From the NCBI RefSeq assembly GCF_027580225.2, contig NC_073342.2, positions 18,860,501 through 18,924,500 of the forward strand: a DNA stretch of 64,000 nucleotides, written 5' to 3'. The translations under genes were made by a program, and so were the position numbers. This stretch comes from Misgurnus anguillicaudatus. Its lineage: Eukaryota; Chordata; Actinopteri; Cypriniformes; Cobitidae. Positions 1 to 64,000 of this stretch are shown here, piece after piece (positions within the stretch are counted from its first letter, which is position 1; each line of letters begins with the position of its first letter). The notes under the pieces were generated by a model. The model was not told the origin of the DNA, did not search any database, and was given only the letters and a program-made list of their open reading frames with translations.

Positions 1-31
1 ACTTATTAGTCTTCTCATCTTATCTATACAG

Positions 32-3000
32 AGAAAGATTTGCTCTGAGGAAGAATCGGAAAGCTCATCAGAGGAAGATGATGATGAAAAGAGAGGCGAC
101 CAAAATGAAGGCAAAAGTAGCTCCAGCTTTACGATGGATACGATTCACTCCAGACAGAGACTTGGCCACTTTGAAAAATGTCTTAAAAGTGAGAGCATAC
201 TGTCATTAGTATTATTGCCCACCTGAGTTTGAGGTTTTCTCAACCTGTCCCCCCTTTTCTAATAAAGGCACAAATGCATTTTACTTCTGCGTTGTCTGTT
301 GACTTATAGTTAGATGCATAACATATTTCAACATATAGCCATGTATTGATTTGAAAGCCTTTTTGAAATGGTGTATTTGGACCATATCTGCAGTGAATCC
401 TCGCCGAGCGCAGAGGATGATGCTATCCAGGGGATGTTGACTATGGCCGGGTTGCTGTATTCTAACCAATCAGAAGATCCCACCAGCTCGCAGGAGTCCT
501 GGTGGTCTAGAGCCAACCATTCCTCTCCTGACTACAGTAAGAGTTCATGCTTTGCAACCATAGGATACATTGAAAAAACAAAATGTATAATTTGAAGAGT
601 TTGGTTCCTAAACACAATAAATCCATTTTGACACATTTCGGTAAAAACGTGTTTTCTATACCAAGAAAGTGACAGATAAAAAACACTATTTTTTCGTTAC
701 AAACTTTCACATAGCATCTTTAGGTTATAATAAATAAAAAAAATCAAATCTATAATTAGATTTTTTTAAAGATTTATTATAAAAACAGATGCAATAAATC
801 CATGACAAGTTTTTTTTCCAAATGCTATAAATCTATTGAATCAATATATAAATGTGCATTCATCTTTGCCATGTTATATTCATTTAGTTGACTAATGGTA
901 TACACTGATTAAAAAAATAACATATTATTTACAATTCGTGGAATGGTGCGCTTTGATTTGTTGAGCGGATTTATTGCATTCTGCAGAGAAGGAGGAGTGG
1001 CGTTTATTGCGTTTTGGGAAAAAAGAGAGAAAAGATGACAAAATAACATGGCGGATATTGGATTTTGCATAAAATAGAGAATTTACTTTTTAATACTGAC
1101 CTGATACAATAGTCATTTTTTTTAAATGCCGTTTATTGCATTTTGAAACCAAACTTTTCATTTATTCTTTTTTTACATGTCAAATTCAAGTTTTATAATC
1201 TAATTATGAGATTGGAAAGCATCAATGACTACGTTTACATGTACACCAATAATGCGATTGTTTCCAATAAACAGCCAATCAGAGCAGAGCTCAAAATTAT
1301 TATTCATGACCCTTTCAAATAAGGTAATAATAGACCATTTCATTCTAAAGGTAAATCCTAGGGTTGTACATGGACATGTAAAACTGTCTCTGGATCATTT
1401 TTGCACTTAAAGCAATATTCAATTTTCTTAAAAGAAAAATCCAGATAATTTACTCACCACCATGTCATCCAAAATGTTGATGTCTTTCTTTGTTCAGTCG
1501 AGAAGAAGTTATGTTTTTTGAGGAAAACATCGCAGGATTTTTCTCATTTTAATGGACTTTAATAGACACCAACAATTAACACTTAACTCAACACTTAACA
1601 GTTTTTTTCAACGGAGTTTCAAAAGACTATAAACAATCCCAAACGATGCATAAGGGTCTTATCTAGCGAAACGATTGTCATTTTTGACAAGAAAAATAAA
1701 AAATATATACTTTTAAACCACAACTTTTCGTCTAGGTCCGGTCCAGCGCGTCCTAACGTAAATGCGTAGTGACGTAGGGAGGTCACGTGTTGCATATATA
1801 AAACGCACATTTGCGGACCATTGTAAACAATAAACTGACACAAAGACATTAATTAGTATCAGTTGACATACAACAACGTAGGAACGGTCCTCTTTCAACA
1901 CACTTGTAAACACAGTTTCGCGTTCGTCTTCTGTGACCTCTTGACGTCATGGCGTATTGCGTGGGGTCACCTGGCGCATCATGACCAGATCTAGACGAGA
2001 ACTTGTGCTTTAAAAGTGTATATTTGTTATTTTTCTTGTCAAAAATGACAATCGTTTTGCTAGATAAGACCCTTGTGCCTCGTTTGGGATCGTTTGTAGT
2101 CCTTTGGAACTCCGTTGAAAAAGACTGTTGCGTGTTGAGTTAAGTATTGGATGTTGGGCTCTGTTGGGGTCCATTGGAGTGAGGGAAATCCTGCAATGTT
2201 TTCATCAAGAAACATAATCTCTTCTCGACTGAACAAAGAAAGACAGCAACATTTTGGATGACATCAACACTTCAATGCATTCTTTGGCACCTTTAATCTC
2301 ATTGTTTGACCTGTTTTTTTTTAATCACAGATAGAAAGGAGGTTGTATCAGAAGAGGAGAACCAGGATTCTGACAGCAACTCTTCACTCAGTAATAAGGT
2401 AAACCAATCGGATGAAGATAACATTCAAACCAGTGCTTAATCATCACTACGTTTGTGTAATCTGCCCAGTACATTAAAGCTACCTTTTGCAACGCAAAAG
2501 TAATATTAGCACAAAAAAAAAAACTTCATTATACCATGATCTGCATACTATATACAAAGCAAATTGTGATTCAGCTAGTGTTTCATTCTGAAATTTGTTT
2601 AGTCACTTATATTTCTCTCTGTCCATCAGGAGTTCAGGGAGCGCAAGCATTCGGAAGGAGATTTTCATGCCGAACTCAAGCATAGGATCCAGGAACATAA
2701 TAACTTCATAGACAGTCAGGGAAGTGGAAGCAACAGCAGCAGTGAAGCCTGGAGCAGTCGCACACACTCCCCGGCACACGGAGAAAGCCCAACAATGGGA
2801 TACCAATACTGTGAGACGTCACTCTCACCACCCCTGCACCCCACCAAAAGACCCGCCTCAAATCCTCCACCAGTCAGCAATCAGGCCACCAAAGGTAATG
2901 GATTTTGATTTAATATCTATTGCTTCATGTATACAAATACACCACGCTGATCTCTTGTATAGATGCAAGGGGAAATTTCTTTACCTCTAGAGAAGGGGTT

Positions 3001-3973
3001 CCCAAACTTTTTTTCCTGCGCACCCCCTTCTATGTCCCAACCGGGTTGGCGAGAAGAAATAGTGTTTTTTGAGGAAAACATTCCAGGATTTTTCTCATTT
3101 TAATGGACCCCAACACTTAACACTTAATTCAACACTTAACAGTTTTTTTACTGAGTTTCAAAGGACTCTAAACGATCCCAAACGAGGCATTAGGGTCTTA
3201 TCTAGCGAAATGATTGTCATTTTTGACAAGAAAAATAAAAAATATGCACTTTGAGACCACAACTTCTAGTCTGTATCTGGTCCTGTGACGCGCAAGCGCG
3301 ACCTCACGCAATACGTCATCAAGGGGTCACGGATAACGTATCGAAACTACGCCCCAGTGTTTACAAGTGTGGAGAAAGAGGACCGTTCCGACGTTGTTGT
3401 ATGTTGAATGATACTAATTAATGTCTTTGTGTTAGTTTATTGTTTAAAATGGTCCGCAAATGTGCGTTTCATATATGTAACACGTGACCTTTCTACGTCA
3501 CTACACAATTATGTGGGGTCGCGCTGGCGCGTCACATGACCGGAGATAGACGAGAAGTTGTGGTTTAAAAGTGCATATTTTTTATTTTTCTTGTCAAAAA
3601 TGACAATCATTTCGCTAGATAAGACCCTTATGCCTCGTCTCGGATTGTTTATAGTCCTTTGAAAAAACTGTTAAGTGGTGGTGTCCATTAAAGTCCATTA
3701 AAATGAGAAAAATCCTAGAATGTTTTTCTCTAAATTCATAATTTCTTCTCGACTGAACAAAGAAAGACATCAACATTTTGGATGACGTGGTGATGAGTAA
3801 AATATCTGGATTTTTTAAAGAAAATTGACTAATCCTTTAAGATATCACCTTTTGAGTTTTTAACATTTTGTGATTTCCATTTAGGTAAACGTCCTAAGAA
3901 AGGAATGGCTACAGCCAAGCAGCGATTGGGCAAGATTCTCAAACTGGGCAGACACAAATCCTTCTTTGTGTAG
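32..3973 (+). CDS. kdm7a: KDM7A-type lysine demethylase, C-terminal exons (5' end outside window)
   Basis: Last five exons of a JmjC/PHD histone demethylase of the KDM7 family (removes H3K9/H3K27 methyl marks in the nucleus); the PHD and JmjC domains lie upstream of the window. Exons: 32-188, 394-536, 2331-2398, 2630-2894, 3885-3973. The first exon is acidic and serine-rich (SEEESESSSEEDDD). The second carries the family segment SSPSAEDDAIQGML, and the last two encode HPTKRPASNPPP and the basic tail KRPKKGMATAKQRLGKILKL ending in FFV, which I recognise from the KDM7A C-terminus rather than PHF2 or PHF8. Teleosts can have two kdm7a copies and I cannot tell which this is. Oddity: the GT donor after 188 leaves phase 1, whereas exon 394 needs phase 2. 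Identity is well supported; the first junction is uncertain. Confidence 0.85.
594..1159. mobile_element. Non-autonomous DNA transposon (GAAGAGTTTGGTTCC family, copy 1)
   Basis: Terminal inverted repeats begin GAAGAGTTTGGTTCC and end GAAACCAAACTTTTC, flanked on both sides by ATTT (590-593 and 1160-1163), a probable 4-bp target-site duplication. A longer copy lies at 60076-61034. It sits in a kdm7a intron and has no coding capacity that I can see. Confidence 0.75.
1411..2291. mobile_element. Foldback (long inverted repeat) element, copy 1
   Basis: Nearly the whole stretch folds on itself. The sequence near 1464-1510 (TCATCCAAAATGTTG...GTTCAGTCGAGAAGAA) returns as its reverse complement at about 2222-2262, and many inner blocks (for example TGTCATTTTTGACAAG at 1677) reappear inverted near 2035. 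TTAA occurs at 1407 and at about 2292, suggesting TTAA-targeted insertion. Lies in a kdm7a intron. Confidence 0.7.
3050..3836. mobile_element. Foldback element, copy 2 (left end truncated)
   Basis: Same family as 1411-2291. The blocks TTGAGGAAAACAT, GATTGTCATTTTTGACAAG and GACTGAACAAAGAAAGAC recur here in inverted pairs, ending with AAATATCTGGATTTTTTAAAG before TTAA at 3837-3840. The left terminus is replaced by unrelated sequence around 2990-3050. Also in a kdm7a intron. Confidence 0.65.
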
Positions 3974-6265
3974 ATCCCCCGGTGAAGATTTAGGATGCTA
4001 AACGTGAGATGTTTGTGCGCCTATGAGAGTACATTCACACAACCACTGATATTGACTCGGGTGGGTTTTATAGGTGACAGGGTATACAGTGTGCATGACT
4101 CTACACAAACAAAAGCAAACAGAAAGCGTGGTTCTTCACTTCATTATTGACAAAATAAGCTTTGAACGATATATATATAATTTTTTCTAAAGGTGGCCAC
4201 CAGAAAATTTTTCCAAATTCTGTCTGTTCAGACCGTGGTCCACAATCACTTCAAGGATGTAACATTTAATTCAATCTAAGATGTCAATTGAGCGATTAAA
4301 TGATTTCATAAAGGTGCTTGACTAGCAAACTAGGCAGAAAAGGAAATGTTCAAAAACATTCAAGGCTTTTGACCGAAATTAATCCAGCATCTAGATTACA
4401 AAACTGTTTTTTTGTGTGTGTGTTTATCATAAGCCCTGGCTGGTGTGGATGTATTTGGTGCTCTACTGCCACCTAGTGGGCATTCTGTGACTGACACCTA
4501 AATGACGCTTGATGCAAATGCATCAATCAAATGAAACAAGTGTACCCATGGGCAACAAAAAAAGAAACAAGTTTCTTTTAATTTATTACACTTCATGTTG
4601 GTGCTTGATTCCCCCAAACTGTTTCATATTGTTATTAATGGATGTATTTATTATGAATGAAAGAGAACGGTGCATTTTTAGGTTTGTTGTTTATAAGGAT
4701 TATAATTTGGATATTTGGGGCAGCCACTGGTGACCATTTTTCAAAATATCAGCCATTTCTGTATTGCATTGTGGATATGAACAAAAGTAATCTGCTGAAA
4801 CTTGGTATATTAGCTGCATGTGTTAAAAACAAGCAAATATTTAACTAGAAGGCCTGCCCAAAATATTCACCTTGTGTTATGTTACATCAATTTTTTTTAT
4901 TACTTTAAGGTCTCTTTTTTCATATAAAAAAGAAAACAAATGGTGAAGCTTGCTTATAAAACAGTGTCACCTTCACCTGTTTTTACTGTTATTCTAAAGA
5001 TCAAAGTTCATCTTTTTCTGTATAACATTTCGCTGTCTCGTCAAGTCTAAAACACTCTTTGAAATGGTGCTGTGTTTTGGTTGGGGAAAAAAAAAGACAT
5101 TTAAGATGGCCACAAAGTGTGGGAAAATTTGTACCTTTTTACATTTGGCTACTCATGTTTTTACAAAGAATTGAAAGAGTATTTATTTTTGTAATAAGTC
5201 TTAATTGACAGAGAGAATTTTTGCAATTGTACCAACAGTCTGTATGAAAAACGTCTGTTGAGAAACGTCGACAGCCTCATGTTTTGTAAGATTATATGTG
5301 TGTAATTTTAAGGGTAGTTTTCTTTGTTCGGTGTGAAAGACCTCAGGTAATTGTTGAATTAGAGCTCAAGGTTGGATTTCCTTTGATAAATGCCAAAAAA
5401 ATCGTAGTGATCAAATCTTACTTTTATTTATGGTGTCCCAGCAGCAAAAAAAAAATGCTTATCTGATCCGCCTGTAACATTTCAGTGTATGTCTGGCTGT
5501 CTTTGGTATACTTTTTTTTTTTAAATGATACATTTTTTATTATACATCATCCTTTCCGTCTTCCTATTTTATGTTTTATTTAAAACACTTTGGCAATAAC
5601 ACATTTCATAGGCTTCCAATAGTTTTTGGAATGAATTCAATTCAATTGCTGCTAAAATGACATGTTAAAGGGACTCTCCACTTTTTTTGAAAATAAACAT
5701 TTGATTTTTACCGTTTTGGAATCCATTTAGCCGATCTCCGGTCTGGCGGTACCACTTTTAGCATAGCTTAGCATAATGCATTGAATCTGATTAGACCATT
5801 AGCATGGCTGTCAAAAATAAGAGTTTTGATATTTTTCCTATTTTAAACTTAAACGCCCGAAAATAGTCCCCTTTGTAACTTTTAATAGCTGGGGACTATT
5901 TGGGGCATGTGTAACAAATTTTTGAGTGCGATGCTATCGGCTGAATGGATTCCAAAACGGTAAAAATCAAATGTTTAACTCTAGGGGAGCTGGAAAATGA
6001 GCCTGTTTTCAAAAAAAGTGGAGTGTCTCTTTAAGATATAGGAATGGCAGCTCAGGGCTCACATGGGGACCGTTTATTGACAGAAAGCTTTGATATTATT
6101 TAAAGGGCTCAGAAAAGCTTCAGTCAACCAAAAGATGGACAGATTTCAACATGGGATGACAACTAGAACATGACTTCATTGTGAGATATAGTGGAGTATG
6201 TACTAAAAATGTTCGGACATTGACATCTTAATGCTGTGTTTGTCATCTTAAAATTTTTAATAAAG
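3974..6265 (+). other. kdm7a: Probable kdm7a 3' UTR with polyadenylation signal
   Basis: AT-rich non-coding sequence downstream of the stop codon. An AATAAA hexamer at 6259-6264 is a plausible 3' end; others further down could also serve. A TTAA-type element (5669-6030) lies inside it. The extent is inferred, not seen. Confidence 0.4.
5669..6030. mobile_element. TTAA-type MITE (AGGGACTCTCCACTTT family, copy 1)
   Basis: Terminal inverted repeats AGGGACTCTCCACTTTTTTTG and AAAAAAAGTGGAGTGTCTCT, flanked by TTAA at 5665-5668 and 6031-6034. TTAA targeting points to a piggyBac- or Kolobok-type transposase acting in trans. A 706-bp relative is at 36859-37564. Confidence 0.8.
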
Positions 6266-7329
6266 AAATATTTCGTTTTGATCGATAATACGGATAAAAC
6301 CATTAGGCCACCAATGTAGCACATGTTGTTTTTCTCCTTAATAACACATCTAGTTTGTTATGGTGCTATTCGTCTGACCAGGATTTAGGCCAAAGTGTTG
6401 CAGTTGAAACATTGTTGCATAGACATTGTTTGATGTGAGATGTTTTTTGTTGAGGTTGTTCTGTTTTTCTCACAAATACTGCACTGCATTAACCATGTCC
6501 TGCATTATTTTGTTACACTAAACTGTTTGTTTTGTCATTGTTACTATTTTGCTCAACAGAACACCATAACTAAATATGCTTAAAATAAGTCAAAACATTG
6601 CTGGCCTGCAGGCAGGGTTTGTACCATGCAGTACTTGTACAGTATTTATTTGGCTTTCTCGGTTGTGTTTGCCATTTTTGGTCTTGCAGTCAATTAAGTG
6701 TCTTTGTTTATAATGTGTCTTTACCCTAAATTTTAAATGGTTGTATATTTTTGTTGAATATTTTGTGACACTGTAATTCACAGCTATGGCAATTTGAATT
6801 TTCAGTTGTACAATGTGGCCTGTAAATATTAAAAGTTACATGATTGCATATGTTTCTGAGTGTTATTTTAATACTATATTAACAGAGAGATGTCTATATT
6901 TAAGTTATTTTAAAAATAGATTTGTTTAAAGATGTATCTTGTTGTTTGGGCCGACAGAAGTGAATGTGCATTATCATTAAAGTCCACATAAGTGCAGGTT
7001 TAACTTTTACGTTTACAAAAGAAAACGTATGAAAAACTTGACATCAAAGTATCGCGAGAGCACAGGGCTGTGTTCCGTAAAGGTCTGCTTTCGAAACTGT
7101 CTCGCGGTATTTTGATGTCATATTGATATCGACCTGGGTTTTAAAAAATGTCAGTTCGTTACAAAAAATTTTTTTTTCGAAATGTAATTTGAATGAAACT
7201 AATTTTATGATTTCATTTTGAATAACAAAAAAATATATCAAATCCTTATTCCTGCTTGGTGTCCGTTCACACTGCAACAGGTGTTCTGTTGTACCTGCGC
7301 AAACCTCCATCAGTTTACACCGTTTGTGC
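6266..7329. other. Intergenic stretch, no gene seen
   Basis: AT-rich sequence between the probable kdm7a 3' end and the cnot1 promoter. The open frames here have no recognisable similarity or splice context. No clear repeat ends were found. Confidence 0.5.
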
Positions 7330-7556
7330 GCAAGGGGGAGTGTCGGCGCTCATCAAATGTTGCGTAGTCGCGAGCTCGTGCGCGAGCTCAATAAGCACTG
7401 CACTGTGTGCGCGCGCGTGCCGTGACAGTCGCCATTTTATTTTGAAAAATCCAAATCGAACCGAGGGAGAAAGCGACCTTTTATCCGTCAAGATCAGAAG
7501 CGAAGATATACGACGAAAATGATCATCCGCGCGTAATTTCGTTTCCAGAATCCAAG
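7330..7556 (+). promoter_or_regulatory. cnot1: CpG-rich promoter and non-coding first exon of cnot1
   Basis: A sharp rise in CpG content (GTGCGCGAGCTC, GTGCGCGCGCGTGCCGTG) within AT-rich surroundings, followed by a GCCATTTTATTTTG block and a splice donor after 7556 (TCCAAG|GTAACG). No TATA box was seen, as usual for a housekeeping gene. The next exon starts at 9462 and holds the start codon at 9663. The transcription start is inferred to be near 7400. Confidence 0.6.
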
Positions 7557-9461
7557 GTAACGCATCCACTAGTCGTGGTTTTCTGCGTAATCTCATACAT
7601 CTCTATATGGGTTAAATTATCATATGTTGCCTGCTAGGCTAATCCAGCGTTAGCTCGTTAGCGTGTAGTTTCCCTTGCTCATCTTAACGGCCAAAAAGTC
7701 ACAGGCGCTGCCCTAAAAACTCAGTTGATCCGTATTGGCTCAGTTACCCCCGACTGTCCAGTGCAGTTTGGTGGATGAAATCATCGATGTGAGTTTTGTA
7801 ATAAATGTGAGTGATTGTGAGGCTCGTGAGGTGGGTAATAACTACACGGTTACTGAAGTGATTTATACAGAGTTTGTTGCCTTCATCGGTTTTTCCAGTA
7901 ATGTACCCTAAATGTGTAAAGTGAGGCCTGAACAACAAGCAATAGGGCAGTGTGTAATTTCTGTGCCTGCTAATGTTCACTAACAAATCACTTACATTTA
8001 TATTTTGTATGTTTTACACAACTACAAGTGCAATTTATTGGCCGTTTATTACGTTTTTGCATATTTTTTATTTTATATTTGAAGTACAGATATGTTTGCT
8101 GGAATCTTCTAAAGAAAGGTAGAATATGGAAAGGTTCCCTGGAATCAACTCTGGATTGCATTTGTACGTAATATAAACGAAATCATGACCAAATCTTAAT
8201 GGAGATAAGTTAGGTCTTGTTCTTTGTTGTCTTTATTGTAACATCAATGCCTAAATCAATGAACAAACCCACAGGCTAAACCTCTGGTTACTGTCAGTCA
8301 AGAGGATTCACATGAGCATGTTGTACTCAAACAGCTCACGGTACACAGGCTAACGCTCGATCACCGTTCGAAACAATGGAGATTAGCCTGTTAGCCTAGC
8401 TATTAGCGTACGCGACTGGCGTTGAATCTGTCACAGTTCGCAGTTTAACGTCTAGCATGGATTCTTTAAACATAATGTTATCCAGTGGGTAGTTTAGGTG
8501 TTTCCAAAGACCCGTTTCAGTTTCGATTTGTAAGTATATTAATACATTAGGAGTAGTTTATATGTTAGACGAGTTAGCAGCTCTAAGAAAGCTAATATGC
8601 TAATAATGTTTTCCATAGCCTAGTTTTTACACCTAGGACGGTTTAAACAAGTAAAATTACTGTTTTGAACTGAAAGTACCTTAGTCTTAGTTATTAGGCC
8701 GATTATTTTTGTTAAATAAAATGAGTTGCGTTTCGTCAGTCGATCATATGGTTTTAAGTTAAGTTTAAGCCTAAATATCCAATGGCATATTGATATTGAA
8801 TGCACTTAATCATTATAACTTTAAGTTTCTGAACATGGTTTCTAAAAGTCACAATTGGTACAGATTTCTTTAGCAGATTTTAAACAATATTAGCCAGATA
8901 TGGAATTTAAGCAATAGGAATTATATGTACCGAAGGTTTGTTTATTCTGTAGATCTTAAAACTTTGAAGGCCTGTAGGAGCATAAGAACTTCCGGTTATG
9001 CAGCTACACAGTTCACCTCCTCACAACTAGTTATTCATAAGCAAACCTGCAAAAAATACTGAAAACATGTGGCGTAGGGCACACGATATTGTGTTTTAAA
9101 GTGCTGTTATACAGGGCAGCACGGTTTAGTACAATATCGATATGTGAATACCGCGAGGTTTCCGATAACACCGTCAGCTTTGTTTTTCTGCATGTAAACA
9201 TGGCTGTTTACGTTCAAGTAGTTGCAGTAATGCTTTCTTAACCCAGATATAATTAGTTTACAGTTTTTATGTATATATTTTAATACAATTTAAATTGATT
9301 GGACAAACTTAAAGCATTACAATCACATTATTTAGCTGGTTATGGAAGGGTTTTAATGTGCGTTTAGTAGAAAATTAGTTATTATTTTGCATGGTGTTTT
9401 TTAATATATTTCCATTTTCTTATTTTTCTTTGCTAATGACTTTTATTTGTTCGTCACGCAG
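7557..9461 (+). other. cnot1: cnot1 intron 1
   Basis: Non-coding stretch between the untranslated first exon and exon 2. I see no gene and no element with clear ends in it. Confidence 0.5.
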
Positions 9462-9662
9462 ATGTCACACTGAAAATTGCACTAAAGGACGTTACTTTGA
9501 ATCAGCATCCACCCAAAGACTCGGCTTGTTGGACACCGGACACTTTTCGCACCTTTTGGGGGGGGAGGGGACCGACAGAAGTAACCTATCACTGAAGTGA
9601 ATAAAGGGGAATAATGGTGATTTTGCGCCGGGCTCGGCCGCCTGCTTCCGCCCCGACCAGCA

Positions 9663-12600
9663 ATGAATCTTGACTCGCTCTCGCTGGCTTTGTCTCAAAT
9701 CAGCTACCTGGTGGACAATTTAACTAAGAAAAACTACAGAGCCAGCCAGCAAGAAATACAACATGTAAGTCCATTTGTGTTGTATTATTGTGGTTCATCT
9801 CTTTTGGAAATGGCGGAGACATTGTTTGCCTAATGGTCAATAAAAATGATGCAGTTCTAAGTTGTATCTTATAATTTGTAGCATAAAGCAGGTATTATTA
9901 GTTTCAAGTGAATTGAACTTTACAGTATATTGTGTTGAAAAGTTTGTGTATTGACAATTTGATGCATGACTGCTCTCATATTGTGAATCGTCACGGCCCT
10001 GAGGCAGACAGGCATCTATTACGCTGTCTCTTTTCCCATGTGGATTTTAGTGGCGATGGTAAAAGCAGTGGCAAAGATTTTCACCAGGTAAAGTCCATGA
10101 CAGCTTTATTAAGCGCTTTAAGTAAAAGGGGTTTTTCCTTATTGTTTTGATTTCTCATTTTTCATCTCTTCAATGCCATTTGCTGTAGACACAGTTTCTG
10201 ATCCAGGAGTGTGTGTCTCTTATTACCAAACCAAATTTTATTTCGACACTCTGCTACGCCATTGACAATCCCCTGCACTATCAAAAGGTATGCTGATCTT
10301 GGTATTTGACCTTGTTTTTGTTTATATACCAATTGGGTATTTTATACTTTTGTCATAAATGTACTTTAGGGCTGCAACAATGTATCAATAATAATCAATT
10401 ATGAAAATAGTTGTCAATTAATTTTATTATCGAAAAGTTGGTCTGTGGCATCACATGCTCCATACCACCATCATTGTGGACAGCAGACTCACGTCTGCTT
10501 CATAAAGTGCTTAAACCCAGAGTATAGTGCGTGTTTTTTTTTACGTGTACACAAACGTGTGTACCATCAAATACAAAGCATCGTTTATTTGACTCGGAAG
10601 TGTACACAGACGTTCGACGCATGCGCATTGCAACAAAATGCAATGTATCTCCCGGGCTACATACTACAGTCAACTACAGAAATTTGCATCACGTCCACTA
10701 TACGCGAAAACTCATGTATGCGTAAAAATGGAACTATACTTCTAGCTTTGTAATTAAAATTTTCTGCATACAATGCGAGCTGCATGCTTATAAAACCAGG
10801 CGCTGCTTCTAGGCGCTACTCCACGTTTTTAATTTCTGTAACCATGCGTGTACCGTATTTTTTGGACTATAAGCCGCTTTTTTCATAACTTGGCTGGTGC
10901 TGCGTCTTATAGTCAGGTGCGCCTTGTAAGTCAGTATGAATACATTTTGACATTTATGAGGCAAGAGACATCATTAACTTTTGCAGCCGCAAGAGTCCGT
11001 TATATGCTGCTCCTGTATTTATGTAATTTAATGGATTCAGTGATGCGGAATGACGAGTCTGCGAACTTCACGCTAGTTGGCTTGTTCAGTTAATTTAGAC
11101 TATTCAACCTTCCAGGCAAGTTCTGCATGCTATGGTTTATTGTGTAAATAACTGTTTATGTTTCTTTAACGTACAGACATCTATTCAGCCTGCTGTTCTG
11201 TCTGCTATTGTTTAGTTACATAACTCGCCTTTCCAGATGAAATGTTTGTTCTTTGCCTTGGATTTTGTGAAATAATTTTCTAAATAAACGTGACGTATAG
11301 TCCACTGCGACTTATGTTATTTCGTCTTAATGACGCATTTTTGAATGATGCGGCTTATACTCCGGAAAATACCGTATATCACTAGCTGCATTTTGATTAG
11401 CCTTTAAATTGTTCTAATTGACATTGCAAATTGAAAATTGCGCAAAACTCCCATATTTTGCAGAAATGTTTTTACGCTCACATGAGGTGGTTTTTCAGGC
11501 AATTTGTAGGAGGTGTATTACGCAAAACTGCAATTCGCATTTTCAGGTCGTCTGATGCAAGCAAGTTAAATAATTATTATTTCAAAATAAAGCTGTGTGT
11601 ACTAAAACCTCCCAGAAACACCTCAATACGTGTCTGCTCCCAAGTATAAGGGGCTTTAATTGGCATTAATGTTTGGATAATACTCAAACGTCTCCTTCAG
11701 TTAAAAATAATGCGTAGTGCGGTGGATGTGATATTAGTAAACCTACCGACATCAGTCGACGTGATTTTTTTTGATTGATTTATCGACAGAGGAAAAACTG
11801 TGATGGAAAAGCCATAATTTTGCAATGGTCTTTTGTTGACATTTAGAAAAGAACGCTAAAGTTTTGCACACATCTGCAATGTAAAAGGCAGGTAGTGTCA
11901 TGTCATCTGGCTTATTTTGTTAATAACAAATAATGTTAGTACTCGCCAAGGTCTAAAGTTGAAGATTAAAGTTCAACTATTATTAGAGTTTATTAATATG
12001 TGGCAATATTTGCTCACCAGCACCCCTGAAGATTACAACTCAATATGTTTTGTTTATTTATATTTTGACATTTAAAGGTGTTTTACTATTTAAAAGCTGC
12101 ACAAACTTTTTTATTTTAAGAGTTATAATATCAAAATTCAAAAGATTGTGTTCATAAAACTGTAGGAGTATGTGGCAAAAGTACACTTTTACACATCAAC
12201 ACCCTAATTTAAGACTTAGCTATAATAAATGAAAAATCGAATTGAGTAGATATTTAGGTTTTTATCGGAGTAGTCGATTCAAAAAATTATCGTCTGATTA
12301 ACCAATTACGAAAATAATTGTTAGTTGCAGCCCTACTGTGTTTCAGCATCAGGTAGTTACTTGCTGCCTTATGATACATTAGACTTATTGTTTACATATT
12401 TGCTTGTTCTTCACAGAGCTTAAAGCCATCACCTCATTTATTTACTCAGCTGAGTAAAGTTCTCAAGCTAAGCAAGGTTCAGGAGGTATGCATAAGGGTT
12501 TCTAACACATTCCAAAATGATGTCATATAATTTTCTCCCCAATTGAATGCAAGTATGGCGATTTAAACAATTGCTGCTTTCACCAGGTGATTTTTGGCCT

Positions 12601-15600
12601 TGCTCTGCTGAACTCTAGCAACGCAGACCTTAGAGGGTTTGGTAAGCGTTTATTTCCTGACTTTGAATTGAACGTTTCGGTTTCGCTTTTCACATTTCAT
12701 GTTCAGTAAAGGTTTCGGTGTGAACAATCAGCAATCACTTGCTTTTCACAGCTGCCCAGTTCGTGAAGCAGAAGCTTCCTGACCTCCTCCGTTCGTACGT
12801 GGACGCAGACCTCGGAGGAAATCAGGAAGGTGGCTTCCAAGACATTGCCATAGAGGTTCTGCATCTGCTCCTCTCCCATCTTCTGTTCGGTCAGAAGGGC
12901 TCCAGCGGAGTTGGACAAGAGCAGATCGACGCCTTTCTCAAAACACTGTGCAGAGGTTAGTGGAAAACCTGAATATGGAAGTTGTCTGCGTGGAAATCAA
13001 ATCTTTGTGTGTTCTTTAGGGTCATGTTGTCTTGCGTTTTTATTTCCCAGATTTCCCGCAAGAGCGCTGCCCTGTGGTGCTTGCGCCACTGCTCTACCCT
13101 GACAAACGGGACATTCTCATGGACAGGATCTTGCCAGACTCTGGAGAGATAAACAAGACCATGATGGAGAGTTCCCTTGCTGACTTCATGAAAGAAGTTG
13201 GCTATGGCTTTTGTGCAAGGTATGGAACGAAGTTTAAGGGGTGTTGATTACTGCGTCGAAGCTGTACCTGAAACTAAATTTTGATTATGTTGCTCCAGTC
13301 TTGAAGAATGCAGGAACATAATCTTGCAGTATGGGGTGCGAGAGGTGACGGCCGGCCAGGTGGCCAGAGTGCTGGGCATGATGGCCCGCACTCACTCTGG
13401 GCTTTCAGATGGCATCCCTTTACAGGTATATTTATTTTTATTTATTTTGTTTCCTAGTTTATCCAATATGACAGATTTGTTGGAATAAATTTGTTGTGAG
13501 GAGGTTGGATTAACTGGTTTTTCCATCTCTAGTCCATCACGAGTCCAGTTGGTGGTGGCATTTGGAGTGATGGGAAGGACAAAAGTGATGGCTCCCAGGC
13601 CCACACCTGGAACGTTGAAGTTCTGATTGATGTGGTCAAAGAATTGGTAAGCCTGGTTCCTTATCGTTTTTTCTTTGGTATGTTTCTAGCTGTATTCAAA
13701 CTTCTCCTGATCTTTCTACAGAACCCCAATCTAAACTTCAAAGAAGTGACCTATGAGCTGGACCACCCAGGTTTTGTGATCCGGGATAGTAAGGGGCTTC
13801 AGATAGTGGTGTATGGGATCCAGAGGGGTCTGGGGATGGAGGTTTTCCCAGTGGATCTCATTTACAGACCATGGAAGCACGCGGAAGGACAGGTAAAACA
13901 TTTTTATGTTTGTTAAAGATCTGTGTAGCCAAATTGTATTTAATGTTAAATAAGTTCTGTTCCCTGGTATTTTCCAGCTGTCATTCATCCAACACTCTTT
14001 GATGAGTCCTGAAGTGTTCTGCTTCGCTGACTGCCCATGTCACACTGTTGCCATTGACATCCTGAAAGCCCCACCTGAAGATGACAACAGAGAAATAGCC
14101 ACATGGTTAGTCTTAAATACTTAAATGTGACTTTTTCAGATCACTTAAACTCGTGAACATCTTCTATTGTGTTTGTCTTACACATCTTTCATTTTCTTTG
14201 CCTAACAGGAAGAGCTTGGACCTGGTGGAGAGCCTTTTGCGTCTCTCTGAAGTTGGGCATTATGAACAGGTGAAGCAGCTTTTTAGCTTCCCCATCAAGC
14301 ACTGCCCGGATATGCTGGTGCTGGCCCTGCTGCAGATCAGCACCTCCTGGCACACCCTGCGTCATGAGCTCATCTCCACTCTCATGCCCATCTTCCTGGG
14401 CAACCACCCCAACTCCGCCATCATCTTGCACTATGCCTGGCATGGACAGGTGGGTGAATTTGTATCATCTGCAGTATTGGTCTTGGGTTGTAGGAATCTG
14501 TAGTATGCAGAAATCTAAATAGTTGTTTTGTTTCTAGGGTCAGTCCCCATCCATCCGTCAGCTTATCATGCACTCTATGGCCGAGTGGTACATGAGAGGA
14601 GAGCAATACGACCAGGCTAAACTGTCTCGCATCTTGGATGTGGCTCAGGACTTGAAGGTACTGATCTACTCGAATTTAGCATTGCCGTTATTTGACAATC
14701 AGAGATGAGATGGTAACGTTGAGTTTTTTTTGTATTTTAGTCTTTATCGATGCTGCTGAATGGTACTCCATTTGCCTTTGTAATTGACCTTGCTGCACTT
14801 GCCTCTCGCCGTGAATACCTCAAACTCGACAAATGGCTTACTGACAAAATCCGAGAGCATGGGGTAAGTTGGTGTACGCCAATGTGAGTTTAATTTAAAG
14901 CAAATGTAAATGAAAGACTAATGTGATTTGTGGTCCTTCGGTAGGAGCCGTTTATCCAGGCGTGTGTCACGTTCCTAAAGAGACGTTGTCCTTCCATCCT
15001 GGGTCCACCTTTGGCCCCAGATAAAGACCAGCCGAAAAGTGCTCAGCTTCCTCCTGAAACACTGGCTACCATGTTTGCGTGTCTCCAGTCTTGTGCTGGG
15101 TGAGTAAAGCTAGACTTGGTTTAATACAAGATTAATCAAACAAAAATGAACTGAAAAACTACTGGTACGTGTTATTTTATGTGAATACCATCCTTTGTAT
15201 TTTTTTAGTGTTATATAAAAAGTCAAACTTCGTTTCAAGTGAAAACTAATGGTTTTGTTTGACTCTTTGAGCAGGAGTGTATCTCAAGAGCTGTCAGAGA
15301 CTATCTTAAACATGGTGGCCAACTGTAGCAATGTGATGAACAAAGCCCGGCAGCCACCGCCAGGTGTCTTGCCAAAGGGGCGAGCACCCAGCACCAGCAG
15401 CTTAGATGCTATCTCACCTGTGCAGGTAACTGTCACCTTATTAATCTTGCCACTGATAACTGGATTTTTTTTCTAAAGCTTTCCATATGTATCATTTTAC
15501 AAACAATAACATGTTGCTAAGACCCCCCCCCCCATTTTTAAAAGACATGTATAATGGTTTTGTTTTGTGCTCTTGATTTTTAGATGGACCCTCTGTCTGG

Positions 15601-18600
15601 CATGGGCTCGCTGAATTTGGGCGTCACATCCACATCTCACACCACAAGCATGCAAGGATTTCCCAGCTTACAGGGCTCTGCCTTCAGTAACCCCCAGTCC
15701 CCAGCTAAGGCCTTTTCAAACCTGCCCAACGCAAATCCCAGCACAGCTTTCCAAGGAATCAACCCCCTCTCTTCTCAGCTACAAGGTATAATTGACATTA
15801 AATATTGTGTGGTTCCCATTGTGGTTCTCTTAACCACCTCAGTGTTTTATGCCGCGTTTCCATTGCATGGTTCCCCTACGGTTTGGTTTGGGTCAGCTTA
15901 CTTTTTGGGCTTTTCCACTGGGTGCAGTACGTAGTACCCCGATATTTTTTTTAGTACCACCTCGGTCGGGGTTCCAAGCGACCCGAGCTGATACCAAAAT
16001 ATGACGTGAAACCACTGTAGATCACTGATTGGTCTAAGAGAATAGTCGCTACCAGCGTCATCACTATAATGTAAAAGATTAGCTTTACCTTCATGCTAGC
16101 TTGCGCTTTCTCGAGTAAACCTGTTGTCATCTGTGCTTTGCTGTAAGCTCCCAAACTCCATTTTAGCGATGAAAAACATCCACATTTTGAGAATCAGAAA
16201 CACCATAAGTTTTTTTTCCAGACTTGCAGTTTGTGGCGGCACATTCGCGACCGGCACGTCGGCATATATGCTTAAATCAGGGCTCAGTGGAGCGTGTCGA
16301 CTGACGCCACGGGTATTTGTACAGAAACTGTCATGTGAGACAGGTAGTGATAAACGCGATGTAAACATCTATTTGTGGTGGCCAATTTTAATTTTGTGAC
16401 AGACTGAGAAATAAATGAACGTATGGAAATGTACAACAACGCTCTCACTTGTATGATGTCACAGCAGTAGGCATCGCAAATATAACGACACGCCTATAAT
16501 CCCTCTCACTCAGAAGTGATACTAAACTCGATGGAAAAGCTAACTAAGCCAAAGTGAGGTGACCTGACCCAAACCAAACCGTGGGGTACTATGAAATGGA
16601 AAAGTGGCATTAGTGTCCTTTCACAAGTGCCAATTTAACAGCTTCTTATCATTTGCCAAGGTCCTCTGAGCACAAGCTTGTCTGGGATCGGCTCAGGCTT
16701 GGGCATGCCCCCTGTCAGCAGCGACCCCTTCGGCACCAGGAAGATGAGCACACCGGGGTTGAACCCGTCCACCTTCCAGCAGAGTAAGATGAAGGCCTGT
16801 AAGTGGTGGTGTGGCTGAGTGAGTGCCAGGCGCGCCTCAAGCTGTATTTCCTCTCAAAATGCGCCCCATAAAAGTCGTTTTAGAACACTTTACATAATCT
16901 CTTATTTTTTAAATTGCTGTAATTTTCAGTCTTACGCAAGTAAAAAAGCACAAATAAAGAGGAAATACAGGTCAGTCTACATTACTGCGGAATGTTCTTG
17001 GCAACCAGCATGGATCCGTAAATGTAAATATAATCAGCTTTCTTACATCAGAAGAAAGTTTTTAAGGAAAACAAGCTGTTTGCCAAGAACTTCCTTTTTG
17101 GTTTGTGCAATAAAATATTGACTTCGTATGAACTGGGGATTTTACATTCCCACAAAGAAGTGTTTGTAACACTTCCCACCCCTTCTGTGATAGCTGACCT
17201 TTCTCAGGTGTGGCCCGAGGCAAACCAGCACTTTACTAAGGAGATTGACGATGAGGCGAACAGCTACTTCCAGCGCATCTACAACCACCCTCCGCACCCC
17301 ACCATGTCTGTGGATGAGGTGAGAACACATCAGCAGGTCGAACTGAATTAGTATAAATATACAAAATGATCCATTTTTGTTCTATACATTTTCATTATTT
17401 CCTTTCAGGTGCTAGAAATGCTTCAAAGATTCAAAGACTCCAACATTAAGCGGGAACGAGAGGTGTTCAACTGCATGCTAAGGAATCTGTTTGAGGAGTA
17501 CAGATTTTTTCCCCAGTATCCTGACAAAGAGCTGCACATCACCGCTTGCCTCTTCGGGGGCATCATCGAGAAGGGCCTGGTTACATACATGGCGCTAGGG
17601 TTGGCGTTACGATACGTTCTGGAAGCTTTACGCAAACCTTTCGGATCAAAGATGTATTACTTTGGAATCGCTGCACTAGATAGATTTAAAAATAGGTAAT
17701 TGCATTTTTGGTTTATCAGCTTTTATGTTTAAAGGGCACCTACTATGCCCATTTTTACAAGATATAATAAAAGTCCCAGGTGTGCACAGAATGTGTCTAT
17801 GAAGTTTTAGCTCAAAATATCCCACAGATCATTTATTATTGCATGCACCCTAGTTGGGTGGGTGATGTTTAAATGCAAATAAGCTACCGCCCTCACTCCC
17901 TTACCAATAGACAGTCAGCGTTTTCAGTTAAAATAGATTTGATTCCTGTGAATACAGTTTTTGAGACAATAGTATCTCACTATTGAGAGATGGTGGACTG
18001 CATACAACTCGCTAGGGGTGTAAACTGATAATGCAGAGCTGTCAGTCAGTGGTAGTGGGCAGGGCTTTATCAGTGTGATGTCACATTTATAGGAGAAACA
18101 AAACGGGATGTCTAATGAGACTGCTTTGGTTTAACAGAGATTAAAAAGAGAGCGTACATTTTTTGTGTTCAAACACTGCCAACACACATTTATGTCCAAA
18201 AACCTTGTAAAAGTGGTTGGTTTGTTATTTTTTAAGCTAAGTTTTGTTTTAAATTTGAACTACCTTTTATTTCAGACTGAAGGACTATCCCCAGTACTGT
18301 CAGCACTTGGCATCTATAGCCCATTTCTTGCAGTTCCCACACCATTTACAAGAGGTAAATTGATTTTCCCAACTTTTCTTGGCATACCTACAGCAGCATC
18401 CTGTCAGTATCTCCCCACACCAGTCTGTTACACATCTAGCTGAATATGTCTTCTGTGTCTTGTCCGTTTCCTGTGTATACAGTATATCGAGTATGGCCAG
18501 CAGTCAAGAGACCCTCCTGTGAAGATGCAGGGTTCCATTACCACCCCAGGCAGCCTGGCACTAGCCCAAGCTCAAGCCCAATCTCAGACCCCCAAAGCCC

Positions 18601-21600
18601 CCCAACCTGGTCAACCCAGCACCCTGGTGACCACAGCTACCACGACCACCACTGTTGCCAAAACCACCACCATCGCCAGACCCACAGCTGTCGGACTGAA
18701 GAAAGACGTGCCAGTGAGTCAAACGTTTAACACGGTTTCTGAGTTTGTGCTTATAGCCACAGACATTTCCTGTTCCCTTTACTCGGTTGGTTGAGTAAGC
18801 CAGACAGAATTGCAGTATAAAAAAATAGTTTTGTGATGAAACATTGTGGTCTGTTCATTTCCTTCACAGCCTTCGATCAACACCACAAACATCGACACCC
18901 TGTTGGTGGCCACCGACCAGACTGAAAGGATTGTTGAGCCCCCAGAGAATGTTCAGGAAAAGATTGCGTTCATCTTCAACAATTTGTCTCAGTCAAACAT
19001 GTCCCAAAAGGTGTGTTTTACATGCAATCATTGGCCAGATTTTGTAATGATGGTATGTTCTGTAATTCCTAAACTAGCTTTTGGTGCCCTTTAAAGGTTG
19101 AAGAACTGAAAGAGACTGTGAAGGAAGAGTTCATGCCGTGGGTCTCTCAATACCTGGTCATGAAACGTGTCAGTATTGAGCCCAACTTCCATAGCTTGTA
19201 TTCTAACTTTCTGGATACACTGAAAAACCCTGAGTTTGTCAAGATGGTTCTCAATGAGACTTACAGAAACATCAAGGTAAGATTTATCTCATGACAAGAA
19301 TAAATAATATTTTACTCTACATAAAAGCTCACAAATGGCTGTAGGCCCCACCCCCTTAACATTTTCTTTCCATTCCCAGGTCCTTCTTACCTCCGATAAG
19401 GCAGCTGCTAACTTTTCTGATCGATCCCTGCTGAAGAATTTGGGTCATTGGCTTGGAATGATCACCCTGGCTAAAAACAAACCCATCTTGTACACAGTAA
19501 GTTTATTTTGAAGGACGCTCGGAAAACAAAAGTGCAGTGTTTATAGAGATGGGTGGTGAAAAAAATTTATGTTCTGCTTTCACTTAGGACCTGGAGCTCA
19601 AATCTCTTCTGCTGGAAGCTTATGTGAAAGGCCAGCAGGAGTTGCTGTATGTTGTCCCCTTTGTGGCCAAAGTCTTGGAATCAAGTCTGCGGAGTGTGGT
19701 AATGACTCCCATTTCTTCACAGCCTTATGAGGTTCCCACGGGTCCTTAAAATCATTACGTTTGTGAATCTGGGGGGGGGGATTCAAGGCCCTGGGACGTT
19801 TTTAAAAATATACATACCTAGATACAGGTCATTGAAAGTGCTTGAATCTATTTTATGCAAGAAGATTCCTGGAAATAAATCCATATTATTCCCTGTGTAG
19901 TGTAGGAGAATATCATAAAAATTCTAGACTTTAAGCACACGTGCTAAACTGTTCGCTTTAAATGCTTATATCTTCTGTATGCAAATGTTGAATCATATCA
20001 GAATGCTTTAACACTTTAAAACGTCTCGGGTTACGTATATAACTGTTGTTCCCTGAGAAGGGAACAAGACGCTGCGTCTCCCTTGCCATACTTCCTGCGT
20101 CCCTGTAACAACTTCTTTGGCAATATTTCATATAGCGATATACTTCCTGGCTCCCTTGTAACCCTGTCTTTGTCGTTAAGCCTCACCATTGGTTAAATGT
20201 GAATTTGACACATTCAGATGCACTTACCCCTGGAGGCGTCCCCAAAGTGTCACCGCAGTGACGCAGCGCGAGTTCCCTCAAAAGGGAACTGTAATAATGT
20301 AACCTTGCTCTCGCTTGAAATGTGTCCCCATATTTAGTCCTTGAATTTGAGGGTATTGGACCTGGAAAGTCCTTGAAAGGTCCTTGAATTTGAAGTTAAC
20401 TAAGGTGTGGGAACCCTGAATGATCCTTTTTTAACAACTGTTGTCATCTTCTGTGATCTTCAGACCACAGAACCCTTGGACTATGGGTATCATGAATGTA
20501 CTGGCTGAACTCCATCAGGAACATGACTTAAAGCTCAGTCCATCCTCACTGATGCCGGATGATTGCTACTTAATCTTGTAGTGGAATAGTTTGCCTCACT
20601 CCCACAGTTCTCATGACTTAAAGCTCAACCTGAAGTTCGAGATCGAGGTTCTCTGTAAGAATCTGTCTTTGGACATCAGCGAGCTGAAGCCAGGAAACCT
20701 ACTGAGAGACAAAGAGAAGCTCAAGAACCTGGAGGAGCAACTCTCTGCACCAAAGAAAGAGACCAAGCCTCCTGAAGAGATGCTGCCTATAGTTACAACA
20801 GTAGAACGCTCAAATGCTTAGTATTTATCTGCAGGGACACATCTAACATCATGCATCAAACATGGTTGTACGCTGCCATGCTGTTAAAATGCGTAATTGT
20901 CTTTTGTTGTTTCTAACCAACAGTAGATCCCGTTGCGTTTACAACAGCACCCTCAACTCCAGCAACCACCACTACCTGTACGGCCACTGGGCCGCCCACA
21001 CCACAGTTCAGCTACCACGACATTAACGTCTATGCCCTGGCTGGTCTGGCCCCACATATCAATATTAATATCAGCGTGAGTTCATGTGTTGTTGCATCTT
21101 GTAGTTTTAAGAGTAGAGCAGTGGTTTTGATCCAAACTGTTTTTAAAGTATTGAATAAATAAAACCCTTACCAAAGCCATCATCGCCGTGTTTGTGCAGC
21201 ATCCCACTGCTGCAGGCCCACCCTCAACTGAAGCAGTGTGTGAGACTAGCTATCGAGCGTGCCGTACAGGAGCTCGTGCACCCCGTGGTGGACCGATCCA
21301 TCAAAATCGCCATGACCACCTGCGAGCAGATCGTCAGGAAGGACTTCGCCCTGGATTCAGAGGAGTCTCACATGCGCGTGGCCGCCCACCACATGATGCG
21401 AAACCTTACTGCCGGCATGGCCATGATCACCTGCAGAGAGCCGCTGCTCATGAGCATCGCCACCAATCTCAAGAACAGCTTTGCGGCAGCTCTTAGGGTA
21501 GAGTAACATTTCTTTCACACGGTTTGCTTAATGTTGTAATCTACATACAAGTAAACATCTCTTCCATATACAACAAAATACAGCCATGGGCTCCCCTTAC

Positions 21601-24600
21601 CTTAAAAGACATAAATTGAATAGATTACAGGGTTTACCTCATATTTATTATAGGAGCAGTGCGCTAACAGTTACTCAAAACCCTTTAGCAACTCCATTGC
21701 GAGGTTCTGGCAGTCACCCAAAAAACACCACTCACATTTTCTTCATAAAATGCAATCTTGTTTAAGTGTTAACTCACTATGGATGTCTCTTGCAGGCACC
21801 CACACCTCAACAGAGAGAGATGATGGAGGAGGCAGCTGCACGTATAGCACAGGACAACTGTGAGCTGGCATGTTGCTTCATTCAGAAGACGGCAGTGGAG
21901 AAAGCCGGACCAGAGATGGATAAGAGACTGGCAACTGTAAGTTTTAGTTGCAACCCTAATTAAATAGACGGTGGCACAGTGGCTTTTTGGATGGCACTGT
22001 TGTAGCCATAGATGCTGGAACTGTATTGAGAAATAAATCAAAAGCAACTCGGTGTGTGACAGTGTATTTTGAGGGTGGTTGAAATCAGTTGAAGATCTAT
22101 AATCCAGACATGGAATTTAGCTAAAATGTTTTCTTCCATATTGTAGGAATTCGAACTGAGGAAGCATGCCCGCCAAGAAGGCCGTCGTTACTGTGACCCC
22201 ATGGTTCTCACCTATCAGGCTGAGCGTATGCCAGAGCAGATCAGACTAAAGGTAAGAGCTTTTCACAAAATTCTGAAGAGGGCTTGAAATTAACATTTTT
22301 ACTAGGTAGCACTAGGGGTGTAACGGTAAGTGTATTCGTACCGGACCGTTTCGGTACAGGGATTTCGGCACTGTGCACGTGCACCGAATGCAATCTTTTG
22401 TGTGTGGAACATAAGTGGAACACAATATGTTGTGTGCGTTTCCACACGAACATATTAAGTGGCGGAAGTCTCCGCGTTCAGCGCAAGTCTTCTGTCAAAC
22501 ATAACATAATTCGGCCCGCAGAACGATTTGTATTTACTTAGTTGTATATTCGTTTGATTATTGATGTAAATGTTTACGGGGCCGCTTACGTGTCGCATCT
22601 GAAAGCACGTGTTAAACGCGTGTCAACGTGGTGATTTGTTACTTCAAAAGTGAGTGAGAGGTTGCACGTTTTTCGTTGCAACGCAATCATGAGATGTGCT
22701 TTCTGTGACAGCGAGAATAAGGAATGCGTGATCAGATTTTTTATCTACACCTCACGTCAATCATATCATTGTCACAATGAGATCAGCTGGTCGGGACAGA
22801 GAAGAGCTGTAACCCGGGTTTACTCAGCTGTTACTCAGCTGCGGAGGGGTTTGTTAGTTTAAGTCAAAGCTTACATTGACGACACAAGCAAAGATTAGGA
22901 GAAACGTGCAAAAGATAAAAGATGGCTATGTATGCAACTCACTAATCTCAATATGAGTGTATAATAAGTATATCATCATGTTGCTTGCTATCCAGTTACA
23001 CATAGAGCAGTAATATTATTTTTATGCAGAGATGGTACATAACCAATTCAATACTGTCACTTAAAAAAATCCAAAATAAATCTAAATGGTGGCAAAAATG
23101 TAGGCTAATAGTTCATAAATGTATTCAGGAATTGAATTTGTTAGTTCAAGGTTTTAGTAGAAAAAGTTTAAGAGAAGGTTAAGAAAAGATTTACCTACTG
23201 TTATAAAATAATGTAAAGTATGTTATTTAGTGGAGAACTTTGCAGTAGTATTTTATTTATTCTTTTTTTATTTTATATATTATATTTTAATAGTGTTTTA
23301 AAAAAAATGTAAACAAATTGTAAAAAAGTTAATAGTAATAAACAACCTGCAGTTTAATGTTTGCATTTTTTCCCTTACTGTACCGAAAGTGAACCGAACA
23401 GTGGCTTCAAAACCGAGATACGCACCGAACCGTGATTGTTGCGTACCGTTACACCCCTAGGTAGCACTGGTAACACCAAATATAAAAGTTTTGAGATCCA
23501 TGTCAGAGCCGATGGTGTAGTGGGCAGTACTATGACATGTGGTGCTTTCGCACTTTCTGCGACCCGAGTTCGATTCCTGGCTTGTGGTCATTTGCTGATC
23601 CAATACCACTCTCTCCTCCCTGACCTCTCCTTATTCACTGTTAAAAATAAAGGGAACATGTTTTGAGCTCCAGATAAAATTTAGGAGCATTCGGTGAAAA
23701 TTATAGGAGCATTACATTTTCATCCTAAGATTGAAAACTTGACAATAAAATTTGATCTTAAATTATTTACGACACACTTGACTTGTGCTTGGCACAACCT
23801 CTTATGTGTAAAATGTGTAGATTCAAAGGGCTCTATAAAAACCATTTCATGTTATTTTAAATTTTTTCACATTTATTTGAAATAGTTTTATTTTTACAAA
23901 TCTCATTTTTTTCTATTAAAATTTTTCTGGATTCTGTATTTTACTACTTTTAGTTTCTTTAATAGTTAATTACAAACAGCATGTTCAATAAACTGAATTC
24001 ATAAACAAAAAACAAAACAAAACATTGCATTTTTATTTAGCATTCATTTTTTGCTGCGTAACAAAACTTTGTTTAAATTAAAAATGAAAGTATGAATCTT
24101 TTAAAGGCGGAGTCCATGATGTTTGAAAGCCAATGTTGATATTTGAAATCACCTAAACAAACACGCCCCTACCCCAATAGAATCTGGACCTTCTGTTGAT
24201 AGACACACATACGCAACCCGGCATTTGATTTGATTTGATTGGCTATAAGTGTGTTTTGGTAGTCGGCCCGTCTCCTTTTCCAACGCGTTTTTCAAACATC
24301 GTGGACTCCGCCTTTAAGTGTGTGATTATTACTTCAAAATCATTATTTTTATTTTTTAAAAGTATTTTTTTATACAGAATTAATATATTTGTCAGCTTCA
24401 TTACGTTCAACAAACTTTTATTTTAATAGGTTGTCGGTTTGTATTTGACAATCGCATTTCTCAATGAAATCCGCGTGAACTCTGACAGCATCTCTGAATA
24501 TGAACTTCATGTATTCGTGTCCTCAGATGCTAAAAATGGCATGAATCTGAATCATCCCTGTAAAGTTTCATTGGTCTCTAAGTATATGCGAACGTTTTGT

Positions 24601-27600
24601 AAAGAAATTAAAACCGGTCGAACCACACCAATCTTTGCACTCCCACAAACGCTCCCAAATATATTTTGATGTTGTGCAAATTAAATTTAAGGAGCATATG
24701 TGACCAAAATGGTCACAATTTCAAGCCCTGTCCAAAGGCTGTGGGAATTGTGATAATGTGGTGTTGTGTATAAAATGATTTTTTGCATTTCAGGTGGGTG
24801 GAGTGGACCCTAAACAGCTGGCTGTTTACGAGGAGTTTGCACGAAACGTTCCAGGCTTCCTGCCTAGTAATGATCTTTCTCAGCCTACTGGATTCCTTGC
24901 TCAACCAATGAAGGTAGTAGACCTTGTTTTTGATTAATTTTGATGATTAAGAATTGGTAATTTTATGGAAAAAAACGTACACACTTTCCGTTTTTGTATT
25001 TCAGCAACAGGCATGGCCGGCCGATGATGTGGCTCACATCTACGACAAGTGCATTTCAGACCTGGAGCAGCACCTTCACGCAATCCCGCCAGCCCTGGCG
25101 ATGAACCCACAGACCCAGGCCATACGCAGCCTACTGGAGGCCGTAGTCATGGCCAGGAACTCTCGTGACGGGATCGCTGCCCTGGCCCTTTTACAGAAGG
25201 TCAGTAAGCATTCGAAAAGCTGTAAAAGTGGAACATTGCACCCAATCAGTGGTTATATTTAGCAAATCCCTCTCTGCATAGGCTGTGGAGGGTCTCCTGG
25301 ATGCCACAAGCGGTGCTGATACTGATCTGTTGCTAAGCTACAGAGAGTGCCACTTGATGGTGCTAAAAGCCTTACAGGACGGTCGCGCATACGGCCCACA
25401 ATGGTGCAACAAACAAATCACCAGGTCAGTATCACCAAAATTTTTGTTTACCACAAGCATCGACTGGTTTCTGAGGATCTAACGTGTTATTCTGCGGCAC
25501 TTGTAGGTGCCTGATTGAGTGCAGGGATGAATACAAATACAACGTCGAAGCTGTGGAGCTGCTCATTCGAAATCACCTTGTCAACATGCAGCAGTATGAT
25601 ATACATCTGGCTCAGTCCATGGAGAACGGGCTTAACTACATGGCCGTAGCGTTTGCGATGCAGCTGGTGAAACTCCTGCTGGTCGATGAGCGCAGCGGGA
25701 GCCACATCACCGAAGCCGATCTCTTCCAGACTATTGAGACGCTCATGAGGACCAGCGCCCACTCCAGAGCCAATGCACCTGAAGGGTAAGACAACTCTAC
25801 TCTATGCTCATGGAACATGCAAAATGTATACCTCACTTTGGATACAAGCATCATGCAAATACTTTGGTTACTGAAGGTTAACTTGATGTTTTGCATGTAG
25901 TTTGCCCCAGCTGATGGATGTTGTCCGTTCCAACTATGAGGCCATGATCGATCGTCACCACGGTGGGCCCAACTTCATGATGCACTCTGGGATTTCCCAA
26001 GCTTCGGAGTATGACGACCCACCGGGCCTCAGAGAAAAGGCAGAGTATTTGCTAAGAGAATGGGTCAACCTGTACCACTCGGCAGCTGCTGGGAGGGACA
26101 GCACGAAGGCCTTTTCTGCATTCGTTGGCCAGGTTAGCTTATTTAAGTTTATTTGGTTTGTGCCCAATAAAGCGTGCCACACAAGCCCTGAAAAGTGAAG
26201 CCAAAACGTCTCGATTTCCCCCAGTGACTGGTCCCAGTATAGGTCATAAACCCCGCCTCCCCATGTTATTTAATGGGACCAACTAAACAATTCAATTACA
26301 CTTCAATTATATTTTTTCCAAAGCTGGTTTCTGTCATTTATTGTAGTTTTTATCACGCTGATGTAAATTCAAGTGTTTGTTTTTAAAATAAGTTTGTTTT
26401 TAGTATTAAAACGGTGGTGTCACATAATGATTGACAGCTGGGATATGCACATTCTGCGAATGTGGGGTCTTGCTTTAGCGGCTTTACTTCCTGCTTGCTA
26501 CTGCGCAGGACTGGTCCCGAAATCGCTACTGCGCAGACTTAAGACCCAAGATGTCAGCACCGTATCTAGGGCCCAATAAAATCCGTTTTATTTTTTCCCA
26601 AATTCCGTTTTATTTTTCCCCAAATTCCGTTTTAATTTCAGCAAATTCCGTTTTATCCGTTTTAATTTTTGGAAATTATATTTTTTACCCTTTACTTTTA
26701 TTTTAGTCATAAAAAGAGAGTGCCTTTAATGTTAATGATTAAAATGTAAATGATTTGGGGGAAAAACTGGATAACAGAATTACTTAATGACTATAAAAGA
26801 TGCATTTACACACGCACATACACACGCACACGCGCACACAACTCAATTCAATGCATTGTTTTTTAGTGTTGTTGCAGGAGGCTACAACAAGGTGTCAAAG
26901 CAGTGGTGCCTTAAACACGTCAATCCAGCGGATCGCGATCCATATTTTATACACAATCGCTTGAAATGCATATAACTTTACAAACATACACAGGATAGTG
27001 GTCTGACTTAGGACAGCATGAGCACGCAGCTCATTGCACGTGCGAGCGAAAGAGAGACAGAGAGCGGCGCCATGATGCAGATGATTATATTTTAAATGCG
27101 AGGGATAGTTAGTTTGCCTCAGCTCGCTTGAAATGCATAAAACTGAACAAATACATGAGGATTTGTGTTCGGACTTCGGACAGATGCGTGAGCGCGGGCA
27201 AGTGAGAGGTACAGTGATGATCACAGACATGGATGAGAGAGTGCATGTATCTTTGCGCTCACCGTGAACAGAGTGTTGACTAACCTTCCAAAATAACAGT
27301 TCTCCGGTCACATAAAAGTCATGTGAGACCTGCTCGGAACTAAGTGCTTAGCGTCAAATTTCTTAATTTTTTCGCTGACGAAAGCAGAGTCGTGGAGAGC
27401 CGCTTCACCATGGTTTCAGTGTTTTGGAGGGGTCTGAAACGACGGGAGGGGGCGTGTCGCCCAGATTTACTTCCCCCGGTCTGCATTTCCCCAAGACATA
27501 CGTTCGTCTCCCACACAAAAACATAATTTTATTCAAAATATGTAAAATTCCGCAAAATTCCGCGTTAATACTAGATTCCGTGTTAATAAGTCAATTACGC

Positions 27601-30023
27601 GATTCCGTCCGCGATTCCGTGATCGCGGAAATTATAGGGCCCTACATATCGGGACACTGACGGCTTCACTTTTCACCAATTAAAGAGAGAACGGGCGTCG
27701 TCCATTTTTTTTACAGTCTATGTGTCCAATTGACTGCAATTCCTTCATCCTGTCATTCATTTACATGCCCTGTTTTCACAGATGCATCAGCAGGGCATCC
27801 TAAAGACCGACGACCTCATCACTCGCTTTTTCCGGCTCTGCACCGAGATGTGCGTTGAGATCAGTTACCGGGCTCAAGCCGAACAGCAGCACCCCACCAC
27901 CAGCCCCGCCATCATCAGGGCCAAGTGTTACCACAACCTGGACGCCTTCGTTCGGCTCATCGCACTACTGGTGAAACACTCCGGAGAGGCCACCAACACG
28001 GTCACCAAAATCAACCTGCTCAACAAGGTCAGACCTTTGAAAAGTAGTTCTTACATCACTTTTCTGTGGAGGACTTTAACAAGCATATATGTTGTTATTG
28101 GGTAGGTTCTGGGCATTGTGGTTGGCGTGCTGATTCAGGATCATGACGTGAGGCAGACGGAGTTCCAGCAGCTTCCTTACCACCGAATCTTCATCATGCT
28201 TCTGTTGGAGCTCAATGCACCAGAGCATGTGCTGGAAACCATCAACTTCCAAACCCTCACTGCCTTCTGGTGAGCACGCAGATTTAGTCTTTAATTACTA
28301 TTGCACAGCTATAACCGTGTACTAAATAGTGTTTTTTTACAGTAACACCTTCCACATCCTGAGGCCAACTAAAGCACCTGGGTTTGTATATGCCTGGTTG
28401 GAGCTGATTTCTCATCGCATCTTCATTGCCAGGATGCTAGCACACACCCCACAACAAAAGGTGTGTTTGTTGTATTATATATATTTATATGCAAGCATAA
28501 AGTGTAACTTCACATGCCATAAACCAACCACTGACCACTTGTGCTCTTTTTTTTTTATGTTAGGGTTGGCCCATGTATGCACAGCTGCTGATTGATTTGT
28601 TCAAGTATCTTGCACCCTTCCTAAGGAATGTTGAACTCAACAAACCTATGCAAATTCTCTATAAGGTATTGGCGCATTGATTTTCCATCAAGCATGTAAT
28701 GTTTTGCCATTTTTTCCAGCTAATGTTTTCGTTCTCGTCTTCAAGGGAACGCTACGCGTGCTGCTCGTCTTGCTTCATGACTTCCCAGAATTCCTGTGTG
28801 ACTATCACTATGGCTTCTGTGACGTCATCCCACCCAACTGCATCCAGCTGAGAAACCTGATCCTGAGTGCCTTTCCCCGCAATATGAGGCTTCCAGACCC
28901 CTTCACCCCGAATCTGAAGGTATAATCAAACATTTTGGATGTTTGAACAGGACTGACTTGATATCATACCTGCAGTTTTACTGTAGATTGATCTTTGTGT
29001 TTTCACTAGGTGGATATGTTAAGCGAGATCAACATCGCTCCCCGCATACTCACCAACTTCACCGGTGTGATGCCATCCCAGTTCAAAAAGGATCTTGACT
29101 CTTACCTAAAGACCCGATCACCTGTCACTTTCCTTTCTGAGCTGCGCAGCAACCTGCAGGTTGGGGGCGCCACTCATATTGCACTAATACTAATATTGCT
29201 AATTGGTTACCGTTTTGGCAATATAAAATTGCTAATTATGTTCTATCTCAGGTGTCCAACGAACCAGGCAACCGCTACAACATCCAGCTGATCAATGCGT
29301 TGGTGTTGTATGTGGGCACCCAGGCCATCGCCCACATCCACAACAAGGGCAGCACTCCCTCCATGAGCACCATTACTCACTCGGCACACATGGACATCTT
29401 CCAGAACCTCGCAGTCGACCTGGATACAGAGGGTAAAACCACTTTACATTTAGCCTTTGAGCACATTTTGGCAAAACAAGAGCCTTATTGGTTGTAACCT
29501 TGTTTTTTCCAGGCCGCTATCTGTTCTTAAATGCGATAGCCAATCAGCTGCGTTACCCGAACAGCCACACACACTACTTCAGCTGTACCATGCTGTATCT
29601 GTTTGCGGAGGCCAATGCTGAAGCCATTCAAGAGCAGATCACCAGGTACGACCGACCACTTCCGACTTTTGCCCTTACTTCATGTCTGTACAATGAAAGT
29701 GTCTAATGCAATTCAATATTACGCAGGGTCCTTCTGGAGAGGCTGATCGTGAACCGGCCGCACCCGTGGGGTCTGCTCATCACCTTTATTGAGCTGATCA
29801 AAAATCCTGCCTTTAAGTTCTGGAGCCACGATTTTGTGCACTGTGCCCCTGAAATCGAGAAGTAGGAGTCCTCATCATCGTTTCGCACGTTTACGCCGAT
29901 ACATCTGCAAGTTTAGTAATGCCAATCTTACTTTAACTCCTCAGATTGTTCCAGTCGGTGGCTCAGTGCTGCATGGGACAGAAACAAGCCCAGCAGGTGA
30001 TGGAGGGAACAGGTGCTAGTTAG
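9663..30023 (+). CDS. cnot1: CCR4-NOT transcription complex subunit 1 (scaffold)
   Basis: Complete coding span of CNOT1, the roughly 2,370-residue scaffold that holds the CCR4-NOT deadenylase together for mRNA decay and translational repression. It starts [20 protein letters not shown] in exon 2 (9462-9764) and ends [10 protein letters not shown], then TAG at 30021-30023. Forty-seven coding exons can be traced by near-identity to vertebrate CNOT1 plus GT-AG borders. Domain order: N-terminal HEAT region, tristetraprolin-binding HEAT domain, MIF4G domain (CNOT7/8), CNOT9-binding domain and NOT1 superfamily domain (CNOT2/3). Most junctions are normal. Exceptions: the acceptor before exon 3 reads CAT instead of CAG, and the junctions of exons 28-30 (20456-21075) are abnormal, which would break the frame if taken literally. 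The gene is essential in other vertebrates, so assembly error or unusual splicing must be weighed against decay. Confidence 0.93.
10367..12335. mobile_element. hAT-like non-autonomous element (TAGGGCTGCAAC ends)
   Basis: Begins TAGGGCTGCAACAATGTATC and ends with the inverse ATTGTTAGTTGCAGCCCTA. These ends are typical of fish hAT-type elements. The flanks no longer show a clean 8-bp duplication, so it is old. It lies in cnot1 intron 4 and carries a nested element at 10851-11376. The 102-codon frame at 10445 inside it has no recognisable similarity. Confidence 0.65.
10851..11376. mobile_element. Mariner-like MITE nested in the hAT-like element
   Basis: Ends TACCGTATTTTTTGGACTAT and GTATAAGCCGC-type inverse ...CTTATACTCCGGAAAATACCGTA. 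The palindromic ends with TA-type flanks suggest Tc1/mariner mobilisation. Insertion inside 10367-12335 shows it is younger than its host element. Confidence 0.65.
15850..16609. mobile_element. PIF/Harbinger-like MITE
   Basis: Ends TGCCGCGTTTCCAT and ATGGAAAAGTGGCA are imperfect inverted repeats, flanked by TTA at 15847-15849 and 16610-16612. A 3-bp TTA duplication is characteristic of Harbinger elements. Subterminal blocks (ACGGTTTGGTTTGGGTCAG and CTGACCCAAACCAAACCGT-like) are also inverted. Located in cnot1 intron 18. Confidence 0.75.
17733..18135. mobile_element. Fragment of a TTAA-type element (AGGGCACCTACTATG end)
   Basis: Starts TTTAAAGGGCACCTACTATGCC, an end shared with 42290-42488 and, inverted, with 31425-31748 and 57478-57809. 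The opposite end is not clear; the right border is approximate. Lies in cnot1 intron 21. Confidence 0.45.
19731..20428. mobile_element. hAT-like element with GGTTCCCAC ends, carrying a nested insert
   Basis: Left end AGGTTCCCACGGGTCCTTAA and right end TAAGGTGTGGGAACCCTGAA are inverted; GTCCTTGAAATTT-like blocks repeat near the right end. It carries another element at 20029-20304. It lies directly upstream of the abnormal cnot1 exon 28, so its insertion could be linked to the damage there. Confidence 0.55.
20029..20304. mobile_element. Small inverted-repeat element (GGTTACGTATATAAC ends)
   Basis: Left GGTTACGTATATAACTGTTG with GAGAAGGGAACAAGACGC; right GAGTTCCCTCAAAAGGGAAC and AATGTAACC. Arms are imperfectly inverted. 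Nested in 19731-20428. Confidence 0.5.
22313..23459. mobile_element. Non-autonomous hAT transposon with perfect 8-bp duplication
   Basis: Ends TAGGGGTGTAACGGTA and TACCGTTACACCCCTA are inverted repeats. The 8-bp sequence GGTAGCAC flanks the element exactly at 22305-22312 and 23460-23467, the hAT signature. No transposase domain is visible in the 1,147 bp. Located in cnot1 intron 33. Confidence 0.9.
23503..23655 (+). repeat. tRNA-derived SINE
   Basis: An A-box-like TGGTGTAGTGG (about 23512) is followed by a B-box GAGTTCGATTCC (about 23567), then a CT-rich body and a tail. This is the internal RNA polymerase III promoter of a tRNA-derived SINE. The 3' border is approximate. Confidence 0.6.
24105..24313. 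mobile_element. TTAA-type MITE (AGGCGGAGTCCATGATGTTT family, copy 1)
   Basis: Ends AGGCGGAGTCCA and TGGACTCCGCCT are perfect inverted repeats, flanked by TTAA at 24101-24104 and 24314-24317. Nearly identical to 41430-41645 apart from a short internal deletion. In cnot1 intron 33. Confidence 0.85.
24794..30023 (+). other. cnot1: cnot1 exon map, exons 34-48 (NOT1 superfamily domain)
   Basis: Exons read: 24794-24913, 25005-25199, 25282-25424, 25507-25785, 25901-26132, 27782-28027, 28106-28269, 28343-28460, 28564-28665, 28746-28919, 29010-29159, 29252-29432, 29513-29645, 29727-29861, 29945-30023. All borders are GT-AG and phases agree. The last seven or so exons encode the C-terminal NOT1 domain that docks CNOT2/CNOT3 (for example [18 protein letters not shown]). 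Confidence 0.88.
26567..27644. mobile_element. Inverted-repeat DNA element with TAGGGCCC ends
   Basis: Starts TAGGGCCCAATAAAATCCG and ends GGAAATTATAGGGCCCTA. Subterminal AATTCCGTTTTA motifs repeat on the left, and CGCGATTCCGT motifs on the right. The flanks do not give a clean duplication. The 138-codon minus frame within it has no recognisable domain. In cnot1 intron 38. Confidence 0.5.
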
Positions 30024-30760
30024 GCTGCAGGAACCGCTCCTGTACCCAGAGTGAGAGCTTCATTCGACCCAACAACCCTGCACATCTGATCGACACACAG
30101 CTGGCACTGAATTACTGTCTGCCTTTTTGGGCGACATCTGACCTGAGGAGTTTTTTTCCCCCAAACATGTTAAAATTTCTATGTAAATATTAAGAAGGAC
30201 ATTCAGGAGCAGATTTTGCGTAATTTTGAGACACATGCTTGAGCACATTTTACTTCTGGCTGTTATGCTCCCCCTAACTCTCCATTTTTCTTTTGCCTTC
30301 AAGACGAATTGACTTTTGTTTGGAAGCTTGATAAGTGGCTTGAGGAAGCTGTCTTGTTTTATTATTTTTATTTTTCCTGATGTTTGGTTTTTAAGGGGAG
30401 AGGGCTATCAGTGCGATGAGCTGATAGGATCAGATAAATGTCTTGGACTGCAGGGGGGTCACTAGTTTGCACCTGTGCACCTGTGAGAATACAAATATTG
30501 GGTTGGAGGTTCTCTCTGGCACTTGTACAATTGTGGAAATATTCAGTAAATTGGATCTTCAGAGTTTGTACAAAGATTCAACTTGCGGAACAAAAAAGGA
30601 CCAATACAGCTCATTTTGTAAGGATTTCGAATGTTTTGTAAATGTATTGGTCCGCGTGTTGTATTTTGTAGTACTTTGTAGTTGCCTTTAGTTCCTGCTA
30701 CTTATTTCCTGTATGTATGCATTCTGTAGTTACCGCATTAAACACTTGAACTGCTCCTTG
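30024..30760 (+). other. cnot1: cnot1 3' UTR
   Basis: Non-coding sequence after the stop codon. An ATTAAA hexamer at 30737-30742 with a following GT-rich stretch is the likely polyadenylation site. Confidence 0.5.
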
Positions 30761-31424
30761 CCTAGTTCTCATTTCATGTATTGATGTGTTGAAATGTTAC
30801 ATTTGTTTAAAGAGCAACCATCCTCAGATTCACCATTTTACATTTCCTTTCGTGTGTATGCGTTACTCATTGCGCGGTTTGGCGAGTTTTAATTTGTGGC
30901 GTATAGCAGTAAATAATACAGTGATATGATCATGCATACGCTTTTTCTGTCTTTTCTGCTGAAGACCATACCCATTATATCAAGACACACATTAAGTGTG
31001 TTCAATCGTATGCAGCGCTTGCACAGAGCGATTGTCATATGACATCAAATGTACAGTGAGATAAGACGGCTTGTTATGCTTTTGAATTGCTCTTGCGGTA
31101 CAGTAATGTCACTCGCCAATCGTGTGGATCTGGGGGCACTGCATACACACATAAAAATTAAAATCTTGTTTTTATCAATAATCATCTCGTCTCAGTTACA
31201 AATTTGACTGGTAAATGATAACGAATGATTTGCCCTTGTATTTAATTATTAAACTGATTGACAGCTTAATAAGCAAACATGTTATTTATGACTGGTCTGG
31301 ATGTAACTTTTGATACAGTAAGGGGCGGGTGGCTCTCCTATTGACTCTGACCTATCAGTGTGGCTCTCATAAAAAAATAGTGAAGACCGCTGCCCTAAAG
31401 TAAGCGATTATGCGAGTTTGACAC
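30761..31424. other. Intergenic stretch, no gene seen
   Basis: Non-coding sequence downstream of cnot1. No element with two identifiable ends and no conserved frame. Confidence 0.45.
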
Positions 31425-31748
31425 GGACGACATTAGCATAATTCCTCCCATAGCCGGTAAGTTAACTCCTGTCAGCATTGCATTGTGAGCGAATCTTTCA
31501 AACATGGTATAGAGCGTCACGTTTCCGGCACAACGTACAGATAGCTGGCCAATCAGGGACACAGAGCTTTTCAGATCAATGAGCTTTGTACAAAAGAGCA
31601 TGAGTAAAGCAGAATATCTGGATATATCAAAATGTACGGTATGTGGAAAATAATGTTTGTTTAACCATGAACTACAGGAAATCATTGTATTATACCAAAT
31701 ACACAAAATAACGTTTTTTAGCAATGAAATAGTTAGGTGCTCTTTAAT
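31425..31748. repeat. Dispersed repeat shared with 57478-57809
   Basis: Blocks such as CGAATCTTTCAAACATGGTA, TGGCCAATCAGGGACACAGA, AAAATGTACGGTATGTG and ACCAAATACACAAAATAAC occur in the same order at 57478-57809. The right end, TAGGTGCTCTTTAA, resembles the TTAA-type AGGGCACC terminus. The 140-codon minus frame at 31395-31817 lies in this repeat and is not a gene. Confidence 0.7.
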
Positions 31749-32104
31749 GTGACCCTGGACCACAAAACCAATGGGTTTTATATCCAAACGTGAAGTGAAT
31801 CTTTGAAAAATTCGCAAATAAAGAAAAACAAAGAAATTCGAGGTGCGTTTCCATCAAGTTGTTTGAGCGAATGACGGCGGTATAGGGTAACCTATAGTAA
31901 CCAACAGTAAACAAAACAATGTACGCGTGGAAAATGGAGAGATGACTGCATGTAGTCACGATGGGGCAAGCCACCAATGTATTTGCCGTGCAGCTTGCAA
32001 TTGCCAAAATGAACGCTGTGCATAGAAGAACGAATGCAGACTTTTTATGAAGGCACTAGCAGCAAGGACATTGCGACGACGTCGAGCCCCATATATGGTA
32101 AAGA

Positions 32105-32782
32105 CTAGTGATGGCGAAGTGAAGCTTTCTTGAAGCAGTGAAGCTTTCAACCCAATTGTATCGGAAAAAGGTTCATTACTCGAAGCTTTTCAAATCAGAG
32201 CTCAATGAGGACCTCTGCTGGTGAAAGTGCTGTTTCACAACATGTTCCACAACCAAACAACGTATTAATTTAATTATAAAAGCAAAACTTAATGGATTTA
32301 CAAATTAAGGATAGATTCATAAATAAATGTAACACTATATTAAATACATGACCAAAGCATGTTCCATTTCATGCTTATGGTACTTCAAACAAAAATAACA
32401 AATTAAGGATAGACCTTGTCTCAAAAGTATAAAGTGTGAACCAATTTAAAAATATATCATGGTATTAGGTGGTGCAGAAAAGGCTTTTTACTACTAATAT
32501 ATTATATATATACATATCATAAACTCACTATACAGTAATCGATTCCGTGTAATGCAATACTCCAATACAACCCATGAGGGCGCGCCGCGCATCACACAAT
32601 TCTAAACCTTTGAATCAGATAATGAAGCAGTCACGTGGGTGTGTGTGAAACGAAGCTTCGGACGTCATTGGTCACGTGATTTTGCCAGAACGAATCAAGC
32701 TTCGATACAAAGCTTCAATGAAAATCGGTTCGTTTTTTTGACACACGCTTCGGAGCTTCGGTGTCACTGGTAACATCACTAG
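32105..32782. mobile_element. Inverted-repeat DNA element with CTAGTGATG ends
   Basis: Ends CTAGTGATGG and ACATCACTAG, flanked by TAAAGA at 32099-32104 and 32783-32788. GAAGCTTT/GAAGCTTC motifs recur throughout the termini in both orientations, giving internal palindromes. Probably hAT-type; the duplication could be longer than 6 bp with decay. Confidence 0.65.
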
Positions 32783-33379
32783 TAAAGACAACTCCAGCGG
32801 AAACGGTCAGTCCGAGTAGGGGGAGGCTGCAGACCTGGAGCAAGGTAGATTTACGTACGTTCACTGACCATGGTGTTCCTGATACGTCCAGTAGGGTGTA
32901 CAGTGAGTTCGCATTTTGGATCAACATGATACAAGATAAACAGTGTAATAAACAAACTGCTTTCGTGGAACGTATGTAGCTTCCGGTACACTCCGCAAAG
33001 AATCAATAACATCAAAGTCTTTTTTAGAGTGGTTTATTTCTGATTGCTGAACAAGCAAAGTTAGTAATTACCTTAGTTCAAATTATGGCTGAATCGTAAC
33101 AAAAACTACACTGAGCTAACGTTACAGTGTTAAAAGGTGTAACTACTATATAATGTATACAATGTTAACTACAGATTGGCTGCCAAACCTCCCTTCAGTG
33201 ATCCGTGATTGCCGTCTTCCCTCGTCTTTAGGAAACCAAACTGATGAGGTATTTGTTCCAGAGTTCAGTTAAGCCACTAGTCAGACCATTAAACAAACAG
33301 ACGCGTGACCGTGACAACGCACGTGCGTCCAATGAAACCGTCACACGACACAGACGCGTTTCGTGGAATTCCCCATGTA

Positions 33380-33417
33380 TGACGTCATATAGAACGTTCG
33401 CTCACTGGCTATATAAA
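33380..33417 (+). promoter_or_regulatory. Orphan CRE plus TATA promoter-like motif
   Basis: A perfect CRE-type octamer TGACGTCA at 33380-33387 is followed 22 bases later by TATATAAA at 33410-33417. About 35 bases further on, the sequence GTGGTAAGTATC looks like a splice donor. The surroundings are CpG-rich (CACACGACACAGACGCG). No coding exon follows that I can recognise. It could be the promoter of a non-coding transcript or of a mobile element. Confidence 0.35.
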
Positions 33418-33910
33418 GCCAGATAGAATTGGATTCTATCATTATGTGGTAAGTATCAGAACGGTAAAGATGCAGAAAACAGGCGTTGCGAGACACTCGT
33501 GTATGTTATGTGCTTTTTCATTATTTACTTTATGATTATTTATTGACTTTTTGTTAGACACAAATAATATAAATAGTTTTTAACGTAATTTAACTCAACC
33601 ATTTTTTTTGCTGTGCAGTGGGCTTGGACAAAAAGCGCCAATGGCAGCATGTGTAACGGATTCGAGCGCGTTTGTAAAAGCTTTCTGTGTAAAACGTACT
33701 TATCTTAAAGTTTTTGTGAAAACATAAAAGGGGCGCTGCTAGTCGGAATCCAGACATATTATTCAGACAGTAATTATTTAGATGTTATGAAATGTTAAGT
33801 GAAGTATTATTTAAAAAATCATGTTTTCATGGATCCGACTCGAGTCGGTTGGAGAGGTCCATGTTCGAATTGTGTCAACTCTTGAGGTTTTCCACCTCAT
33901 CCCATCCCAA

Positions 33911-34535
33911 CAGTGGCGGTTCTAGACCATTTCAACTGGGGGGGGGGGGGCAATCTGGGGCCAGTCGTACTGTTAGAGGGACCAGTTACATTTAGAATTA
34001 TTCTTGTCATATAATTTTCTGCACTGTACTAAAGGCATTAACAGGCAAAATACCATGTTTATAATCATTCAATGTATTTGCATTTCAACTTTATTTTTTA
34101 CATTTGCATTACATCATTCAGTATTAGTCACAGTAAATGTAATTGCATTTTCATTATATTTTTACATTTTCATTACATATTTAGTATCAGTCACAGTCAC
34201 TATTTACATTTTAATTGTATTTTCACATTTGCATGACATATTCCGTATCAGTCACATTAACTATTTACATTTTAATTACATTTTTACTTTTGCATTGCAT
34301 ATTCAGTCTCAGTCACTATTTACATTTTAATTATATTTTTACATTTGCATTATTCCGTATTAGTCACATTAACTGGATTCTACGATTTTTGTGGGGGGTT
34401 TTGCAAAAAGATCATCAAAAAACGATCGCAAATTAAAAAAATAAAATAATTTCACACCCCACATTTAGAGGGGTCACAAAGGGGGTTCAAGCTTGTTGTC
34501 ACAGGGGCACTGGCCCCTCCCTAGAACCGCCACTG
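33911..34535. mobile_element. hAT-like non-autonomous element containing a minisatellite
   Basis: Ends CAGTGGCGGTTCTAGA and CTAGAACCGCCACTG are inverted. Flanks CATCCCAA (33903-33910) and CGACCCAA (34536-34543) match at six of eight positions, as expected for an ageing 8-bp duplication. A run of twelve or so G lies near 33941. Confidence 0.75.
34075..34375. repeat. AT-rich minisatellite, unit about 60 bp
   Basis: About five imperfect units, each with a CAGTATCAGTCACA-like core followed by CTATTTACATTTTAATT and ATTTTTACATTTGCATT. Cores occur near 34117, 34182, 34242, 34304 and 34357. It creates the spurious 108-codon plus frame at 34004-34330. Confidence 0.75.
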
Positions 34536-35169
34536 CGACCCAAATACGTAAGTTCTATTCAAATATGCTTATGTTGCCATTACTGTGAATATTTTATAAA
34601 TCATGGCCATAGCCAGCTAAGGTCACTGAGGTCCGGACCTCGTTAAATTTATCATTTCAAAAATAAAATGTAAGTTTCTGTTGATTTATACACAGCCTAC
34701 AGTAGACAATTGCAAATGAATTTAGTTTTTTTGTGAATTGAACAATTAATAACACACATATTCGAATTTTCTGTAATGGTTTTATTGTTTTTTTTTTTTA
34801 GCAGGGGACTCATCAGGTATTTGTTTTGAAAAGCAAACCAAGGAAAATAAAATGTGACCACGCTTGAGAAAACCCAGCTAGTTATTTTTTGTGATTTACT
34901 GTTTTCTACATAAAATCATCCTATACAATGTAAAGAACATTGTGTGAAAATATAACCTTGATATCTTTAATATTGACTGATTGAGTCAAAGATTGAGCGA
35001 AATTAAACTTTTGATGCTCCTAATAGACTGGATTTTACAGACAGGGGCACAATTCAGAAAAAAGAAAGTAAATAATCAAAGTTTACAAATTTCCACCATA
35101 TACATTTTGTTTTCTTCACAATAATAGAGCATTTCCCAGTATGCACATGAATTATTTTAATATATTTAG
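34536..35169. other. Intergenic/3' flank of setd6
   Basis: AT-rich non-coding sequence. The setd6 3' UTR must lie at its right edge on the minus strand. No other feature was recognised. Confidence 0.4.
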
Positions 35170-38100
35170 TTAGTCTTCGGGTTTGGTGAGCTGCTCCAGA
35201 CGCTGTAGGATGCTCTTCTGACCGTACCGCACGTGCAGGGCTCTTCTCTCTCTGCTGCTGAGTTTAGCCAGAGCTTCTTGATCCTCCAACAGTCTTCTGT
35301 CAGTTTCCACATCCTCAGAATAAGAGTTCAATGTTAGTCGAACCGCTGCGTGTAAGAGACGTTTCCACTCTGTCTTCAACTCCATCAGTCTCTCGAAATT
35401 CAAAGCCTGCTCCATTTTATCATCTTCATCACCTTCATCGTCCTCCCAACCTTCGTTTTCACGGAACTCCTCAAACTCTTGCCGCGACATGCACAGGACC
35501 TACTCGGAAAAACGCATGTTAATCAGCGGTTTATGGAAGCAAATAGGTCTGTTTAAGAAAGATTTTTGGTTAAAAAAGTAAGACATGGTTGCCTTAAAAT
35601 TTTGAGTTCATTAAATTAAAAATATTAGTTTTTTAATATTTTTAAGTTGAATGAACAGTACAATTCAATCTAATGACCTTGAGTGTTGTGTAGAGTTCAC
35701 TGTAGGTGAGAGAACCTGACTGGCCGAAGATAAAAACCCCTTTCTCTCCCACAATCTCCATCTCACCCAGCATCTTCCACTTGTCCGATAACAGCTGTTT
35801 GTCTGTTTTGCTTTGTGTCACTGTAATCACAAGCAAAGATACTTTTCTGTAGCCCTAAACATTATCAAAGTTATCAATACAAAAAATGAAACAAGGTCTA
35901 TGTTAACATAACCCAGACAAAGAATTTGTACCTTGCATTGCTGCTTCATACACGCTGGACATCTGAACATCAGCGGTGTCATTGACGTTAGTTGGAAACG
36001 GCTCTGAAAAGCCGTACATGTGCAAGAGCTGCCAGTTTGCCATCTGACCGTAGGTATTAAAGACCTCCTCTCCCTTTTCAATCCGTCGTACAGCGACCAT
36101 CTTCAAACAATCCTTTGCGTAATCAAAACAAAATGTTTGCTTGACTTTCAATTTGGTTTAAATATTGGATGTAGTTCTACTGTAGTATGTACAAAACAGC
36201 TAAATATCTGTGTATCACTTACAGGCGTATATTCCAGATTGGCATTATGCTTAGAGATGTGATTCAGCATGTCAGCCATGGGCACCATCATCGGAGGACT
36301 GGGTGCTTTCTCTTCATCATCCTCATCATCATCATCTACAGGCTCCTGAAAACTAAGAGAAGAAAGTGTTCAATATCAATATGGATTATATTAAATTCTA
36401 GCAAATATTTAGGCATATATTGACTTATTACATAAAGTGCCATCTAAGATTTCTGTATCTACGTTAATTAGTTAAATTCTGTTTTTTACCAAAATCTTTG
36501 CTTTGTTTACAGAATATAGCTTAAGTGAATCCTTATTTTAAGTTTGTATCAAAAATCTGATTATGTCCCTCTCAGTACCTCTCTTCTTCAAGTAAAGCAT
36601 ATGAGGAGCTTCATCTCACCTGTAGGCCATCACAAAAGCTACCAATCTCTTATAGAGCTCCAGGTTGTGCTTTTCAGGATCCCACAGATCAGGATGAGAC
36701 TTCATGAACGGAAGGACGATGTCGTTATATTCGGCATGAAGTTTTTCCAGATCACTTTTGACAGCCTCTGGAATTCCTGTGCCTTTCAGAAGTTTATCCC
36801 GCTCCTCTTCTGACCTTCAAAACAAAACCACCACAACTTAGAATACAGGTTCCTTTAAAGGGACACTCCACTTATACTTAATATACTTATTTTCCAGCTC
36901 CCCTAGAGTTAAACATTTGATTCTTACCGTTTTGGAATCCATTCAGCTGATCTCCGGGTCCAGCGCTACCACTTTTATCATAGCTTAGCATTATTCATTG
37001 AATCCGATTAGACCATCAGCATCGCACTAAAAATCAACCAAAGAGTTTCGATATTTCTCCTATTTAAAACTTGACTCCTCTGTAGTCACATCGTGCACCA
37101 AGACCGACAGAAAACCAAAAGTTGCGATTTTCCAGGCAGATATGGCTAGGAACTACACTCCCATTCTGGCATAATAATCAAGAACTTTGCTGCTGTAACA
37201 TAGCGGCAGGAGGCATAATGATATTACGCAGCAGCTGAAAATAGTCCCCTTAGTATCTTTCAATAGCAGGGGACTATTTTTGGGAAGTGCGTAATATCCG
37301 TTTTAATTTTCCGTCTGTCTTAGTACACGATGTAACTACAGAAGAGTCAAGTTTTAAAAAGGAAAAATATCGAAACTCTTTGGTTATATTTGAGCGTGAT
37401 GCTAATGGTCTAATCCGATTCAATGGATAATGCTAAGCTATGCTAAAAGTGGTACCCCCCGACCCAAAGATCGGCTGAATGGATTCCAAAACGGTAAAAA
37501 TCAAATGTTTAACTGTAGGGGAGCTGGAAAATTAGCATATTTTCAAAAAAAGTGAAGTGTCCCTTTAAGGACATCATGAAGTCTTCTTATATGATATATG
37601 ATTTATTTGGTCTCCTACCAGAACATGGGATGATCCAGTGTACCAAAGTCAGGCCAGAGGGACAGGTACGGCTTCCAGTGCGAGTGTGGAGACGTGTACT
37701 CATAAAGGAGGGCCAGAAGAAGAGGAACCCAGCCCGATCCACTCTCTAAAGATTTCATACCTATAGACAATGCCATTATAAAACACTGAATCCTGATTCA
37801 AATGTAATATATCCCAAAAAATACTCTTACCATCTTCAAGCACCTTTTTGATCTCAGTGGTGCCCTGATGAAGAAGAGTCTCTCTGGGTATAGAGAATAA
37901 AACGTGTCCCTCTTCAATGTCCTCTTTGGCAAGCATGCCATACTCTGCAACTGTACCATCTTTACTTAAGCAGACCTAAAGCAGTACATATACATATGTT
38001 GTTTTCTTAAGATTTAAACAAGTCAAGGATGTAGGTTATTATCATCATGACAGCTTTTACTATCATAGTTACCTTATCACTGAGAGTCAGATTCACACTA

Positions 38101-38375
38101 TCACACCATGACAAGAAAATCTTCAGTGGATCAAACGCATCAGTCTTACCATCTAACGTTATCTGAAAGACACGTGCGCTATTCAGATTCATAGATAATA
38201 CATTTGTGAAACATCTACGTATCTGAATGTGGGACTGTTACAAAGACCACATCTATTTAAAATATAAATTATAAGTTAACTTACTTCAAACTTCCACTAA
38301 ACTTACAATACTTTTATTAGTAGTAACTAGAGAAAGAGATTGTTTTACCTTTGCCCTTTTTGCATCTGTCGCCAT
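35170..38375 (-). CDS. setd6: N-lysine methyltransferase SETD6
   Basis: Protein lysine methyltransferase (known for monomethylating RelA/NF-kB p65 and H2A.Z in the nucleus). Minus-strand exons in transcript order: 38375-38349, 38162-38073, 37975-37831, 37745-37619, 36814-36620, 36352-36223, 36112-35932, 35820-35678, 35499-35170. They sum to 1,368 nt (455 residues plus stop), close to the usual length, with all GT-AG borders and phases consistent. The start is MATDAKRAK. The split SET domain shows [17 protein letters not shown] early, then [15 protein letters not shown] and [18 protein letters not shown] (cofactor and catalytic motifs). The Rubisco-type substrate-binding C-terminus ends [19 protein letters not shown]. 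An acidic insert, DDDDEDDEE, lies in the sixth exon. It is convergent with cnot1, as expected from mammalian neighbourhoods. A TTAA-type element fills the intron between 36814 and 37619. This is the cleanest gene in the window. Confidence 0.95.
36859..37564. mobile_element. TTAA-type MITE (AGGGACACTCCACTT family, copy 2)
   Basis: Ends AGGGACACTCCACTT and AAGTGAAGTGTCCCT, flanked by TTAA at 36855-36858 and 37565-37568. Shares ACCGTTTTGGAATCCATT, GCATAGCTTAGCAT and other blocks with 5669-6030, but is twice as long. In a setd6 intron. Confidence 0.85.
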
Positions 38376-39295
38376 CTTTTCTTCAAAAAGGCGATATAAA
38401 TAACAAAATGTTTATAAATAAAATACAAATGTATGATCACAAAATATACAGTAATGATCACAGAAGCCTGCATGTGACCAGCACTGCTCGCGTCTTCTTC
38501 TTGATGTACATTTGCTGAATGAAAACAACAAAGCGCATTAGCGCCGCCTACTGGAGAGTTACTTTCAATTAAACGTAATAATAAGTCTGCATCAATTTAT
38601 ATTTTGTTTTAATTAACTGAATATATTATTTAATTCATGTTTTATTAATTATATTATTATATACTATTTTTCTATCAAACAGTCTAACTTTCTTACCCTC
38701 CCTCATTCTTTAAAGCCCCTAAAAGCTAGCATATTAACCATATTATTTTTCAAATTCATGGAGACTAAAGTTTTTATGGTGTGGCCTATAGATATTAAAT
38801 GTACAGCACAAAATTCAAACCTCAACAATAGGTTTTTTATTATTGAAGATGTTTAGGCATCATCTAAAATAATTTTTTAAATAAGTCAATATATAATGTC
38901 ATATCTTTTGTATATGGTGTCACTTGTTTGCCACATTACATCACACATATGCCCATGTTAACATTGCACCTTTAAATATAAATATTCACAAAATATTTTT
39001 AACATTTGTATAATTATTTTTAATTCAATGACACTTTACAGTAAGGATTAATTTGTTAACATATGCATTAGGTAATACACAATAAACTAAAATTAGCAAA
39101 AGTGAATAAATGCTCAGAAACTATATTGTTCATTGTTAGCCAATGCATTTACTAATGATAACAAATACAACCTAAAGTGTTGCCTATGTGTCTTGCTCAA
39201 ACTATAATTACTAAGAAAAATTCATGGCGTGTGCAAGCAATAAATCTGTTTCTGAATCTGAATTTACAGATGTTAGTCAAACAATGTTTTTATTA
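38376..39295. other. setd6 5' flank and intergenic DNA
   Basis: Contains the setd6 promoter region (no TATA box obvious) and AT-rich sequence. No gene seen. Confidence 0.4.
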
Positions 39296-40280
39296 CAGTT
39301 TTTTACAATCACTTTGCTACTATTTTCAGAACCTTGATGTCATTTTTCACAACTCTAGATACAAAACTGAAAACGGTAATCACTTGTAACACAGGCTGTC
39401 TAGTGTTCAAAACATTGCATTGTGCATTCACATCTTTAAAGACATCTTGCACTTGCACAATCATTGTTTCAAAACACAAATTTACTGTGAAATACCATGA
39501 AAACATAACTATAGATCACCCACACACAAGCAACTGATAGTTTCACTAAGTCATTGTTTGTACAATCATTAAATATTGTAGAACAAAATTGGTGATACAG
39601 ATTTCATTATGGTACATGTAGAGCAAATACATATCTGTAAAAGTACTGCAGTAGTAGAGAGAATACGACAGACACATTGGAATCATTGAACAAAGTTTGT
39701 AATGTATTGATGAAAACACTACAGTACAATCACAACATAGGTCACATCATTTTACAATCTGCACTCAATCATCAGTAACAAGTTGGCAGAATTGGACAAG
39801 CAATTACAAGGGCCTGCATCTATACAGTACAGTGATAATTGGTTCATGCTCCATGCTTATTGGTTACAATGAACCTCATTATCTTGAAACTTTCATGATT
39901 TTCAGTAAACATGGAAGATTCTTTGTCTGTTTCCATACAACTATTACGAATAATGCAACAGTTACTTATCATTTTGGGCAGTTGTATTGATTGATAGTTA
40001 GATCATTGTAAGAAAATGAATAGACACTTATTTGTGATGTGTGAATAGCCTTTTGAAACAGTAGTACGTTGATGTTAAGTTGTGTCATATTGAACATGTG
40101 ATTTTGGTTGAATGAACAAATGATCCAAGTTTTATGTGTATTGTATCCAAGCAATTGAGAAAAGAGTTAAGAGTTTTGAAAAATGTGCATTTTGATCTTT
40201 GGTTGTGAGTTTTGTGTCTAGAGTTGTGAAAAATGACATCAATGTTCTGAAAATAGTAGCAAAGTGATTGTAAAAAACTG
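39296..40280. mobile_element. Mariner-like MITE with TA flanks
   Basis: Left CAGTTTTTTACAATCACTTT and right AAAGTGATTGTAAAAAACTG are perfect inverted ends, and the similarity runs on through GCTACTATTTTCAGAAC...GACATCA for about 90 bp. TA dinucleotides flank it at 39294-39295 and 40281-40282. No transposase is present. Confidence 0.8.
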
Positions 40281-40304
40281 TAATTCATAGTCTCTTTAAG
40301 CTTC

Positions 40305-41367
40305 ACAGACATCCTGTATGGTCTATGTGCTCGAGTCACTCAAAAAACAGGGGTGAAGTCTGGTTCTCCTGCGTCCTCCGGCCAGATGAACTCAAACCAG
40401 AGAGACCAAAAATAAGAAGCACCCTATCCAACCAGATCCTCCCCAAGACATTTGCGGGGATCTGGACAGATATGTATTATTTTACATTATTCATGTGCCT
40501 TTAAAGAATTTACAAGGTAAACGTATACATAAATTCACCATGACAGCAGAATGAAGCTTATCTTACAATGCTAAACAGAAACAATGTTATCTTACAAACA
40601 GAAAAGGCATAAATGTGTCAGGCTTGTCATACTGGTACTGATCATTCAGAAAGTTGACTGGATTAAGCTCATGAGGCAACCACTTCCACTTGTCCTTCTC
40701 ATACAGCACAGAGGAGACGTTGGGAATGATGAGCGTTCCCCGTGAGAAAGAAGTCAGAAAAAAACACTTTTTAAACATAAACCACTGTAGATTTGTATTG
40801 TATACTGCAGGAATTTTCAAACTTTTCTGTCAGACGAACCCCCTTGACCTAAATTATTTACTTAAAGGGGACATTTGAAGATTTAGTGTGTTGTGATTCG
40901 ACAGCAGCTTAGCTTGGCGTTAGCTTAGCTGGCGACTGCCGTAGCGTTCCTGTGGGCGGAGTTTAGTCAAAAAAACTGTTCTAGTGACGTCATTAAAGCA
41001 GGAAGTAGAGGGCTGTTGTCCAAACCGGCCGTTCGCTTTATGCTTTGAAAGGCGAATTCTGTTAAAGAAAGTATATCGCCTGGCAGTGAACTTTGAGCTT
41101 TATCATTTTACAGGTATTATTTATGCTATTATAGCAACATTACACACCGACTAGGGTTTTAAAAATGGGTTCAGGAAGAAGGTGACCTTTAAACTCACTC
41201 TTTTAAAATCAGGCATGGGATTTTCCAGATTAAACTGTAGCAGGGTTGCCAAATATCGGGAGGGGTTGTGGCCTAGATGGGAAGTTTTTGGGGCTGCAGG
41301 TTTTGATGAGAAAGAAGAAGAAGAAGAGAGAAAAGCTTATCCAAAGCAGAATCACATCGGCCAACAT
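40305..41367 (-). pseudogene. CYP2-family P450 relic (exons 1, 8 and 9 only)
   Basis: Minus-strand remains of a cytochrome P450. Exon 1 (about 41367-41240) reads MLADVILLWISFSL... then SPKNFPSRPQPLPIFGN, the signal-anchor and proline-rich hinge. Exon 8 (about 40742-40600) reads TLIIPNVSSVLYEKDKWKW and ELNPVNFLNDQYQYDKP. Exon 9 (about 40470-40310) keeps PRKCLGE, WPEDAGEPDFTPVF and RPYRMSVKLKE, but has two in-frame stops. Exons 2-7, with the oxygen-binding I-helix and ExxR motif, are missing; a dispersed repeat starting near 40866 fills part of the gap. It differs from the three neighbouring copies, so it may be an older branch of the same family. Confidence 0.8.
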
Positions 41368-41429
41368 GTTTACTGTCGCTCCAATGCACCCTGACCTGTA
41401 TTGATAAAAAAATAACATTGACGTGTTAA

Positions 41430-41645
41430 AGGCGGAGTCCATGATGTTTGAAAGCCAATGTTGATATTTGAAATCACCTAAACAAACACGCCCCTACCCC
41501 AATAGAATCTGGACCTTCTGTTGATAGACCCGCCCCACACATACGCAAACCGGCATTTGATTTGATTTGATTGGCTGTAAGTGTGTTTTGGTAGTCGGCC
41601 CGTCTCCTTTTCCAACGCGTTTTTCAAACATCGTGGACTCCGCCT
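41430..41645. mobile_element. TTAA-type MITE (AGGCGGAGTCCATGATGTTT family, copy 2)
   Basis: Flanked by TTAA at 41426-41429 and 41646-41649, with the same perfect ends as 24105-24313. It keeps the CCCGCCCCAC stretch near 41530 that the other copy lacks. It lies just upstream of the P450 relic. Confidence 0.85.
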
Positions 41646-42009
41646 TTAATGTGACCCTGCATTTTAAAAAGATAACTGGTGGTAGACCACCTGTATAGCC
41701 TTAATTACAGTAGCTGCAACAACTAGTCATAAAGTTTACAAATTGTAACATATAGATTGCAAGATTCTGATCATCATTGATTTGAACTTTTATTATTGTT
41801 AATATGAACAATGCAAAGTTTTAAGTTGCAATAAAGCAGTCAACACTTATGCAAAATTGTACACTTGTTAATGGACACTCATGTTATTTTGAATAATAAG
41901 GTACAACGAGGATATGGGCAAACATTTGCCATTACAATTCACATCTTCATGACTGACCAGTCACAATACATGCATTTTGCATCTGTGCTATATGTATTCA
42001 TGATTAATA

Positions 42010-45000
42010 TCATTTGCCAGGTTCTCTGAGTATGATGTGCATTCGGTAGGGTTTGGGTGTTTGTGTTACTCCAAACACAGGGGTGTAATCTGGTTCCCCT
42101 GCATCTTCTGGCCACACAAACTGAAATTGACGCAGCAGAGTGACCATGACCAGGAAGAGCTCCATACGAGCAAGACCCTCACCAAGACAAACACGGGGTC
42201 CTGTAAACAACATACTGTAAATACTGATGACAAAACAGAATGAAACAAGCACAAAAGATGTAAAACTTAGAACAAATACTTTCAAGTAAAGGGCACCTGT
42301 TATGCAAAATCCACTTTTACAAGGTGTTTGGACATAAATATTATTATATTATATATTTTTGCTCTCCACCCAAACAGAGGCGTTTTGAACATGAAGTTAA
42401 TGATCTGTGAGGTATATATATTTGCGCTGAAATTTTATCATTTTATATACACTATTACGTCTTGTAAAAATGGCCATAATGGTGCCCTTTAAACCAAAGA
42501 AATGATACAAAGTTTAAAATTGCTTCGGTTTCATTTGCTATTGAGATAATTGGTTTAAAATTTGTATTGTAAAATGCAACAAGTGTTCACAAACCTTTCA
42601 ATGTATTTCAGTATTACCTGCAGAAAATGGCATAAAGGCTTCAGGTTTCTCAAACTGGCCCTCATCATTCAGGAAGTTTGCTGGATTAAACTCATGAGGA
42701 AACTTCCACTGACCTTCTTCATTAAGTACAGAAGTAAGATTAGGAATAACAAGAGTTCCCTGGAAAAGATTAAGTGAAGTAAATTATGATTTTGAAAAGC
42801 TCAGGTTTAATTTACATGTCAATGTTAATGCCAAGCTCTCCAGTAAAGCTTCTTCCCTTTGGGAAGTTGTAACCCATCAGCTCTGTGTCTTTGGTGGTGC
42901 TATGAAGCGCACTTGGTACGGTGTTTGCCACACGCTGAACTTCATGAATCACAGCCTGTGTGTACGGCATATTGTGTCTGTCTTCATACGACGCCTGATC
43001 TTTACCTTCCAGAACTTCATCAATCTCTCGCTGACATCTCACTGGAGAAAAAACTAAGTCATAATTGACTGTGTTTGAGCTAAAGAAGATTCAGTGTTTT
43101 GTTGAAATACAGACCCTGAACATCAGGGTAATTCATGAGGTAGAGAAATGCAGCAAGAAGGGTGTTGGAGGTGGTGTCAGTCCCTGCAAAGTGTAAATCC
43201 ATAATTTGCATGATGAGCTCGGCTTCAGAAAACGTGGAAGTCTCGTTTTCTTTCTGTGGAACATGAGATGTTGTTCACAAACTTTGGCACAAAAACATTG
43301 GGCCCATAAGAGATATGCTCATTTAAAATCAATATTCATAAACACAAACTCATATGGTATATATGAGAAAAGTCCAAGTAAAATCCAAAATGTAACACAC
43401 ACCTTATCAAGCTCATCCAGATAGCAGTCAATGAAGTCTCTCGGCTCTCCTGGGACTCTCGTCTTCTTGTGCTCATTGATCAGTTTCATAGTCATTTCTT
43501 TGATCTTTTCTGCATTATCAAAAGCTTTCTTAAAAGGTAGAGGCAAGTTTCTCAATAAAGGAAAGGCTTCATATACCTGTAAAAATCAAATTTTTGTACA
43601 TTCTGTAATCATTTACACTTTTGCATGTCGTTTCAATCCTGTTTGACTTAATGCATGGAAAATAAAAGACAATATTGTGATTACAGCATATTTAAGTCAA
43701 TATTGTATCTTACCACGTTCCAGGGTCCACTGATAATCTTTGAGTTTTCTGTAATAAGTTGAACGTAGCTTGTAAGAAATTCATCGCTGTAGTCATAGCG
43801 GGATCCAAACAGAACCAAACTGATAACATTTGATGCAGCATTGTGAAACAAGGTCTGAGGATTCACAGCTCCTCCTGTATGATTTAACATTGAAAGCATC
43901 ACAATTTACTAAGTTTATTTATTTGACTTAGTGGGAAAAACAGCAATTGAATGGATAGTTCACACAAAAATTTTAATTCTGTCATAAGTTACTCCTCATC
44001 TACTGAACCTGTATGAGTTTCTCTCCCTGTTTAATACATAAGATATTTTGACGAATTAAGGTATCCATTGACTTCCATAGTGTTTGTTTTTCCTACTATG
44101 GAAGCCAATGAGTATTGTCAATTGTTGAGGTTGCCATCATTTATCTTCTTTTGTATTCTACAGAAGAGAGAAAGTCAACATGACGACTAAATAATGACAG
44201 CATTTTAATTTTGGGGAATTAAAAGAATAGTAAAGGAATGTGTTTGGCAGGACAAAGAAAGTTATATACACAGATGGTTGAGTAAAATATGGGTTAATTA
44301 ACTATTTCTTTAATAAATAATTTTTTTGCAAAGACTAACCAGCATTTTTTTCCAAATAAGCAACAATATGTGATATCTCTCCCAGAATCCTCTCCTCCAT
44401 TGTTTGCCTCCCCAAACCAAAGTTTCTCAGGGTCATGAGAGCAAAGCGTCGATGTTCCTTCCAACCAGGGCCATAGTCGGCCATAAGAATACCTTTTAAA
44501 AAAAAAAAAACAGTGATGTTGGTTATGACTATAAGGACTTTTCTTTTTGTGTCTGCTACAGCCTCTGTAGCAGGCCAACGTAGTACATGTAAGATTTTCA
44601 ATCAGCCACACATCTCAATTATATTCACAACAGGTTTTTCTCTGACACGTTGATTTAATATTAAGTAATGTTAGCTTAAAGGGATACTCCAGCAAAATAT
44701 CAAATAATTATCCCATGATTTTCTTACCCTTAAAGAGTCACACAGATCCAAAATCGCAGTGTGTCATGTAGCTGCCCATCAATGTAAACAATGTGCAAAG
44801 TAGTTGAACCAAAAAGTTCACGATTAATAAAGTTATTGGCTTCTAAAGTAGGGGTCGACTCTGAATCGCTGAAACGAGTTGTCATATGGATTGAATCTCC
44901 TGCCTGTCTTTTATCTACGTAATACAAACACTTTGCATAATAATCTCCGCCTACAGCCTTGTCTGGGAGAAACGAAAACTCTTACCTAGCTAGTTAGTGT

Positions 45001-46609
45001 GTAAATATCATTCCACAATGTGTTTTCAGTTTGTGTTGTTTTCACTACCAAAGGATGTAGATATATGAAGAATCAGTGGTTAAAATGACTTTATCACGGA
45101 GGGATTTACTAATTGTTTGGCAATGAAAGATTGTTCAGTACCCACTTTATTGGAGGAACATGCGTCTCCTAACCACAACCTGTAAGTATGATTATTACAT
45201 TGTGTTTATTTTCCCCCGAGTGTTCTAAAATGTCTAGTTTACTGTAATGTCTTATCAGTAAGCTGCGCTAGCAACGCATCTTGCAGTTAAACTTTGGCCC
45301 GGTTAGCTTAAGTTACACTTGCTTAAATGAGTGTAAAATGTTAGTGTCTGTCGTAGTTTTTATTGCTTGGATTAATGATTTGTATTGATGTCGATAATGT
45401 CTTCTCAGTAAATCATGTTAGCACTAGGTCAATACATATTGCACTATTGTTGGTCTGTGCCACTGATCTGTGGTCTGTGTGTCAGTTGACCAATCAGAGC
45501 AGAGGAGGCTACTGAAAGGTGAGGTTTAGGCAGACTGAAGACACTTAAAATTAGCATCTTACTGGCTCTTTAAAGGTGCAGTGTGTAAATTTTAGCAGCA
45601 TCTAGTGGTGAGGTTGCGAATTGCAACCAACGGCTTAGTCCACTGCTCACCCCTCGCTTTTGAAACACATAGAGAAGCTACGGTAGCTGCCACCGGATAA
45701 ACATGTCATCGCCGGAGACAACTTCACTGATCCCTGTTTTTTACTGTTATATAAGCTTGGAAAAGCAAAGACATTTACTAAAATAACTCCAAATTTGTTT
45801 GTCTGAAAGATGATGGAGAAATGTGTCTCAGATTGCTTGAGGGTGAGTAAATCATGGGGTAATATCCCTTTAAAATCATTTACCATGGGTAAAAGTGCAT
45901 CCTTCTTGAACAAATCTTTCTTTTAATGCAAAATATGTACTCCAGTTGTCATTGGTGCAGTACACTTTTTAAAAGGTCTTATTATCATTAGGTACAGATA
46001 TGTATACATTGGTACCAATACCTTTAAGGCACCAATATGCACCTCTGGGGTACTCAGTCATATGCACTCTTTAGATATAAAGGTGTATTTTTTGAAAGGT
46101 TACTGCCTCTGTGACAGCTAGGGTACATATTTTTGGTTGGATATACTGAACTAACATAACAAGGGAAAGTCTTAACGTCCTGCTGATAGTTAAACTTACC
46201 TTTAAAATCTGACATATGAGTGAACATGCTCTCTTGTGGCCGTCCTGCAAAGTCTACAGCTTTAGTAACCAGAGCTTCCTTTATAACCTCAAAACTATTA
46301 AGAATTACAACAGGTCGTGATCCCCAATAAAGCGTATAAATCTTCCCATAGCATTCTGCAAACTAAAATTATGATTTTATTAAGCATGAAAAGCAACTTT
46401 TTAAGAAAATCAGTAATTTCACACCTTAAATCAAAAATTAAACATACCCTTTTCAAATCGTTCAAAGGATTGACGTTGTTCAGATGAAGAAGATTTCCAA
46501 ATATTGGAAAAGGTTGAGGTCCAGGAGGAAAGTTCTTGGGCCTCGCGATCTGAATGAGGAGGAAGAGTAGAAAGATGCATATCCACACCAGAGTCAAAAA
46601 TCCCAGCAT
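42010..46609 (-). CDS. CYP2-family cytochrome P450, copy A
   Basis: Microsomal haem-thiolate mono-oxygenase of family CYP2; the subfamily is not certain (CYP2X-like by eye). Exons in transcript order: 46609-46448, 46362-46200, 44492-44340, 43874-43714, 43576-43403, 43253-43115, 43041-42857, 42759-42618, 42200-42010, the usual nine. About 489 residues. It begins MLGFLTLVWICIFLLFLL, a membrane anchor, then RPKNFPPGPQP (hinge). AGTDTT (I-helix, exon 6), EVQR (ExxR, exon 7), FSAGPRVCLGEG (haem-binding cysteine, exons 8-9) and the end LREPGK are intact, with no internal stop. Oddities: the sequence after exon 7 is AAAG|GGAAGA, with no GT donor where copy B has AAAG|GTTAGA, and one codon is missing in exon 7 (VPSALHS against VPLSVFHC). 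Intron 2 holds a 1.2-kb TTAA element. Confidence 0.85.
42290..42488. mobile_element. Short TTAA-type MITE in P450 copy A
   Basis: Ends AGGGCACCTGTTATGCAAAA and CCATAATGGTGCCCT are inverted. TTAA follows at 42489-42492, and the left flank is GTAA (42286-42289), a one-base decay. In intron 8. Confidence 0.7.
44680..45869. mobile_element. TTAA-type element in P450 copy A, with a nested fragment
   Basis: Ends AGGGATACTCCAGCAAAATA and GGGGTAATATCCCT are inverted; the TTATCCCATGATTT and AAATCATGGGGTAA blocks pair. TTAA flanks lie at 44676-44679 and 45870-45873. Inside, TTAAAGGTGCAGTGTGTAAA at about 45570 starts a fragment of a second TTAA-type element. In intron 2. Confidence 0.75.
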
Positions 46610-47199
46610 TTTGTCTGATACCTAGCTGTTACAGCTTTATTCTTAAACCAGCAAAAACAAGATTTTGGATTTGAACCACCCACTTAATCTCCTCTTGGCA
46701 TATTGCCTGTCTGAACAAACATTACAGTCATATTCCAGATAAAATGAACTCTCACACATAAATACAACCGCTTCTGTATCTGTGTTCATCTGACCAAACT
46801 GCTAAGTAGACCTTTAATCCCTCTGTAGTCGATCCTTGTATCCTAATAGCATATGTAAAAGGTTTATTTCTGTGACAGTAATTTGTTCATGCTTTAAGTA
46901 AGGAATAATTGCACACCCAAGGTGGTACATCGTGGGTGTGTATTATTTTCAAATAATTCAAAGTACCGGAGTCAATTATTCCGCTTATACCACGGTTACC
47001 ACAAACATTGCTCTAGTGCCTATTTTTGACAAGTTAGGGGTGCGGTTTACTGAAAAATAATTAACACCCAGGAAACATTTCTCATTTAATGCGAAAATGC
47101 GCATTTGCCCGATTAATTGTCACAACCCTAATCAGAATACAGCATTCAACAGACCCGTGGTATAAAATAGCTTAACTGTGATTAAACGGTAGGTTACAC
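46610..47199. other. 5' flank of P450 copy A
   Basis: Non-coding DNA between copy A's start codon and the Tc1 fragment. Its promoter must be here on the minus strand, but I see no decisive motif. Confidence 0.4.
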
Positions 47200-47783
47200 C
47201 CTTTCTATTTTCTCAATTTTGGTGAGCTTGTGCAAATTGTAGCCTCTTTTTCTTATTTGTAGTGGAGATGAGTGGTACCCGGTGGGGTCTTCTGCTGTTG
47301 TAGCCCATCCACCTCAAGGTTGTGCGTGTTGTGGTTTCACAAATGCTTTGCTGCATACCTCGGTTGTAACGAGTGGTTATTTCAGTCATAGTTGCACTTC
47401 TATCAGCTTGAATCAGTCGGCCCATTCTCCTCTGACCTCTAGCATCAACAAGGCATTTTCGCCCACAAGACTGCCACATACTGGATGTTTTTTCGCTTTT
47501 CACACCATTCCTTGTAAACCCTAGAAATGGTTGTGTGTGAAAATCCCAGTAACTGAGCAGATTGTAAAATACTCAGACCGGCCCTTTTGGCACCTACAAC
47601 CATGCCACGCTCAAAATTGCTAAAATCACCTTTCTTTCCCTTTCTGACATTCAGTTTGGAGTTCAGGAGATTGTCTTGACCAAGACCACACCCCTAAATG
47701 CACTCAAGCAACTGCCATGTGATTGGTTGATTAAATAATTGCATTAATGAGAATAGTGTTCCTAATAATGCTTTAGGTGAGTG
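47200..47783 (-). mobile_element. Tc1-like transposon fragment (5' part)
   Basis: Minus-strand relic. It starts at the terminus CACTCACCTAAAG (beside TA at 47784-47785) with ATTATTAGGAACAC. It continues into the N-terminal DNA-binding region of a Tc1 transposase (RGQRRMGRLIQADRSATM, TTLRWMGYNSRRP) and stops near 47200, before the catalytic domain. It is a different Tc1 family from the neighbour at 47796-49424. Confidence 0.75.
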
Positions 47784-47795
47784 TACATGTACATA

Positions 47796-49424
47796 CAGTA
47801 TTGTTCAAAATAATAGCAGTACAATGTGACTAACCAGAATAATCAATGTTTTTAGTATATTTTTTTTTATTGCTACATGGCAAACAAGTTACCAGTAGGT
47901 TCAGTAGATTCTCAGAAAACAAATGAGACCCAGCATTCATGATATGCACGCTCTTAAGGCTGTGCAATTGGGCAATTAGTTGAATTAGTTGAAAGGGGTG
48001 TGTTCAAAAAAATAGCAGTGTGGCATTCAATCACTGAGGTCATCAATTTTGTGAAGAAACAGGTGTGAATCAGGTGGCCCCTATTTAAGGATGAAGCCAA
48101 CACTTGTTGAACATGCATTTGAAAGCTGAGGAAAATGGGTCATTCAAGACATTGTTCAGAAGAACAGCGTACTTTGATTAAAAAGTTGATTGGAGAGGGG
48201 AAAACCTATAAAGAGGTGCAAAAAATGATAGGCTGTTCAGCTAAAATTATCTCCAATGCCTTAAAATGGAGAGCAAAACCAGAGAGACGTGTAAGAAAAC
48301 GGAAGACAACCATCAAAATGGATAGAAGAATAACCAGAATGGCAAAGGCTCAGCCAATGATCACCTCCAGGATGATCAAAGACAGTCTGGAGTTACCTGT
48401 AAGTACTGTGACAGTTAGAAGACGTCTGTGTGAAGCTAATCTATTTTCAAGAATCCCCCGCAAAGTCCCTCTGTTAAAAAAAGGCATGTGCAGAAGAGGT
48501 TACAATTTGTCAAAGAACACATCAACTGGCCTAAAGAGAAATGGAGGAACATTTTGTGGACTGATGAGAGTAAAATTGTTCTTTTTGGGTCCAAGGGCCA
48601 CAGGCAGTTTGTGAGACGACCCCCAAACTCTGAATTCAAGCCACAGTACACAGTGAAGACAGTGAAGCATGGAGGTGCAAGCATCATGATATGGGCATGT
48701 TTCTCCTACTATGGTGTTGGGCCTATTTATCGCATACCAGGATCATGGATCAGTTTGCATATGTTAAAATACTTGAAGAGGTCATGTTGCCCTATGCTGA
48801 AGAGGACATGCCCTTGAAATGGTTGTTTCAACAAGATAATGACCCAAAACACACTAGTAAACGGGCAAAGTCTTGGTTCCAAACCAACAAAATTAATGTT
48901 ATGGAGTGGCCAGCCCAATCTCCAGACCTTAATCCAATTGAGAACTTGTGGGGTGATATCAAAAATGCTGTTTCTGAAGCAAAACCAAGAAATGTGAATG
49001 AATTGTGGAATGTTGTTAAAGAATCATGGAGTGGAATAACAGCTGAGAGGTGCCACAAGTTGGTTGACTCCATGCCACACAGATGTCAAGCAGTTTTAAA
49101 AAACTGTGGTCATACAACTAAATATTAGTTTAGTGATTCACAGGATTGCTAAATCCCAGAAAAAAAAATGTTTGTACAAAATAGTTTTGAGTTTGTGCAG
49201 TCAAAGGTAGACACTGCTATTTTTTTGAACACACCCCTTTCAACTAATTGCCCAATTGCACAGCCTTAAGAGCGTGCATATCATGAATGCTGGGTCTTGT
49301 TTGTTTTCTGAGAATCTACTGAACCTACTGGTAACTTGTTTGCCACGTAGCAATAAAAAATATACTAAAAACCTTGATTATTCTGGTTAGTCACATTGTA
49401 CTGCAATTATTTTGAACAATACTG
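47796..49424 (+). mobile_element. Tc1-like transposon, near full length, IR/DR type
   Basis: Flanked by TA at 47794-47795 and 49425-49426. The inverted repeats are long, about 210-225 bp (to about 48021 on the left and from about 49212 on the right). Each repeat holds two copies of a TTCAAAATAATAGCAGT-like motif, one at the outer tip and one at the inner edge, the IR/DR layout known from Sleeping Beauty-type transposons, where both are transposase-binding sites. The arms still match closely, implying modest age. It carries the broken transposase at 48135-49128. It lies between P450 copies A and B. Confidence 0.9.
48135..49128 (+). pseudogene. Tc1-like transposase, broken by two frameshifts
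   Basis: DD34E transposase of about 330 residues. N-terminal helix-turn-helix (EEQRTLIKKLIGEGKTYKEV), AT-hook-like RVRKRK linker, second DNA-binding region (ITSRMIKDSLELPVSTVTVR), then the catalytic residues: Asp in WTDESK, Asp in FQQDNDPKHTS, and Glu in DLNPIENLW, with 34 residues between the last two. The frame shifts twice: in the A-run at about 48476-48484 and near 48735-48745. The rest is open to the natural stop, so it is inactive but recently so. Confidence 0.9.
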
Positions 49425-49730
49425 TAGATGCTACATTTGGCAGTTTCAGACACATAGTTGCTTAGTTGGGTTTCACAATGCATATGTGAGTTGCGCTTTC
49501 TTTAAGCGTAAACTTCAGTGTCATGATGCTTTTGTATAAGAATTTAAGCAACGGTCAAACTGATCTTGAGGCTGAACTGTGTTCTTCAGAGTCAGGGTAT
49601 AGAAATTGATTAAAATTCTTGGGGAAATTTGTCATTTTTTTATTACATTAGGTTATCATATATCTGTTGTAATACATTTATTTTTGTTGACCTTAATATA
49701 TGTGACCAGTCACACAAAACATCATGAATA

Positions 49731-52700
49731 TTATTTGCCAGGTTCTCTGAGTCTGATGTGCATTCTGTAGGGTTTGGGTGTTTGTGTTACTCCAAACACA
49801 GGGGTGTAATCTGGTTCCCCGGCATCTTCAGGCCAAACAAACTGGAATCGACGCAGCAGAGTGACGATGATCAGGAAAAGCTCCATACGAGCAAGACCCT
49901 CACCAAGACACACACGGGGTCCGGTAAACAACATACTGTAAATACTGATGACAGAACAGAATGAAACAAGGTAAACAATGAAAATATTAATTATCCTACA
50001 TATTTCTGAACAGTTACCGGTAGAAAATGGCATGAAGGCTTCAGGTTTCTCAAATTGGCCCTCATCATTCAGGAAGTTGGCTGGATTAAACTCATGCGGA
50101 AACTTCCACTGACCTTCTTCATTCAGTACAGAAGTAAGATTAGGAATAACAAGAGTTCCCTAAAAGAGTAAAGGAGAAAAAAAGAAAATTATTAACAATT
50201 ATTAAATATGAAAAGCTCAAGTTTATATTGAGGTTTTCTAACCTTTGGGATGTTGTAACCCATCAGCTCTGTGTCTTTGGTGGTGCAGTGAAACACACTC
50301 AGTGGTACGGTGTGTGCCACACGCTGAACTTCATGAATCACAGCATGTGTGTACGGCATATTGTGTCTGTCTTCATACGACGCCTGATCTTTACCTTCCA
50401 GAACTTCATCAATCTCTTGCTGACATCTCGCTGGAGGAAAAACAAAGACATGATGATGTGTGTTTAAGCTTAAAGTGCCCATATTATGAAAAACTCACTT
50501 TTTCTGGGTTTTAGGGGAAAAAAATCATCCATTCTGTTTTGAGTGAGATACAGGTTTCTGAATGTCCTCTGCCTTGAATCTCAGATTACACGGTTTCAAA
50601 CTCAGCTCCGAAGTGACGTAACTAGCCGTTTTGTCACATTCAGTTTGAATTTCCCCGCCCACCACCCCACTCGCAGGCCTCCACCCACCAGGTAGCTAGA
50701 GAACACAGAGAGCAGTCACTTCGCTGATACCCTCTGTGCTGTCATCATTTCTCACGGAAATAACAGCGCTATTTGGATATTATGGATTACTCCCGCCTAC
50801 TTTTAAAAACAAAGTTTTAACGCGTGGTTATTGGAACCTGGAGTAATCTTATATACAGTGTGTTACGACGCAAATAGTCATCAGGTTGTAGGCGATAAGA
50901 CGTTCATGCGAAATCTGATGTAAACAACAGACTATGTATCTATATTTCACGGATTATATGCATTTGTGGACAAAAATGGTCATTGGATGTATTTTATTGG
51001 ACTTTCATGGATCATTCACACATCTGAAACAGACTGGATTCGATTCGCGATCGTTGTATCAACACAAAAGGTAAGAAGTCGCGTTATATTTTGCATGTTG
51101 TCATCTTCTGTCACAAAATACTACATTTATGATGCTAGAGCATCTGTATCTCAAAACAGAGATCATACATTGATGCTAATCCCGTAAATTATACCTTTTA
51201 AATGTATAGTGATGTTAAAATTGTTTGTAAAATTGTTTTGCAGTAACGTTAGGCTATATAGATATTTTTATAATAATAATAATAATAATATTATATAAAA
51301 TAATAACACAGTATGGTCTGTACTGCTCACGATATCACTATGCATGCGCACATGACGTTAGTAGTGGGGCGTGATCAAAGGAGCAGCAGCTCATAAATAT
51401 GTAATGACTAGCTCAAAACGGCACAATCTGAACTGCCCTGAAACAGGGGCTCCTTGGATGGGTAACAATCTTTTCCTACAAGCTATTTCGAGCAAACAAC
51501 TTTTGAAACATGCTTTATGGAACTCATACACCTATTTAACTTGTGGAAAAGCAGTCATAAGATGGGTACTTTAATAATTTGAGCAAAATGAATCAAACTC
51601 AGTGTGTTTGTAAAATACAAACCCTGAACTTCGGGGTGATTCATGAGGTAGAGAAATGCAGTGAGGAGGGTATTAGATGTTGTATCAGTCCCTGCAAAGT
51701 GCAAGTCCAAAATGTACATGATGAGCCGAGATTCATCAAAGGTGGAGCCATCATTACTTCTCTAGAAACATCAGATATTATGAAGATTTATTAGTGAGGT
51801 TTAAATTGTTTGAGTCATGCAAATTTTTAGACTATAACACACAAACTCAAACCTTATCAAGCTCATCCAGATAGCAGTCAATGAAGTCTCTCGGCTCTCC
51901 TGGGACTCTTGTCTTCTTGTGCTTGTTGATCAAAGTCAAAGTCATATTTTTTATCTCTTCTACGACTTTAAAACCTTTTCTAAACGGTAGGGGTATGCAT
52001 CTCAATGCAGGAACTGTGTCGTATATCATGTTTAAAATGGAAATATTTGACATTTTCATATACAATAGAATTTCCATTTCTTAATTTAACAAATGCTTTC
52101 ATTTAATTATTCTACAATGACAACATCTCAAATAATCTGTGGCATCATTTCCCAAATACGAATATCAATCATTGCTATTTGTATTAATTCAGCAAATATG
52201 GTTTATGTAAACACTGTTTTTGAAACAGATGTTTTTTGGGATCCAGTATCTCTCTCACCATGTTCCATGGTCCATTGATGATCTTTGAAATAGCTGTACT
52301 GAGTTGAACGTAGCGTGTGAGAAATTCATCACTGTAGTCAAAGCGCGATCCAAACAGAACCAAACTGATAACATTTGATGCAGCGTTGTGGAACCAGGTC
52401 TGAGGACTCACCGTTCTTCCTGTACAATGTAACAATTTTGAAACCTTTTGTCAGCAAGTTCCAATAAAAGATATGAAAATATTAAAATATTTTTTTTGTA
52501 TTTAAATGAATACCAGCATTTTCTTCCAAACAAGCAACTATATGTGAGATTTCTCCCAGAATCCTCTCTTCCATTGTTTGCTTCCCCAGACCAAAGTTTC
52601 TCAGGGTCATGAGAGCAAAGCGTCGATGTTCCTTCCAGCCAGGGCCATAGTCGGCAAAAATAACACCTTTGTTAAAATTGTAAGGTAAGTTTTGAGCTTT

Positions 52701-53764
52701 TGTGAATTTTAAACCTATTATGACCTTATAATCACTCAGAATTACATTCACTTTTATGCTTCTTAGCAAAACTTAAGAACATTAAAGAGATTTGGAATTC
52801 AGTGTGAACTGACAACTTTATAAATCTTAAGAAATTACTTAAAATTTTGACCATTATTTTAAAGTGAAAATCATTGTAACTTATTAGTAATTACTCAGGA
52901 CTTAAGACAGAAGTCTCAATAAATTATTTAAAATGTTGACAATTTTCGGTCTTTTTAAATATGTCTTAGTTAATGTATTGTTCACTAGGATTTATTCGAA
53001 ATGTAATAGTAAATAATGACTATTAAATAAGTAATAAGTAACTAATTGCTACTTAACCCAAACATTAAAATGCAATTACCTACTGATAAGTTAATCGCTC
53101 TTCTTTATTAGTTACCAGTAGTGATAACAGTGTTAATGCAGCACCAACCTTTGTTCTGCATTACTTTATGTGTAACTACCTATTAAGTATGGAGCATTAT
53201 TTTGAGTTCAACTAATGAAAAATGGGGGCAAAAACAAGTGTTGCTTTTGGTCAGTGTAAATGATTGATGCTGTAATTCCTTTTACTTACCTTTATTCTCT
53301 GTAATATGATTGATCATAAAGTCCTGAGGCCGTCCTGAAAAGTCTACAGCTTTAGTAAGCAGAGCTTCCTTCATAACCTCAAAACCATTAAGAACCACTG
53401 CTGGTTTTGATCCCCAAAACAGGCCATAAAGCTTCCCATAGCGTTCTGCAAACTAAAAATATTGCACAAAAAAGATTTTGATTTAAAATGACAAGAAATA
53501 ATTCCAAAGTTATGTAAATCACAGTTTTTTTTTAAATTAAATATATATAAAAAAAAACTTTATAAATAGAGAACAAAACTTATACAATACTCTTTTAAAA
53601 TCTTTCAAAGGATTGGCAATGTCCAGATGAAGTAGATTTCCAAATACTGGAAGAGGTTGAGGTCCAGGGGGAAAGTTCTTGGGCTTTCGGATCCGAATGA
53701 AAAGGAATAAGAGGAATATGCATATCCACGCAACAACCAAAGTACCCAGCATGCTGACTGACAA
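49731..53764 (-). CDS. CYP2-family cytochrome P450, copy B (probably compromised)
   Basis: Second tandem copy. Exons in transcript order: 53752 (or 53764)-53591, 53452-53290, 52666-52514, 52419-52259, about 52030-51853, 51761-51623, 50430-50243, 50159-50018, about 49921-49731. Lengths match copies A and C, and no stop is seen in any exon. Conserved: anchor MLGTLVVAWICIFLLFLF, hinge KPKNFPPGP, I-helix AGTDTT, EVQR, FSTG/PRVCLGEG. Two acceptors are lost. Before exon 5 the sequence is AAACATG|ATATAC, where copy C has GACAG|ATATAT. Before exon 9 it is TTTACCG|GACC, where copy A has TTTACAG|GACC. Retaining intron 8 (93 nt) keeps the frame but puts 31 residues into the haem loop. A functional product is doubtful. 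Confidence 0.75.
50474..51570. mobile_element. TTAA-type element in P450 copy B
   Basis: Ends AGTGCCCATATTATGAAAAA and ATAAGATGGGTACT are imperfect inverted repeats, flanked by TTAA at 50470-50473 and 51571-51574. A short (TAA)n microsatellite lies near 51270. In intron 6. Confidence 0.75.
52667..53289 (-). other. Intron 2 of P450 copy B
   Basis: AT-rich intron sequence. No repeat with two ends and no coding frame seen. Confidence 0.5.
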
Positions 53765-53935
53765 ACTGAATGTACTGATGTAAGCTCTGTTTACACCAGT
53801 AAAGAGCTTGTGAACTCAAATCACCTATTAAAACAAACTGAATCTGCCTTGTGTGGCATGTGTTTACAATGCACGTGTTCAGATATGGCTATATACCAGG
53901 AGTAATAAAATGATCAGTCTGTTAAGCAAGCACTC

Positions 53936-56464
53936 GCACAGCAAAATCCCCGGTGTTAAATAAACACTGCTTGGTGTATATATAATCCACTCCCAGATGG
54001 GTGTGTAAAAAGACTGGTGTTAAAATTTAACACTGAAGCAGTGTTGAAGTTAATGAGATAATGAAGTGATGATTAAGACATTAATGGTGAACACCTGCTG
54101 GTTATTCTGTGTCAAATTAACCAAATTTTCCTGGATTATTTTGGTTAATACTAAAATTATGAAGAAAGACAAAATGCAATAGATGAATACAGCAAAATCC
54201 CCAGTATTAAATGAACATTGTTGGGTGTATGACTCCAAAAGCTGCAATCTTTCACGTTTGCCTCTCTATCATCATCTCTCTTAAAAAAAAAACTAAAATT
54301 ATAACTTGCAGCGTTATTTTCTAAACCGGGATGATAAGTTTAACTTCTAAACAGCTGTCAGAACAAAATACAAGCATCCACACACATGATTTAGTAGACA
54401 AATCTTCTTTCTGACGTGATGTAATCACAGAATGTATCACATTAGTGTTTGTTATGGGTTCATTTGAAGTCACCATTATTGTGATTAACGTTTCCTTTAG
54501 TTAGGCATTCTTCCTTTAACCTTCACTAAACTAATTTTCCTCTTTTAGCAATTGTAAGATTGTTTTATTAAGACTGCTTGTTCATTGCTTGATGTAGAGG
54601 GAAAACTGTTCAGACCATCTGAGGTTGTTTATTTATATTATACTCTACCAATCATTAAAAGATTTGATCATAAATAAATGATATAGACAATAATGCAAAA
54701 ATTCTCTGAATATGACACAGTTCTGAATAAGACTGCTGTAATGCTTTAGTTTTTTTTTTGCCTAAGAGAGACATCATAACTTCTGATACAAATCTCAACA
54801 ATGGTGACAGTAAATGGTAAGAAATTTGCAAAATTTTGTCATGTCACAATGCATGATGGGAGTTATGAATGAGTTTTATACAATCCTGGTACCCAGCATG
54901 CATTGCGGCATGAAACTTTGTTGTTGATTGTCACCATGATTGTGTTTTATAGGCTGATTGTTGATGTCTCAGTGTGTCTGATTGAAACCACAGATTAGAT
55001 TTCGGTGAAAAATATTAACTCTTAAGGCTATATGGATTTCATGGCGTGGACCGAATATAAAATTATACACGGTGATTATGTTTTTTGTATGAGATCATTG
55101 AATCACAACACTTATGTTTTCATAATAATTAACATAGTAACAGTTTAAGACTTCATTTATCTCATCTTCCTCTGCTCTAACAGAAGTGTTTAATAAACAC
55201 ACTGCCACAATGAGCAGAAGAAAACTAACACTAAACTTTAAGACCCAAGTACCCAACTAAAGGAAACACTAATCGGCACAATGGTGACTAACTTAATTAA
55301 CCAGATTTACAGCAGTTGTATCGAAGTTAAACTTATCATCCATGTAACTCTGCAAGCAAGTTGTAATTTTAGTTTTCAAACAGAGATGATGATAGTGTTC
55401 ATTTAACTGTGGGGATTTCATCTATTACATTTAAATATTTAGTCTTTCTGAATTATTTTAGTATTACTTTCTCCAGAAAAAGAGTCATCAAAATAAAACA
55501 TTAAAGACAGGGAAAATTCTAAAATTAAGTTGATTTGACACAGAATAACCAGCGGGTGTTCGCCATTGGTGTCTTGGTCATCACTTCATTGTCTCATTGA
55601 CTTCAACACTGCTTCACTGAGTACGTTTACATGCACAGCATAAGCGGATAACTATCAAAAATCTGCTTATTACAGAAAACTGTTTTAATGCGTTTACATG
55701 CAAATCAATAAGCCGCCTATGCAGACAACTGCGTTTACATGGGACTTCAGAATTATCAGTTTTCTCGCAGGCAGTGACGTCACCACCTATAGTACACAAT
55801 AGTCGTTCAAAAAGTTGATGGCATACCTGTCTTAAGCTGTACTGTTGTATCTCTTCTCGGGAAAGCCCATAAACGGCGTAAGCAAAAACCGATCGGCACA
55901 GGTAGTTTTTTGCCCATTATGCCGATTTCGAGTGGCATGTAAACAGCTTAACCGGCTTTCTCACGGTTTTGTCCATGTGCGCATGTCTCCGCGTATGAAA
56001 GATAAACGTCACACGCGGAAGTAAGCGCAAAGTAACGCATAAAAGTCTCCGCTCGACTAAAGCAGCTGGCAGAGAAACTGTTAAAATAGCAGTTCATGTT
56101 ACATTTACAGGTTCTGCAGACACGAGAAGAGATACAACAGTACAGCTTAAAAGACAGATATGCCGTCGACTTTTTGAACGACTATTGTGTACTATAGGTG
56201 GTGACGTCACTGCCTGCGAGAAAACTGATAATTCTGCAAGTCCCATGTAAACGCAGTTGTCTGCATAGGCGGCTTATTGATTTGCATGTAAACGCATGAA
56301 AACAGTTTTCTGTAATAAGCAGATTTTTGATAGTTATCCGCTTATCCTGTGCATGTAAACGTACTCAGTGTTAAATTTTAACACCAGTCTTTTTATACAC
56401 CCATCTGGGAGTGGATTATATATACACCAACAGTGTTTATTTAACACCTGGGATTTTACTGTGC
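53936..56464. mobile_element. Large foldback element between P450 copies B and C
   Basis: Tip GCACAGCAAAATCCCCGGTG pairs with ACCTGGGATTTTACTGTGC. The pairing continues through ATAATCCACTCCCAGATGGG, CAGAATAACCAGC-type blocks and TTAACTTCGA/AAGTTAAACTTATCAT, giving arms of roughly 450-500 bp. The right arm is split by a second element (55617-56364). No coding capacity is visible. The flanks give no certain duplication. Confidence 0.75.
55617..56364. mobile_element. Palindromic MITE inserted in the right arm of the foldback element
   Basis: Ends CTGAGTACGTTTACATGCAC and GTGCATGTAAACGTAC; about 240 bp of each arm pairs (for example CGCAGGCAGTGACGTCACCA with GTGGTGACGTCACTGCCTGC). Comparing the interrupted arm with the intact left arm of the host gives the empty site GCTTCAGTGTTAAA, which fits a 3-bp TCA duplication. 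Confidence 0.75.
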
Positions 56465-57477
56465 GTGATAGTTTTAAGTTTCTAAGGGATAGATTTTTAC
56501 CTGATTAAATACAAAATCCCTTCAGTATTAAAACAAAAAGAAATGCATGAGTGATAATTTGCTGTTTAAATGACTTGATTCCAATTTTTTTCTCTCATGT
56601 ACTGATGATCAGATATGTGACCAACGAAAGTGTAAACACACCACCAAAGATAAGAGGTTTGTTCGACTTTGGCCAATTCTCAATCCGAACGCTGCAGCCT
56701 CCAGAGGTCGCATTCAGAATATTAACAATTATTACAATTGACTATTATTTTTAGGCAATCGTAAATTGTTGTAATATGCTTATGACTTGCGAATGTAATG
56801 CTCAGTTAACTTAAATAAATCAGGCTTAATGACATGCATTGGGTTGAAAATAGCCCAGCATTTACAAGTACAAAATAATTGCTGCAAATCAAACCGCATG
56901 TTGTCAGTTATGGTATGCTCAGTAACATGAATAGTTTAATCCATTTATATTCTATTTTTTTACAAATCATGAGATAAATTAGACAATTTTTAATAACTGA
57001 AAAGAGACAGTGGACTAAACATGAGCCTTTCTTCATCAACATTTAGGAAATGGGAAGAAGGTGGTCAAGAGTAATGTCAACAGTGTGATTTTATTTTAAA
57101 ATAAGACAATTTTGTTAAACAGTAACACCAGTGACACAACTCCATGAACTTTTTTCATTATATTATTATAATATATTATATATTATTATATTTTTTGTGT
57201 TTATTCACTTTTTTGCCATTTACTATATATTTATCATATATTTAATAGTTATGTATACATTATTAGATGATTTAAATTGAAGAAAAATGTGTTTTTGACT
57301 TCAAAATAAAGCACTTTCCCTCTGTATGAGACTGTGGGACAAGCACTTCTGTGGTGCTTGTAATTCTAAACAATTAATTAAAAGACAAAAAGTTATCATC
57401 TCCAACTTAAATCTCTTTGCTTGGACTACAAAAAACACAGTTTATTTCCTGGGATTGGTGATATAGACAAGACCGAC
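56465..57477. other. Intergenic DNA, no gene seen
   Basis: AT-rich sequence downstream of copy C and upstream of copy B. Nothing recognisable apart from simple AT stretches near 57160-57250. Confidence 0.45.
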
Positions 57478-57809
57478 ATTATCATAATTTCTCCTGCTTT
57501 GACTCACAGCCTGTAAGTTAACTCCTTTTAGAAACCGAATCTTTCAAACATGGTAAGAAGTGTCACATTTCCGGCTAAAGTCAGAGGTATTCAAACCAAT
57601 CACAACATACAGATTAGTTGGCCAATCAGGGACACAGAGGTTTTAAAATCCGTGCGTTTCAGGAAGAGAGTGAAATCTGGAGCTACAAAAATGTACGGTA
57701 TGTGAAAAATAATGTGTTTTTTGAACCATAAACCACACAAACACATTATATTATACCAAATACACAAAATAACCCAGTTTTTTTAGCAATGAAATAGGTG
57801 CTCTTTAAC
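57478..57809. repeat. Dispersed repeat shared with 31425-31748
   Basis: Same order of blocks as the copy at 31425-31748 (TCTTTCAAACATGGTA, TTGGCCAATCAGGGACACAG, AAAATGTACGGTATGTG, ACCAAATACACAAAATAAC), ending TAGGTGCTCTTTAA. It ends about 180 bases from the 3' end of P450 copy C. Confidence 0.7.
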
Positions 57810-60075
57810 ACCCAACTGTACTTAGCCCTAGTGTGACAACAAGATCCACAAAAGATTAATGTGTGTTACTGTAAATAAACTAGTTTCTCAATCCAGTAAT
57901 ATTGAAAATGTACAGAGTCAAGTACATACTCTTTTATAAAATATGATATAACTGCATCTTAAACATTGTATGCACAGACACCTAACATCATTATTTGACC
58001 GGTTCTCTGAGTCTGATGTGCATTCTGTAGGGTTTGGGTGTGAGCGTGACTCCAAACACAGGGGTGTAATCTGGTTCCCCGGCATCTTCAGGCCAAACAA
58101 ACTGGAATTGACGCAGCAGAGTGACAATGACCAGGAAGAGCTCCATACGAGCAAGACCCTCACCAAGACAAACACGTGGCCCTTAAACAACATGTATATA
58201 TGTCATTATCAAGCAAGCATAAACATAGACACATGTGACTTCATGTTATATATGTTTAGTTACCTGTCGAGAAGGGAATAAAGGCTTCAGGTTTTTCAAA
58301 GTGGCCCTCATCATTGAGAAAATTGGCTGGATTAAACTCATGAGGAAACTTCCACTGACCTTCTTCTTTTAGTACAGATGCAAGATTAGGAATAACTACT
58401 GTTCCCTTTGGGATGTTGTAACCCATCAGCTCTGTGTCTTTGGTGGTGCAGTGAAACACACTCAGTGGTACGGTGTTTGCCACACGCTGAACTTCATGAA
58501 TCACAGCCTGTGTGTAAGACATATTGTGTCTGTCTTCATACGACGCCTGATCTTTACCTTCCAGAACTTCATCAATCTCTTGCTGACATCTCGCTGGAGG
58601 ACATGATGATGCATGTTTAAGCTTCATGCATAAAACAACATAATCACAAATTCAGTGTGTTTTTGAAATACAGACCCTGAACATCAGGGTGATTCATGAG
58701 GTAGAGAAATGCAGTGAGGAGGGTGTTGGATGTTGTATCAGTCCCTGCAAAGTGCAAGTCCAAAATGTACATGATAAGCTGGGCTTCAGAAAACGATGAA
58801 CCATAATCTCCTCTCTAAAAACATAAAATATCATTCAGTTTAATATTATACAACATTCTGTATATTAAAAGTACAGTAGGATCAAAAACCACCTTATCAA
58901 GCTCATCCAGGTAGCAGTCAATGAAGTCTCTAGGCTCTTCTGGGACTCTCGTCCTCTTGTGCTCTTCGATCAGTTTAAAAGTCATATGTTTAATCTTCAA
59001 TGCATTATCAAAGGCTTTTTTAAATGGTAAAGGCAAGCATTTCAATAAAGGAAATGTGTCATATATCTGTCAAAGAAGCACATGACATTTTCATGCATGG
59101 AAAGAACTGTTATTATATAGTATGGAATGATTGTCATGGACATTCTGCTATGAAAATAAATGTTTGTGTGTTGCATTTTTCATGTCTCTCTCACCAGGTT
59201 CCATGGTCCATTTATGATCTTTGAAATCTCTGTACTAAGCTGAACATAGCGTGTGAGAAATTCATCAGTGTAATCGAAACGGGATCCAAACAGAACCAAA
59301 CTAATAACATTTGATGCGGCGTTGTGAAACATGGTCTGAGGATTTACCATTCCTCCTATTAATTTAAAAACATTACATTTTATATATACATATACAATTA
59401 TTAAATAAATTTCTTGCAAATTCTTATAACTACCAGCATTTTTTTCCAAACATGCAACTATATGTGAGATTTCTCCCAGAATCCTCTCTTCCATTGTTTG
59501 CTTCCCCAGACCAAAGTTTCTCAGGGTCATGAGAGCAAAGCGTCGATGTTCCTTCCAAGTTGGGCCATAGTCGGCCAAAACAACACCTTTAATAAAACTG
59601 TTAGTTATGAGGATTTGTTTTTTGTAACATACCTCTTTTAATTAGCTTAGACCAGCATAATAGCCATACATATCAATTATACATTCATTTATGTTCAGTT
59701 TTTGTTCAAAGGAACTAAGAAAGCAAATGGCAATAAACATGTAGTACACTACAGTACTATAAATGTTGTCCATACAATATATGCACTATAATCCAAGTAC
59801 AGTTATGTGTAAAAACATATAGTCAAAGAATATCATATGGTATTTTAAAAACATATTAAAACATGACAGAATTTTAATTTTTGGGCAATCTATTTGCTTA
59901 ACTAATGCATTATGCTATAGTTGCCAAATTTATCAAAATCCCTCAACTGCCTGTAAAGTTAATCTATTGAGATTTTTTTGATCTCTTTAGAAATGTGAGA
60001 AATAATAGATAAACTTCACAAGGGGGCTGATTTTATTCATTAAAAAATTTAAATGTTTTAATGACAGTTGTAAAT

Positions 60076-61034
60076 GAAGAGTTTGGTTCCAAAACGCAAT
60101 AAACCCATTTTGACAAATTTCGGTAAAAACGTGTTTTCTATACCAAGAAAGTGACAAGATGAAAACCAATATTTTCTGTTAAAAACTTTCACATAGCATC
60201 TTTAGGTTATAAAAACATAAAAATCCAAATCCATAACTTGATTTTCAAAGATTTATTATAAAAACTAATTTTTCCACAAAATGCAATAAATCCATGACAG
60301 TTTTTTATTTCAAAATGCTATAAATCTATTAAATCAATGTATAAATGTGCATTCATCTTTACCATTTTATATTTATTTAGTTGACTAGTGGTATACAATG
60401 ATTAAAAAATAAACATTAATGCCATTAACCAAAACACTTACTTTGTTAAGAACACATTGCTGCGGTTATACTTGACGTCGTCTCTTTACATTTTCACAGC
60501 GATCAGCTGTAAAATGTTTTGGTCCCGCTCGATTTTCGTTGACTTTGAGTAAAATTATGTAAAGTTTTCATAAGATCCTCTGGGGTCAATGTTTTAGCGT
60601 GAGAAGCTTGATGCTGTCGCGGAAATTATTAGATGTTGATGGCTTACGTTTCTTTCCCGTCACAGAAAACCATCGCAGGTTTAGCAATGCAATTAAAGTA
60701 TTATTTTGTTTTGTTTGTTGATCACGAAGTACAAAGTAGATGAGAAAACTAGGCATCCGTGTACTCAGCGCGCCGCCATTGTTTGTTTACATTGCGTGAC
60801 TGGTGGGCTGTAATATCAGGAATGGATTTATTGCGTTCTGTAAAAAAGGAGCAGTGGCGTTTATCGCATTTTGGGAAAAAAGGGAGAAAAGATGACAGAA
60901 TATCACGGCGGGTATTGGATTTTGCGTAAAATTAAGAATTTACTTTTAACTACTGACCTGATATAATACTGATTTTGGCAGTAACTCATTTTTTTCAAAA
61001 ATGGCGTTTATCGCGTTTTGGAACCAAACTCTTC
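60076..61034. mobile_element. Non-autonomous DNA transposon (GAAGAGTTTGGTTCC family, copy 2)
   Basis: Ends GAAGAGTTTGGTTCCAAAAC and GTTTTGGAACCAAACTCTTC are perfect inverted repeats, flanked by AAAT at 60072-60075 and 61035-61038. The first 250 bases match 594 onward, and the 3' ends match too. In intron 2 of copy C. Confidence 0.85.
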
Positions 61035-61362
61035 AAATGTAGTATGACTTACCTTTATTCTCTGATATATGATTTATCATAAAGTCCTGTGGCCGTCCAG
61101 CAAAGTCTATACCTTTAGTAACCAGAGCTTCCTTTATAACCTCAAAACCATTAAGAACCACAACTGGTTTTAATCCCCAAAACAGTCCATAAACCTTTCC
61201 ATAGCGTTCTGCAAACTGAAAATGTTGGCATAATTACTTTTTAAAGCAGTTAAAGAAAGAAGTTAAATTTTAAAAAAGAACTAAATAAGTATCTACAGTA
61301 AAAAGACAAAAACTGATACAATACTCTTTCAAAAATTTTCAAAGGATTGACAATGTTCAGAT

Positions 61363-62718
61363 TAGGGATGGGCATTTTCCAGTAATTTACTATTCGAATA
61401 TTTAAGCTCATAAAGAACGAATATTCGAATATTCGTTTATTTAAATTATGTTAATTAAGACATGCGTCTTTTGTATTTTTCATTTTGTCATAATTTCACA
61501 GAAGGCTTATAATTAGGAAATATCCACAACAAGCTAAACTTATATTCTGTATGTATATGTATGCATGTATTTTTAAGTTGAAAACATTGTAAATTGTATA
61601 TATATATTTTAAATTCTTCTTAAAAAATATCCTACAGAAAAAAAGGCGTTAAAACCCCATGCAGAGCGAAGTCTGAGTCAGTCAAACCCTTAGTTTCAAG
61701 TCGTCGTTAGTATGTATTCATTACTGTTGGATCTTACATACATTATATTATACCAAATATTATATATTAACCCCAAATCTAAGCGAAGTTTGAGGACTTG
61801 CGAAGTTTAAAGTTTGAAGACTTGACAAAGGCTATCATCATTTAAACCCTTAAACAGACTCCAAATAAGAGCCCGGAGCAAACGAAAAAACGCATCTACA
61901 TAACCGACTGCTCAGTCAACATATAAATATCTTCTCAGTTTAGTTTGACATGTATTTGTGAATAAAGAAACCATCTTTACCCTACCTGCTTCGGTGAAAG
62001 CCCGTTCTTCTGACTAGATACAATAATGCCGGTGCTGCGGAGAAAACTCTTCCTCGTGTTGCACGTGATGATGGTTATCGGATAAAAACAACAGACGGAT
62101 TGAACAAGATTGAATATCTGTATTTAACATTATTTTACAAATAACGTAAGCTGGCTCGATATATTATTGTTGACTGTGCAAAGTTACTAACGTTAGCTTA
62201 ATTTAACAAGATTTCACAAAGACGGAGCTTTGCTTTTAAACAGCCATGTGCAGTTATCCGGTTCATTTGTGAAAGAGCACCGCATATAATACATGTTCTC
62301 CGTTTCATTTCGTTCTCCGTGTATGTCTCGTTATTAACAAAATAAAGTAGACTTTATAACAGAAAGCTTACAAATCTCTCATGATGTGTTGATGCGGGCG
62401 GCGGAGAAGCACGTTTAATAACACGTGAGCCCTCACTGAGCCAGTTGCCAAATATGGCGTGGCGCGGCCAAACCCGGAGATAAAAGAAAAAAACTTAAAT
62501 TCGTCTGCAATCTGCATTGCCAAACAATCAGAAATATATACGAATTAATGTTCATGTATATCTTACATTTAAGTCTGTAAAAGAGTATAGATGAAGTGAA
62601 AAAGCATTAAATAAGGTGGCACAATAAAAACAAACAAACATTCGAATAGCATTTTTTAAATTCGAATTATTATTGCCGATCGAATATTCGAATATTCGAA
62701 TATCCGTGCCCATCCCTA
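61363..62718. mobile_element. Non-autonomous hAT transposon inside P450 copy C exon 1
   Basis: Ends TAGGGATGGGCA and TGCCCATCCCTA are perfect inverted repeats. The 8-bp sequence GTTCAGAT is duplicated exactly at 61355-61362 and 62719-62726. ATTCGAATATTCG motifs are repeated just inside both ends, probable subterminal binding sites. No transposase in 1,356 bp. Confidence 0.95.
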
Positions 62719-62844
62719 GTTCAGATGAAGCAGATTTCCAAATAATGGTACTGGACGAGGTCCAGGAGGAAAGTTCTTGGGCCTCTGGATTCGAAATAGG
62801 AGAAATAAAAGGAAAATCCACACTAGAACTAAAAAGCCCAGCAT

Positions 62845-64000
62845 TTTGACTGATACAAGCTTTATTTTTGACAGGAACAAAAACAACTTGGTTAACTCAA
62901 GTCACCCACTAAAGCAAACTGAATCTTATTGGTGCTGTCTCGCCACGATATCTCCACTTGTACAAACATGGCCATTTACCAAGAGTGATGAAACTAGCAG
63001 TGATAAACAAACACTGCTCATGATAGTTCTGAGTTTCTGTATTTTGAATTTGGTTAAACGAACCTTCATCTGGTTAAATTCAAATTCCTACTTATACAAA
63101 ATAGAATGTATGTATCTGTTGATAAATATAAATTAGTGCTATATATATATATGGGGTGGGTTCCGCGTCGGTTTTCATTTATACTTTTGCGTCGTCCTCC
63201 GCGTCGACGTGCAAACACACGCGCAAACCGCTGGTAGGCAGTATCCACGGGTGTAACCACAGTAGCAGCACGACCGTCAGAGAAAAAGTAGCTTGTCAAG
63301 TTAACCCACAAACGAAGAAGAAATAGCAACTTGTTGTGTATGATTTGATAAGACCAGCAATGGTGGAAGTAAATAAACAGCGACTTTTGATGCAGTTTGA
63401 GTTAAATCACTCCTCAACTTGGCTCATCTTTGTTTTCACCGTTGCAAACGGAAATATCTATGACGCAGTTTTTTTACCTTAGCGAAGGGGTTCTGGTGGA
63501 CCAATCACAGCGCTTGCGGTCCGTGTAGAACTGACGCGCTGTTAAAATTTTTGCAAGGTGCACGTCAGGCTACGCAGAGCTACGCACAGGCTACGGATAG
63601 CCTACGGCGTAGAACTTACGCATGACTATAAATCGGGCTTAAGTCAGATTATACAATTATAAATGTTTTAGAAAAGGTACTAAACAATATTTTCATCTTG
63701 GAGTAAAATATACTGATCCATGCTTACTGAAACTCACCAGATGTCAGTAGTATAACTTTACACATTATTCAATAAATGTTTGTTTAAAAACCTTAAAGGG
63801 GGGGGGGGTTAATGGTATTTCAAGCATTCTGACTTATTAACACAGTTATAGAGTTGTTTCCTCATGCTAAACGTAGGCAAAGTGTCAAAAATGCAGTTGG
63901 GCGTGTTTCAGAGTATTTCTGTGCCGAATGCACTTCGCCAGGGTTCGTACAAGTTTCGGCTAATTTTTTTCGATTACGGTTCTAACTGACGTTTCAGGGG
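62845..64000. other. 5' flank of P450 copy C and repeat-rich sequence
   Basis: Should contain copy C's promoter near its left edge. From about 63155 to 63640 a CpG-rich repeat (TTCCGCGTCGG, GCGTCGTCCTCCGCGTCG, CTACGCAGAGCTACGCAC) resembles a dispersed MITE, but I could not fix its ends. A poly-G run lies near 63800. No gene recognised. Confidence 0.4.

What the first reader, a model, noticed from the sequence alone, without database searches (positions are those of the whole stretch)
61355..62726. hAT element inserted into coding exon 1 of a P450, supplying the stop codon itself
The element carries an intact 8-bp duplication (GTTCAGAT), and its first three bases on the gene's strand are TAG, in frame right after codon 42. 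Because both tips read TAGGGATGG outward, and codon position is set by the exon, the tip itself ends the protein. All other exons and splice sites of copy C are clean, so the hit is recent and could be polymorphic.
Basis: seen in the sequence. Interest (0 to 1): 0.75.

Follow-up and report, generated by a model that had tools for sequence, protein, structure and literature searches.

The report
Jumping gene interrupts a loach P450
A small mobile DNA element has landed inside the first exon of one of several cytochrome P450 genes in what is most likely the oriental weatherloach, and its own first three letters stop the protein; an uninterrupted version of the same protein is on public record, so this looks like an ordinary, recent loss-of-function variant that not every fish carries.

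Summary
A 1356-bp element (61363-62718) with perfect 12-bp inverted tips and a perfect 8-bp duplication sits in exon 1 of a minus-strand CYP2X-like P450; TAG follows codon 42 directly. It has hAT anatomy but no recognised transposase, so it is at most a non-autonomous hAT-like element. That the tip itself is the stop is a one-in-three phase accident: in the other phases stops come 16 and 55 codons later.

New here: with the element left out, the gene encodes 488 residues identical to a public Misgurnus anguillicaudatus protein (P0005). None of the nine intron placements that would give that sequence has GT-AG, GC-AG or AT-AC ends, so ordinary splicing cannot make it from this DNA. An uninterrupted allele, or less likely a near-identical second copy, should exist. 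This supports 'recent' and 'polymorphic' better than the intact duplication does; the DNA behind P0005 could not be read. Also new: the far tip carries an in-frame ATG. In passing: copy C lost intron 7 exactly, neighbours A and B have splice-site lesions, and a public loach protein joins B to A sequence. A known kind of event; modest interest.

The parts
61363..62718 (.). non-autonomous hAT-like element, 1356 bp, GC 0.341
   Evidence: boundaries; GC; no Pfam family above its cut-off in 28 of 30 reading frames
61363..61374 (+). tip TAGGGATGGGCA; on the gene strand its complement, with the adjoining bases, holds an in-frame ATG
62707..62718 (-). tip TAGGGATGGGCA entering the gene; its first three bases are the stop codon TAG
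61355..61362 (.). target-site duplication copy GTTCAGAT
62719..62726 (.). target-site duplication copy GTTCAGAT
61418..61435 (.). subterminal palindromic block CGAATATTCGAATATTCG
62681..62698 (.). subterminal palindromic block, second copy
62719..62844 (-). copy C exon 1, first part: codons 1-42 (ATG at 62844)
61325..61354 (-). copy C exon 1, remainder after the second duplication copy, ending at donor GTATTG
61373..61375 (-). ATG at the inner edge of the far tip, in frame with the rest of exon 1 (MPIPN-LNIVNPLKIFER)
61053..61215 (-). copy C exon 2
59434..59586 (-). copy C exon 3
59195..59355 (-). copy C exon 4
58893..59066 (-). copy C exon 5
58676..58814 (-). copy C exon 6
58264..58593 (-). 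copy C exons 7 and 8, fused (intron 7 absent)
57991..58181 (-). copy C exon 9 with stop codon

Best explanation
A non-autonomous hAT-like element, moved by a transposase made elsewhere in the genome, inserted recently between codons 42 and 43 of exon 1 of a CYP2X-like P450 gene in Misgurnus anguillicaudatus or a very close relative, copying 8 bp of target. The site happens to lie in codon phase 0, so the element's TAG terminus is itself the stop codon and would be in either orientation. The allele should make at most a 42-residue stub (membrane anchor and proline-rich hinge, no haem-binding core), and its message should be subject to nonsense-mediated decay. The insertion is not fixed: uninterrupted copies of the same gene exist. 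Shown: anatomy, frame, stop, identity to an uninterrupted public protein. Inferred: mobilisation in trans, RNA decay, loss of function, segregation in populations.
For: Exact tips, duplication and phase. The other coding parts are open with GT-AG ends at all 7 introns. 488 of 488 residues identical to loach protein P0005, which matches Pfam p450 at 7.5e-134. None of the 9 placements that would give the uninterrupted sequence has GT-AG, GC-AG or AT-AC ends. C looks constrained against its paralogues (dN/dS 0.257 to B, 0.271 to A). The loach genome paper reports DNA transposons among the most abundant repeats (PMC9893644, passage).
Against: The DNA behind P0005 could not be read, so 'allele' versus 'near-identical second copy' is not proven. 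No reads or second individual were examined; the genome search did not complete. No relative of the element was found outside this copy: in the rest of the window only one 20-bp match, and no exact 22-base tip match in viral or prokaryote contigs, where none is expected. Another loach annotation holds a C-like protein (P0121, 355 of 362 aligned residues identical) that starts at Met126, so a shortened product of such a gene is annotated too. At least one weak cryptic splice pair could keep the frame open without residues 8-42 (donor 62821, score -3.3, to an AG whose first exon base is 61406).
Confidence: 0.83

Rival explanations
1. The interrupted C is one of two near-identical tandem copies; P0005 is the other, intact copy, and the insertion may be fixed in the species.
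For: The array already holds A, B, C and fragments; the window ends about 1.2 kb upstream of C's start codon, so a further copy would not be seen.
Against: A, B and C differ from each other by dS 0.28-0.36; a copy identical in all 488 residues would have to be very young or freshly converted. In the search with P0005 the only listed proteins above 85% identity were P0005 itself and P0121 (98% over 74% of the query); the list shows the best 120 of 5721, one representative per 90% cluster, so a second near-identical entry could be hidden inside P0005's cluster of 2 members.
Confidence: 0.08
2. The annotated protein comes from the same interrupted DNA: the element is removed at RNA level at the duplicated 8 bp (non-canonical splicing), or reverse transcription skipped between the two 8-bp repeats, and the annotation software accepted the gap as an intron.
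For: An 8-bp direct repeat flanks the element. B's intron 4 is likewise flanked by AACATG repeats with a TG acceptor, yet the exons are joined in P0003, although there an AT-AC placement is possible. The complete identity of P0005 and of B exons 1-8 to the window would fit a source as close as the same assembly.
Against: No placement at the C site has consensus ends. If the annotated DNA shares B's CG acceptor, the same annotation avoided it and used A's exon 9, so it seems to respect consensus.
Confidence: 0.05
3. The interrupted allele still makes a shortened P450, starting at the ATG in the far tip (MPIPN-LNIVNPLKIFER...), at an internal exon-3 methionine, or through cryptic splicing.
For: The frame is open from 61450 into exon 1 with ATGs at 61411 and 61375, the latter with A at -3. 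A loach protein starting at the residue equivalent to Met126 is annotated (P0121).
Against: It would lack the membrane anchor and the conserved proline-rich region; no promoter was shown; P0121 starts downstream of these ATGs and differs from C at 7 of 362 residues, so it comes from another haplotype or copy.
Confidence: 0.04

Closest known systems
Tol2 in the medaka tyrosinase gene (hAT element; review PMC8151067, passages seen; Tol1 in tyrosinase exon 1 is recalled only)
   Same: fish gene knocked out by insertion of a hAT-type element, visible as a variant
   Different: Tol2 is about 4.7 kb and autonomous (recalled); here 1.36 kb with no transposase recognised and no known phenotype
maize Ac/Ds (tips recalled as CAGGGATGAAA/TAGGGATGAAA)
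   Same: first eight bases of one Ac tip, TAGGGATG, and the 8-bp duplication (both recalled for Ac)
   Different: relationship not tested beyond that recalled motif
hAT MITEs such as Mar and Vege of Drosophila (PMC3517528, passages)
   Same: AT-rich, no coding capacity, 11-12 bp tips, 8-bp duplications
   Different: Mar (610 bp) and Vege (884 bp) are shorter; Mar uses nnnTAnnn targets (Buster group), while GTTCAGAT has no central TA
pink bollworm cadherin allele r16 (PMC6521048, abstract and passages)
   Same: a transposon in a coding exon supplies the premature stop
   Different: 1545-bp degenerate, probably non-LTR element, 4-bp duplication, and mis-splicing shown by cDNA
dm-W exon 4 of Xenopus, coding sequence from a hAT-10 element (PMC9250109, abstract)
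   Same: vertebrate gene whose reading frame runs into non-coding hAT DNA
   Different: there a new functional coding exon; here a stop

Membership tests
hAT superfamily | 8-bp target-site duplication | tested here: met
   GTTCAGAT twice, 8/8; criterion from PMC3942097 passages
hAT superfamily | short terminal inverted repeats (10-25 bp) | tested here: met
   12/12 bp; criterion
hAT superfamily | length 2.5-5 kb (complete elements) | tested here: not met
   1356 bp; criterion; expected only of complete, autonomous elements
hAT superfamily | hAT transposase gene | tested here: not met
   28 of the 30 stop-to-stop frames of 30+ aa overlapping 61355-62726 were scanned (the two left out are exon 1 frames): no Pfam family above its cut-off, best sub-threshold E 0.021 to an unrelated domain. 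So it is filed as hAT-like and non-autonomous, not as a complete hAT transposon
hAT superfamily | mobilised by a hAT transposase | not testable with these tools
   needs an excision assay or an autonomous partner in the genome
hAT, Ac group versus Buster group | target preference nTnnnnAn (recalled) versus nnnTAnnn | tested here: inconclusive
   GTTCAGAT fits nTnnnnAn and not nnnTAnnn; one site only, 1 in 16 by chance
CYP2X-like cytochrome P450 (copy C) | P450 protein closest to the fish CYP2X subfamily | tested here: inconclusive
   Pfam p450 for P0005; proteins named CYP2X8 (P0023, 77%), CYP2X7 (P0038, 76%), CYP2X6 (P0037, 75%) and CYP2X9 (P0024, 78%) are among the hits to P0005, but other hits, some closer, bear automatic names such as 2F2-like, 2D3-like or 2J6-like, and P0005 itself is called 2D3-like; no phylogeny was made
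CYP2 gene structure | nine exons (count recalled for CYP2; seen in A and B) | tested here: not met
   C has eight exons, intron 7 absent
segregating insertion | uninterrupted and interrupted forms at one locus | tested here: inconclusive
   uninterrupted protein 488/488 identical; its DNA locus not readable here

The most novel reading that the evidence does not exclude
The element acts as a portable 'stop and restart' cassette: one tip ends the reading frame (TAG) and the other supplies an in-frame ATG, so the allele makes a soluble, anchor-less P450 from a start inside the tip.
Probability: 0.03. Interest if true: 0.55.

Novelty: new member of a known kind. Interest (0 to 1): 0.27.

Why it matters
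If the allele reading is right it is a clean, PCR-typable presence/absence variant in a P450 gene array of a mud-dwelling fish, and a marker of recent activity of a non-autonomous hAT-like element. Beyond the species it illustrates a simple principle: tips that start with TAG terminate any frame they enter in phase 0, whichever way round the element lands.

Tried and rejected
Splicing the element out as an intron: all 9 placements that would give the uninterrupted sequence lack GT-AG, GC-AG or AT-AC ends. Other copies of the element in the window: only a 20-bp match at 57743-57762. RNA families: none at gathering score in the window. Exact 22-base tip pattern in viral and prokaryote contigs: none, as expected for a fish element. 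Literature, listings seen: no paper holds CYP2X and Misgurnus, none 'hAT' and 'TAGGGATG' as whole words, none all five terms; some searches listed 15, 20 of 42, 1, 1, 11, 20 of 35 and 7 papers, of which I opened six in part. The whole-genome search did not complete.

Full report
What is there. The window's minus strand carries an array of P450 genes. Copy C runs from ATG 62844 down to the stop codon in exon 9 (57991). After codon 42 of exon 1 the sequence breaks off exactly at the start of a 1356-bp element (61363-62718) flanked by the perfect 8-bp repeat GTTCAGAT. The element has 12/12-bp inverted tips, the only two exact TAGGGATGGGCA matches in the window, and a palindromic subterminal block CGAATATTCGAATATTCG near each end. 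Its GC content is 0.341 against 0.384 for the window. 28 of the 30 stop-to-stop frames of 30 aa or more that overlap it were scanned with Pfam and none reached a family cut-off (best sub-threshold E 0.021); the two left out lie in exon 1. By anatomy it is a non-autonomous hAT-like element; membership by transposase is not shown.

The stop codon. The first three bases of the element on the gene strand are TAG, in frame directly after codon 42. Since both tips start with TAG reading inward, the same would happen in either orientation. Had the break fallen in either of the other two codon phases, translation would have gone 16 or 55 codons on with the element as it lies, or 7 or 14 in the opposite orientation. 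So the tip-made stop is a one-in-three accident with little consequence: any phase would have ended the protein early. At the far end the frame of the remaining exon 1 is open from 61450, with in-frame ATGs at 61411 and at 61375-61373, the latter reading MPIPN-LNIVNPLKIFER into exon 2. AATAAA lies at 61441 and ATTAAA at 62419 on the gene strand. Whether any of these is used is unknown. Cryptic splicing that keeps a frame open while dropping residues 8-42 can be written (donor 62821 with an AG before 61406) but scores weakly on a matrix recalled from memory.

The source and the uninterrupted form. A search with copy B gave Misgurnus anguillicaudatus proteins the highest identities (P0003 99%, P0005 85%). 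With the two flanks of the element joined, copy C encodes 488 residues, identical in 488 of 488 to P0005, 'cytochrome P450 2D3-like [Misgurnus anguillicaudatus]'. P0003, on a contig of the same listed length, equals copy B in residues 1-427 and copy A in the last 63. The species assignment rests on these identities alone. The interrupted DNA cannot give P0005 by ordinary splicing: the uninterrupted sequence allows nine placements of the 1364-bp gap and none begins and ends as GT-AG, GC-AG or AT-AC. So an uninterrupted C coding sequence should exist, in another haplotype or individual (most likely), in a second near-identical copy, or, least likely, as unusually processed RNA. The name shown for P0005 does not mark it as low-quality or partial. 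Its DNA is not readable with these tools, and the genome search did not answer in seven attempts.

How recent. The intact 8-bp duplication says little. Zero amino-acid differences to P0005 over about 1138 non-synonymous sites (site count) says more: the 95% upper limit is about 3 changes, 0.26%, which at a recalled neutral rate of about 4e-9 per site per year is under roughly 0.7 million years if the interrupted copy evolved freely. This is an order-of-magnitude figure with a rate from memory, and it assumes that P0005 is the allele. Another loach protein, P0121, listed from nr only (perhaps an older annotation), is C-like from the equivalent of Met126 on, with 355 of 362 aligned residues identical; it is another haplotype or another copy. 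No full-length partner of P0121 was listed, but clusters are shown by one representative, so that absence is weak evidence.

State of the gene otherwise. All seven introns of C are GT-AG. Copies A and B are less clean: A's intron-7 donor is GG, B's intron-4 acceptor is TG (within an AACATG repeat that also allows an AT-AC placement) and B's intron-8 acceptor is CG. P0003 has A's rather than B's exon 9; the two differ at 4 of 63 residues, so this is either a B-to-A fusion model or a B haplotype converted by A. C has lost intron 7 exactly (97 bp in A, 83 bp in B, 0 in C). dN/dS is 0.257 (C-B), 0.271 (C-A) and 0.38 (B-A), as for genes under constraint for most of their history.

Comparison. hAT elements inactivating fish genes are long known: Tol2 was found through an albino medaka with the element in the tyrosinase gene (PMC8151067, passages). 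A transposon-supplied stop in a coding exon is known from the pink bollworm cadherin allele r16 (PMC6521048, abstract and passages). Non-coding hAT DNA that became coding sequence is known from dm-W (PMC9250109, abstract). The loach genome paper reports 57.35% repeats with DNA transposons among the most abundant, and expansion of P450 drug-metabolism pathways (PMC9893644, abstract and passages). The listings showed no paper on this gene or element; the library holds open-licence papers only.

Verdict. A real, recent, most probably segregating hAT-like knock-out of one member of a P450 array: a new member of a known kind, of modest interest, with a cheap decisive test.

Noticed in passing
58264-58593: Copy C has lost intron 7 exactly: exons 7 and 8 are contiguous, while A and B keep introns of 97 and 83 bp there. 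A precise single-intron loss in one tandem duplicate could come from recombination with a cDNA or a deletion between AGG repeats at the two splice junctions.
   Followed up: partly
49731-53752 and 42010-42200: Public loach protein P0003 equals copy B exons 1-8 (427 residues) plus copy A exon 9 (63 residues; A and B differ at 4 of these): B's own exon 9 has a CG acceptor in the window. A true B-A fusion transcript, an annotation effect, or a B haplotype converted by A.
   Followed up: partly
42856: Copy A intron 7 begins GG instead of GT; A may not splice normally.
   Followed up: no
52027: Copy B intron 4 ends TG; the hexamer AACATG occurs at both junctions so that an AT-AC intron giving the same protein can be written (read).
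   Followed up: no
50243-50430 and 58406-58593: B and C exon 7 are 97.9% identical while their exon 8 is 86.6%, and A/B exon 8 is 95.1%: a patchwork suggestive of gene conversion.
   Followed up: no
40590-41336: Further P450-like fragments on the minus strand (translations, recognised by eye), apparently remnants of another copy.
   Followed up: no
48123-49128: Overlapping plus-strand frames that look like a Tc1-type transposase (recognised by eye, not searched), between copies A and B.
   Followed up: no
14117-28105: Plus-strand frames at 14117-14503 and 27734-28105 that look like CNOT1 exons (recognised by eye from the translations, not searched).
   Followed up: no
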